Assembly (NCBI GenBank): GCA_028386065.3 | Contig: JAKUCV010004479.1 | Location: 62,001-126,000, forward strand | DNA: 64,000 nucleotides | Direction: 5' to 3' | Origin: Turnera subulata | Lineage: Eukaryota > Streptophyta > Magnoliopsida > Malpighiales > Passifloraceae | Shown: positions 1 to 64,000 of the stretch, one piece after another | How positions within the stretch are numbered: position 1 is the stretch's first letter | Layout: each line of letters opens with the position of its first letter | Position numbers and translations under genes: made by a program | The notes under the pieces: model-generated | The model's database searches: none | The model's input: the letters and a program-made list of their open reading frames with translations, nothing else | What the model was told of the DNA's origin: nothing

Positions 1-16
1 TAATTTTTGGTTGTAG

Positions 17-3000
17 ATCCTTAGAGAGAAGAACTTCAAACAAGCAATACCTACGGCAAAGATTGGAGATGGCGAGGAAGTGACTTACGAGAAGACCACC
101 GCCGCTGTGAGAAGGTCGGCTCACTTCTTGTCGGCATTGCAAGCTAGCGATGGCCATTGGCCTGCAGAAAATTCAGGCGTACTCTTTTTCACTCCTCCGT
201 TTGTAAGTAATTAGTTCCTCAATTCATTTATTTATATAAAAGAAAGTAGAATATTGACATCTAATGGGTGGAGTCTTGAGCATTAATGCAAACAATTAAC
301 CAACCAAATGACTACTCAAATATAATAGAAAATTTTTTACATCTGAAAGAAAAATTCAGATTACAAATCATAAACATTGGTTTCCAGGTATTCACTTTCT
401 ACATTACTGGGCATCTCAATACCATGTTTCCTCCACAGTATCGCAAAGAAATCATCCGATATATATACAATCATCAGGTATATATTCCTAGCCATCGACA
501 GGAAGTGTTGGATATATTTGTGTGTTTTTCACTGGGAACTGGAGTATATCTATATATGTATATATGTTAAGAGGTTAATTACCGTGGTCCTACAAATGCA
601 TGCATGCATGCTTCAGAATGAAGATGGTGGGTGGGGATTTGACATAGAGAGCGGTAGCACCATGTTTGGTACGGCTTTCAGCTACATCTGTCTTCGTATC
701 CTGGACCACATTGCTGATGATGAAGTCTGTCGCAGAGGACGAAAGTGGATCCTTGACCATGGCAGTGTCGCTGGTACACCTTCTTGGGGGAAGGCATGGC
801 TGGCGGTATGTGATCATCAAATACAAACTAAGTACCCATGTATAATAATCCTACATAGCTTCCCGTATATAAGGTGACCATGTATTTTGGTGTTTTTTTT
901 TTTTGTTCTTTTTCTAGATATTAGGGGTATACGATTGGTGTGGATGCAACCCCATGCCCCCAGAGTTTTGGCTTCTTCCTTCTGCCTTCCCTTTCAATCC
1001 AGGTTATTAGTACCTAAATTAATTTTCTTGCTCAATTAGCACTTGCTTTGTGTTATTGCATTCTGATATATGTTACTCTCTTGACCCCAAATAATAATGC
1101 AGAAAAAATGTTGTGTTATTGCCGTCTGGTTTACATGCCAATGTCATATTTATATGGGAAAAGGTTTGTTGGTCCAATTACTCCTCTCATTCTACAATTG
1201 AGAGAAGAACTTTACCTTCAACCTTACGACACCATTAACTGGAACCGAATGCGCCATGTGTGTGCCAAGGTAACAAATCATATAATTAATTTGACGGACC
1301 CTTACTACATTGGAAATGCATTTGTTTTCATATAATAACAAAATAATATATCAAACTACACTTGTTATTCTAGGAGGATCTGTACTATCCCCATCCTCTG
1401 ATTCAGAATTTTCTCTGGGACACTCTTCATACAATTTGTGAACCACTTCTTACGCGTTGGCCCTTTAACAAATTGATCCGAAAGAAGGCGCTTGAAGTGA
1501 CAATGAAACATATTCATTACGAAGATGAAAGCAGCAGATACATTACTCTTGGAAGTGTGGAGAAGGTAATGGAATAAATGATTGTGACATCTAAAGTAAA
1601 GAGAGGATTGTACTAATTTCCTAATTATTAACAGTTCTAATTGTACCAGCCACTATGCATGCTTTCTTGCTGGGTTGAGGATCCAGAAGGTATTGCTTTT
1701 AAGAAGCATCTCGCTAGGATTCCTGATTATTTTTGGATTTCAGAAGATGGGATGAAAGTTCAGGTTAGCATTCTTTTTCTTTCACATGGGTTTAAAAGCA
1801 TACATAAAATATGTTGGTTTTTACTTATTAAATCTGCCACTTTGAATACAGACCTTTGGCAGTCAGATGTGGGATGCTGGGTTTGCCTTCCAAGCACTCT
1901 TCAGTTGTGACCTTGGTGAAGAACTAAAAACTACACTAGCCAAAGCATACGATTTTATTAGGAAATCGCAGGTAGCAATTCCACAACTTTTGTAATTTGG
2001 ACTAATAGTTACCGTAGTAAGCTCGGTAATGGTTGACATTTCATTTCTTGGGGTTTGCAAGGTTGTGGATAATCCTATAGGTGACTTTAAGGCCATGCAT
2101 AGACATATTTCTAGGGGGGCATGGACTTTTTCTGATCAAGATCATGGCCTACAAGTCTCTGATTGTACTGCAGAAGGTTTGAAGGTAATTGGAGTGAATT
2201 AATTTGCCAAGCATCTGTCTATTAAACAATTTCGAATTGGGAAGATATTATTTGGATTCTTACTTTATATTTTCAACGTCACTCACTGCATGCGCTGCTG
2301 TTATGCTTGTGCATAAATTATATACTGTACTGTTCATTGATCAAATATTTTCTCGTCGCTGAATTTGTTTGAGCAGTGTTAGGCAATATTATAAGCAGTC
2401 CTTAATGTCATGGAGTAAGAATTAAAACACGTTTATCCATTTTACAGTGTGTTCTTCTTGCACAAACCTTACCTTGTGATTTTATTGGTGAGAAACTGGA
2501 CACTGAGATGATATTTGAGGCAGTGAACATTATAATTTCTCTCCAGGTGAGCAATTTAAATTAAGAAATGCAAATACTATGTTTGTGTTGACCACTCCAA
2601 AATTTCCCCTACCTAAAGTTAACCAAATACTGTTGTTTCTATTTGTAATGTTCAATAGTGCTTCAATGATTAATTAGATATATCTCGTTGCAGAACCCAG
2701 GAGGTGGTGTGTCTTGTTGGGAGCCTATTAGAGGTGAAATGTGGCTAGAGGTACGTGATCCAATCTCACGTTCCTTTATATATAATGCTTCTGCTTTTCA
2801 TTTAAAGAAAAAATCTGGCCGGTTAATAAATTATGACTAACTGATGTTCCTTTTTTGTGTACTCTTTTGGTGTAGAAACTCAACCCTGTGGAATTCCTAG
2901 AGAGTGTTGTCATTGAGCACGCGTAAGAATGTTGGCTATATCATCATTTTATTGGTCTCTTTCTCTGTGTAAATTCTATTCTTCAACGCCTGATTTTTAT

Positions 3001-4489
3001 GAGGATATTGCAGCTATGTTGAGTGCACAGTAGCTGGAATCCATGCACTAAAGATGTTTACGCAGTTGTTCCCTGGACATAGGAGGAAAGAAATTGAGAA
3101 TTTCATTACAGATGGAGTACAATTTATTGAAAAAGCACAAACACCTGACGGTTCTTGGTATGTACTATGGCCTTTGATGATGTGACCTTTCAACTAGATA
3201 CTGTTATATTGAAATAGCAAATATGGCATGCAGGTATGGTAGCTGGGGAATTTGCTTCATCTATGGCACATGGTTTGCGCTTGTAGGGCTAGCAGCTGCA
3301 GGAAAGAATCACTACAATTGTCTGTCCGTGCGTAGAGGCGTTGATTTCTTGCTTAGGATACAATGTGAAGATGGTGGTTGGGGGGAGAGCTACCTTTCTT
3401 GCCCAAACAAGGTAAGCTCTTCCTTGATAAATTGTTTCTCATGTTCTTCCTCTAGGACACAACCACTACATAGAACCATCTCGGGGTCTTCCATATTACC
3501 AACCATTTTCTGCAGAAGAAGTATCCAGCTAGCCTTTCCTGTAAAGGCATTAATTATATCTTCAAAAACTCATTGCATACATTTCCCAATTGAAGAATGG
3601 TTTGTGGTATTGAAACTCTCTCTTGGTTCAGCAACTTCTTAAAATGAGAGTTTGTTGTTTGGATTTTGTGCAATCAGATATACACTCCTCTTGAAGGTCA
3701 CAGATCAACGTGTGTTCAAACTGCATGGGCAATGTTGGGACTAATTCATGCTGGGCAGGTCGGTCAGCTTGATTTAATAATAATTATGATCACATCTTAT
3801 ATTATTACTAGAATATTAAACAATTACAGCCGAGGTTCATAGTTCAAATTGTATGTATGGCTAGAAATTTTACCATAATTTTTTGCAGGCGGAGAGAGAT
3901 CCTACTCCTCTTCATCGTGCTGCAAAGTTGTTGATCAATTCTCAAGAAGAAGATGGTAGTTATCCCCAACAGGTATGGCTTCTGTATACAACGTGATGCA
4001 GTGAGTGGGAAGATTTATCGTTAAAAAGGCTATTGTGTTGTTAGGTGAAATATTATGCATAATTTCTTCTTTTTACTGAAATGAAATCTTATGGTAATTG
4101 AATATTATGATATATTTTTCCACATATAGGCATAATAAGTAGTAGTAAGAGATAAGAACATCACCACTAAATCTATTAGGTGGATAGGTAACCAAATTTT
4201 TTTTATTTTACTCTTAGGTGGATTCATTTGGGTGGTGAGTTTACCCCTTTGGGATGTGACTATAATCAATATTAGAATAACCAATGGTCATTTCCTAAAA
4301 TCTGAGCTTTCCCGTTACTTTAAATCCTTCCTTCCACTAACCATTGGCAACTTCTTGTTGGTGTAGGAAATCATGGGCGTTTTTATGAAGAATTGCATGT
4401 TAAGCTATCCAACATTCAAGAATGTGTTCCCTCTTTGGGCGTTGGCAGAATATCGCAAAAATGTTCCACTTCCTTCTGGAAAGAAATGA
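17..4489 (+). CDS. Oxidosqualene cyclase gene, exons 2-18 (lupeol-synthase-like); exon 1 off the left edge
   Basis: Cyclises 2,3-oxidosqualene to a pentacyclic triterpene; family members are ER-associated. Exons with consistent phase and GT-AG sites: 17-202, 388-477, 617-805, 918-1002, 1103-1269, 1374-1565, 1650-1763, 1852-1971, 2062-2184, 2448-2546, 2694-2750, 2876-2922, 3014-3157, 3234-3411, 3678-3758, 3889-3972, 4367-4489 (TGA). These give 692 codons; a usual exon 1 of about 66 codons would make about 758 residues, normal for plant OSCs. Seen: QW-type repeats (NEDGGWG in exon 4, CEDGGWG in exon 15), catalytic SDCTAEG (exon 10), and MLCYCR at the exon 6 start. Leu in M(L/W)CYCR is the lupeol-synthase type; beta-amyrin synthases have Trp. 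Exon 10 reads DHGLQ where I expect DHGWQ in many homologues, and exon 5 reads YDWCGC. No stop or frameshift was found. The exact product cannot be fixed from sequence. Confidence 0.93.
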
Positions 4490-7266
4490 TATTTCTTCTG
4501 ATCATATAATAACTTCATATTAATTAAGATTATGTGAGAAAACTACTATACTAATATTGTTTCCCCCAAGAGAAGAAGAATAATGGTAAGGGTCGTATTG
4601 AGTAATGCTTTATAGGCACCAGCAGATTTGTACAGAATTATTTTACAAATTGACAATTTTCATTTATGATAAGATTATACAGACAATATAAGTATTCAAA
4701 TCCTGACGTGCTCAAGCAAAAAAAAAAAAAAAAAAAAACTGAAAAAAAAAAGTTTAGCAAGCACTGGATTCGCAAAACATTGCCCCCCAAAGTCACTGGT
4801 ATACTATTTATATTGATATTGCAAGTCATGTACAGACACCATAACACAAGGTGAGATTGGTGTTTGAGCTAACATGATAAGACAAAGTGTACAAGAAGTA
4901 TCCTAGTATTAGTCAGAGAGTCCTTGTGTCATATTGAACAAGGTGAGAATGCAGAGAATGCAGGTTCAGTTTGGCTTTTAGAGCTTGAAACCGGTTGGAA
5001 GAAAGCGCCTTGGTTAAAAATTGCTGTTTTGTCACTTGATCTCTTACAAAATGATAATCCAAGGACAAACTGGATTGTGACTAAGGTAGGTTGCGCTAAT
5101 ATTGTAGCACTATAGAATCAGTGTGGAGGTGTGGATTCCCATGGGCTAGAGCCTTGTATCCAGCCACAGTGGAGGATCTTGTCATTGTCTTCAGTCCTGG
5201 AAATGCCCGGGAAATTAAGTTCTTGCCAGGAAAAAAAAAAAAAAAAGGATAATCGATTGTTGGATTTTCGACCATCCAAGTTACTTCCCCAATCAGCATC
5301 CATGTATAATTATAAAGTGTTCCTTGAACCTGTATACAATTGAAACCCTATACAACTTTGTGTCTTCTTAAGATACCTCAGGATTCGTTTAATGTAGTGG
5401 TCATTTGTTGGTTGTTGCATACTGCACATATGGCTTACTTCTCATACTGCGTATATGATATACTAGCCTTAAACCTCGTGTTGCTCCAAATATTTTTTTT
5501 GTAATTTTTAAAATATCCAATAATGGCATATATATTTTTTTGGCTAAAAACTTGAACTATTGTACTAAATATTGAACATTTATTCTCTATTTTAAATTAG
5601 TTGGTTTGTTGAATCGTCTTAATCATAATTTTTAGAACTTGAACATATTTTTTATAGAGGAATAAATGATCCATAAACTAATATTTTATTTTAGTATTTT
5701 TGAATAAATTTTCTTTGGTTGGCTAATTAATTGTCAATCAAAAAAAATTAGTGCTTGCTATATTTTCCTACCGACTCATGAACCCAATATATACCAATTC
5801 TCTTGGGATATATATTGCACATTAATACCAATTTGGATGGTCTCCATCCAACTTAGCTTTATTCCTCGCCCACTCGAAAAAATATTGCTTAACAAAAAAA
5901 ATTATTCATAATTTTTACATTTCTTCTCGAGCTTCTTAATTTTTCGAAAGGATTTAACAGTTAACATATAAAACCACGCACTGAAAATTTTTTCTTATAG
6001 TAAGTCATACTGGATTTAGAAAAAATCAATATAAAAAAAATAATTACACCATCACAACAATTACACCCTCAATTGCTAGGTCTGTAATTGAGAGAATTCT
6101 ATAATTAAATAAACACATAATAACTTATCTCAATGTCTTAAGTTCATGTAATATAATTATTAAAAAAATTACCAAAAAAATATTTAAAATATGGCACAGG
6201 GAATAATTTGAATTCTAAATCCAATATTACTGAGTATCAAACCTTTGATATTATAAAAGCTCCATGTATCACAGAAAACCATTTTTTCTTCTCCCCACTA
6301 ATTAATTCACTACCGAATTCATGTCATATCTTTCTTTAGAATTACTTGGTTTGGCATTAAAAGTATGTTTATTATGATTCTAAAAAAATATTAATTTTGT
6401 CTAAAAATATAAACAATATGTTGGAAAAAAAATTATCTTAAAGGTTGCAGTTGGAAAATATTTTTCAATATACATAGGAAAGATTTTAACTGAAAAAAAA
6501 AAATCGATAGACAAGGAAAGGTAAAGAGGGCACCAGCACCAGTTACAAAGACTCAATTTAATTGGCTGAGACGCAAGTTCCTATTAGTCTTTTTTAAAAA
6601 AGAGGGAGAGTTGCCATGGATTTTTGCAAAACCATCTCTAAAGTTGGTGCAAGGTTGTTTTGAGACGTGCCACGTGTCATGTCCGAAAACTCCCTTGCAC
6701 CAATTTGAATTATAGTACTAAGTGGAAAGGATTCTAAAAATATTTTTAAATTATCAGGACTAAATATGATAAACTTGTAAAAGAAGGACCAAAATTAGTA
6801 TTAAAATTTTTGGACATATTAGAGTTACCCTTGGTGTATAAATGTTTGTGCTATCTAGGTGCGATTTTGACAAACAATCAAAATCCCTATTTATTTAACT
6901 TTATATCTATGTATAGAATGTTGATATCTGGTCTTTTTATGGCTAGGTACTAGGAGAGTACACAATTTGGCACAACAATGTTGGATTAGGGAAAGCTTTC
7001 CCGCCATGTTTTTGGAGTTTAGTAGGCTATGGGGTATCATCTCTCGGTGTGGCGCGAGGACATCAACAAACTCTAAATAGATATTTTAGTTTGGGCTTCT
7101 TGAGCAGCTACAAAACTGGGTCTTCTTCCGCTTCATTTGTCACTTGGGGTTCATCAAGCCTAATAGTGGCGGATTTCATGACACTGTTGGATCTTGTAAT
7201 GGCATCTACCTCCTAATCCAAATCCTTATAGTTACTCAGGTCAAACACTAGACAATCCAATTCAAG
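4490..7266. other. AT-rich intergenic region downstream of OSC1
   Basis: No supported gene. It holds the OSC1 3' UTR region, A-runs at about 4719-4750, and a segment at about 5115-5240 that ends in a 16-nt A-run and could be a retroposed tail or SINE-like piece, although no clear pol III box B is visible. Around 7150-7220 one frame reads GGFHDTVGSCNGIY, faintly recalling F-box-associated domains, but it is broken and too short to call. The remainder is AT-rich with no recognised element ends. Confidence 0.5.
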
Positions 7267-7300
7267 CACTTCTCACAGCGGTGGTGGTCTTCTCGCAAGT
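7267..7300 (-). pseudogene. OSC exon 2 fragment, distal part (split by copia insertion)
   Basis: Read on the minus strand, 7300 down to 7267 continues OSC exon 2 (acttgcgagaagaccaccac, then the cgctgtgagaag stretch), matching OSC1 positions about 89-122 almost base for base. It directly abuts the copia terminus at 7301 and shares the CAAGT duplication with the proximal part at 22773-22870. Similarity to the exon stops at about 7267, so the rest of this OSC copy has been lost or replaced. Confidence 0.8.
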
Positions 7301-7616
7301 TGAAGGAATTTATGTATATATGCATAGCATAGATAAGAATACTTATCTGTAAGAGTGAAGTGGAAGCGTTGTTAGGATCGGGAGCCACGGTTTGAATCAC
7401 TGGTCGGTGAAGACCGTCACAGTGTGTCGGATCGGCCTCCTAGTTTCCACGGTCTAAACCTAGAATGCAGTATGCAGGTTATCTCAGTGTTTACCCAACA
7501 TATGTGTACAACACACTATATTTCAGCCTCCCCTTGTGGTGGCTTATATAATGCACTAGTTGGCCCCAGTTGGGCTTAAGTGAGCACCCGTTATGGGGAC
7601 TCACTATTTTCCAACA
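7301..7616 (-). repeat. 3' LTR of large copia element
   Basis: 316-bp direct repeat of 22454-22772, both reading tgaagg...ccaaca on the plus strand. The adjoining purine tract on the inner side identifies it as the 3' LTR of a minus-strand element. Confidence 0.9.
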
Positions 7617-7670
7617 TCTCCCACTCACACATAATGGGACTGCTCATAAACACAATCATGAGAAACAAAT

Positions 7671-10667
7671 TGTAACGCCCTGGATTTTCAGTATTTAATT
7701 TTTATGTAACTTTAAGAATTTTCGGAATTTTATTCTAATTTTACACTCGAGGTATTTATGGATTTTTGGTCAAGGAGATTAAGTTATTTTTCCTTAGAAT
7801 AATAATTTAACACTTCCTTGTTTGGGCTTTGTTGGGAGTTGGTCGGGTTTTGGTATTAAACGCGGAGTTTGAAGTAGTTCTACTTAAAACTATGTCGTTT
7901 TAGAAAAAAAAAAAAGAAGAAAAACAAAATAAAAGCTAAAACAGTGAAAAGGTTGACCATCAGGGCGGGTTGACCGCGGCTTAAGCCAAAACGACGTCGT
8001 TTTGGCTAGGCCGCCCAAACCCTAACCCTTTTCTTCTCTTTTTTCTTTTTTTTTTCCCTTTCTCATCTTTTCTTTTCTTTTTTTCTTCTCTTCTCTTCTG
8101 CCGCCCTCTCTCACTTCCCCCACGATTTCTTCTCCCCAATTTTCTCTCCTCTCACCCGAATTTCCCTTCAACGGTTACCTAAAATCGTTTTACACAAATC
8201 TTCCCCTCTCTCTTATTTCTTTTACTTTTCTTTTCTCTCCATTTTCTTCTCTTCCTTGACCTGTTTCTTCTCCGCCGCCACTGTCTTCACCGTCTACCTT
8301 CTCTCGCCTCGCTCGCGTCGCACTGTCGCTGCCGTCGCCTTGGGTTCAGTTGCCGCCATCCACCGGAAAAGGAAGAGTAGAGGAAGATTCGAGTTGGGCC
8401 ACCTCGGTCATGGCTGTGTCCAGGTCGGAGAGGCAGGTTGTGCTTCACGCCGCCGCGTCTTGAACCCTCAGGTGAGCGTCGCTGCTCCTTTTTTCCCCCC
8501 TCTTCCACTCTCTTCTTCTTTCTTGTTACTTTTTTGTGTGCGATTAATTGTTTTGTCTTTATGTCGATGGCGGGTTTGTTGTGTGTTTTGCTTGGTGGAT
8601 CATGGCGACGAGTGTGTGTGTTGCGTTGTTGATGGCTGACGGTTGCAGGGGATGCGTGGTTGTCGGGCAGTGGTGAGTTGGTGGTTTGGTTTGTTGTTTT
8701 CGGCAGTGGGTTCGTGAGGCTCGTGTTTGTTGGTCAATAGATCCACCGGGCAAAATCGGTGCTGGGCAGTGAGGCTTCTTGATTTCCGGGTAAGGATATG
8801 TTGTTTCAACTTGCTTCTTAATTCGAATGTTGAGGTTCTATGCTCGTGTTGTGCTTTGGATGCCATTTATGCTTTTGTTCGGGCTTTTGACAGTTTGTGG
8901 AGAATGTTTCTTCGTTCTGGAATTTTGGTGATTTTCTGGCGAAGCTTGGCCGGAATCCGGCGGGTCGGGTTACAGTTTCGGCGAGCGTCGAAGAACCGGT
9001 ATTAATGGTAATTTCCAAACGATGTAGTATGTTCCGAGCATGTTATGTTTAGCAAAGGAATTAAGCGATGTATTAAAAATAAGATTCAAAGGGTTTAGTG
9101 GAAACCGAGTTTGGAGAGTTGAGTGGCGTGGCCGGAATATGTCCGACGCACATAGTTTCTTTAGGCCGGAAAGATTGTGCTCGAGTTTTACGAGTTCGTT
9201 TGATTATTATGTGAACGGGCCGGGCTCAGGCCCAATTAATGTCATGTTATATATGTTGAGGCTATAGGCCAGTAAAGAGTAATTAATTTATGATGGCTTT
9301 AGGCCAATGGTTAAATAAACTCGATAATTATTGAAATGGGCTTAAGGACTCAAAATGATATATCAGAATAAGCACATTTTAGCGTACTTTTGTCATATTC
9401 TTATGTGGACCTTATATATGGTCGTACCATGGTTCTAATATAGGATATGTTGAGGCAGAACGAGGCTTCAGCTTCCGAGACAATTGATATTGCCTAGGTG
9501 AGGACATATAAACCTTTGTATGCGTACTGCCTACAATACTTGGTTATTTTTGTTGTGGCTCACTAAGTGATAACATTTGTTTGGCATTTAAAGCTGTATG
9601 CGTGTATGCTTGTTGTGTTGATGTTGTTGTTGCACGGTGTATCATGATGATGATATCTTTGTTGTTGAGTGCCTAATTATGTGAACTGTGAGCCTATGTG
9701 AAACGGTATGCCAGTTGAGCATGATATGTTGTTATGATTAAGAAATGATTATATGACTTCGTGGTTCTTGTGGTGACTTGAGGGCTGGAGGCCCGGACGT
9801 GAGAATAAGATATTAAATCTACACAACCCTGTCTGATCATAACGTATGGCACAACTCTTTAAGCATAATTGAGAATAACGAACTATAATAATTCTACTGT
9901 GGGACTGTTGACCGGTTGGTTCGAGTGGGAAGTGATACCCCTCGGGATTTCATGCGGGATAGCATGGTATATGCGGTTTAGCATATTGGTCTGTGGCCAC
10001 CAGTTCTACCTCCCTCTTTCTATCTCCCCCTTTCTACCTCCCTCTTTCTCTCTGTCTATCTTTCTCTCTCACTGATTGTATTGGGCTTTGCCCTGATTAT
10101 ATTTGGCTTATGCCTGGTTGTGTCATAAGACGGGAGCGAGCTCGACGCACACAGTAGAGGGCCCTAATAAAATATTAAACACTAATAAAATATTCAATCC
10201 TAATAATGATAAAGTACAACCATAATAAGATGATTAAACACAAGTGTTGGTTGTAGACTGATGATGAGTTTGTGTTGTGCATTGTGACCTGTTTGTGCAC
10301 TTTGCTTGCTACTGCCTGATATCGGTGTTATTGTGGTTGACTTGTATTGTATACGTTGGTTTATTTGTTATGGTGAGACAGTGGTTAGTCTCACCCCTCA
10401 CATCTTTCTCAGGTTACCTGATCATCGGTTAGGAGTGCTTATCAGCGGGTAGCGGTGCTTTCCTCTCTTCGGGTCGGATCCATAGGATTGCATAACATCC
10501 ATGTTTCTATTTATTTGTCTTCTGCTGCATACTCGCTGTTATTTAATTTATTGTATAACTGTACATTGATTATGTTGTTTGTAACGTATCCCGGGTAGAA
10601 AGGGCAATTTGGTCTTTTCATATGTTTTAATTAATTAAATTGGAAAATTTGGGATACGAGCATTTCA
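7671..10667 (+). repeat. 5' LTR of LARD-like element
   Basis: 2,997 bp, starting TGTAACGCCC and ending CATTTCA immediately before the PBS. It contains a pyrimidine-rich leader (about 8030-8270), the palindrome AAAACGACGTCGTTTT at 7988-8003, and a splice-donor-like CAGGTGAGC near 8470. Open frames inside the LTR (for example 8256-8639) show no family resemblance and are treated as non-coding. Confidence 0.88.
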
Positions 10668-12287
10668 GTTGGTAGCGAAGCAGGCTGTAGATTCTTTTGG
10701 GATGTGATATGTTTTGTGCTCTTAAGTGCATGAGTCTGCTCCTTTTTTAGTCGGTTGTTGCATTGTCTTATGCATGCATATAGTGAGTTTGTCTATGGAT
10801 CCGGTGGAGGACACACACCTGCTGAAGGTCGGAGTGACCCGGTATTGTCGTTGAAATGACATGTTTACCTTTGTAGCTTAGGCTGTTGCAAGATTTGTTT
10901 TGTGGAATATCCACTGCTTATCAGAGTCGGTGTGGACTCTTTATTCTTTGCTTACGTTTTTGTGTCGGTATGAGTACACCATTGTTGCTTCTCCCTGTGT
11001 TGTCGCCAGAAGTTGCGTTCCTACGGCAACATGTCTGATAGTTCTAGAATAGAACTGGCTAATACAAGTAAGAACCATCAATTTGTTTTTAGATGTTATA
11101 TCTGTCAAGAGATGATTTGATATGATTCTTGTGATTTTGGTGATCTTGGTGATTATGTTATATGTGGTCTGATTATCTGAGCTGAAGGATTTGAATTTAC
11201 TTGTGAAATTACAATATGGATTTAATCTTGTTCGAATTTCGAGATGACAATTTCTTGAATTAATTTGAGGTTGACCCAATGGTATACTTGAGGAAATGTC
11301 TTTCAATGATACTTGAGGTTTTTATTTTGGTTGAGATTTGAGGTATTGATGGTGTTTGTGATTAAAGAGTTTTGATCATGAATTGTTGTTGAAGTTATCG
11401 CTTATATGCGGGTTGAGGATACCGATAGTGTGTTCATATTGAGGTTTTGATTATACTACTCTTGTGGAGGTGTAGGTTTACTCATCTCTAGTGGATATTG
11501 ATAATGTTTGGGTCATAAGGCTAGATCTGTGAGCTTGTTTTGGGCGATGTGTGTTAAATATCTGGAGTATGCTAGGGTAAGTGTTGGAATGAACTTGTAA
11601 TGTTCGGGTTCTTTATCAAAAGCATTTTGATGGTCATGGTAATTATGACTTGAGGAATATTCATGAATATGAGCTATGAAAGGATGTTTGGGTCTTGTAG
11701 AATCTAAGGTATAGAATCATAAATGTGATACTTCGGTAATGATCGGGTTCTAGTGCCTAGGGTATGTTCCGAGAATTGTACAATTTTTGGCTGAATTGGT
11801 GTGTGATAAAGGAAATGCTTTGAGGTTTGAAGCGTGAAATGGATTATGGATTTTTGGTCCTGAGGTTTTCGAAATACGAATGATGATCTTGTTATTTAGT
11901 AACAATTTTTGAGTTTTAATACCTGAGGGTATGCTTAACGGAGCAAAAGTTTTGGGTATATTTGCTTGAGGGAAGTATCAATGATGATAATGAAACGGAT
12001 TTTAGATTTCTGATATTGTTAATGTTGGTCACGGTTAGATAGAACTCTTGGGTTAGTGCTATAATCTTATGCTCTATTGATCATGTTTGGCTAGAGTCGA
12101 TGATTGACTTATTATATCGGAGTTCTTGCTTGGAAATATGGTTGATGGACATGATGGTTTCTACTTGGTGGTGTTGGCCAACGGTATTTTTGATACCGGA
12201 TGGTATTTGTTTGTGTCAGTTAAGCACTTGGTTGCTTGATTTATTACGTAAATTTCGAGGACAAAATTTTGTTAAGTGGGGTAGAAC
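10668..12287 (+). other. Short non-coding internal domain of LARD-like element
   Basis: Starts with the PBS and a small MDPVEDTHLL-like gag start near 10796. This is comparable to the MDPVGGNHH start of the gypsy at 56202, but it is closed by stops soon after. No gag, protease, RT, RNase H or integrase motif is visible in the remaining 1.4 kb. Confidence 0.75.
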
Positions 12288-15262
12288 TGTAACGCCCTAG
12301 ATTTTCGGTATTTAATTTTTATGTAATTTTAAGAATTTTTGGAATTTTATTCCAATTTTACACTCGAGGTATTTCTGGATTTTTGGTCAAGGAGATTAAG
12401 TTATTTTTCCTTGGAATAATAATTTAACATTTCCTTGTTCGGGTTTTGATGGAGTTGGTCGGGTTTCGGTGTTAAACGCGGAGTTTGAAGTAGTTCTACT
12501 TAAAACTATGTCGTTTTAGAAAAAAAACAAGAAAAACAAAAATAAAAGCTAAAACAGTGAAAAGGTTGACCATCAGGGCGGGTTGACCGCGGCTTAAGCC
12601 AAAACGACGTCGTTTTGGCTAGGCCGGCCAAACCCTAACCCTTTTCTTCTCTTTTTCTTTTCTTTTTCCCTCTCTCTTCTTTTTTTTTTTTTCTTCTCTT
12701 CTCTTCCGCCACCCTCTGTCACTTCCCCCACGATTTCTTCTCCCCAATTTTCTCTCCTCTCACCCGAATTTCCCTTCAACGGTTACCTAAAATCGTTTTA
12801 CACAAATCTTCCCCTCTCTCTTATTTCTTTTGCTTTTCTTTTCTCTCCATTTTCTTCTCTTCCTCGACCTGTCTCTTCTCCGCCGCCACTGTCTTCACCG
12901 TCTACCTTCTCTCGCCTAGCTTGCATCGCACTATCGCCGCTGTCGCCTTGGGTTCAATTGTCGCCATCCACCGGAAAAGGAAGAGAAGAGGAAGATTGGA
13001 GTTGGGCCACCTCGGTCATGGCTGTGTCCAGGTCGGAGAGGCAGGTTACGCTTCACGCTGCCGCGTCTTACGCCGTCGGGTGAGCGTCGCGGCTCCTTTT
13101 TCCCCCCCTCTTCCACTCTCTTCTTCTTTCTTGTTTCTTTTTTGTGTGCTACTAATTATTTTTTCTTGATGTCGATGGCGGGTTTGTTGTGTGTTTTGCT
13201 TGGTGGTTCATGGCGGCGAGTGTGTGTGTTGCGTTGTTGATGGCTGACGGTTGCAGGGGATGCGTGGTTGTTGGGCAGTGGCGAATTGGTGGTTTGGTTT
13301 GTTGTTTTGTTGTTTGCGGCAGTGGGTTCGTGAGGCTCGTGTTTGTTGTGCAATAGATCCACCGGGCAAAATCGGTGCTGGGCAGTGAGGCTTCATGATT
13401 TCTGGGTAAGGACATGTTGTTTCAACTTGCTTCTTAATTCGAATGTTGAGGTTCTATGCTCGGGTTGTGCTTCGCATGCCATTTATGCTTTTGTTCGGGC
13501 TTTTGACAGTTTGTGGAGAATGTTTCTTCGTTCTGGAATTTTGGTGATTTTCTGGCGAAGCTTGGCCGGAATCCGGCGGGTCGGGTTACAGTTTCGGCGA
13601 GCATCGAAGAACCGAGTTCCGAGCATGTTCCGAGCATGTTATTTTTAGCAAAGGAATTAAGCGATGTATTAAAAATAAGATTCAAAGGTTTTAGTGGAAA
13701 CCGAGTTTGGAGAGTTGAGTGGCGTGGCCGGAATATGTCCGACACATATAGTTTCTTTAGGCCGGAAAGATTGTGCTCGAGTTTTACAAGTTCGTTTGAT
13801 TATTATGTGAACGGGCCGCGCTCAGGCCCAATTAATGTCATGTTATATATGTTGAGGCTATGGGCCAGTAAAGAGTAATTAATTTAAGATGGCTTTAGGC
13901 CAATGGATAAATAAACTCGATAATTATTGAAATGGGCTTAAGGACTCAAAATGATATATCAGAATAAGCATGTTTTAGCATACTTTTGTCAAATTTTTAT
14001 GTGGACTTTATGTATGGTCGTATCTTGGTTCTAATATAGGATATGTTGAGGCGGAACGAGGCTTCAGCTTCCGAGACAATTGATATTGCCCAGGTGAGAA
14101 CATATAAACCTTTGTATGCTTACTGCCTACAACACTCGGTTATTTGTTGTGGCTCATTAAGTGATAACATTTGTTTGGCATTTAAAGCTATATGCGTGTA
14201 TGCCTGTTGTGTTGATGTTGTTGTTGCACAGTGTATCATGATGATGATATCTTTGTTGTTGAGTGCCTAACTATGTGAACTGTAAGCCTATATGATATGG
14301 TATGCCAGTTGAGCATGATATGTTGTTATGATTAAGAAATGATTATATGACTTCGTGGTTCGTGTGGAGACTTGAGGGCTGAAGGCCCGGACTTGAGAAT
14401 AAGATATTAAATCCACACAACCCTGTCTAATCATAACGTATGGCACAACTCTTTAAGCATAATTGAGAATAACGAACTATAATAATTCTACTGTGGGGCT
14501 GTTGACCGGTTGGTTCGAGTGGGAAGTGATACCCCTCGGGATATCATGCGGGATAGCATGGTGTATGCGGTTTAGCATATGGGTCTGTGATGACCGGTTC
14601 TACCTCCCTCTTTCTATCTCCCCCTTTCTACCTCCCTCTTTCTCTCTGTCTATCTCTCTCTCTCATTGATTGTATTGGGCCTTGCCCTGATTCTATTAGG
14701 CTTATGCCTGGTTGTCTCATGAGACGGGACCGAACTCGACGCACACAGTAGAGGGCCCTAATAAAATATTATACCCTAATAAAATATTCAATCCTAGTAA
14801 TGATAAAGTACAACTATAATAAGATGATTAAAGACAAGTGTTGGTTGTAGACTGATGATGAGTTTGTGTTGTGCATTGTGACCTGTTTGTGCACTTTGCT
14901 TGCTACTGCCTGATATCGGTGTTATTGTGGTTGACTTGTATTGTATACGTTGGTTTATTTGTTATGGTGAGACAGTGGTTGGTCTCACCCCTCACATCTT
15001 TCTCAGGTTACCTGATCATCGGTCAGGAGTGCTTATCAGCGGGTAGCGGTGCTTTCCTCTCTTCGGGTCGGATCCATAGGATTGCATAACATCCATGTTT
15101 TTTATTTATTTGTCTTCCGCTGCATACGCGTTGTTATTTAATTTATTGTATAATTGTACATTGATTATGTTGTTTGTAACGTATCCCGGGTAGAAAGGGC
15201 AATTTGGTCTTTTCATATTTTTTAATTAATTAAATTGAAAAATTTGGGATACGGGCGTTTTA
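12288..15262 (+). repeat. 3' LTR of LARD-like element
   Basis: 2,975 bp, nearly collinear with 7671-10667 apart from scattered substitutions and small indels. The terminal CA has become TA. The palindrome AAAACGACGTCGTTTT recurs at 12601-12616. Confidence 0.88.
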
Positions 15263-16280
15263 ACAATTTCTCATCAGAAACTGCAAACATCCATACAGGG
15301 AAGTAGAACCGTGCGACTAGCATACTGTGAGCGCTAAATGTTATTCATCTGTTAGGAATATATAGCCTCTCATCTAGAATAAACCTGCAAGTAGATCGAA
15401 AAAAAGTATCCAAGTACCCTAGATCATAAATCATATTAGAAATCTGCCGTAGATCTCTCTTTTAAAAATACATTGTATTCACAATTATAATCGTATGTCA
15501 TATTTGGTGCACCGGTGAATACAAACTAATGTGATTTCCGTCAATGTTCTTCCTCTTCTCACGATCCCCTTAACTCAACTTGACTTGCTTTTCTAGACAT
15601 GTCCCGCCAGACCAAATTAGTGTCCATGGTCCTTTGGCAACACACTATGATAGCAAACATCAAGCTAAATCTCAAGTACCTAATCGGAGTCCTGAGGGTA
15701 CACGATAGAGCCACCACAAAAAAAGCTCTGGGTCTCACACAACAATAAGCGGAGATTGAACTTATGTAAACCCGTTTGGTCGACAAAAACGCACACATGG
15801 TATGAAACATGTGCTACAGTATTTTCTCCTTTCCCATGGAGCGTATGTCTTTCCCATATGGAATGCTGTACAGATGATATTTAGACACCATATTTGTCCA
15901 AATTTGAGTTCCTCGATCTACACATCAACTTGAACTCACATCTAGCCCACTTAATAGACTTGTTGAACGTATTCTACCATTAAAATGACCTTCTGTCATT
16001 ATATAGTCGACATTTATGATTTTAAGCCACAAGCTCTCAAATTATCCGTTTGATAATTTTGCTTAAAATCTTTCTCATCTCCACTTATCACTAAGATAAG
16101 GAGGCGGTTACCCGTGCGAGAGGGCTAACCTCGTGTCTACTCGACATATTCTTAAACAAATAAATGAAGAATGTACATAACATTCATCCATATGTATGTA
16201 TACAAATCAACTTATTTGATAGAAAGAACATTAAACACAGGTTGTGAGTTTTGGGAAAAAAAAAAGCATAAAGTGAAGTA
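15263..16280 (-). other. Copia 3' region between RNase H and the nested insertion
   Basis: Minus-strand copia sequence downstream of the RNase H remnant. The nested long-LTR element lies between it and the 3' LTR. No domain is recognisable and frames are closed throughout. Confidence 0.45.
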
Positions 16281-16289
16281 CTTAAGCCT

Positions 16290-18050
16290 ACACAATTTTA
16301 ATACCCAATGTGTTCCACAAACACATCCCAAGGTAAAGGCTTAAACAGTGCATCTGATCACTTGTCTATTATAGACAGATACTTCACATTCACAACCTTG
16401 CATACAACAATGCCATCTACATAGTTGTATCGGATGTCTACTTATTTTGTGAAGCTAACCATCCTTGGCAATAGAAATTGCAGCCACACTGTCATAGTCG
16501 ACTAACACTAGATCAGTGTTTTATGCATTATCCATCTCACAAATCCAAAAATTTATTCAACCAAATAACTTTTACACTGCTGAAGCAAAAGCCACACATT
16601 TAGCCTCAATCATAGTCAAGAATACACATGATCATTTCTTACTACTTTATGATATGGCGTCATCATTTAGTAAGAACATATATATCCAGATGTAGACTTT
16701 TTCTACCATCTAGATCTTTTCCATGATCAAGTCTTGTGTATTCAACCAACAAGGACTTTTCCTTACTTGATGAGGAAGATGTAATCAGCAGACTTCTTTA
16801 GACATCCCATGATCCTTTTTAACTGCTTGTAATGTGCTATGCCTAGGTCGGATTGACATCTATCTGTTAAGCCATTTTCTTAACCAATATCTAGTTTATC
16901 ATACATCACAGCGTACAACAAACTTCCGACTGCGCTCCGTTATGGAACTTGGCTTATTTATCACTCTCATCAGGAGTCTTAGGACACATGATTTCTCAAA
17001 GTATGGCATTTATTGATATGAGTTTAGATAGGATTACTTTGATGCATATAGTATTATTCCAAAGCTTTATTAGTGTAATTCTCTTACGAAAAATACAATA
17101 ATATCTTGAAACAATATCTTGAAATCCTAATTTCAAGTTTATATGCAATCTTTATCCATATCATCTATCTCGATTGAGATGACAACTAGGTTGTTTACCT
17201 TGGTGATTAAACTCCATATCATTTCTAGCTATAAGCATGTCATATACATAGTATATGTAAATTACAAACTTACTTGGTAGATGCCTTAAGGATTAGAAGA
17301 CCAATGTAGACTTCAAAGTCTAAAAACTATATGTTTGTGGTCCTCTTCAATGAAACACAATCTGTTTCATTCTATCTCCATTGAAAAAGGCATTATTACA
17401 TCCGTTTGACGTAATCCAAGATTTATGTTTAAAATAATAGCTAGAAACATTCATACATAGGTAAAACTCACAGAAAACGAGATTGACTCTTGTAATCTCT
17501 CTTTCTCTAGTGTATCTTGCTTGAGTCTTATATTTCTCAACTTTGTCACTAGCCTTAAGCTTGCTTTTGAGAACACATTTGTTCCCAATGGCATTGTGTC
17601 CTTCAATGAGATCAACCAGTCCTTAAACTTTATTAACTCTCATTGACTCCATCTGTTCTTCAAGTGCCTTTGTCCATTTTTCTTTGAAAAGATTTTGAGG
17701 CAGTCTCTTCTAGGCTCATCATGTAGAAATATCATAAAAGACCCACTATCTTTGATGTCAAATCATCAACGACAATCTTTTATGAGAATCACACTTAATT
17801 GTGATTCAGGTATGTTATTCCCATTTGGATCAACATGGCTCCTACTCGGATTAAAACGTTAATCTCGCTCCCACTTAGAACAAGAACTATCTTTATCGCT
17901 CCCACTTGGAACAACAAGATTACTTTTATTCGGACTTGATGATGAGGAAATTTATTGATGAGAAACTAATTCATCATCTGTAAAAATCCTCCCTCTTGAA
18001 TGAAGTAATCTTTTCACGTTTTAATCCTCTTCCTCAAATAAAGATAGGCC
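16290..18050 (-). pseudogene. Copia RT-RNase H remnant (heavily decayed)
   Basis: Minus-strand translation in several frames gives pieces typical of Ty1-copia. Around 17550-17640 there is a stretch resembling the RT entry (IEGHNAIGNKCVLKSKLKA, then YKTQARYTRE). Around 17380-17410 NNAFFNGD resembles the copia VNNAFLHGD motif. Around 16470-16510 DYDSVAAISIAKD resembles the RNase H CDNxAAISIAxN region, and around 16320-16380 a SDALFKPLP end resembles the copia C-terminus. Many stops and frameshifts interrupt it. The RT catalytic YVDD could not be found intact. Confidence 0.75.
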
Positions 18051-18136
18051 TTAACCTACCTCACCCTTCTTAGGAAACTCATTCACAAAGAATGTAACAT
18101 CTGTTGGTTTAAACCCAGTTATACTCCCACTGTTCT

Positions 18137-18226
18137 GTTAACTTATAAACATATAACCTTTGAGGTTAGTAAGTATCTCATGTTAACTTATAAACATATA
18201 ACCTTTGAGGTTAGTAAGTATCTCAT
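18137..18226. repeat. 45-bp tandem duplication
   Basis: Two adjacent, essentially identical copies of about 45 bp (gttaacttataaacatataa, then cctttgaggttagtaagtatctcat) inside the decayed copia body. It is likely a local slippage or duplication event. Confidence 0.85.
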
Positions 18227-18983
18227 AAGACACTTGTCTTCCTCTGAAGGCACATCTTGCCAGGTAGAGAGGAATAATATTTATAAGTAGCATAACTTCC
18301 AAGGTTACTAAAACACTTGGTGGGAAGTATTCTACTTAACAACATATGCAGAGTAGTTGTAACTGACAATGTAGGCATACTGTTAAGTAGATAGGCATCA
18401 AGCAAACATTACCCATATGGCAATAAAGTTTGTGCCCTGATTTACTTAACCATTACAAAAAGCATTCTATCACATCACTCTATAACACATTTTATTATAG
18501 AATATTGGGAATAGTCAATTAATGCACTATACCCTTTCATCACATACCCCACTAATTGGATCGACAAAACGATCACAAGTAGTATGAAGATCTAATATCT
18601 TTGTATCTAATTAATTTTCTATTAAGCTCATATAGCTTAAGAAGCAACTTAATGCCTCAAAAAATTTAGAAAATTAAATAGATGTAATTGGGTATAATGA
18701 AAAAGTGAATAGCATACTTAGTGCCTAGTCCAAACGTGAATGGACCCGCAGATATCCAGGTGGACAAATAACAATGAACAGTTAGCATCAATCACTTTAC
18801 CGGATGGTCAATAATCAGCTAGATAACACTCACAAGCAGAAAATTCTACTTGTATAATGCTAGGAAGCAAACATTACTTGCTAACCTTGGCATTCTCTGT
18901 TGGTCCATATGACCAATTCTAGCATTATTCGGTAATAAGACTAAAGCCATATAAAATTGAACCAGAATAATTTTATAATTTTT

Positions 18984-19445
18984 GGGTTTTCGGGTTCTTT
19001 GGGCCCCTATGTTTAGTGGTTTGGCCAATTTGGTACCCTGACATTTTTTTTGGCCGGGCATATACCCCGAGATTGCATGGGCAGGCCAAACGTATACCCC
19101 TGGTCAGGCACCTGCTGACGTGGAGGCTGCCCGGGTATTTGCGCGTGTTACTGTAGCAAAACGACGTCATTTTAAGTGAGAAAATGACGTCGTTTCATGC
19201 CACGTCGGACACAGGTGGCTTAGTGGGGCCCACTTCACTCAAAGCCAATCCTCTAAAACGACGTCGTTTTGCTACAGTAACACGCGCAAATACCCAGAGC
19301 AGCCTCCACGTCAGCAGGTGCCTGACCAGGGGTATACGTTTGGCCTGCCCATGCAATCTCGGGGTTTATGCCCGGCCAAAAAAAATGTCAGGGTACCAAA
19401 TTGGCCAAACCACTAAACATAGGGGCCCAAAGAACCCGAAAACCC
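18984..19445. mobile_element. Mutator-like (MULE) inverted-repeat element with 9-bp TSD
   Basis: A 462-bp element made of two inverted arms of about 190 bp (18984 to about 19173, and about 19256 to 19445), starting GGGTTTTCGGG and ending CCCGAAAACCC, around a loop of about 80 bp. Perfect 9-bp direct repeats ATAATTTTT flank it (18975-18983 and 19446-19454). A 9-bp TSD with long TIRs is diagnostic of Mutator-like transposons. It has no transposase, so it is a non-autonomous or foldback-like MULE, inserted into the copia gag region. Confidence 0.93.
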
Positions 19446-19459
19446 ATAATTTTTCATGA

Positions 19460-20000
19460 AAGTATGTATGGTTATTAAAACCAAGACATGTCAGAAAAGA
19501 CATCTATCATGTAAGATTACAACTCATATGTTACACAAGACCAACTTGTATGATATGAGTATTTAAGCAACACCATATTGTTGCCACTTACATGTCAAAG
19601 CGTTTAATCTCCATGTGAGACTTAACGTTGATCAAGTATTACACCTCCATACAATATAAAGTGTGGCTACTGAGTCTATAATTCACTAAGAATTATATTC
19701 AGTTACACACAAAATGAAACTGCCGCAAACGCAAAGTTTGCTAACTCATGCAAAGTAAAGTACCAATTCGTACAATCCAATTTCATCAATGGAGAATGAC
19801 CCATTTGGTCATCATTGCAACACTTTTGTTACAACAGTACTTTGCATTGTATGGTTTGCCGTACTGATCTGTCTTCAACTTTCATGACTACATTGATGAT
19901 CACAGGAGCACTTTTGCTCTACCAGCACATATTGGAATACTAAATTCCAGATTTCATAATTACCGTCATTAAGCATCAACCTATTGTTGAGCTGGGCGAC
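19460..20000 (-). pseudogene. Copia gag remnant
   Basis: On the minus strand near 19920-19985 the translation contains LNDGNYEIWNLVFQYVLVEQ. This matches the N-terminal copia gag pattern (LNGxNYxxWxxxxxxxL). Downstream frames are interrupted by many stops, and the MULE insertion follows. Confidence 0.65.
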
Positions 20001-20616
20001 AATAACTTATGAAGCAGTAATTAGATTTAAAAAAAATAAAATACACAAGGATCACATATAAGGTATAATGTTCAACATACATACATGTATAGTGCTAAGC
20101 TTCAATTGACTAAGTTAATAATCACATGCATAACCCGGAGTCGAAAGTTCACTATGTTCCCAGTCATCGTCCTAAAGTTGAATGCATAATGAAAATTAAT
20201 TTAACCAATAACACACCTAAGCATTAATCATGCTCCAGACATCATATTTGTCAAGCATAATTTTTATAATCCCATGTGAATTATAAGTTGAACAACCCAA
20301 CAATGTTAAACTAACTAACATGTGATGCTAAACTAAATGGTAACTTGTTCATAATGTTAATCCAATTAACATTAAAGCAGGTAATCGTATATTACTCATG
20401 CTTGAACAATTGGGTAAATATTTCTCGTGCCAAATCACAAAGAAAATGATCTAGAAATATTCGGATTGTATTTTATTGGTGATAAAACATAAACACAAAA
20501 TTTATGTCAAAAGAAATAGTCCATGTGACTAAGTACTTTTTCTGGATCTATTAAGAAAAATATTGGAACCCTTCATAATTTTACTCTAAGCCGTATAACA
20601 TAGAATAAAATTTAAT

Positions 20617-21270
20617 TAGACCATATGTCTAGCATGGACAAATTTTACTAAGGTCGTGAGATATACAGATAAAATTTATTTAGACCATGTGTCTAAAAAA
20701 ATATTATTTTGATATCGATCATCTCTTCTAAAAAATATAATAATATTAGACTTTTGTCTCGATTAATTTTATTTTATTTAGGCCATAACCCCATAAAATA
20801 AAACTTACTTAGAACGTATATCTAAGATGGACAATTTAATTTTATTCTGGTCATAAACCCAAAATAAAATTAATTTTTAGACCATATGTCTAAAAGGAAT
20901 CGATTATTATTATATTTTCTTTGACCATATGTCAATAGAAGAAATTGGATTTAGACAATATGTCTAAAAGGACCATCTCTTTAAAAAAAATAACATTAGA
21001 CTTGTAGTTATTTTATTAGGTCTCAAAACCAATTAAAATAATAATTTAGACCATATGTCTAAAATAAGTCTATATTATTTTATTCAATCATATGTCGATA
21101 GAAAGAAAATAATTTTAGACCGTCTGTCTAAAATAAGTCAATTTTATTTTTACAGGCCACATAAAAGAAAAAAATAATTTAGACCGTATGCCTAAATTAA
21201 TTTTAATTAAACCATATGTTTAATATAGGCCATACAAAAAATAAAATTGGTAAGACCTTATGTCTTAAAT
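20617..21270. repeat. Array of degenerate short palindromes (AGACCATATGTCT) in copia leader
   Basis: About a dozen copies of a motif close to TTTAGACCATATGTCTAAA recur every 30-70 bp, for example at 20616, 20681, 20747, 20810, 20878, 20922, 20952, 21047, 21117, 21180 and 21253. Variants include AGACCATGTGTCT, AGACAATATGTCT, AGACCGTCTGTCT and AGACCTTATGTCT. Each unit is nearly self-complementary. AT-rich linkers separate them. The array lies in the 2.4-kb leader between the copia PBS and gag. Confidence 0.75.
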
Positions 21271-21399
21271 AAATAGTCCATAATAGGCCTTGTGGCCATT
21301 AAATTTGTTCAACCCAATTTATATAGACTACTAAAGCCTAATAAATTACACTACCCAGTAGTCCAAAATCGTGCCACTAAAGCCCAATGAATTGAACTA

Positions 21400-22105
21400 C
21401 CCAGTTGTCCATATTCATTCACAAGCCCATAGGCTCAGCGGCCCAAGGCCGGCCCGGTAGGTTTCCTCCTTTTTTTTTTTTGAAATATTCACATCCACTA
21501 GATTCAATTAATCGCAGCCGTCCGATTTTAGGAAAAACATGCCCTAGGCATCATCTTCTCCAAGAAGACGCACAGCGCCGCCGAGTTGGAGGAGCTCCCA
21601 CTGGAGCTCACATCCACCGCCAACAGTGGACGAGGCCGCCGCGCCCAGGGAAGATGCAGTGGCGACGGACGCCACCACAACAGCCGCGCATGCCGGCGGA
21701 CACGCGAACAAATCGCACTCCGCAGCCCGCACCGCCCGTCCCAGCCGGCAACGACGAACGAAGAGGAAAGCGCGAGCGCGGAGCTACTCGACAGCGACGA
21801 ACGCCGCCAGCATCTGCTCCGGCCGTCTCCTCGATTCGCTCAACCGTCGCTTCCCAGGAGCCTCGTCGACGTGCCACAGTCTCGTGAGCCATCACGCCAC
21901 CGCAAGTCATCCTTCCGGCCACTAGGGATCGCGCCGGTGTCGTGCATCCACCGTGTGTGGTACTGCGCTGCGGGTCCCTTCCCGGTTCGGTCGCCGCCGT
22001 TTGCAGCGAGCCTTGAGCCTTGCCGCCGTTTGCAGCAACCCGTACCCTGTCCGCCGCTTTGTGCAGCGTGATGGGGATGGGTAATGGGCTTCTTGCGTTT
22101 TTCAA
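21400..22105. other. GC-rich segment of unknown origin in copia leader
   Basis: An abrupt GC-rich island (about 21545-22075) inside AT-rich copia sequence, open in several frames on both strands with Arg/Pro/Ala-rich low-complexity translations. No domain is recognisable. It could be a captured host 5' exon or CpG-rich leader. The open frames are likely an effect of base composition. Confidence 0.45.
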
Positions 22106-22453
22106 AAAAAACAGATTCAGTATTCATCGAAAAAATAATATTACAATTGATTGTGGTCCACGATCAATTACACAGATTAATGGATTTGAGCAACCGGTAA
22201 AGAATATACGAAAAATATTGTGTAATATGAATAACAAATCAAGCAAATCGATTAATCAAACAAACCAATTTCTTTTTCCTTTTGAAATACAAAACCGTGA
22301 CCAATTAATTGTACAATACGAATAACGATTTTGGATAGAATTGAACAAATCAATCCAAGAGCAGTATAAACAAATAATTCATACTTGATTCCAATTTTCC
22401 AAAAAAAAAAAATAGAATCAACGAGAAAACAAGCCTGATGGCTCCGCTACCAA

Positions 22454-22772
22454 TGAAGGAATTTATGTACATATACATAGCATAGATAAGAACACTTATC
22501 TGTAAGAGTGAAGCGGAAGCGTTGTTAGGATCGGGAGCCACGGCTTGAATCACTGGTCGGTGGAGACCGTCACAGTGTGTCGGATCGGCCTCCTAGTTTC
22601 CACAGTCTAAACCCTAGAGTGCAGTATGCAGGTTATCTTAGTGTTTACCCAACATATGTATACAATACACTGTATTTCAGCCTCCTCTTGTGGTGGCTTA
22701 TATAATGCACTAGTTGGGCCCAATTGGGCTTAAGTGAGCACCCCTTATGGGTGGACTCACTATTTTCCAACA
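22454..22772 (-). repeat. 5' LTR of large copia element
   Basis: 319-bp copy of 7301-7616. The adjacent PBS complement gctccgctaccaa at 22441-22453 marks it as the 5' LTR on the minus strand. Confidence 0.9.
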
Positions 22773-22870
22773 CAAGTCACTTTATCACCATCTCCAATCT
22801 TTATAGGAGGTATTGCTTTTGAAGTTCTTTTCTCTAAGAATATGTCTACAACCAAAAATTAGTGGTCTTC
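22773..22870 (-). pseudogene. OSC intron 1/exon 2 fragment, proximal part
   Basis: On the minus strand the sequence runs from an intron-1 tail (gaacccagaagaccactaat, shared with the region upstream of OSC2 exon 2) through ...tttttggttgtag into exon 2 (cttagagaaaagaacttcaa and onward), stopping at gtgacttg where the copia LTR starts. It carries small indels relative to OSC1 and has no visible exon 1 upstream. It is a relic third OSC copy. Confidence 0.85.
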
Positions 22871-23386
22871 TGGGTTCATTTCTAAATTTACGGTCATTTT
22901 TATACACATTTTTTCCAATCTAGATAAGCTCTGTTCCATCCAAGGATGTTGTTCTCTTTTCCAATAATTTATCAAAACATTTTTACCAAAAGTTACGAAC
23001 TTTCTTTTGTGTGCTAAGTTGCTAAAAGTTTTGAAATCAAATAATATTACTAAATTCACTATAGAAAGATACAAAAAAAGCTAGATTTTTTTGTTTTATT
23101 TGTGAATAGACGAGTGACCAAATTTAGATCATTTCGGTACACACTTAGCATTAAATTTCACAGAAATAATTACAGGACAACCAGAGGTTGCCAAGTGATT
23201 TGCCCTGAGAACTACTCGGAAGTTATTTTTTTGCCAGAACTACTCAGAAGTTATTGTCACCAAACGAGGATGGGGACGCATGTAATAATGTCTCACAAAG
23301 ATCTTATCTTGGTGTTTATTTTCAGCAAACTATATAGTATACCAAGTGTCCGAGCAGGTATCAAATTAATTTGTCGACATCTCATA
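22871..23386. other. Intergenic, no recognised feature
   Basis: Sequence between the OSC relic and the next copia. It may include further intron 1 of the relic. No exon 1, domain or repeat boundary was seen. Confidence 0.5.
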
Positions 23387-23672
23387 TGTTAAAGGATCGT
23401 GGTTATCTTCACACACAATCAAGCACTCAACGAGAAAGAAAAGAAAAAAGACACAAGGATTTAATGAGGTTTGGCCAATGATACCTACGCCAGACAAGAA
23501 CAGAGAGTTTTTCCACTATGATGAACGATAGTATAATACAGAACCTGTTTATAGTCTCCCTATGTAAACCTGAACTTTCGGCAACTAAACAGTTGGCGCA
23601 TAACTAATAACAAGTCCACAAACCCAAACCACAAACTAGGTCCACTAGAATTCAAGGCAACAAAAAATAACA
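23387..23672 (-). repeat. 3' LTR of small copia
   Basis: 286-bp direct repeat of 26902-27192, running tgttaaagga to ...aataaca on the plus strand. The purine tract (caaggggaagat on the minus strand) lies just inside. Confidence 0.9.
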
Positions 23673-23780
23673 AATCTTCCCCTTGACTTGAATTCTCTTC
23701 ATCTACCAGGAAAAAACAACCCTCTACCTTGTCACAGCCCTCTTAAGGGCATTACTGCGTATAGCCTACACCAACCAAGT

Positions 23781-26700
23781 CTAGCAATGCCTAAACTTGC
23801 TAGCTGGAACTGCCTTGGTCATAATATCTACTAGATTATCATGTATAGACACGTTCTTCACATCAACAACACCCTGTGATATAATGTCCTGAATAAAATG
23901 AAGTTTGACATCTATATGCTTTGTTGGCTCATGATACAACTGGTTCTCAGTAAGATGAATAGCACTTTGATTGTCACAGAACACTGTAGTTTTCTTCTGT
24001 GTCAACTCCAGATCACTTACCGAACCTTGTAACCAAATAGCTTCTTTCACTACTTCAGTAATAGCCATATACTTTGCTTACGTAGTAGACCATGCAACAA
24101 TAGCTTGTAAAGTTGCTTTCCAACTGATAACACTACTAGAAAGACTAAAGACATAACCTGTCAAAGACCTTTTCTTCTCTAAGTCTCCTACATAGTCTGA
24201 ATCAACATAGCCAACAACTGAATTCATTAACTTGGCTTTGTCAGATGTCAAACCAACACTAGCAATACTTTTTAAGTATCTCAAAACCCACTTCACAACT
24301 TGCCAATGTTCCTTTCCCGGATACGCCATGTCTCTACTCACAACACTAATAGCATGTGAAATGCCGGACGAGTGCATACCATAGCATACACGACGCTACC
24401 TACAGCACTTGAATATGGAACAAGAGACATTTCTTCCATCTCATCATCTTCTTTGGTGACATGTCTGCAGACAACTTGAAATGTGTAGCAAATAGAATAG
24501 AAACTGGTTTAGCACCTGCTAAATTAAACGTTTGGAGAACTTTCTCAGCATAGGACTGTTGACTAAGCATAAGCTTCTCGACACTTCTATTCCTTGTGAT
24601 TTCCATCCCCAAAATCTTCTTTGCTGCACTCAAATCCTTCATCTCAAACTCCTCACCAAGCAACTTTTTTAATACGGTAATATCTGGCATACTCTTAGCA
24701 GCATTGAGCATGTCATCCACATACGACAACAAATACACCAAAGAATCATATGCAAGCTTCTTATGATACACACAACTATCATATGCACTTCGAGTAAAGC
24801 CACTATGAACCATGAATGTATCAAATCTCTTACACCACTACCTAAGAGACTGTTTCAAACCATATAAGGACTTATTTAGCAAGCAAACATGGGCTTCCTT
24901 ACCTGGAGTGATAAATCCCTCAGGTTGATGCATATAAATTTGCTCCTCTAACTCACCATACAAGAATGCAGTTTTTACATCTAACTGCTCTAGTTCTACG
25001 TCATGAAAAGCCACCATAGCTAATAAGACCCTAATATAGCTGTATTTTACCACTGGAGAAAATACTTCATTGCAGTCTATCCCCTCCCTCTGTGTGAAAT
25101 CTTTAGCTACTAACCTTGCCTTGTATCTAGGTGCTTCAACCCTAGATTTCAGTCTTTCCTCTTGAAAACCCACTTGCAGCCTACTACTTTCTGTCCTTTC
25201 AGTAATGGAAAAAGTTTCCATGTTTGATTCTTATAAAGAGACTCAATCTCTTCACCCATAGCACCATTCTATTGATCAGCATCCGAGCTAGCAATAGCTT
25301 CTTTATAGCTATTAGGCTCCTACACATCAATTGTTTCTGCAACTAACAATGCAAATTCTACAAGGTTTGCATAATCAACAAGATTTGCATCAGTAACATT
25401 CGCATACTTAGCTGGTACTTTCGTTTGCCAATTTGATCTACCTATGGCAATGTTATACATTTGCTGAGGTTGTATAGGTGCATCATCAACAGCAAAATTT
25501 TGCACCTCCTCCACAACTGCATTACAAGGCTGAACCTGTGGAATATCAATCTCAAGCTCAATTTGTTCTCTGATATCGCGGTCTGTTTCTACTATTGTCT
25601 TCTCCTTTTGGTCATCTAGTGAGACAGACTAATTAAATTTCACATCCCTGCTAATAATCATACCTGGAGACTGAGTAAACCTTTACTCTAGATGCATATC
25701 CTAGAAATATGCATTTCTTTGCCCTTGGCTCAAGTTTGCCATCCCTCACATGAGCATATGCAGGACAACTAAATACTCTTAAATTAGAATAATCAGCAGG
25801 AGAATTAGACCATACCTCAATAGGAGTTTTAAACTCAATAATTGTCGATGGAGACGTATTAACCAAATAGCAAGTTGTATTGGTAGCTTCAGCCCAAAAA
25901 TTTTTGCTCACACCTGAATGTGAAAGCATGCTTCATGCTCTACCACAAAGCATCCTATTCGTATGTCCTGCAACACCATTCTGCTGTGCTGTTCCTGCAC
26001 AAGTAAGGTACCTCACTATTCCCTCTTTGCTGCAGAAATCGTTGAACACACTGTTGCAAAATTCCAACCCATTGTCAGTCCGAAGACGCTTAACTTTTCT
26101 CTATGTTTGCCTCTCTACCATTGTCTTCTATTTAGCAAAAGTTGAAAATACTTCATCTTTTGTCTCTAGAAAATACACCCACACCATCCTGGAATAATCA
26201 TCAATCAAAGTCATGAAATACCTAGCACCATTCTTAGAAAGAACTCTGTTCGGACCCCACAAGTCAGAATGTATATAATCTAACTTGTCCTTGGTCTTCT
26301 GTTCTACCTTCTTGCTGAACTTCACCCTAGTTTTTTTACCAAACATACAATGTTCACAAAATCCTAGAGCTTCATTTTTATACCCATCCAGCAAGTTTTG
26401 CTATTTCAACACAGATAATCCTTTGTCACTCATGTGACCAAGACGTAAATGCCACAACTGAATTAAACTCATCAAGGTGATTTTTAATAGGTGTACCTTC
26501 TTGCATATGAAGAGTATACAGCTTTTTCTTCAAATAGAGCCGATTTGTCGGCGACCTAACAAAATATATGTCCCCAAGTTCTTCCATGCTTCTTTCGCAG
26601 ATACTGATGACTCAATCTTGCGAAGAACACTATCGGTGACAGACATGAAAATCACACCCAAAGCCCTTTCTTTCTAATCTTCCATCGCCGCATATGTTGT

Positions 26701-26890
26701 ACCTTCAGGAAAATTCTCATTGACTGCCTTCCACAATCCTTACAATACCAGAGAATATCTCATTCTAATCTTCCAAAGACTAAAACTAGATCCTCCATCA
26801 AACTTCTCTATCTCATACTTTGCTGAAGAAGATATTGAATTCAACATCTTCAAAACCTAGATTGGAAACCCAAAAACCAACCCTTGAGCT
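23781..26890 (-). pseudogene. Copia gag-int-RT-RNase H polyprotein, deleted and frameshifted
   Basis: In sense order (descending coordinates): a gag N-terminus near 26720-26850 (YEIEKFDGGSSFSLWKIRM); then an abrupt jump to the GAG-pre-integrase HLRLGHMSDKGL (about 26430) and integrase core (CEHCMFGKKTR; DYIHSDLWGP; MTLIDDYSRMVWVYF; 26130-26394); integrase C-terminal part 25651-25929; RT 24838-25221 with FSPVVKYSYIRVLLAM, DVKTAFLYGELEEQIYM and SLYGLKQS; RT palm YVDDML in 24400-24813; RNase H CDNQSAIHL and HIDVKLHFI in 23781-24068. The gag zinc knuckle and protease are missing. Stops and frame changes separate the blocks, so it cannot make one polyprotein. Confidence 0.92.
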
Positions 26891-26901
26891 TCGCTACCAA
26901 T

Positions 26902-27192
26902 TGTTAAAGGAACGTGGTGATTTTCACACACAATCAAGCACTCAACGAGAAAGAAAAGAAAAAGGACACAAGGAATCAACGAGGTTCAGCCAATGATGCC
27001 TACATCCTCGGACAAGAATAGAGAGAGTTTTTCTAATATGATGAATCATAGTACAATACAGAACCTATTTAAAGTCTCCGTATTAAAACCTGCACTTTCG
27101 GCAACTAAACAGTTGGGCCATAACTAATAACAAGTCCACAAACCCAAACCACAAACTACGTCCATTAGAATTTAAGGCAACAAAAAACAACA
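26902..27192 (-). repeat. 5' LTR of small copia
   Basis: 291-bp copy of the 3' LTR. On the minus strand the PBS lies one base downstream of its CA end. Confidence 0.9.
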
Positions 27193-27197
27193 TCATA

Positions 27198-27900
27198 TAT
27201 ATAAAAATTTGATATATCGTTAATCTTTTTACATAACATATTCGTTAGCTCAGTTATTAATCATGTGGGCATCTTGGCATGATGATACGTTTTCGAGACC
27301 TGAACAGTATTATGATTTGGCCCCCTAAATTTTTTCGTAATCCGGCCCGAGTGCCACAACCCTCACTGTTCACTTTCCGTTTGCAATCCAATTCTAGTCG
27401 TTACTCCATGTTGATGGCTTCAAAAAGTTAATAAATTAGATTGCCACATCTCAAGCCACGAACCGTGGAAATCAAACTTTTAAGTTTCTCTTTGAGAAGG
27501 ATAATCATAGGTTTCTAAATCTTGATTTCCTAAGTTCCAGTAGCAATTGGATTGGGAGACCTCGACTGTGAGTGTACAAAAGTTTATAGAATCGTTGTAC
27601 CAGTAGAAAGACGGTCTACATCTATGGCGGTGATGATGGAGGGCGGGGCCGATGGCAATGTCGGCACAGTTGACGAAGATGGAGCCAATGACTACCCAAA
27701 CCTCGATAACCATGACGTTCTGAATTTAGTTTTTTGAAAATGAGATGGGTGCTGCTTTTTTTCAACACTCCTCTTTTATGGAAGAAGTGATGCATCCCTG
27801 TAAAAAGGCCTTGTTTAAGACCATGACCAAGAATTTGGAAGCTTTATGTGCAAACAGCTCAGGTGGTGAAGATGGTAATGAATGTTTTGAAGTTTTAGAG
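27198..27900. other. Intergenic segment, possibly decayed LINE sequence
   Basis: No domain recognised. A frame at 27552-27737 on the plus strand has Asp/Gly-rich, unremarkable sequence. As the TRIM at 27901-29000 interrupts one continuous target, this sequence may belong to the same old element as the LINE remnant beyond 29000. Confidence 0.35.
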
Positions 27901-29000
27901 TGTTAGGAACTGGGAGTCGCCCGAAAACCAGGGAGACTATAGGCGAGGCCCAAGTGAGATCCATACGCATGACCAGGACACCACATGGTAGCACAAAACC
28001 TCAAGGTATTAAGTACATGGGTCCACTTCACTTATTTGTTACTCACTTGGCCTCTTTCTCTCCGAAGTAGGATATACCAATCATATTTATATTCCAACAA
28101 TCTCCCCCACAAGTGTGAGACTCTTCCATATCGAACATCGGGTCTACTTCCCCTTCAACGGAAACTTTTCGCAACATCACTAAGAGCCCATTCTTCCACC
28201 AAGCCCGTTCCAGGAGCACGCGTCTGCTGATGCTCCAAGAGCTAAAACCTCCTCCAGCACTGAAAGAATTGTGGATGTGGCTCTTGTACACGCCACCTTC
28301 TGGATTAGATCTACACAGCCTGACTTCCCTTACTACACCAGCTGCGTTATGGAAAACCCAGAGACGCTGCTGAATTGGCAGGGCTTTAAACGAAGCTTAA
28401 ATCTTCTTAATGCAACTTAGAGTTACAATTTGACACTCGAGGCTTCTCTTGTAAATAGTTAGCGTATTTTCTTTCCCTATAGTGCCCATGCACACCTGGT
28501 TCCTTCTGTGCTTGACTACTGATTACACAGTTGTATTCCTCATTTCTGTACATATTAAATAAAGCTGATCGTTTGCATAAAAAAAGAAGAAGCTAAACTT
28601 CGCTTAGGCCGAGATAGAAAAGCCACTTAGAAGTATGAGTCTGTCGATACCACTCTTATCCGGAGCCATGCCTTACAACTCCAACCGAAGCTTGGTCCAA
28701 GAGCCCAACCGCTCTTCGTTCCACATAGGGACAGCAACCATGGGAGCATCACCTGTCGCAAACCATTCCGTCCCAACCGTACCATCGGCTCCGCTACCAC
28801 GTGTTAGGAACCGAGAGTCATCCAAAAACCAGGGAGACAATATGCGAGGCCCAAGTGAGATCTATACGCGTGATCAAGACACCATATGGTAACCCAAAGC
28901 CTCAAGGTATTAAGTACATGGGTCCACTTCACTTATATGTTACTCACTTGGCCTCTTTCTCTCCAATGTGGGATACACCAACCACACTTATATTCCAATA
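27901..29000 (-). mobile_element. TRIM (terminal-repeat retrotransposon in miniature)
   Basis: Two 199-bp LTRs (27901-28099 and 28802-29000), reading tgttagg...attccaaca on the plus strand, enclose 702 bp without coding domains. Perfect TSD TAGAG (27896-27900 and 29001-29005). On the minus strand the PBS GTGGTAGCGGAGC (plus 28788-28800) follows the 5' LTR, and a purine tract TGTGGGGGAGAT precedes the 3' LTR. Small open frames in the interior have no recognisable motif. Confidence 0.93.
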
Positions 29001-29029
29001 TAGAGTCTATTTTTATGTTGTGTTTTTAG

Positions 29030-29795
29030 TGGAGGTGGCACTTAACAACAATTTCTGCTTCAGCTGCGCAAGGAAGTACCATGGCAGTTGTGTTGTAGCA
29101 TTGTTTGTTTGCGTCTTTGGTTGTGGCGCAATGAGCAAGTTTTTTGCTCATGTTGGACCTCCCTTCAATCCAATGGTTTTCATCCAGACATATTTTCGTG
29201 AAGTTTTGCATTCGCTAGCAGCTAACAATATGATGGCTCCGGCCTCGGGGGTACGGCCAGCTTCTGGGTGACGTGGACCTGTGCTGGGCTGGATTAAGTT
29301 GAATACGGACGGGGTTGTCCGTCTCAACACAGGTGCGGCTGCAAGAGGTGTGTTACGGGGTTCAGCGGGTGAATGGTTGCATGGCTTCTCTTGCAATCTT
29401 GGTTCTTGTTCGGTGTTAAATGTGGAGTTATGGGGCTTGTATATTGGTTTGAAGTTGGCCTTCAACCTGGGTTGTCGCCCTGTGCTTATTGAGATGGATT
29501 CACTGGAGGCCATCCAGAATCTATAGATGCCTATACCGTGTGCTCGCTGTAGCACGGCCCTGCTGCGGTCTATGCAGGAGTAGCTACGGCTGGCTTGGGA
29601 GGTTCAGGTTTCGCATGTCTATCGGGGCTCCAATAATAGTGCAGATTGGCTTGCTAAACATGGTTTGTCATTGCCCTTTGGTGTCTCATATTTCCCCCAG
29701 GTGCCGGTTGGTTGTTTGAGTACAGTCCTGCGGGACTTAAATAGTGTTGTCCTTATGTCTATGTAATGTTTCATCTCCTCTCAATTCAAAAAAAA
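29030..29795 (+). pseudogene. 3' remnant of a plant LINE (RNase H domain) with A-tail
   Basis: Plus-strand translation near 29284-29526 gives a C-terminal LINE RNase H domain: GWIKLNTDGVV, then RGVLRGSAGEW, VELWGLYIGLKLA and IEMDSLEAIQ. After a stop at about 29526, other frames continue with SNNSADWLAKHG. Upstream pieces (LWRNEQVF near 29125) fit the region preceding RNase H in plant L1-type ORF2. The element ends in an A-run at 29788-29796, as expected for a retroposed LINE. RT and endonuclease are absent. It is decayed and 5'-truncated. Confidence 0.8.
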
Positions 29796-29923
29796 AGTGC
29801 CTACTTCGGATGTGGCTCTATTGTAATATACAAATGATCCTCTTGGATTTTTTTTTTATTTTCTCACATAAGTCCTATTATGATATATATTTGGTCCTCT
29901 TCAAATTTTATTTTTTCACATAA

Positions 29924-30357
29924 TGAAACGTCCCGGCTTGTCGACTGTCACTACAGACCAACACGGGACCTTTCCAACATGCTTTGTCCTCGCACGTTTC
30001 CGGGGAAAACTTTCCATGAGGTCACCCATCCTAGAATTGCTCCAAGTCAAGCACGTTTAACTTTGGAGTTTTTCTAGATTGAGAAACGAAAAGGTAGGTG
30101 CACCTTGTTGATATAGTTAGTACCCATCAAAACGTTTAAGCTACTCTCAATTGTATAGTCCCATACCTGTACTACCTCGAAATCGCTCTAACTGTGCAGC
30201 CCCATCCCTACACAGTCTCAGGATCTCTCCTATTCTGGTGTGGATCGGTTCATTCCCGTGCCCCTCCGTCTAGAAGCCTGCCAGAAGCCGCTCCTTGTCC
30301 ATGCTCATCCCGCCTCCGGTGTAAACTTCCCGCCCTCATAGACCCCGGGGTGTCACA
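29924..30357 (-). repeat. Cassandra-type 3' LTR of chimeric element
   Basis: 434 bp; on the minus strand it starts TGTGACACCCCGGGG and ends CCGGGACGTTTCA. It carries the 5S-rRNA-like block (30007-30080). The purine tract gctggtgggcc precedes it. Confidence 0.9.
30007..30080 (-). promoter_or_regulatory. 5S-rRNA-like pol III promoter block in Cassandra LTR
   Basis: On the minus strand it contains AAGTTAAACGTGCTTG (box A-like) and GGATGGGTGACCTC (box C-like) spaced as in plant 5S rRNA genes. This is the hallmark of Cassandra TRIMs. Confidence 0.9.
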
Positions 30358-30432
30358 GGCCCACCAGCTTTCGCTAGGTTCGTCCCCGAACCATGCACCG
30401 TACTAGAGGACTCTTGGAGCTCCGCTACCAAC
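30358..30432 (-). other. Cassandra internal segment (PBS to purine tract)
   Basis: 75 bp, on the minus strand from GTTGGTAGCGGAGCTCC to GCTGGTGGGCC. It is closely similar to the 75-bp interior of the complete Cassandra at 46507-46581. In a complete Cassandra a 5' LTR should abut its PBS side; here it abuts truncated gypsy LTR sequence instead. Confidence 0.88.
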
Positions 30433-31232
30433 GAACACCAACCACACATGCCCACGACAGCCACCAACCCACGGCAACCGTCCATCAACACCAAAAATAC
30501 AACACGACCGCCACCCAAAACAAAGCCCTCATCAAACACGGTTTCACCAAAAACAACCAAAACGAAAAAGGAAAGGAAATCAGGGGCGACGGAGCTTACC
30601 AGACACGACGGCTCGTCGTGGACCCGACCTCGAGCTCTCCACCGTCTGTTCCCGACCGGTATGTGAGCCTCATCCTCGATGCCGCGTTGGGCCGACTCCC
30701 TAGCTCAAGGGTGCGGCGGCATGAAAGCAGCAAGGTAGGGATGAGGAGAGCCGGACGGAAAACGTGGGAGAGGGAGAGGGCGATGAGAGGGAAAGAGAGA
30801 GAGAAGGAAGAAGGAGACGGGGGAGAAGGTGGGAGCGGCGGCCAAGGAGAAAAGAGAAAAGGAGGAGAAAAGAAGGAGAAAAGAAGAGGGGCTCGGGCTA
30901 GGGTTTGGCCGCCCTAGTGGACGACCTGTCGTCCGCTTAGGCGCGGTCAACCCCCCTGCCTGGTCAACGCGACTTTTCTTTTCTTTTTTATTACTGTTTC
31001 AAAACTACGTAGTTTCGATTGAAACGACGATCGACTTCGTGTTTCACCCCGATGTCAAATCAGTTTTGCACCGAACCCGAACCAAGAGCAATTCCAACTC
31101 CAAATTGACAATTCCTAAGAAATTGATTTATTTTTCCTTAACCAAAAACTCGGAAATCCATCGAGGGTAAAATTGGAATAAAAATTCCGGAAATTTCCGT
31201 AAATTAATTTATAAAAATCCGGGGCGTTACAG
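30433..31232 (-). repeat. Truncated gypsy 3' LTR (first 800 bp)
   Basis: On the minus strand it starts TGTAACGCCCCGG right after the gypsy purine tract and follows the order of the LARD-like LTR at 7671: conserved start, ggttgaccgcg box, ccaaaccctagcc, pyrimidine-rich leader, splice-donor-like ggtaagc. It stops at 30433 without a CA end. By comparison with the LARD LTR, roughly two thirds are missing. Confidence 0.8.
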
Positions 31233-31282
31233 TTCTATCCCACTTAAGAAAATTTCGTCCTAGAAATTATAAGATATGAAAA

Positions 31283-33405
31283 TCAGAACAGATGTGGATA
31301 CTGCTCTCTCATATGGGACTCAACCTCCCAAGTAGCCTCATTCGAAGAATGACGGCTCCACCTAACCCGAACCATCGGAATAACACGACTCCTCAACTGT
31401 TGCTCCTCCCGAGCTAGAATCTCAACCAGCTCCTCCACATAGGTCAAGTCCTCAGAAACCTCCACCTCTGTCGGGGATACAACATGACTAGGATCAGACC
31501 GATAACGCCTCAGCATCGAAACATGGAATACATCATGTATGCACGACAGCTCCTCCGGTAAAGCCAACCTGTAGGCCAGCGGACCGATCCGCTCCATAAT
31601 CTCATAAGGACTAATATAACGAGGGCTCAACTTGTCCTTCCTCCCAAACCGGATAACACCTCTCCAGGGAGCAACACGGAGGAAAACTCTATCACCTACA
31701 CTGTACTCCATCTCCCGACGATGCTTATCGGCAAAACTCTTTAGCTGGTCCTGAGCAGCTCTCATGCACTGCTTAACCACCTCGATCTGATCAACAGTCT
31801 CCTGGACTAGGTCCGGACCAATCACCTGTCTCAGACCTTCCTCAACCCAACAGATCGGACTACGGCATTTCCGTCCACACAAAGCCTCATAAGGCGCCAT
31901 ACCGATACTAGAGTGATACCCGTTGTTATAAGCAAACTCAACCAACGGTAATGTCTCATCCCATGAACCACTGAAATTGAGCACATAAGCTCTAAGCATA
32001 TCCTCCAGTGTCTGTATGGTTCTCTCCGACTGTCCATCGGTCTGCGGATGGAATGCAGTACTAAAATTCAGCTTAGTACCCAAAGCTGACTGTAAGCTCT
32101 TCTAGAAGTGGGAAGTAAACCTCGGATCCCTGTCCGACACAATGGAAAGTGGAACTCTATGTAGACGGACAATACCCGAAACATATAACCTCGCCAGCTT
32201 ATCCATTGTATCCGTCTGCTGAATCGGTAGGAAATGAGCTGACTTGGTCAACCTGTCAACAATGACCCAGATGGAATCATGTCGACCCCGGGTCCTCGGT
32301 AACCCGATCACAAAGTCCATAGTGATATGCTCCCACTTTCACTGCGGGATAGTCAAAGATCTCAACTTGCCGACAGGAGCCTGATGCTTGGCTTTCACCT
32401 GCTGACAAGTCATACAACGAGCCACAAACTCCGAAACATCCTTCTTCATCCCGGGCCACCAATAATGACTCTTCAAGTTCTGGTACATCTTGGTGCTACC
32501 AGGATGCATAGCATATGGCGCATTATGCGCTTCATCCATAATCCATCTCCTCAAATCATCGACATCAGGAACACACAACCGATCACCGGTCATCAAAGCA
32601 CCATCCTCCCGGACATAGAAACTAGAACTCTCTCCACCGAGAGCCTTATCCCGCAATTCTGCTAAATGAGGATCACCATACTACAACTCTATGATCTTAT
32701 CCCGCAAGGTCGACCGAATGCTCAAACTGGCAAGCAACGCCCCAGTAGCATCCACCTCCAACTGCGTATCCAATGACCTCAGCTCTACCAAGGAAGGCAA
32801 AGCATAAGAAACTAGGTCCTCATCCGCAGAAGCCACTCTCTTCCGGCTCAATGCATCTGCAACAGCATTGGCCTTGCCCGGATGGTACACGATAGTACAA
32901 TTATAATCCTTCAGAAGCTCAATCCAGCGTCTCCGCCTCACATTAAGCTCCCTTTGGGTCATGATGTACTTCAAACTCTTGTGATCCGTGAAAATCCGAC
33001 ACTTCTCACCGTACAGATGGTGTCTCCAGATTTTCAAAGCAAACACCACAGCAGCTAACTCCAGATCATGGGTCGGATAGTTCCTCTCGTGAGTTCTCAA
33101 CTGCCTGGATGCATAAGCAATCACCCGGCCCTCCTGCATCAATACACACCCCAAGCCCAGACCAGAAGCATCAGTGAACACCGTGTACTCCACTCCGGGT
33201 CTCGGAACAGTCAAAACTGGCGCCGAAGTCAACCGGCTCTTCAACTCCTCAAAACTCTTCTGACAACGGTCATCCCAAACAAAAGCACAGTCTTTCCTCA
33301 ACAGCTTAGTCATGGGACCCACTATTAAGGAAAAACCTTCAATGAACCTCCGGTAGTAACCAGCAAGTCCAAGAAAGCTCCGTATCTCCGATACACTCTT
33401 CGATG
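31283..33405 (-). pseudogene. Gypsy RT C-term, RNase H, integrase and chromodomain of the chimera
   Basis: Sense is descending. RT thumb/connection: [21 protein letters not shown] from 33390. RNase [18 protein letters not shown], then [21 protein letters not shown]. Integrase zinc finger: PGSTKMYQNLKSHYWWPGMK, then CMTCQQVK (32339-32656). Catalytic core: [12 protein letters not shown], then [12 protein letters not shown] and [14 protein letters not shown]-terminal chromodomain: VRVRWSRHSSNEATWEVE, then MREQYPHLF (ends 31283), typical of Tekay-type chromoviruses. Stops at about 32681 (CAG to TAG), 32339 (TGG to TGA) and 32101 (TGG to TAG) break the frame; all are C-to-T or G-to-A changes. Confidence 0.93.
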
Positions 33406-33410
33406 GCTCC

Positions 33411-35961
33411 TGTGACAACCCGTGTAATTGATGCACTATGTGTTTTACTTGATGAGGAATGGTACTGGGATAGGAGCTGGTGCAATTGGCCAGCAATTGA
33501 CTGAGTAGGCTAGCAATTGGCTTTGGTTGACTAGCATCTGACCCGGATGAATTAATTAACGGATGATTAGTTTTAATCATCGGTTAGTGTGTGCTTAGGA
33601 AGAACTAATCGAGGATTAGTTAAGGCTAAACCTTGGGTGAGATGGCTGAGTCCTGTTGGTTGGGAATATAAGCTGGAGGTGGTAGCTGCTGGTGGCAAGT
33701 AAGGAGGAGGTGGTGAGCTACTTGGGCAAGGTGGCAGAACCAGGAGCAAGAGGCAGCAAGTGGCTGCTCAGTCACCTGCTTCACTCAGCCATATCTGCCC
33801 AAGCAAGCACCTCAAGCCTCATTCTGCCCAGATTCGTGATAGGCACAGAAGAGAGAACATCCTGCCATTCTCCAAGTTCACCCTAAGCAGTAAGCACACA
33901 AGGAAAGGGGGGTAAGTGGTTTGAGTTGGAATTCTTATAGATTTTGGTATCAATTGACTTGTTAAGTGTGCTGGTCACTTGGACAGTGCACCAATTCGAT
34001 TTTGTGATTTTGTTGTTGGGTGTTGGCTTGAGGAAGGATAGTATGTTGGGTTGGGGGTGTTGGTTGGCGAAGTTGGCGCATGATTGATCTGCAGGGGGGG
34101 CAATTAGTGCGCCTGGTGCGCAAAATCGCCCTGCTGGGTGGTCAATTGGTCCTTCTAACCAAATAGCCTAACCTAGCCAGTTGGTGTGTAGGCTGACTTG
34201 TATAAGTTTTTACTTAGTGCTTGTGTTGTTAAGCCATATGTTGATGTTTACTCATGTATGGCAGGTGCTAAAACCTAAGGAGCACCAAGAGAAGGTGAAG
34301 GGCCTAGAGAGGCCTAATTCTGTGTAAGTTTGGTTGTCACATATGTGATGGTTGATGATGCTTGCTTGCTGTTCAATAGCTCCAATATGCTTATTGATGG
34401 CACCAATGGTGCAAATTGATGTAAGATGATATGCCTTGGCTTGTTGACGAGTCCAATATTCGGGCTGTGCATTTCATGCATTACATATGCATCATGACAC
34501 ATGCATAAGATGGTATTGATTGTGAACCTCGCAGTACCCCTGGGCTGCCTGGTTATATGAGATGATGGTGGTGTTGTGCTAGACGCCGTGTCTCATTTTG
34601 CCGAGATTCGTGATAGGCACAGAAGAGAGAACATCCTGCCATTCTCCAAGTTCACCCTAAGCAGTAAGCACACAAGGAAAGGGGGGTAAGTGGTTTGAGT
34701 TGGAATTCTTATAGATTTTGGTATCAATTGACTTGCTAAGTATGCTGGTCACTTGGACAGTGCACCAATTCGATTTTGTGATTTTGTTGTTGGGTGTTGG
34801 CTTGAGGAAGGATAGTATGTTGGGTTGGGGGTGTTGGTTGGCGAAGTTGGTGCATGATTGATCTGCAGGGGGGGCAATTAGTGCGCCTGGTGCGCAAAAT
34901 CGCCCTGCTGGGTGGTCAATTTGTCCTTCTAACCTAATAGCCTAACCTAGCCAGTTGGTGTGTAGGCTGACTTGTATAAGTTTTTACTTAGTGCTTGTGT
35001 TGTTAAGCCATATGTTGATGTTTACTCATGTATGGCAGGTGCTAAAACCCATGGAGCACCAAGAGAAGGTGAAGGGCCTAGAGAGGCCTAAATCTGTGTA
35101 AGTTTGGTTGTCACATATGTGATGGTTGATGATGCTTGCTTGCTGTTTAATAGCTCCAATATGCTTATTGATGGCACCAATGGTGCAAATTGATGTAAGA
35201 TGATATGCCTTGGCTTGTTGACGAGTCCAATATTCGGGCTGTGCATTTCATGCATTACATATGCATCATGACACATGCATAAGATGGTATTGATTGTGAA
35301 CCTCGCAGTACCCCTGGGCTGCCTGGTTATATGAGAAGATGGTGGTGTTGTGCTAGACGCCGTGTCTGGTTTGGTAGCGAGTCACGAGCACTTCCCGTGG
35401 CTGTGGGCTAAGAAGTAACATTGTTGGCAGGGCTACCAGACCATTCAGGTAGGCCTAGTACATCATCACGATAGCTTACCCGTGGGCTGATTACGGTGCA
35501 TTGATGTTTAGCTGTTGGGTGTTATGGCTGCTTGTGTGTGTCATTGCTGTTACTTGTGTGATCACCGGCTTATTGAGTCAGTGGACTCACCCCCCTCTTT
35601 CCACCCCTTTGTTTCAGGGCAAGGAGCTGATTAGCTTGGTGAGGGAAGGCCTGAGAGGCGTGCTTTGTTAGTTGATGGGTACTTGGCCAAAACTACTCGT
35701 AATTTGAGAATAATTGGCTGAAACAACTCACCTAGTGCCCCGCTTAATGTACAGACCTGATGTATAATATAGTGTGGTTGTTGTATGGTTAATTCTGTAC
35801 CTTAACATATGATGCTAAGTGTGGATGTTTTGCTGTGGTTTGGGTTAGGTGCCCGTCGGGCTAACTTCTGCCCAACATTTGACGTAGGCGTTTGGGTGCC
35901 CTGTGACATGCTTAGTAATGTACAAGGCACCTGGCCGGTCACGTTAAGATGGGGCGTGACA
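33411..35961 (+). repeat. 5' LTR of Tekay-like gypsy, with 774-bp internal tandem duplication
   Basis: Starts TGTGACAACCC and ends GGGGCGTGACA. Inside, about 33818-34591 is repeated as about 34592-35365 (period 774 bp) with a small number of substitutions. The corresponding part of the 3' LTR falls partly in the assembly gap, so it is unknown whether both LTRs carry the duplication. A minus-strand 62-codon frame recurs in each copy (34314-34502, 35088-35276, 41463-41651). It resembles no family and is taken as LTR sequence only. Confidence 0.88.
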
Positions 35962-36052
35962 GTTTTGGTAGCGGAGCATGGTTATATGTAATATGAAGGG
36001 GCTTAGGTTAAAAAGCTGCTAAAGGCTAATACCCATCATTAGTAACCGTGGG

Positions 36053-39000
36053 ATGGTGAGAGCTAACATGTTTGTTGGTTCCTTGTACTTGGGTGCAGGT
36101 AAGCCATCAAAGCGAAGGATGGGAAAGGAGGTACTTGCGGGTATTGTTGCTCAAGATGAGCAATCCGTACATGATGCGGAGGATGAGGCAGATGAGACTT
36201 ATGTCCCCGGGGTTGCTAGTGATGAGTTGCCCAACGAAGAAGAATACTCAGATGCATCACAAGAGATGCCATTGGAGGTGTTGAAGGCTGGTTTACATGG
36301 AGTTAATAAAGCAGTTGAAACTATTGCTGTGGCGATGGCTGATGATCGAAAAAGAAGGGAGGAACCGGTACAGCGAGAACATAAAGTAGAATCTGACTTG
36401 GTGACATTTGTGAAACTTGACCCACCAACATTTTCTGGTGCTGAAAATGAAGATCCACAACGATTTTTGGATGAGGTGTGGAAGTGTTGCCAAGTGATGG
36501 AATGCACTGACCATCGAGCTGTTGCTCTTGCAGCTTTTCGGTTGAAGGGAGATGAGGCCAATGATTGGTATGAATCTAAAAGGAGGGAGAGAGTGCCTAA
36601 TGTTGCACCGTGGACTTGGACTGAATTTTGTGACATGTTTCTTGAACGATTTCTGCCCGAAAGTGTTAGGGATCAAAAGGCAGCCGAGTTTGAACTGCTG
36701 AAACAAGGGGAGATGTCAGTGAGTGAATATAACACAAAGTTCACAAATCTGTCTAAGTATGCCTTGCATTTGATTCCAGATCAGCGGAGGAAGATCAAAA
36801 GGTTCATTGGAGGACTGAAGGGTTATATTCATAACTCTTTAGTGGCTATACCATTTAGCTCTTATGCTGAAGCAGTAGACAAAGCTCGGGCAATTGAGAT
36901 AAAGACCCAAGCAGAAAGAGTTGAGGCAAGTGCCAAGAGAACAAGGCATGACAACACTCAAAGCCAACCAAGTTTTTCTGCTGGTGGTGGCCAATTCCGA
37001 GGACGTGGGAAAACAGGATTGTGGGTAAACATACCAAGGGCCCGTTTCAGAGGCAATTCTAGTTATGGTGCCTCAAGCTTTGGTGGGAGCTCGACGAGAC
37101 CTATAATCAGTCAGAACAGGGGTGCACAAAGTGTGGAGATGAAGTCTAACTCTGTATGTTTTATGTGTGGTCAGTTTGGTCATATGTCTCGGGAATGCCC
37201 CGTAGGGCAGAACATATGTTATTCGTGTAGGCAGCCAGGGCATAGAGCTCGGGAGTGTTCTGTTGGGCAACCATCAATGGCGTCCAGTGTGGCTTCTCCA
37301 CCACCTAGGCCACCGCGGGCTGATAGCCAATCCTCTGTCCGCGGCAGAGGAGGTACTACCCGTGGAGCCTTTGGTAGGGGTAGCAGCTACCAACCGGGGC
37401 AGGGACAGGCACGAGTATTTTGCTTGACCCAGGAGGATGCTGGAGCCTCCAACACAGTTGTGACAGGTATCTTGAAAGTTAAATTGTGTCCTGCACTATG
37501 TTTAATTGACACGGGATGTACTCACTCCTTTGTAAATATTCATTTTGCAAAGTACTTTAAGGATGTACCTAGTGACTTGGGTAGCCCATTGGCCGTGTAT
37601 ACCCCACTTGATGAGCGGGTTTATGTGGACAAGGTATATCGGGAGTCCGATATCTGTGTGATGGAACACCATTTGCCAGCTGATTTGCTGTTGTTACCTA
37701 TGGCTGATTTTGATGTAATTTTGGGTATGGATTGGCTTTCTCGGTATGGCGCACGGGTAGATTGTGCAAATAAGTTGGTGAAGTTTCAACCCTCAGGGGA
37801 GGCAGAATTCATCTTCCAAGGAAAGTTTGTCTCTTCACAACCCCGAATAATTTCTGCAGTGAAGGCAATACGGGTGGCACGGCGTACAAATTGTTTATAT
37901 TTGGCGTCGGTGCAAAGTGTGGGTGAGTCGAAAATTTCCATTGATCAAGTACCAATTGTTAAAGAATTTGTTGATGTTTTTCCTGATGACTTGCCGGGGT
38001 TACCACCAGAACGAGAAATTGAGTTTGGCATTGAGCTTGAGCCGGGGGCAGAACCCGTATCAATTACACCTTATCGAATGGCTCCTACGGAATTGCGGGA
38101 ATTGAAAACTCAGTTGCAGGATTTATTGGATAAGAGGTTTATCAGACCTAGCGTGTCCCCGTGGGGAGCTCCGGTTCTATTTGTCAAGAAGAAAGATGGC
38201 TCAATGAGAATGTGTGTGGATTATCGGCAATTAAACAAGCTAACCATACGAAACAAGTACCCGCTGCCTCGTATTGATGATTTGTTTGATCAGTTGCAAG
38301 GAGCAAGATACTTTTCGAAAATTGACTTGAGATCAGGTTATCATCAGTTACGAATTAAGGAAGAGGATGTGAGGACAACAGCCTTTAGGACAAGGTATGG
38401 GCACTATGAATTTTTAGTAATGCCGTTTGGACTTACTAATGCACCTGCGGCTTTTATGGACTTAATGAACCGAGTGTTCAAGCAGTACCTTGACAAATTT
38501 GTGATTGTGTTCATTGATGATGTGCTGATTTATTCAAAGACGAAAGAGGGGCATGCAGAGCATTTAAGAATTGTATTGCAAATCCTACGGAAAGAAAAAC
38601 TATATGCTAAGTTTTCAAAATGTGAATTCTGGTTGGAAAAAGTTTCATTCTTGGGTCATGTCATATCTGCTGAGGGTATTGAGGTAGATCCGCAGAAAGT
38701 GGAGGCAATTGTTAAGTGGCCGAGGCCGACCAATGTGACGGAGGTACGAAGTTTCCTTGGGCTGGCGGGATATTACCGTCGGTTTGTTGAAGGCTTCTCC
38801 TCTATTGCTGCACCATTGTGTGGACTGACTCAAAAGAAGAAACCATTTATTTGGTCTGAAGTGTGTGAGGCTAGTTTCCAGGAGCTGAAACATAGGCTAA
38901 CCTCAGCACCAATACTTGCTTTACCCAAAGAAGATGGTGTGTACACCGTGTACTGTGATGCGTCAAGAGTCGGTTTGGGCTGTGTCTTGATGCAGGATGG

Positions 39001-40340
39001 CAAGGTGATTGCCTATGCCTCTCGGAAATTGAAAAAGAATGAAGAGAATTATCCAGTGCATGACCTGGAGATGGCAGCAGTAGTCTTTGCATTGAAAATC
39101 TGGAGACATTACCTGTACGGAGAGCCTTGTGAAATTTACACGGATCATAAAAGCTTGAAATACATAATGGAACAGCGGGATTTGAATTTGAGGCAGCGTA
39201 GATGGGTGGAGTTACTTAAGGATTATGACTGTACCATTAAATACCATCCAGGAAAAGCCAATGTTGTGGCTGATGCCCTTAGTCGGAAATCTGTTGGTAG
39301 CTTGGCACATCTTAGTGTGGCTAGGAAACCCGCAGTTAGGGCTTGGCATGATTTGCTGGACCAAGGCTTGCGTTGTGCCGTGGCCGCGTCTGGGGCATTG
39401 TTAGCTCACTATCAGGTCCGTCTCACATTGAATGATGAAATTGCAAGAGCTCAAGATAATGATGCTGAAACTAAATCGTGGAAAGAAAAGGTGAAACAAG
39501 GGGAACAAGCTGGGTTTGTGATTACTGATGATGGCATATTAAGGTTCGGTACAAGAATGTATGTTCCTGATGTCGGGGATCTCCATAGCAAACTTCTAAA
39601 AGAAGCACATCAAACCCGATACACCTTACATCCAGGATCCACCAAAATGTATCACGACTTGAAAACACATTATTGGTGGAATAACATGAAGCGGGATGTG
39701 GCAGAATATGTTGCTAAATGTTTGGTATGCCAACAAGTGAAGGGTGAGCATCAAAAACCACCGGGGTTGCTTCAGCCCTTATCAGTTCCAGAATGGAAGT
39801 GGGAAAGAATCACCATGGATTTTGTTAGTGGATTACCACGAACGGCAGGTGGGTTTGATTCTATTTGGGTGATTGTTAATCGATTAACCAAGTCTGCCCA
39901 TTTTCTTCCGGTAAAGACTACTTATAATTTTGCGAAGCTGGCACAGGTGTATGTTGATGAAATTGTGAGGCTACATGGTGTACCCGTTTCGATAGTATCT
40001 GATCGAGGCCCTCAATTTACATCAAGATTTTGGCGAAGCTTCCAAAATGCTACAGGGACTCAACTTGATTTGAGTACTGCATTCCACCCTCAAACGGATG
40101 GGCAAAGTGAACGGGTGATACAAATCCTGGAAGACATGTTGCGAGCTTGTGTGCTAAGTTACGGGGATGGTTGGAATAAATACTTGTCGTTGATTGAATT
40201 TGCCTACAACAATAGTTACCAATCAAGCATTGGTATGGCCCCATATGAACTACTGTATGGGCGCAGGTGTAGAACTCCAATATGTTGGAATGAAGTGGGG
40301 GTCAGAAAATTACTAGGGCCTGAAATTGTTGAGGAAACGG
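36053..40340 (+). CDS. Gypsy gag-pol polyprotein, open to assembly gap
   Basis: 1,429 codons without a stop before the gap. Gag with retrotransposon-gag domain (about residues 130-230: [16 protein letters not shown] to KYALHLIP). Two CCHC zinc knuckles (C369-C382 and C389-C402; [28 protein letters not shown]). Aspartic protease [10 protein letters not shown] (Asp about 486). RT with [23 protein letters not shown] and catalytic FIDD at 820-823. RNase [15 protein letters not shown] (about 967). Integrase HHCC ([11 protein letters not shown], then CLVCQQVK) and DD35E core (ITMDF about D1256, [16 protein letters not shown] about E1353). The chromodomain expected at the C-terminus would lie in the gap. 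ATG 36053 is the first start; 36120 (MGKEVLAG) is an alternative. An uninterrupted frame suggests recent activity. Confidence 0.95.
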
Positions 40341-41291
40341 NNNNNNNNNNNNNNNNNNNNNNNNNNNNNNNNNNNNNNNNNNNNNNNNNNNNNNNNNNNN
40401 NNNNNNNNNNNNNNNNNNNNNNNNNNNNNNNNNNNNNNNNNNNNNNNNNNNNNNNNNNNNNNNNNNNNNNNNNNNNNNNNNNNNNNNNNNNNNNNNNNNN
40501 NNNNNNNNNNNNNNNNNNNNNNNNNNNNNNNNNNNNNNNNNNNNNNNNNNNNNNNNNNNNNNNNNNNNNNNNNNNNNNNNNNNNNNNNNNNNNNNNNNNN
40601 NNNNNNNNNNNNNNNNNNNNNNNNNNNNNNNNNNNNNNNNNNNNNNNNNNNNNNNNNNNNNNNNNNNNNNNNNNNNNNNNNNNNNNNNNNNNNNNNNNNN
40701 NNNNNNNNNNNNNNNNNNNNNNNNNNNNNNNNNNNNNNNNNNNNNNNNNNNNNNNNNNNNNNNNNNNNNNNNNNNNNNNNNNNNNNNNNNNNNNNNNNNN
40801 NNNNNNNNNNNNNNNNNNNNNNNNNNNNNNNNNNNNNNNNNNNNNNNNNNNNNNNNNNNNNNNNNNNNNNNNNNNNNNNNNNNNNNNNNNNNNNNNNNNN
40901 NNNNNNNNNNNNNNNNNNNNNNNNNNNNNNNNNNNNNNNNNNNNNNNNNNNNNNNNNNNNNNNNNNNNNNNNNNNNNNNNNNNNNNNNNNNNNNNNNNNN
41001 NNNNNNNNNNNNNNNNNNNNNNNNNNNNNNNNNNNNNNNNNNNNNNNNNNNNNNNNNNNNNNNNNNNNNNNNNNNNNNNNNNNNNNNNNNNNNNNNNNNN
41101 NNNNNNNNNNNNNNNNNNNNNNNNNNNNNNNNNNNNNNNNNNNNNNNNNNNNNNNNNNNNNNNNNNNNNNNNNNNNNNNNNNNNNNNNNNNNNNNNNNNN
41201 NNNNNNNNNNNNNNNNNNNNNNNNNNNNNNNNNNNNNNNNNNNNNNNNNNNNNNNNNNNNNNNNNNNNNNNNNNNNNNNNNNNNNNNNNNN
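40341..41291. other. Assembly gap (951 N)
   Basis: A run of undetermined bases replacing the integrase C-terminus, chromodomain, purine tract and the start of the 3' LTR. Frames computed through the N block are artefacts. Confidence 1.
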
Positions 41292-42336
41292 CAATTGGTC
41301 CTTCTAACCTAATAGCCTAACCTAGCCAGTTGGTGTGTAGGCTGACTTGTATAAGTTTTTACTTAGTGCTTGTGTTGTTAAGCCATATGTTGATGTTTAC
41401 TCATGTATGGCAGGTGCTAAAACCCAAGGAGCACCAAGAGAAGGTGAAGGGCCTAGAGAGGCCTAAATCTGTGTAAGTTTGGTTGTCACACATGTGATGG
41501 TTGATGATGCTTGCTTGCTGTTTAATAGCTCCAATATGCTTATTGATGGCACCAATGGTGCAAATTGATGTAAGATGATATGCCTTGGCTTGTTGACGAG
41601 TCCAATATTCGGGCTGTGCATTTCATGCATTACATATGCATCATGACACATGCATAAGATGGTATTGATTGTGAACCTCGCCGTGCCCCTGGGCTGCCTG
41701 GTTATATGAGATGATGGTGGTGTTGTGCTAGGCGCCGTGTCTGGTTTGGTAGCGAGTCACGAGCACTTCCCGTGGCTGTGGGCTAAGGAGTAACATTGTT
41801 GGCAGGGCTACCAGACCATTCAGGTAGGCCTAGTACATCATCACGATAGCTTACCCATGGGCTGATCACGGTGCATTGATGTTTAGCTGTTGGATGTTAT
41901 GGCTGCTTGTGTGTGTCGTTGCTGTTACTTGTGTGATCACCGGCTTATTGAGTCAGTGGACTCACCCCCCTCTTTCCACCCCTTTGTTTCAGGGCAAGGA
42001 GCTGATTAGCTTGGTGAGGGAAGGCCTGAGAGGCGTGCTTTGTTAGTTGATGGGTACTTGGCCAAAACTACTCGTAATTTGAGAATAATTGGCTGAAACA
42101 ACTCACCTAGTGCCCCGCTTAATGTACAGGCCTGATGTATAATATAGTGTGGTTGTTGTATGGTTAATTCTGTACCTTAACATATGATGCTAAGTGTGGA
42201 TGTTTTGCTGTGGTTTGGGTTAGGTGCCCGTCGGGCTAACTTCTGCCCAACATTTGACGTAGGCCTTTGGGTGCCCTGTGACATGCTTAGTAATGTACAA
42301 GGCACCTGGCCGGTCACGTTAAGACGGGGTGTGACA
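41292..42336 (+). repeat. 3' LTR (distal part) of Tekay-like gypsy
   Basis: Matches 34918-35961 of the 5' LTR with scattered substitutions (for example GCCGTGCCCC versus GCAGTACCCC) and ends GGGTGTGACA at the TSD. Confidence 0.93.
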
Positions 42337-42341
42337 GCTCC

Positions 42342-43183
42342 CAATCCATGACTGCCTTAATCTTGGTCGGGTCCACCTTAATGCCTTCACCGGACACAAT
42401 ATGCCCAAGGAACGCGACCTCATCCAACCAAAACTCACACTTGCTGAGCATGGCATAGAGCTGCTCTTCTCTCAACCTCTGCAAAACCTGTCTCAAGTGG
42501 TTCTCATGTTCGGCCTTACTACTCGAGTAGACCAGAATATCATCAATGAACACTACCACAAACCGATCAAGAAATTCATGGAAGACCTGCTGCATCATAC
42601 ACATGAACACTGCCGGTGCATTTGTCAGCCCAAACGGAACAACTACAAACTCATAATGACCATACCGAGTGCGCAATGCAGTCTTCGGTATGTCTTGTTC
42701 TGCAATCCGAACCTGATGGTAGCCAGATCGCAAGTCAATCTTCGAGAATACAGATGCACCCTGTAACTGGTCGAACAAGTCATCGATCCTGGGCAAAGGA
42801 TACTTGTTCTTCACAGTCACCTTGTTCAACTGCCTATAGTCCACACACATCCGCATACTGCCATCCTTCTTCTTCACAAACAAGACCGGGGCACCCCATG
42901 GTGAGATGCTCGGTCTAATAAAACCCTTATCCAACAACTCCTCCAGTTGTTTCTTCAACTCCTGAAGTTCTGCCGGAGCCATTCTGTAGGGCGGTATAGA
43001 AATAGGTGCAACTCCCGGTACCAAGTCAACTGTATACCCCACCTCCCGCTCCGGAGGCAACCCAGGTAAATCATCAGAAAATACATCGGGAAACTCCCGA
43101 ACAATTGGGATGTCCTCCACTCCAGGTACTGGTACCGAAGAGTCGACCACATGAGCTAGAAATGCACTTCCCTGGCCCGACAA
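42342..43183 (-). pseudogene. Gypsy protease-RT junction and RT N-terminal half of the chimera
   Basis: Minus strand: [38 protein letters not shown] linker, then [28 protein letters not shown], catalytic [28 protein letters not shown], ending at AVMDWE where the Tekay-like element entered. RT catalytic residues are intact. The reading frame differs from that of the upstream gag-protease block, and about 50 residues normally between the protease end (REVHF) and FLAHVVD are missing. This points to a frame-changing deletion at about 43158-43180. Confidence 0.9.
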
Positions 43184-44790
43184 TCAACTACTGTCCGATG
43201 TCTGGACAACCAATCCATGCCTAAAATAACATCAAACTCTCCCAAGTCCATGACCGCAAGATCAGAAGCAAAACTCTCACTATCATACTCTATCGATACA
43301 TCTCTACAAACTCGATCAACAACTACTATATCACCGGTGGGTAAACGGACTCTCAGGGGTCTACTAAGATTATCATCCTCTATGCTGTGAGTGGTCATGA
43401 ATGCACGTGATACAAAAGAATGTGTTGAGCCTGGATCAACTAAAGCATGTGCATACTGACCAAAAACCATAAATGTACCTGCTATAACCTCTGGAGCATC
43501 AGCAGCCTCCTCCCGGGTGATGGCATAAACCCTAGGAGCTGCAGCAGACTGAGTCGCACCCCCGCGGTTCGGAGCTCCAGAACCCCCACGACCTCGACCC
43601 TGCTGTCCGCCACCCCTATTCTGACCAGAAGAAACAGCACCACTAGCCACATAACTCTGTACTATATACTGGGAACCACTGCCACCACTATCCTTAATCC
43701 ACTTGTAACAAGATGACTTCTGGTGTCCTGACTTATTGCAATACCAGCATGTACCCGAGAATCGTGCCGAGAAACCCCGTCCCTGAGAGCCAGACTGATA
43801 GGACCGTCCTCCCGAGGATCTGTCTGGTCCACCTTGATAACTCTGCCCTCGGGACTTCTTCGAACCTAGGTAAGAAGAACCATGTCCACCAGAATAATCT
43901 GCACCTCCGGCATCAGAATACTGCCTCTTCTGTCCTGAAGCAGATGACTGCTTCCTCTGCTCGGCTGTCCGAGCCTCCTTCCCGATCAACTGAACTCTCT
44001 CAGCATCAAAAGCAGCTTCACAAACTGCCTCCCAAGTCTTGTGCCCTCTACCAGCCACAGCTAACGCCAACTCTGTACGTAAGCCGTTAACAAACCGCCT
44101 ACACTTAGTCACCTCATCGGGCATAAACTCCCTAGCATAAGAGAGAAGGATGCTGAACCAGATCTTGAAAGCTGATACAGTCTCATCTAGTCCCTGCTTC
44201 ACCTCAAGAAAATGCTTCTTCTGCTCCTCAAAAAAACCAACAGTAAGAAACTCCTTGTAGAATTTCTCCTTGAAATCCTCCCAGGGCATCTCCACAGGCT
44301 TCGGTAGGTTGGCCACAAGTTCCTGCCACCATGTCAAACCATATCCCGTGAACTTGTGTGCCACAAATCGAGCCCTCTGCTCAGGTGCACAGGTGAACTT
44401 CTCCAGAACATTCTCCACCTGGCGGAACCAATCATCAAACTCCTTGGCTTTGCCCTCTTCACCAGAGAATTCCTTCACTGCTGACTTATCCATATGCTTG
44501 AAACCACTCTCCATACCACCTGCCGCAGCAGGTGCTACCGGTTGGGCACCCTGCTGCTGCTGCTGAAACTATTGGAACTGCTGCCACTGCAAAAAGGCCT
44601 GATACTGCTGGAACGCTGGGTCCACAACATGTGGTATAGGTGGCACAACATTCTGTCGTCCTCCACCTACAGCATTATTCCCTGCTGCATCATTGTTCCC
44701 TTGACCAACGAGAACCTGCATCACCGACACATTATCGGAGACATGAGTAGCGGCGTCACCCTCAACATTGTGCTGCCCCTGGTGATCCAT
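43156..44790 (-). pseudogene. Gypsy gag-protease of the chimera
   Basis: Start MDHQGQHNVEGDA at 44790. An in-frame TAG at about 44569 (QQFQ*FQQQQ, ancestral CAG) separates the first 73 codons from the rest. Gag domain: EFSGEEGKAKEFDDWFRQVENVLEKF to FVNGLRTELALAV (about 43990-44480). Single zinc knuckle CWYCNKSGHQKSSC. Protease ALVDPGSTHSFVS has DPG in place of the more usual D(T/S)G, and ends in [21 protein letters not shown] and a stop at 43156. It follows the PBS by about 130 bp. Confidence 0.92.
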
Positions 44791-44934
44791 ATCAACGCCT
44801 ATATGAATGCAAATGAGTCAAAACACTTTTAAAGTCCTAAATCCGGAAACAGGCTTAAACACAGAAATCACTTTGAAAACAAAGTTTAAAACACTTTTAA
44901 AACCAAGGATCTGAAGCCTGCTCCGCTACCAAGC

Positions 44935-45373
44935 TGAAATGTCCCGGATTGTCGACTGTCACTACAGACCAACACAGGACCTTTCCAACATGCTTTGTCC
45001 TCACTCGCACGTTTCCGGGGAAAATTTCCCAGGAGGTCACCCATTCTAGAATTGCTCCAAGTCAAGCACGTTTAACTTTGGAATTTTTCTAGAATGAGCA
45101 CCAAAAAAGGTAGGTGCACCTTGTTGATATAGTTAGTACCCATCAAACCGTTTAAGCTACTCTCAATTGTACAGTCCCATACCTGTACAACTTCGAAATC
45201 GCTCTAACTGTGCAGCCCCATCCCTACACAGTCTCAGAATCTCTCCTATTCTGGTGTGGATCGGTTCATTCCCGTGCCCCTCCGTCTAGAAGCCTGCCAG
45301 AAGCCGCTCCTTGTCCATGCTCATCCCGGCACCGGCGTACACTTCCCGACCTCATAGACCCCGGGGTGTCACA
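44935..45373 (-). repeat. Cassandra-type 5' LTR of chimeric element
   Basis: 439 bp; minus strand TGTGACACCCCGGGG to CCGGGACATTTCA, immediately followed by gypsy PBS TTGGTAGCGGAGCAGG (not the Cassandra interior). The 5S-like block lies at about 45021-45095. It is nearly identical to the LTR at 29924-30357. Confidence 0.9.
45021..45095 (-). promoter_or_regulatory. 5S-rRNA-like pol III promoter block in Cassandra LTR
   Basis: Minus strand AAGTTAAACGTGCTTG, then GAATGGGTGACCTCCTGGGAA, the box A- and box C-like parts of a 5S rRNA gene. Here it sits upstream of a gypsy gag-pol. Confidence 0.9.
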
Positions 45374-45378
45374 CATAA

Positions 45379-45619
45379 AATGTTAAATTGGCCCCCTCTA
45401 AAAATTATGTCTAGCTTCGCCACTGATCCCCAATGTTATAAGATCTGATGTTGTCAACACCTCTGACTTCAACATTACTCATGTAAAATGATCTACAGTT
45501 GTACATTTCACATATTTTTCATTATTTTCTGTTAAATATTTTACATGAGTAAATTGATTTTAAAGTTGTATATTTCACACATTTTTCATTATTTTCGGTT
45601 AAATATGTTTGTCCAACAC
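45379..45619. other. Intergenic with short AT-rich duplication
   Basis: No gene. Two similar stretches of about 65 bp (about 45481-45545 and 45546-45610), each with a tacattt/tatattt-cacatatttttcattatttt core, form an imperfect tandem repeat. Confidence 0.6.
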
Positions 45620-46334
45620 TGGTGGCCCAATACCACATAGAGAGTGAGTGAGGGAGATCATACTTGGCTACCAAATAACCTCAGGTTTAAACTTTTGTGC
45701 CTTGTGATTTTGGTCTAGCCGTGTGGGTTATTGTAAGCCAGTTTAGCTACTACTTCGGGTGTAACAAAATGGTAGTGGAGCTATTCTCATTTTATTTTTG
45801 AGTGGATTTGGGCGATATATCTTAGAGGTTGATACTGAGATGATGATCGGTACAGCCGGGGGATCAGGGGGCCGAAACGGATTTAGGCCTCTTTCACAAG
45901 GATGTGGGGCCAAAAGGAGAGGACAATGTGATGACCCATTCTCACTTTGGAAGTGAATGAGATAGATCTTGGATATATATGCACTATGTAACGTCCCGGC
46001 TTGTCGATTGTCACTACAGACCGACACGGGACCTTTTCAACATGCTTTGTCCTCACTCGATGAGCATGGACAAGGAGCGGCTTCTGGCAGGCTTCTCGAC
46101 GGAGGGGTACGTAAATGAACCGAATCCACATTGGAATAAGAGAGATCCTGAGACTATGTAGGGATGGGGCTGCACAGTTGGGGCAGTTTCGTAATTATAC
46201 AGGTATGGGACTGTATAATTAAGAATAGCTCAAAATGAAGCGATTTTGAGGTTGTGAAGATATAGGGCTGTACAATTGAGAATAGCTTAAACCGTTTGAT
46301 GGGTACTAACTATATCAACAAGGTGCACCTACCT

Positions 46335-46420
46335 TTTCGATGCTCATTCCATAAGAACTCCAAAGTTAAGCGTGCTTGACTTGGAGCAATTCTGGGATGG
46401 GTGACCTCCTGGAAAATTTT
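46335..46420 (+). promoter_or_regulatory. 5S-rRNA-like block, Cassandra left LTR
   Basis: AGAACTCCAAAGTTAAGCGT, then GCTTG and GGGATGGGTGACCTCCTGG in 5S order. This copy is closest to functional 5S promoter sequence in the window. Confidence 0.9.
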
Positions 46421-46904
46421 CCCTAAAAATATACGAGTGGGGACAAAGCATGTTGGAAAGGTCTCGTGTTGTTCTGTAGTGACAGTCGACAAGCCGGGAC
46501 GTTACAGTTAGTAGCGGAGCTCCAGGACATCTCTAGAACAGTGCAGGGTTTAGAGACGAACCTAGCGGAAGCTGGTGGGCCTGTGACACTCGGGGTCGAT
46601 GAGGACAGGAAGTGTTCGCCGGTGCTGGGATAAGAATGGACAAGGAGCGGCTTCTGGCAGGCTTCTCGACGGAGGGGCACATGAATGAACCAAATCCACA
46701 CCTAAATAGGAGAGATCTTGAGACTGTGTAGGGATGCGGCTGCATAGTTGGGGCGATTTCATAATTATACGGATATGGGACTGTTTAATTAAGAATAGCT
46801 CAAAATGAAGTGATTTCGAGGTTGTGCAGGTATGGGACTGTACAATTGAGAATAGCTTAAAAGGTTTAGTGGGTACTAACTACATCAACAAGGTGCACCT
46901 GCCT

Positions 46905-46991
46905 TTTCGATGCTCATTCCATAAGAACTCCAAAGTTAAGGGTGCTTGACTTGGAGCAATTCTGGGATGGGGTGACCTCTTGGGAAGTTTT
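46905..46991 (+). promoter_or_regulatory. 5S-rRNA-like block, Cassandra right LTR
   Basis: Same arrangement as in the left LTR, with AAGTTAAGGGTGCTTG and an extra G in GGGATGGGGTGACC. Confidence 0.88.
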
Positions 46992-47500
46992 CTCCGGAAA
47001 TATGCGAGCGAGGACAAAGCATATTGGAAAGGTCTCGTGTTGGTTTGTAGTGATAATCGACAAGCCGGGACGTTACAAAGTAGTTGGCTACCAAATAACC
47101 TCTAGGTTAAGATTTTGAGCCGCTTAGTTTTAGTCCAGCCGTGGAGGTTCATTTGGCAAGTCTACTACTTGAGACGTGACAAAATGGTAGCCGAGCCAAT
47201 CTCACTCCACTTTCGGATGGGCATGGTCTATATGGCCCGTATAATGAGGGTTGATACCCAAACGATGATTGATACGCATGTGGATTGGTTGGTGATATGA
47301 ATTTGAGCCCTACTCGCAAGGATGCACGATCTAAAAGAGGAGAAAATGTAATGACCCACGTCCCACATCGTGAGGAATCTTAAGCATATATATACCAAGT
47401 AGCTAGGTACCATACAAACTCAAACTTAAGCCTTTAGGCCATGTCATTTCAATCCAATTGTGGAGTTTCTCTTGGTGGTGGTAGATGATCATTCAACATG

Positions 47501-48899
47501 TCCGCCTGCTTAGTGGAGGTCAATCACTCAAGACTGCCAGGTGGGGGCAGTCTGCCCAAGAGACCGCCCTGAAACCAACTTGAAACTCCTATTTTTCAGA
47601 GTTCTTTTGACTCATAGAAATCTCCATGTTTGCCTCTTTTAAGTTTATTAAACCTTCACTCCAAGCATTCAAATAAAATTCCTTTTTATGCACAAAATAA
47701 CGACGAAATTTGGCAAAATAATATTCAGACTTTAATGGGGCTTGAGTCCGCCAAAATCTGGTGTCATTGGGTTTGAAAATTTGTCCTAAGATTGGGCCTA
47801 AGCATATGAATGATTCACTAACCAATCTACTGGGTTATAATACCAAATGGAAGTCCAACAATCAAACAAATCAATATTGGGCTTTAAAATACCAATATAA
47901 TTGATCCAATAAGCAAACTAATGGGTCAAATATCATTGTTTACACGTGTCACCTTCAAAGGGTGGGAATCTAACAAGAAAACACTATAGTTGTTCAAAAA
48001 AAAAACAAGAAAACACTATATAAACAACACTACCACATGAGATTAGGAAGACAATAAGTAGAAATCAAATTGAATAAAAAGGAAGTACGAGTTTTATTAG
48101 GCGGGAACCACTAGTCTTTATCAAATGATTTGATGCACCTAAAACTGAAGATGGGTCTATTTATAGTATTCAGAGGCCCTAGGGTCGTGGAAATAATCAA
48201 TAGTTTAGATTAGATCTGGAGATCTAAAGGTCAGGACTTCGGATTGTAGAAAAAGGCAAAAATCAGAAGTTTTTGTGCATCCAGGGCTACAGAACTGTCT
48301 AGGGTTGGCGGTTATCTCTGTATTTTGAATGTAGGCCCCATCATTTCTAATTTTTTTTAAAATCCACACGACACGACTGGCAATTTGACACATGGAATGC
48401 CAGCCCAAGAACTGCCTAAGATACATAATTGGTACACTTTTAAATACTCAAGGTGCACCATAGGGAAAAAAAACTTTGAGATATATGATTAATACAATGT
48501 GAATAGTTGGGATACTAAAAACCCTCAAAATCCCTCCAGAATACCAAGGATATTGGCCAATGCATCAGTTTTTAAATCCTGGGGTTAGAATTGGTCTCTT
48601 TTTTGGTTCTTTATTATCATATCATATTGGTCAATGCTTCAATTTTTAAATCTTGTGATTGGAATTGGTCTCTTATTGGTTCTTTATTATCATTTCACTC
48701 ATCGTAGCATTTATGTTGCCTTCTATATTGCACTAATGTAATTTTTTTGTTGGAGTTGGTAAAATTAGGCTGAGTTCATAACAAAATCTACTTACAGTTT
48801 GCTACCGGCAGGTTCACAGGGTTTATTGGGTTAAAGGAAGAAGGGAGGGGTCCAATAAAAACTTTATTGTTATGTAGTAGATAATGGGGTTGGACGAAC
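47501..48899. other. Intergenic, no recognised gene
   Basis: AT-rich sequence without domain-bearing frames. A hairpin-prone GACTGCC...GGCAGTC stretch occurs at about 47551-47575. A near-repeat of about 60 bp (tttttaaatc...ttggttctttattatcat) occurs at about 48570-48620 and 48645-48692. No element boundaries were seen. Confidence 0.55.
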
Positions 48900-49475
48900 A
48901 ATCTTATCTTCACGCCTCAAGTAATATACTGGTCTAAGATACTTTCCACAGCTAGACCGAAATAACATAGCCTAATAGGTTAAACTAGAGGTGTTTTGGT
49001 AGCCAACTATTTGGTGTATACCCATGACCTCTCCCAGTCAGTCCGGATATAAGACTTGGTCATCACATTTTTCCTTCCTTCAGAGCTTGTTACTTGGTGC
49101 ATATATCCCCAAGATCTCTCTAATTATCAGTCACTTTTGATATGAGATTCGGTCATCACATTCTTTCCTCCTTTAGACTTCGCATTCTCACGAAGGGAGC
49201 CCAAATCCAAGTCATAGGCACCCTGATTACCAGTCGTGCCGATTGTTGTTTTAGTATCAATACCTAAGACATAGGCCACATGGCCCAAGTCTATATGAAA
49301 GTGGAGTGAGATCGACTCTACTGCCATTTTGTCAAACACCAAGTGATAAACTGGCAGAGAATAACCTTTCATAGTTGGACCTAAAATCCGTAACCTAAAA
49401 GCTTAAGCTTAAAGTTATTTGGTAGCCAACCACTTGGGCGTATATGGCCAAGATCTCTCTCACTCACTAATCACA
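48900..49475 (-). mobile_element. Inverted, rearranged copy of the TRIM family at 45620-47500
   Basis: Minus-strand sequence repeats the TRIM units: an LTR ending GTTTGACA at plus 49330 followed by PBS-like ATGGCAGTAGAGTC; an interior to a purine tract (aaaggaggaaagaatg); a new LTR start TGATGACC at 49158; then a second LTR start TGATGACC at 49065 after only 93 bp. This indicates a truncated, tandem arrangement similar to that at 45.6-47.5 kb. Confidence 0.65.
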
Positions 49476-49593
49476 TTTTATTTACACTTAATTTCATGCT
49501 ATAAAAATCTTGTATTTAAATTAGATATTAATGAACCCAGAAGACTATTAATTTTTTTTTGATACTAAGAAGACTACTAATTTTTGGGTGCAG

Positions 49594-50742
49594 ATACTTC
49601 GAGAAAAGAACTTCAAACAGGCAATAGCTCCGGTAAAGAATGGAGATGGCGAAGAAGTGACTTACGAGAAGACCACCTCCGCTGTAAGAAGGACCGCCCA
49701 CTTCTTGTCGGCATTACAGGCTAGCGATGGCCATTGGCCTGCAGAAAATTCAGGAATACTCTTTTTAACTCCTCCATTTGTAAGTAATTAGTTCCTTAGT
49801 TATAATTATAAAAATGGAATGACATCTAATGGGTTGAGTCTTGAGCAAATAATTTAAACTATTAGTTAACCAACAAATTACTGACTACTCGTATATAATA
49901 TATAGAAAAATGTTGACATTTAAAAAAAAAAAAGAATCATCAGATCAAAAATTATAAGCATTGGTTTTGCAGGTATTCACTTTCTACACTACGGGGCATC
50001 TCAATACCATGTTTCCTCCTGAGTATCTCAAAGAAATCGCCCGATATTTATACAATCATCAGGTATCCCTAACTGCGGACAAGAAGTGCCGGATATGTTT
50101 GTTTTTCTTTTTTTTTTTTTTTCGGTTGGGGGGGGGTCTTGTTTTTCACTGGGAACTGGAGTATATCTATATATGTATATATGTTAAGAGGTTAATTACC
50201 GTGGTCCTACAAATGCATGCATGCATGCTTCAGAATGAAGATGGTGGGTGGGGATTTGACATAGAGAGCGGTAGCACCATGTTTGGTACGGCTTTCAGCT
50301 ACATCTGTCTTCGTATCCTGGACCACATTGCTGATGATGAAGTCTGTCGCAGAGGACGAAAGTGGATCCTTGACCATGGCAGTGTCGCTGGTACGCCTTC
50401 TTGGGGGAAGGCATGGCTCGCGGTATGTGATCATCAAACTACAAACAAATACGTACCCTTTATATAATATAAGCCTACTTAATTATTATTTTCTGCTTCC
50501 CTTGGATGTAGACAGGTTTGTTCATGTGATTTCCTGTTTGAGTCTTGTTAATGCAGGAAATCACTGTTGGTAGAGTTTTGCCCTTAGTGAGCACACCAAT
50601 TGCTACTAAAAAAACAAGCTTATGTATTTTGGCTTTTTTTTCCTTTTGGTGTTGTAGATATTAGGGGTGTATGATTGGTCTGGATGCAACCCCACGCCCC
50701 CAGAGTTTTGGCTTCTGCCCTCTGCCTTCCCTTTGAATCCAG
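49594..50742 (+). CDS. Second oxidosqualene cyclase gene, exons 2-5 only (partial)
   Basis: Exons with intact frame and GT-AG sites: 49594-49779, 49973-50062, 50234-50422, 50658-50742, equivalent in length and phase to OSC1 exons 2-5 (186, 90, 189 and 85 bp). Translation includes [42 protein letters not shown], the QW-type [17 protein letters not shown], and [19 protein letters not shown]. Exon 6 (MLCYCR region) and later exons are not found before 64000. Either they lie beyond the right edge, past the 11.5-kb gypsy at 51924, or the gene is truncated. Exon 1 was not found in the 2 kb upstream. Exon 4 and its preceding intron tail are nearly identical to OSC1, unlike exons 2 and 5. Confidence 0.85.
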
Positions 50743-51923
50743 GTTGTACCTTATGTCCCTTCACTTTCTTAATTTTAATGTTGTTATGCCCCATAATTGT
50801 TTTTCAAAGATTTTGTGTATATTCTCATATAAAACCCGAATGCTGATTGGGATAAGTATTCCGGAAGTCCTAAACCTTCATTTCATTTCTCAATTAAGTC
50901 TTGTAACTTGAAAAATGCTTATTCAAGTCCTAAACTACTTATTAGTGAATCAAATGAGTCCTAATCTAACTTTCAATTAACATTAACCTTGGGTGTATAA
51001 TTTTTTTTGGTCTCCTTAAAATAATTATTAAGGTCTCATTATCAAAAAAAAAAAAAAAAATTATTAAGGTCCTTTAATTTTAAATTTAATTAACAATTAA
51101 GTCCTGTAACTTGAAAAATGCTTATTCAAGTCCTAAACCATTTGTTAGCGAATCAAATGAGTCCTAAACTAACTTTCAGTTAACATTAATCCTTGGGTGT
51201 ATAATTTTTTGGTCCCCTAACACTATAAAATAACTACTAAGGTCCTTTAATTTTAAATTTAATTAATTAAGTCCTTAAATCCAAATAAAGTTAAATTCTA
51301 AAACATCTTGTGTAAAATTTACATAAACCCTCCCAAAAATTTTAAAATTCAAACCTAAGTACTCTAAAATTTAAGATACTAAATACTCTACCATATTTTG
51401 TTTAAGATACTAAACAAAATTAGTCTTAATTAATTACTTAATTAAGCCATTAATCAGATGTTTAGGCTAACACTATAATTACATTAGAATAATGAATCAT
51501 AAACGAGTGGCTGACCTACCAGATATGATGGGAGGTCTTGAATGTCAAAATGCCACTAACAGGATTTTGAAGCCCCGACCTAACGATTAAATTATAACTG
51601 ACAGAACCATTAAACTATCGTTTTTTTTTTGGTAAAATAAAGTTTAGGTTAAGGGGAGATTCTATAGTCTAGGGTCATGATAGAATACCTAATGCAGCGA
51701 GCGCTTACATTAGTATTTACGAATTACCCACCAAGAGAGATGGTTGGTCGAGCTCAAACTGTCGACCTTAAGGGAGTAGTGATTGAACTCCCAATCAATT
51801 TTAAGATTTAGTATTCTAAAATTTAAGATTTAAAGAATTTTAGAATTTGTAATTTAATGCTTAAAATTTTTGGGGTTTACAGTATAAAGTTTATAGTCTT
51901 AAAGTTCAGAATTTTAAATTTTA
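50743..51923. repeat. AT-rich repeats downstream of OSC2 exon 5
   Basis: Contains a tandem duplication of about 203 bp (about 50893-51095 and 51096 onward; caattaagtc(c/t)tgtaactt, then gaaaaatgcttattcaagtcc) and A/T runs. From about 51800 an AT-rich taaaatttaagattt-type sequence continues on the far side of the gypsy at 63466, so it was the insertion target. No OSC exon 6 is present. Confidence 0.75.
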
Positions 51924-54900
51924 TGTAACAGCCCGGGTAATTTTTACGTTTTTACCGGTACCGTAAAAGTTTTTACACAGTTATTTACCATTAAAATTAA
52001 TCTTGGATAATTAATTTATGGTAACTTGTGCATCGGATTCCGAAACCGAGCCCTGTCCCACGTTCGGAATTTTTCTGCGGATTTTTCAGACCAAAGTTGG
52101 AATTTTTTGGGTCCAGGAATCTTCAGAAAAGCCGGGTTTATCCTCGAGTTATCGGACCAGAAATAAAATCAAGGGGGTATAATGGTTATTTTCTGGTCCG
52201 GACAGAACCCGCCTCACATGCTGCACAGTGTTGTGTTTTGCAGCCGCCTTCCACTATGAAGCCTGTGAGCAGATTGTGCTACCCGTGACTTACCAGTGTT
52301 TTGCCCGTGCTTCACCAGTCTTGCATGCCTTACCTGTGTTTCTTCTGCCTCACCATGCACACAGCCTTCATTTTCATCCTCTCTTCTGCAAAGCCTCACT
52401 AGCAAACCTCCTACTGCAAAACTCAAACCTGCAAAAGAAAAGAAAAGGAAAAAAAAAAACAACACAAGCACACACACACCAAACACCAACCCGTTCCCTT
52501 CCTCCTTCTCTTTTTCCTTTTCTTTTTTTTCTTCTTTTCTTTCTCCTTTCCCGAGCCGCCTCCCCACCCATGCCGACCGCCCCACCGACAACACCACCAC
52601 CACCTTCGACCACCTGCACCACCTCCCCCTTGCGCCGCCTTCCTCTCCTCCTTCTCTTTCCTCTCCTTCTCCTCCGCGAGCAGAGCCGCCCGCAACCGTC
52701 CCCGCCTCCTCCTCTTTCGCACCCGCCGCCGCCGACCCGGAGTTCCTCCCCTCTCCCTCGCTCGCCTGTGCGCCGCCACCTGTAGTCGCGCCTCACCTCG
52801 CGTTCCCATCTCGTCGCTTGCTAGTCGTCGCCGTTTCGTGCCGCGCCACCACCGCTGCAAGGTGAGCCCGTGGTTGAAGATGGTGACCCGGATGTGGGTC
52901 ACGGGTCGGGTTGACCCGGTTTTGATGGTTGGGTTTTGGCATGCTGGGCTTGACTCGTTTGGGCTGTACTGGGCTCGTTGCGTGGGCCTGCCTGGGCTCC
53001 ATGCAGTGGGTTGGACAGCACAGTTTGGGCCCAGTCCAAATTTTTTTAAAAAAAAGAAAATATAAAAAAAATAAATAAATCTGGATATAACATATATTTT
53101 TGGGAAATTAAATTATGAAAATATTTTGAAAAAAAAATATGGAATATAATTTTAGAATATGGAAATATTTTAGAAAGTACATACTATGGAAAATAAATAT
53201 AGAAAGGGTATTATCAAAGTAAGTATTATACCGGAATAATATCCGAGTATAAGTATGGTATTATTTTGACACTTGGAAATAAATGGTGAATTATGATGTA
53301 ATAGAGAAATAACCCGAGGCAGTAACCGAGACGAGTCAGTATTTATTTTTTCGGTACACAGTATTAGCATGGGATTTGCATATCATCTTATATGTGCATA
53401 TCATTTGTTTGATATAGGAGTTGATAACGAGCAGATACCTGAGGAACCGGACTTGGAGTCTGTTGGGCATTTCAAAAATTGATAATCGGCTAAGGTGAGG
53501 ATGGATAACCTTTGATATGTGCCCGTAATACTGTGTGTTTTTTGTTGTTTGATTGAACTGCTGAGATGATTATTGTTGGTTGTTTGACTGCTATGATGTT
53601 GTTGTTGTTGTTGATAAACTGTGTTATTGGTTTGTGGATATTGTGTTGAGATTAATGTTGAACTGATAACAGTGGATAATTGAGGAAAGGATAATGAGTA
53701 TTGGAAATGGAATTGGAATTGAATTTGAGATGATGATTTAATTGTCACGTGGAAAGTAGTGGTACGACTAGATTGTTAAAGGCTAGTTCTGTGGTGTCAT
53801 GGCCGGTTGGGCTTGGTTAATGGGGATGTTGATCCCGGATGATTTGGATATTGGGATGTTGATCCCGGATTGGTTGTTATTGGGATGTTGATCCCGGATT
53901 GTGTTTTGGCCTGGCATCCGGAATTAGTTAATAACCAGGTATGACCCTAGCTTGTCCAGTGACAGGGGCCCGGAAGATAAAATTGGTAATAATAATAAAT
54001 ATTCTTTTGGTCTTGGCTCAGTCGTATTTTGGTAGAATCTTTGTGTTGTCTTTGCCTGTATTTACTTCGAAAGTATTATGGTTGCCTGCATATCTTTGTT
54101 TATCCTTGGTCGGTGAGCACTTCGGACTCACCCCTCGCCTACGGGGTTTCATCCCGTAAGTTGAGTTATTTCGTAGTTCAGGTACGACGTTTGATGGCTG
54201 CTGCTTTCTTCTCCACCTGACTCCGGATCCATAGCTTCGCTGCAAGTGCATATAAGTCTTCCGCTGCTGTGTTATATATGTTGCTGTGTTGCTGCTTTCT
54301 GTGAACACCCAAATTTGACCCACGGAAATTTTACTAAATGAGACTTTGTACATGTGTAGACTTAGGATCAATGAGATGATTTGGTCCAAGGTTCAAGCAT
54401 GATATGAATTGTAATTTAGTAGAATTAATATATTTTGATGACATAAACCTTTATGCACTTAAATCCTAGGATTAATGAGATGATTTGGCCTTATGATAAA
54501 ACAAATGATAAGGTTTATTTGCATTAAGATATATTTGGGCCCTTTTTTTTGTTTTTACCCAATAATTTATTCTTGGGTTAGGAATGAATTTAAGGGTCTA
54601 AATTAATTATTCTCCAGAGCTTGTCCAGCCCATTAACACATTTCTTACAGATCAATTTTAGCTCTGATTTTCGTGGAAAATCAGAGTTAATTATCATTTA
54701 ATTAGATTATGTGCTTTTGGTATGATTTTGGGTGTTAATGGGTAATCTTTTGATTATGGAATGATTTAAGGGAGTAATGAGTGATTTCTGGGTAGATTAG
54801 GGGTTGATTACGCGGTAGGATCGAATCAGGCCTGAATTAGGGGGATTGGGGGCTCGAAAAGGAAAGAACGGGTGAAACGCGGGGCGACCGGCGGCCATCT

Positions 54901-56076
54901 CGCGAAGACCGCCAGCTGCCGGCGGGCATCCACACAAGACTGCCGGTAGTGGCAGTCATGTAGTGGATGACCGCCGGCAATGGCGGTCATCACCCTCTAG
55001 AATCCCCGATTTTTCCGATTTTGTTACTTTTTCGATCCTACGCGGTTTTGGACCAGATTTTCGGGCGTAATCTTCACCATTAAGCAGGTCCACGCCCCTA
55101 GGCTTCCCAGAACACTATAAATAGGACCCCTCACACACATTTCAGAGGACACAAAACATTCCTCACATACACACCCATAAGCTCTTCTTGCTTGGAGAAA
55201 CTCTACCTCTCCAAGCCTAGAAATATTTTCTAAGGCAAAAACTCTGGAGGATTTTCGTGGGGAGCAGCAAGCAGCAGTCTAGCAAGGAGGAGTCAAGAAG
55301 AGGATCAACCATAGAGCTAAGGAGTGGCAAGAAGGTGGGTGTGGAACTCAACCCATTACAAGGAGCTAGAGGAGGGCTACACAAGGTAATCCTAAATCCC
55401 TTTTTGATTGATTCTGGCTGATTGATTGCTGATGCTTTTGATGATGTAAGTGGCCGATTAGTGCCATGTTTAGAACTACGTGGCTTTGACCCCGGTCACT
55501 CGGGTACGTAGGTAGTTTCGGTTTCACAACGGGATGCAAGCCAAGTCTTTTCCTCCCCCCTTTCTTTGTTTTCCACACATGCATACTTGCACACTTGCAC
55601 AAGGCGCACTTTTCTCTTTGATTGCACAAGATTTCGACCCAACATGGGTGCCTAACACCTTCCCATCCATGACGAACCCCCGATCCCATATCTTTGGTTC
55701 GCCATGACCATGTCGCCTAAGGAGTCATTTGAGGGTTTTTCCTAAGTTTTTTCCCTAATAAAACTTAGGTGGCGACTCCAATGATATGGGATTGACCCGA
55801 GGAAGAAGGTGAATGGGATAGGTGAATAGGCCCAAGTAATTTTGGGTCGGGTATTCACACTTTCCTATATTGCTTATGACGATGTTTATACTGGATATGC
55901 TGCTGCTTTTGAGCTAGCGTGTGTTGTTTGAATAGTGGTCCCTGAGTGTGGGTGACAGATGTTGTCTTGGTACTTCTGTTGTATATGGATTACTGTGTAG
56001 TATTTTACTGCGATGTAATAAGAATAGTTTCGGCACGTGTTTACTGTATCTGGTAAATACGGGTCGGGGCGCTTCA
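51924..56076 (+). repeat. 5' LTR of gypsy, containing a solo LTR
   Basis: TGTAACAGCCCGGG to GGGCGCTTCA. It has a pyrimidine-rich leader (about 52490-52680) and a splice-donor-like AAGGTGAGCC near 52859. It is collinear with 60866-63460 except for the inserted 54300-55859 block. Open frames in the GC-rich leader on both strands are compositional. Confidence 0.92.
54300..55859 (+). mobile_element. Solo LTR of an unrelated LTR retrotransposon
   Basis: 1,560 bp, starting TGTGAACACCC and ending GGGTATTCACA (short terminal inverted repeat TGTGAA/TTCACA), with perfect TSD CTTTC (54295-54299 and 55860-55864). TATA box TATAAATA at 55116-55123, followed by a likely transcript start. No interior or second LTR, so it is the product of LTR-LTR recombination. 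Strand is inferred from the TATA box. It is absent from the 3' LTR of the host gypsy, so it inserted after that gypsy integrated. Confidence 0.93.
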
Positions 56077-56201
56077 TTTTTGTAGCGGAGCAGGCAGTAG
56101 GTCCCTAATGACATAACTGTGATTGCATGATTGCCTTTTTGTGCATAAGATCTGTCATAATATGATATGCATGCATATACATTCTCATATAGGTAAGACG
56201 A

Positions 56202-59200
56202 ATGGATCCGGTTGGAGGGAATCATCATGCTGGAGTTCACCTAGATGACGATCAGGTATTAGTGGATCAACCGTAGCAAGTTGCGGGAGGTCCGAAACAT
56301 CCTTCGATTGTTCCTTTGGGAGACCCTACGCAGATGTTAAACATGGTAACTCAGATTCTGTGAAGGCAAGATGCCAGAGATGCTCGTATCGATGCTATGG
56401 AAGCTCGGGAATAGGAAAACCAGGGACCAGTAGAGGATCCAGTGTATACGAAGCTGGAGAAGCTTGGGGCAGAGATTTTCACCAGTGTTACTACACCACA
56501 AGATGCTGATTAGTGGCTCAGACAGAAGAACAGGGTTATGCTGAAACTGACGTGCAGGAATGACAAGTGGGCCAGATATGCTGCTGCTTTGTTTAGAGGA
56601 GATGCCGTTCATTGGTGGGAGTCTACAACCAGGGACCTGTTGACACCTATCATTATGCGTGGAATCAGTTCATGGAGATGTTCCGAAGGAAGTTTGTTTC
56701 TGAGGCGTACCAGGACCAGCTGAGACAAGAGTTTCTGGGACTGCAACAGGGGGCAGAACAGACGGTCAATGAGTATGAAATCAAGTTCAACCGCCTGTCC
56801 ATCTATGTCAGTGAGTTTGTGTCTACTCCGGAGGCCAGATGTAAACATTTCTGGGATGGTCTTCGATCTGGTATCCAGACAGTCATGGGGTGCAAGGTTT
56901 ATGAGACTTACCAGGACATGCTATCAGATGCCTTGAGAGCCGAGATTATCTGGCTGGGCAATGAGAGAGAGCAACAGGAGATCCGTAAGAGGCAAGCTGC
57001 ACAGAGTTCTGGGGGACAGAACAAGAGGTTCCAGACACCAGCGAACCGGTTAGGATATGGACAGAGCCGATTCATGCCAGTGAGTCAGGGACGTGGATGG
57101 AACAATAACACCTACAACAACCGAGGCAGTTCTTGGACTCAGTCTGTAGGGGCTTCGTCTGGGAATACTCTCCCGAGACTTCCTCTATCTCAGGTGAGGT
57201 GCTATGAGTGTAATGAAGTTGGGCACTACCGATATTTTTGTCCCAAGTTGGGAAGATTTGGAGGTACGACACTTGCTCAGACAGTGCAAGCTTCAGTTGC
57301 CAGTATTCCTAGTGGTTCTGGAGTTGGCCGAGGCCGAGGACGTGGAGCTGTTCCTGCTAGAACCCAGTCAGCCATGAATCAGAGTGCAGCAGTGCCGAGA
57401 GCATTTGTGATCACCGCTGAAGAGGATCCAGGGAATGCTGATGTTATAGCAGGTAATTTTACAGTCTTTGGTAGCATTACTTATACTTTGATTGATCCTG
57501 GTGCTACGCATTCATTTGTCACGCAAAGTTTTGCAATACAACATAACTGTATGGAAGAAAGTTTAACTTGTCCAATGAGGGTTAGGTTACCTGCGGGTAT
57601 AGTGGTCAGGTTAACCCATGTGTGCAGAGACGTTTCGCTTTCGTACGACAACGAGGTTTTTCTTGCACGGTTAGTTGTGATGAACGTGGGAGGTTTCGAT
57701 ATCATCTTGGGGATGGATTGGTTGTCCAAGTACTATGGTAAACTATCGAACAAAGGAAGTGTTGCTGACATCCGATGGTGGGCGACAGGTTTTATTGACA
57801 AGTATTGAGAGAGCCGCTGCTACATGTAGTATCTCTGCTAATCAGGATTTCGAAATGAAGCCTCACGGTCCAGATGCCTTGCTGACACACGTCAAAGGCG
57901 AAGAAGTTCAGACTCCAGTTTTGGGGGACATCACAGTTGTGAGGGAGTTTCCAGATGTGTTTCCGGAGGATCTACCAGGATTGCCACCTGATAGGGAAGT
58001 TGAGTACACCAACGATCTAATGTAGGGAGTGACACCTATCTCGGTGGCACCATATCAGATGGCACCGACAGAACTCTAGGAGTTGAAGAAATAGTTAGAT
58101 GAGCTGCCCGAGAAGAGATTTATCAAGCCTAGTACATCACCTTGGGGATCACCCGTTCTCTTTGTTAAGAAGAAAGATGGCAGTTTGCGTATGTGTGTGG
58201 ACTACCGACAGTTGAACAAAGTGACAGTGAAGAACAAGTACTTGCTTCCCAGGATTGACGACCTCTTTGATCAATTACAGGGAGCTACCGTATTTTCCAA
58301 GATTGATCTTTGATCTGCCTACCATCAGGTCAAGATTGCAGGGAAAGACATACCGAAGATAGCCTTCCGTACTCGGTATGGACATTTTTAGTTCACAGTG
58401 GTTCCTTTCGGCTTGACCAATGCACCTGCAGTTTTCATGTGCTTGATGCACTTGGTCGTGAACGAGTTCTTGGACAAGTTTGTGGTAGTCTTCATCGACG
58501 TTATTCTGATAAACTCCAAGAGAAAGGAAGAACATGAAGAGCACCTAAGGGTAGTACTACAGAGGCTGCGAGAGAAACAGTTGTATACCAAGTTCAGTAA
58601 GTGCGAGTTCTGGCTTGAGGAAGTTGCATTCCTTGGACATGTTGTATCCAGCGATGGGATTAAAGTTGACCCTGCCAAAGTAAAAGCTGTTCTAGAATGG
58701 GAGCCACCCAAGACGGTACCCGAAGTCAGAAGTTTTCTTGGCCTTGCAGGATATTACCGGAGATTCATCGAGGGTTTTTCCTTGATAGCCAATCCTATGA
58801 CCAAGCTATTGAGGAAAGATCAAGCCTTTGTATAGAGTGAAGCCTGCCAGAAGAGCTTTGATGAACTGAAGAAGAAGATGACATCAGCACCAGTCTTGAC
58901 AGTACCTAAGCCAGGAGTGTAGTATGTACTGTTTTGTGATGCTTTAGGTCTTGGTTTGGGGGCAATTCTGATGCAAGAAGGCTGACTGATTGCTTATGCT
59001 TCGAGACAGTTGAGGCCACATGAGAAAAATTACTCGACACATGATCTAGAGATGGCTGTAGTGATCCTTGCTTTGAAGATTTGGCGACATTATCTGTTTG
59101 GAGAGAGATGCCGGATTTTCACAGATCATAAGAGTCTCAAGTACATCATGACTTAGAAGGAACTTAACCTACGACAGAGACGTTGGGTTGAGTTGTTGAA

Positions 59201-60830
59201 CGATTATGATTGTACTATTGAGTATCACCCTGGAAAAGCTAATGTTGTAGCAGATGCTTTGAGCCGGAGACAACCAGAAGATACTTTCACGACCTACTCG
59301 GTATCCTCTCTTATCGAGTTAAGGAGGATGGGAGTTGATTTGTTAGTGGACGAGATAGGAGCTTTGTTGACCCATATTGAAGTCAAGTCTAACCTGAGAG
59401 GCTGGATTGTGGAACTACAAGAAGGAGATCCCGACTTGATCAAGCTGAAGGAAGCAGTCCGTAGTGGAAAAGAAGACAAGTTTTACATAGCTGAGGATAA
59501 TGCATTGATGCTGGGGAAACGTCTATGCGTACCCAGAGTTGGTGACCCTCACAGTCAGATTTTGGAAGAAGGACATATGACGCCGTATGCTATGTACCCT
59601 GGAAGCACCAAAATGTATCAGAATTTGAGAAGTCATTTCTGGTGGCCGCGCATGAAGAAAGATGTAGCCGAGTATGTTGCTAAGTGTATCACCTGTCAGC
59701 AGGTAAAAGTTGAGTATCAGGCTCCAGTGAGAAAGTTGAGATCTTTGACAGTACCGGAGTGGAAATGGGAGATGATCACTATGGATTTTGTGGTTGGACT
59801 ACCGTTGACTCGGAGACAGCATGATGCTATCTGGGTTATCATTGACCGACTTACAAAATCAGCTCATTTTCTCCCTAACCGACAGACAGACACCCTAGAC
59901 AAGTTGGTGAGACTGTATGTTGCAGAGATTGTGAGACTACACGGAATCCCTAAGTCCATAGTCTCAGACAGAGATCCGAGATTCACATCACGGTTTTGGA
60001 AGAGCTTGCAAGCAGCTTTGGGTACGAAGTTGAGTTTTTGTACTGCATTTCACCCTCAGACCGACAGACAGTCAGAAAGGACTATTTAGACGGTGGAAAA
60101 CAAGTTAAGGGCTTGTGCTCTTAATTTCAGTGGGATTTGGGATCAGTATTTGCCTTTAGTAGAGTTCGCCTACAACAACAGTTTTCATTCCAGTATCGCC
60201 ATGCCGCCGCTTGAAGCTTTTTACGGAAGGAAGTGCCGAAGTCCAGTATGTTGGGATTAAGAAGGTCTTCGTTTGATTGTGGGACCAAATTTGGTTAAGC
60301 AGACAGTTGATAAGATTCAAGTAGTTAAGCAGAGTATGAGAGCGGCTCAGGACCGACAGAAGAGTTATGCTGATAAACATCGTCGTCAGATGGAGTACTA
60401 AGTGGGAGAAAGAGTTTTCCTCCGAGTTACGCCTTGGAAGGGTGATATCAGATTCGGGAAAAGAGGGAAGCTGAGTCCTAGGTACATCGGGCCGTATGAG
60501 ATCGTGGAAAGGGTTGGACCCTTGGCGTACAGATTGTCCTTACCAGAAGAGTTGTCACGGATTCATGATGTGTTCCATGTTTCCATGTTGAGGAGGTACA
60601 GATCATATCCGAGCCATGTGGTTAGTACAACAGATGTTGAGGTATCAGAGGATCTTACGTACATAGAGTTGCCAGAACAGATTCTTGCCCGAGAGGTCAG
60701 ACAGTTGAGAAACCGAGTTATTCCTATGGTAAAGGTTAAGTGGAGCAAGCACTCTGTGAACGAGTCTACATGGGAAGTTGAGGAGTACATGCGTTCTCAA
60801 TATCCGCACCTATTTTCAGCATCAGAGTGA
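56202..60830 (+). pseudogene. Gypsy gag-pol, many stops, RT active site lost
   Basis: Start MDPVGGNHHAGVHLDDDQ at 56202; a frame change near 56620 joins gag (56612-57808; RRKFVSEAYQDQLRQEFLGLQQG; zinc knuckle CYECNEVGHYRYFC). Protease [29 protein letters not shown] from about 57950 ([31 protein letters not shown]). The catalytic motif reads VVFIDVILI, with the second Asp of FIDD replaced by Val. RNase H about 58920-59250; integrase HHCC and core 59193-60089 ([50 protein letters not shown]); chromodomain 60402-60830 (VKVKWSKHSVNESTWEVE, then YMRSQYPHLF). More than a dozen stops, mostly CAG to TAG and CGA to TGA. Confidence 0.94.
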
Positions 60831-60865
60831 ATTTCGGGGACGAAATTCTTTTAAGATGGGAAGGC

Positions 60866-63460
60866 TATAACAGCCCGGGTAATTTTTACGTTTTTACCGG
60901 TACCGTAAAAGTTTTTACACAGTTATTTACCATTAAAATTAATCTTGGGTAATTAATTTATGGTAACTTGTGCATCGGATTCCAAAATCGAGCCCTGCCC
61001 TACGTTCGAGATTTTTCTGTGGATTTTTCGGACCAAAGTTGGAATTTTTTGGGTCCAAGAATCTTCAGAAAAGCCGGGTTTATCCTCGAGTTATGGGACC
61101 AAAAATAAAGTCAAGGGGGTATAATGGTTATTTTCTGGTCTGGACAGACCCGCCTCACATGCTGCATAGTGTTGAGTTTTGCAGTCGCCTTCCACTGTGA
61201 AGCGTATGCGCAGATTGTGCTACCCGTGCCTTACTAGTGTTTTGCCCGTGCTTCACTAGTCTTGCATGCCTTACCTGTGTTTCTTCTGCCTCACCATGCA
61301 CACAGCCTTCATTTTCATCCTCTCTTCTGCAAAGCCTCACTAGCAAACCTCCTACTGCAAAACTCAAACCTGCAAAAAAAAAAGAAAAGGAAAAAAAAAA
61401 CAACACACACACACACAACACCAACCCGTTCCCTTCCTCCTTCTCTTTTTCTTGTTCTTTTTCTTTCTTTTTTTTCTTTCTCCTTTCCCGAGCCATCTCC
61501 CCACCCGTGCCGACCGCCCCACCGACAACAGCACCACCACCTTCGACCACCTGCACCACCTCCCCCTTGCGCCGCCTTCCTCTCCTCCTTCTCCTTCGTC
61601 TCCTTCTCCTCCGCGAGCAGAGCCACCCGCAACCGTCCCCGCCTCCTCCTCTTTCGCACCCGCCGCCGCCGACCCGGAGTTCCTCCCCTCTCCCTCGCTC
61701 GCCTGTGCGCCGCCACCTGTAGTCGCGCCTCACCTCGCGTTCCCATCGCGCCGCTTGCTATTCGTCACCGTTTCGTGCTGCGCCGCCACCGCTGCAAGGT
61801 GAGCCCGTGGTTGAAGATGGTGACCCAGATGTGGGTCACGGGTCGGGTTGACCCGGTTTTGATGGTTGGGTTTTGGCATGCTGGGCTTAACTCGTTTGGG
61901 CTGTGAGTTTAGGCTGTACTAGGCTCGCTGCGTGGGCCTGCCTAGGCTCCATGCAGTGCGTTGGACAACACTGTTTGGGCCCAGTCCAAGCTTTTTTTAA
62001 AAAAAAGAATATAAAAAAATAATAAAATCTGGATATAACATATATTTTTGGGAAATTAAATTATGAAAATATTTTGAAAAAAATAAATATGGAATATAAT
62101 TTTGGAATATGGAAATATTTTGGAAAGTACATACAATGAAAAATAAATATGGAAAGGGTATTATCAAAGTAAGTATTATACCGGAATGATATCCGGGTAT
62201 AAGTATGGTATTATTTTGACACTTGGAAATAAAAGGTGAATTATGATGATAATGGAGAAATAACCCGAGGCAGTAACCGAGACGAGTCAGTATTTATTTT
62301 TTCGGTACACTGTATTAGCATGACATTTGCATATCATCTTATATGTGCATATTATTTGTTTGATATAGGAGTTGATAACGAGCAGATACCTGAGGAACCG
62401 GACTTGGAGTCTGTTGGGCATTTCCAAAATTGATAATCGGCTAAGGTGAGGATGGATAACCTTTGATATGTGCCCGTAATACTGTGTGTGTTTTGTTGTT
62501 TGATTGAACTGCTGAGATGATTATTGTTGGTTGTTTGACTGCTTTGATGTTGTTGTTGTTGTTGATAAACTGTGTTATTGGTTTGTGGATATTGTGTTGA
62601 GATTAATGTTGAACTGATAACTGTGGATAGTGTAGGAAAGGATAATGAGTATTGGAAATGGAATTGGAATTGAATTTGAGATGATGATTTAATTGTCACG
62701 TGGAAAGTAGTGGTACGACTAGATGGTTAGAGGCTAGTTCTGTGGTGTCATGGCCGGTTGGGTTTGGTTAATGGGGATGTTGATCCTGGAGATTTGGATA
62801 TTAGGATGTTGATCCCAGAATGGTTGTTATTGGGATGTTGATCCCGGATTGTGTTTTGGCCTGGCATCCGAAATTAGTTAATAACCAGGTACGACCCTAG
62901 CTTGTCCAATGATAGGGGCCCGGAGATAAAATTGGTTATAGTAATAAATATTCTTTTGGTCTTGGCTCAGTCGTATTTTTGTAGAATCTTTGTGTTGTCT
63001 TTTCCTGTATTTACTTCGAAAGTATTATGGTTGCCTGCATATCTTTGTTTATCCTTGGTCGGTGAGCACTTCGGACTCACCTCTCGCCTGCGGGGTTTCA
63101 TCCTGTAGGTTGAGTTGTTTCGTAGTTCAGGTACGACGTTCGATGGTTGCTGCTTTCTTCTCCACCTGACTCCGGATCCATACCTCCGCTACATGTGCAT
63201 ATAAGTCTTCCGCTGCTGTGTTATATATGTTGCTGTGTTGCTGCTTTCTTATATTGCTTATGATGTTGTTTATACTGGATATGCTGCTGCGTTTGAGCTA
63301 GCGTGTGTGGTTTGAATAATGGTCCCCGAGTGTGGGTGACAGATGTTGTCTTGGTACTTCTGTTGTATATGGATTACTGCGATGTACTGTCTGTTCTATT
63401 GATAAGAATAGTTTCGGCACGTGTTTACTGTATCTGGTAAATACGGGTCGGGGCGCTTCA
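60866..63460 (+). repeat. 3' LTR of gypsy
   Basis: 2,595 bp, starting TATAACAGCCCGGG (TG mutated to TA) and ending GGGCGCTTCA. It lacks the solo LTR found in the 5' copy. Confidence 0.93.
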
Positions 63461-63465
63461 TTTTA

Positions 63466-64000
63466 AGATTTATAATATTTCATAATTTATAGATTCTAAT
63501 ATTTAAAATTTAAAAATAAAGAAATTTTAAGGTTTAAAATTTATAAACTTAAATTTTTATGGTTCATGGATTTAGAATTTATTATTTAATATTTTTAGAA
63601 TTAATGGTTTAATATTTAGGGTTTAAGTTTAGGATTTAGAATTTTAGAATTTAATTTTCTAAGAATAGAGTTCAAAGTTTAAAGTATGTAGATTTAGAGT
63701 TTAAAATTTTTTTAGGTTTATGTAAACTTTAGAGTTTAAAATTTATAAACTTAAAATTTTATGGTTCATAGATTTAGAATTTATTATTTAATATTTTTAC
63801 AATTAGTGGTTTAAGATTTAGGGTCTAAGTTCAGGATTTAGAATTTTAGAATTTAATTTTCTAAGAATAGAGTTCAAAGTTTAAAGTATTTAGAATTAGA
63901 GTTTAAAATTTTTTGAGGTTTATGTAAACTTTAGAGTTTAAAATTTTTCAACTTAGGTTTTCTAGGATTTAAGGATTTACGAGTTTGGTGTTTATAAGTT
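63466..64000. repeat. AT-rich tandem repeat (about 210-bp period)
   Basis: Taa-rich sequence. A unit of about 210 bp starting tttaaaatttataaacttaa (63533 and about 63737) is repeated with few changes and appears to begin a third time near 63940. It is built from shorter nested tttaggatttaga-like motifs. The same sequence type precedes the gypsy (about 51800-51918). No gene. Confidence 0.8.

What the first reader, a model, noticed from the sequence alone, without database searches (positions are those of the whole stretch)
29924..45373. Chimeric retrotransposon: Cassandra (5S-bearing TRIM) LTRs have captured a gypsy gag-pol and integrated as one unit
Seen: Cassandra LTRs at both ends, a perfect CATAA target duplication outside them, and between them a Ty3-gypsy PBS-gag-pol with only 800 bp of its 3' LTR and no 5' LTR, then a complete Cassandra interior. 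Known: Cassandra is non-autonomous and must borrow proteins from another element. Inference: this is one retrotransposition product of a heterologous RNA pair, giving Cassandra an internal coding body and making Cassandra plus a Tekay-like gypsy a candidate parasite-helper pair. I am not aware of a described Cassandra-gypsy chimera of this form, but could not search.
Basis: partly seen in the sequence, partly recalled or inferred. Interest (0 to 1): 0.9.

Follow-up and report, generated by a model that had tools for sequence, protein, structure and literature searches.

The report
Cassandra wrapped around a gypsy retrotransposon
A plant DNA stretch holds a hybrid jumping element in which a tiny element with no genes of its own (Cassandra, marked by a piece of 5S ribosomal RNA gene) encloses the protein-coding body of a larger element; it was likely copied together in one event from two RNAs in the same particle, which would point to the still unknown helper that moves Cassandra.

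Summary
On the minus strand, 45373-29924 is one unit bounded by sister LTRs of 439 and 434 bp that carry a sense-oriented 5S promoter core, with TG...CA ends and a CATAA duplication outside. Inside are a PBS, a broken gypsy gag-PR-RT-RH-INT body, the gypsy PPT, the first 799 bp of a gypsy LTR, and then a complete 75-bp Cassandra interior with a second PBS. A younger gypsy (33411-42336, TSD GCTCC), not mentioned in the finding, is nested in the body. The LTR piece is colinear with the first third of a related 3-kb LTR up to the junction, so it is truncated. Both joints fall at primer-binding sites, where strand transfers occur. One template-switching reverse transcription of co-packaged Cassandra and gypsy RNAs, then one integration, explains this best. 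The kind is known (Sabot & Schulman complexes; Gao's coding elements with TRIM LTRs); the Cassandra-Ty3/gypsy pairing was not seen in the capped listings of eight full-text searches. Limits: one copy, no host genome reachable, so siblings, an empty site and a stepwise origin are untested. The coding body is broken: a fossil, not an autonomous Cassandra.

The parts
45374..45378 (.). target site duplication CATAA, 5' side of the element
44935..45373 (-). 5' LTR, Cassandra type, 439 bp, TGTGACACCCCGG...CATTTCA
45026..45085 (-). 5S rRNA-derived promoter core in 5' LTR, sense orientation, 60 bp at 78%
44920..44932 (-). first primer-binding site TTGGTAGCGGAGC; the next 15 bases match the leader of gypsy-like G3 at 12, while the Cassandra interior matches the 13-bp PBS only
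43156..44514 (-). G1 gypsy gag and protease open stretch (a stop at 44571 in the same frame lies just upstream)
42337..43183 (-). G1 reverse transcriptase, in another frame than gag-PR (frameshift near 43158-43186); the ORF scanned (42314-43183) ends just inside G4
33411..42336 (+). G4, a younger gypsy nested in G1 (TSD GCTCC at 33406-33410 and 42337-42341; K80 0.017 over 1049 bp of its LTR pair; N gap 40341-41291)
32681..33410 (-). G1 RNase H region (the ORF scanned, 32681-33580, begins inside G4)
31286..32680 (-). G1 integrase (zinc-binding, core below cutoff, SH3, weak chromodomain); in-frame stops at 32683, 32341 and 32104
31232..31245 (-). G1 polypurine tract AAGTGGGATAGAAC (by position before LTR start and likeness to G3)
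30433..31231 (-). first 799 bp of the G1 3' LTR (TGTAACGCCCCGG...), truncated; colinear with positions 1-1013 of the ~3-kb G3 LTR
30358..30432 (-). complete 75-bp Cassandra interior with second PBS (30419-30431) and predicted Cassandra PPT; gapless 75-bp alignment with the interior of C2
29924..30357 (-). 3' LTR, Cassandra type, 434 bp
30009..30070 (-). 5S rRNA-derived promoter core in 3' LTR, sense orientation, 62 bp at 79%
29919..29923 (.). target site duplication CATAA, 3' side of the element
46059..47077 (+). comparison element C2: Cassandra with 5'-truncated 5' LTR, 75-bp interior (46507-46581) and 496-bp 3' LTR

Best explanation
The minus-strand unit 45373-29924 is a chimeric LTR retrotransposon with 5S-bearing Cassandra LTRs at both ends and a Ty3/gypsy gag-pol plus truncated gypsy LTR inside, likely made by one template-switching reverse transcription of co-packaged Cassandra and gypsy RNAs and likely inserted in one integration. 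Proposed steps (inferred): minus-strand DNA starts on Cassandra RNA, makes its strong-stop, transfers to the Cassandra 3' end, copies U3, PPT and the whole interior to the PBS and runs out of template (its R-U5 was degraded). It then anneals by a few bases (GTTGGT-like) to the transcribed part of the gypsy 3' LTR and copies that LTR piece, pol and gag back to the gypsy PBS. Plus-strand DNA started at the Cassandra PPT makes a Cassandra LTR plus PBS and transfers to the gypsy PBS, which has the same 13 bases. The product is LTR-C / PBS-gag-pol-partial LTR-G / PBS-interior-C / LTR-C, with ends that an integrase accepting Cassandra can insert. Shown: the anatomy, sister LTRs, TSD, truncation and junction positions. 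Inferred: co-packaging, the order of transfers, and that the gypsy (a chromovirus-type element) is a helper of Cassandra. Later events, shown by nesting and lesions: G4 inserted into the body and the coding frames decayed.
For: Sister LTRs (K80 0.0525 against 0.116-0.135 to C2; 14:1:1 sites; shared ~57-bp gap) and a CATAA TSD meet the two criteria that Sabot & Schulman use for a single template-switch insertion. 5' joint: full LTR-C to its CA, then a PBS after which Cassandra likeness ends at once (13 bp) while G3 leader likeness goes on (24 of 28 bp, 12 of 15 beyond the PBS) and gypsy gag follows. 3' joint: the LTR-G piece aligns with G3 LTR 880-1013 to within 3 bp of the joint, and the Cassandra part starts at the first base of its interior (75 bp against 75, no gap). 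GTTGGT occurs twice in the last 36 bp of LTR-G and again at the start of the PBS; G3 continues with TTTGGT, so the switch could use short homology. Decay fits one age: 3 nonsense changes by alignment plus a probable fourth, 4.4-5.3 expected from the LTR-C divergence, 1.5-1.8 from that of nested G4. The first 12 bases of the LTR match the 4 gypsy or gypsy-like elements at 9-11 of 12 and the 3 short-LTR elements E1-E3 at 4 of 12.
Against: Single copy; no sibling, empty site or host genome was seen (genome search did not complete). The PBS (8 junctions in 7 elements, same or a base or two off) does not single out the gypsy as helper and would also allow deletion between PBS copies. A TSD also fits an ordinary Cassandra later modified in place. 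The comparison Cassandra C2 is itself old (own LTR pair K80 0.121), so the distance contrast says less than it seems; the grouping rests on 16 sites and the gap. The C1 pair has ts:tv 11:11, unlike 40:9 in C2; unexplained. The leader evidence is 15 bases; the G4 leader (score 28) and E1 (27) hardly beat Cassandra (26) there. GTTGGT is common in the window (64 against 37 expected). The stop count has wide error, and the stop at 44571 was not covered by an alignment. Cassandra RNA is described as a Pol III product (passage), so sharing a particle with a presumed Pol II gypsy RNA is not established.
Confidence: 0.7

Rival explanations
1. Stepwise origin: an ordinary Cassandra inserted here (CATAA); a gypsy then inserted at or near the start of its interior; later deletions removed the gypsy 5' LTR (between the two identical PBS copies) and about 2 kb of its 3' LTR up to the Cassandra interior.
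For: The 13-bp PBS repeat would favour a deletion of exactly the gypsy 5' LTR; nested insertions occur here (G4); outer TSD and sister LTRs are equally expected.
Against: Needs a gypsy insertion at the LTR/interior boundary, loss of both gypsy TSD copies, and two deletions whose ends fall on the first base of the Cassandra interior and on the PBS; the interior is complete. Lesion load suggests the gypsy body is about as old as the LTR pair, with wide error.
Confidence: 0.14
2. A multicopy composite family: the Cassandra-LTR/gypsy-body element is an established, once mobile lineage, of which this is one old copy; Cassandra TRIMs could even arise from it by deletion between the duplicated PBS, as Gao et al. 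proposed for OsajRetroS10 from OsajLTRA10.
For: Same topology as OsajLTRA10, with a PBS-containing sequence duplicated at both breakpoints (section read). C1 LTRs form their own subtype, lacking ~57 bp found in C2.
Against: The internal gypsy PPT and truncated gypsy LTR show that the body came from an ordinary gypsy. T-runs of 4 or more (41 on the sense strand of the gypsy part) argue weakly against Pol III re-transcription; the Cassandra parts have 5 such runs themselves. No second copy in the window; 0 matches for a word at each joint in viral contigs, a collection where none is expected.
Confidence: 0.1
3. DNA-level recombination of extrachromosomal cDNAs or of genomic copies (gene conversion, end joining) joined the two elements before integration.
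For: End joining at short homology could give the 3' joint.
Against: Does not by itself give two sister LTRs, one TSD and a joint at the PBS on both sides; genomic recombination between two insertions would leave no matching TSD (argument of Sabot & Schulman).
Confidence: 0.04
4. Assembly artefact: the joints do not exist in the genome.
For: An N gap of 951 bases lies inside nested G4.
Against: Both chimera joints lie in gap-free sequence; G4 is flanked by its own TSD GCTCC and G1 runs on colinearly across it relative to G2; the outer TSD matches.
Confidence: 0.02

Closest known systems
Template-switch complex LTR retrotransposons (Angela, Squiq, Opie complexes; Sabot & Schulman 2007, PMC1950507; abstract and results section read)
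   Same: One TSD, highly similar outer LTRs, an internal LTR, two internal regions, explained by a jump between two co-packaged RNAs.
   Different: Their examples are complexes within one family with an internal LTR; here a 5S-bearing TRIM is joined to a Ty3/gypsy element with an unrelated LTR, and the internal LTR is truncated.
OsajLTRA10 / OsajRetroS10 and the other TRIM-related coding elements, 11 in all (Gao et al. 2016, PMC4717578; one section and passages read)
   Same: TRIM LTRs around a coding body; in OsajLTRA10 a PBS-containing 25-bp sequence is duplicated at both breakpoints.
   Different: Their flowering-plant cases are Ty1/copia, none is called Cassandra in the text read, and no foreign LTR piece is described there; supplement not read.
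Cassandra TRIMs (Maiwald et al. 2024, PMC10853983, first parts of results and discussion, one section and passages read; Kalendar et al. 2020, PMC7215508, abstract and passages)
   Same: 5S promoter core in the LTR, PBS, PPT, short interior, LTR lengths up to about 400 bp.
   Different: The 81 Cassandras of that dataset show no coding remains and are 563-968 bp long; this unit holds gag-pol.
LTR swapping between autonomous and nonautonomous partners in soybean (Du et al. 2010; title seen in a reference list; content recalled)
   Same: Exchange of LTRs between partner elements.
   Different: There, as recalled, related partners; here LTRs that share only their ends, one with a Pol III type promoter.

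Membership tests
Cassandra (outer LTRs and 75-bp interior) | 5S-derived core of about 70 bp with A-box, IE and C-box in the LTR | tested here: met
   60-73 bp at 78-80% in 4 of 4 LTRs, sense orientation; C-box AGGATGGGTG kept in the 3' LTR, one change in the 5' LTR. Against: Rfam 5S only 17.4 bits on the 5' LTR.
Cassandra (outer LTRs and 75-bp interior) | core within 25-75% of the LTR | tested here: inconclusive
   At positions 289-348 of 439, 66-79%, slightly past the published range.
Cassandra (outer LTRs and 75-bp interior) | methionine PBS and PPT | tested here: inconclusive
   PBS TGGTAGCGGAGC differs at 2 of 12 from the plant initiator-Met PBS (recalled); no tRNA gene found in the window to compare. 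PPT by position only.
Cassandra (whole unit) | non-autonomous, no coding remains | tested here: not met
   gag, PR, RT, RH, INT matches. The unit is a chimera, not a Cassandra.
Ty3/gypsy chromovirus (inner body) | gag-PR-RT-RH-INT order with chromodomain after INT | tested here: inconclusive
   Order met; integrase core 21.6 bits (cutoff 32.6, broken stretch) and Chromo 19.2 bits, E 0.0011 (cutoff 25.1). Assignment to Tekay not tested.
Template-switch complex (Sabot & Schulman) | TSD and highly similar outer LTRs | tested here: met
   CATAA; 94.9% identity.
Template-switch complex (Sabot & Schulman) | internal LTR and two complete core sequences | tested here: inconclusive
   Internal LTR present but truncated at 799 bp; gypsy body and complete Cassandra interior present.
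Template-switch complex (Sabot & Schulman) | made from two co-packaged RNAs | not testable with these tools
   Would need particle RNA or cDNA from a living system.

The most novel reading that the evidence does not exclude
This is a molecular fossil of Cassandra's RNA inside a gypsy particle: a Ty3/gypsy chromovirus is the helper that reverse-transcribes and integrates Cassandra in this plant lineage, recognising its LTR ends (TGTRACRCCCCGG...CATTTCA) and PBS rather than a shared LTR, so a Pol III transcribed TRIM rides on a Pol II element.
Probability: 0.45. Interest if true: 0.75.

Novelty: new variant of a known kind. Interest (0 to 1): 0.6.

Why it matters
Which autonomous element moves Cassandra is an open question in the papers read: Kojima 2024 (PMC10886601) writes that there is 'no indication' of the family responsible (passage), and Kalendar 2020 calls the partners unknown (passage). 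A chimera made in one reverse transcription would record that a Cassandra RNA and a particular gypsy RNA were in reach of the same reverse transcriptase, so it names a candidate helper and makes the question testable by searching plant genomes for joints of this form. It would also extend template-switch complexes from same-family pairs to a pair with unrelated LTRs and different polymerases.

Tried and rejected
Rejected: (1) a plain autonomous element with 5S-bearing LTRs: the internal gypsy PPT and LTR start and the second PBS speak against it. (2) The 799-bp piece as a complete short LTR: it ends ...GTTC, not CA, and aligns with only the first third of the G3 LTR. (3) Cassandra inserted into a gypsy LTR: the flanks hold no clear rest of such an LTR; of 4 weak matches the best is G2 LTR to the right flank, 87 bp at 65.5%, E 0.004. 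(4) PBS sharing as proof of partnership: the variant is common to the seven elements inspected. (5) T-runs as proof that Pol III cannot transcribe the unit: the Cassandra parts carry 5 runs of 4 or more themselves, so this is weak.

Led nowhere: Rfam on the window and on 18 kb; a bacterial-type promoter scan (not used); viral-contig scans for the 5S core, a shorter core (34) and a word at each joint (65, 66), 0 matches each; gag in viral contigs (1 stretch, not confirmed) and genome contigs (5 of 10 stretches confirmed, 25-30% identity, likely contaminants, not used); protein search with gag (278 hits, 120 listed; best-scoring named hits Sesamum and other plants, top hit 32% identity over 99%), host not identified. 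The genome search was asked 10 times with the same request and never answered; its genomes are prokaryote, so the plant host may not be held at all.

In one search the G2 LTR start was first taken 2 bases late (5 of 12) and then in register (10 of 12); the 3'-end counts there for G3, G4 and E3 are out of register and are not used, and the E3 LTR boundary is uncertain. From by eye, the G3 and C1 5' LTRs both end CATTTCA; G4 (GTGACA) and C2 (GTTACA) do not. G3 is called gypsy-like by its LTR, PPT and PBS only; no coding frame of it was identified.
Full report
What is there. Read on the minus strand, the unit runs from 45373 to 29924: 5' LTR (44935-45373), PBS (44920-44932) and leader, gag-PR (to 43156), RT (to 42337), then after a nested insertion RH and INT (33410 to 31286), a polypurine tract, the first 799 bp of a gypsy LTR (31231-30433), a 75-bp Cassandra interior with a second PBS (30432-30358) and the 3' LTR (30357-29924), with CATAA on both sides. 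Without the nested element it is about 6.5 kb.

The LTRs are Cassandra type. In the rest of the window the same search lists 5 further matches, all at E 2.9. Many of the mismatches lie between the intermediate element and the C-box, a region that Maiwald et al. describe as variable in Cassandra. Rfam alone would not have called it (17.4 bits on the 5' LTR, cutoff 38). A C1-type element without the insert would be 948 bp (439+75+434), inside the published 563-968 bp; C2, if its lost 5' LTR end matched its 496-bp 3' LTR, would be about 1.07 kb, outside it.

One insertion. The two LTRs are sisters relative to C2 (94.9% identity, K80 0.0525, against 87.8-89.4% and 0.116-0.135), with 14 of 16 informative sites and a shared ~57-bp gap. 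C2's own two LTRs differ by 0.121, so C2 is an old comparison; no other complete Cassandra was at hand, and the fragment C3 (74 bp) is 89.2% and 92.9% alike to the two LTRs. The TSD has a chance probability of about 0.002 by composition and sits exactly at TG...CA ends; two bases of apparent extension are the LTR's own CA.

The joints. At the 5' joint the LTR is complete. After the 13-bp PBS, likeness to the Cassandra interior ends, while likeness to the leader of the gypsy-like G3 goes on for 15 bases (12 alike); G4 and E1 leaders score little better than Cassandra there. Gypsy gag follows. At the 3' joint the gypsy LTR is colinear with the G3 LTR (1-478 with 1-499 at 62%; 669-796 with 880-1013 at 67%) and stops there although the G3 LTR is about 3 kb long; the Cassandra interior starts at its first base (75 bp against 75 in C2, no gap). 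The last 36 bp before the joint carry GTTGGT twice, like the start of the PBS, and G3 continues with TTTGGT, so the alignment with G3 runs 6 bases past the joint. GTTGGT is common in the window (64 matches, 37 expected), so this is only suggestive.

Mechanism (inferred). Primer-binding sites are where minus-strand DNA runs out of template and where plus-strand DNA transfers. A jump from the Cassandra PBS to the transcribed part of a gypsy 3' LTR, followed by a normal second transfer to the gypsy PBS, yields exactly this order of parts. Sabot & Schulman (results section) use TSDs and similar outer LTRs to recognise such products. The stepwise rival needs an insertion at the boundary, loss of its TSD and two deletions ending at the same boundaries. 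I cannot exclude it without siblings or an empty site.

Age and fate. The nested gypsy G4 (TSD GCTCC; K80 0.017 over 1049 bp of LTR) is younger than the LTR pair (0.0525), as nesting demands. Aligned to the G4 frame, the body has 3 in-frame stops (32683, 32341, 32104) and a change of frame near 43158-43186; a stop at 44571, in the gag frame but outside the alignment, is a probable fourth. For 4572 nt of coding sequence (gag start taken by eye) 4.4-5.3 stops are expected from the LTR divergence and 1.5-1.8 from that of G4, so body and Cassandra LTRs look about equally old, within wide error. With a recalled rate of 1.3e-8 per site and year the insertion would be about 2 million years old. The sense strand of the gypsy part has 41 T-runs of 4 or more, three of them within 45 bases after the PBS; the Cassandra parts have 5. 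A Pol III transcript would probably not cross the body, so this looks like a dead-end product, not a new autonomous Cassandra; this step is a guess.

Helper question. The first 12 bases of the Cassandra LTR match the four gypsy or gypsy-like elements of the window at 9, 10, 10 and 11 of 12 and the short-LTR elements E1-E3 at 4 of 12 each; this speaks for a gypsy integrase. The PBS does not discriminate: 8 junctions in 7 elements are alike within a base or two. Papers read in passages say that Cassandra's helper is unknown.

Literature. Eight full-text searches showed 14 of 14, 25 of 258, 20 of 1,761, 20 of 115, 15 of 90, 15 of 40, 10 of 38 and 12 of 26 papers; no title or abstract start in these listings reports a Cassandra-gypsy chimera. 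Nine of these papers were opened in part, as outline, named sections or passages. The pear and beet Cassandra papers that treat recombination (titles seen) are not held and were not read, so an earlier report cannot be ruled out.

Noticed in passing
33411-42336 (+): Nested gypsy G4 with TSD GCTCC, an open gag-pol frame up to an N gap (40341-41291) and a 774-bp tandem duplication inside its 5' LTR.
   Followed up: partly
44920-44932, 30419-30431, 46507-46520, 10669-10681, 35965-35977, 22441-22453, 26888-26900, 28788-28800: Elements of at least five kinds use nearly the same PBS, TGGTAGCG[G/A]AGC (C2 with one further change), instead of the usual plant TGGTATCAGAGC (recalled), as if the host primer tRNA ended in GCTCCGCTACCA. 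No host tRNA was available.
   Followed up: partly
45983-46060 and 46059-46506: A Cassandra LTR end in inverted orientation abuts the truncated 5' LTR of C2, a rearrangement of two Cassandra copies.
   Followed up: no
7301-22772 (-), 23387-27192 (-), 27900-28998 (-): Three further elements (E1-E3) with short LTRs (about 200-320 bp) and nearly the same PBS. The first encloses G3 (about 7671-15260), an element with 3-kb gypsy-like LTRs. Only 5 ORFs of 150 aa or more lie in 1-29900; one was scanned.
   Followed up: partly
377-874 and 49961-50464 (+): Two frames with a squalene-hopene cyclase N-terminal match, in copies 83% alike at DNA level, so triterpene synthase-like gene pieces lie on both sides of this repeat block.
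   Followed up: partly
51924-63249 (+): Gypsy G2 with LTRs of about 2.4 kb, 94.5% alike; no PBS was recognised after the 5' LTR match, so it looks rearranged.
   Followed up: no
L001, L002: Two bacterial scaffolds (Geminicoccus, Solirubrobacter) encode a gypsy-like gag at 25% identity, likely eukaryotic contamination.
   Followed up: no
29924-30357 / 44935-45373: The LTR pair differs by 11 transitions and 11 transversions, against 40:9 in the C2 pair; unexplained, small numbers.
   Followed up: no
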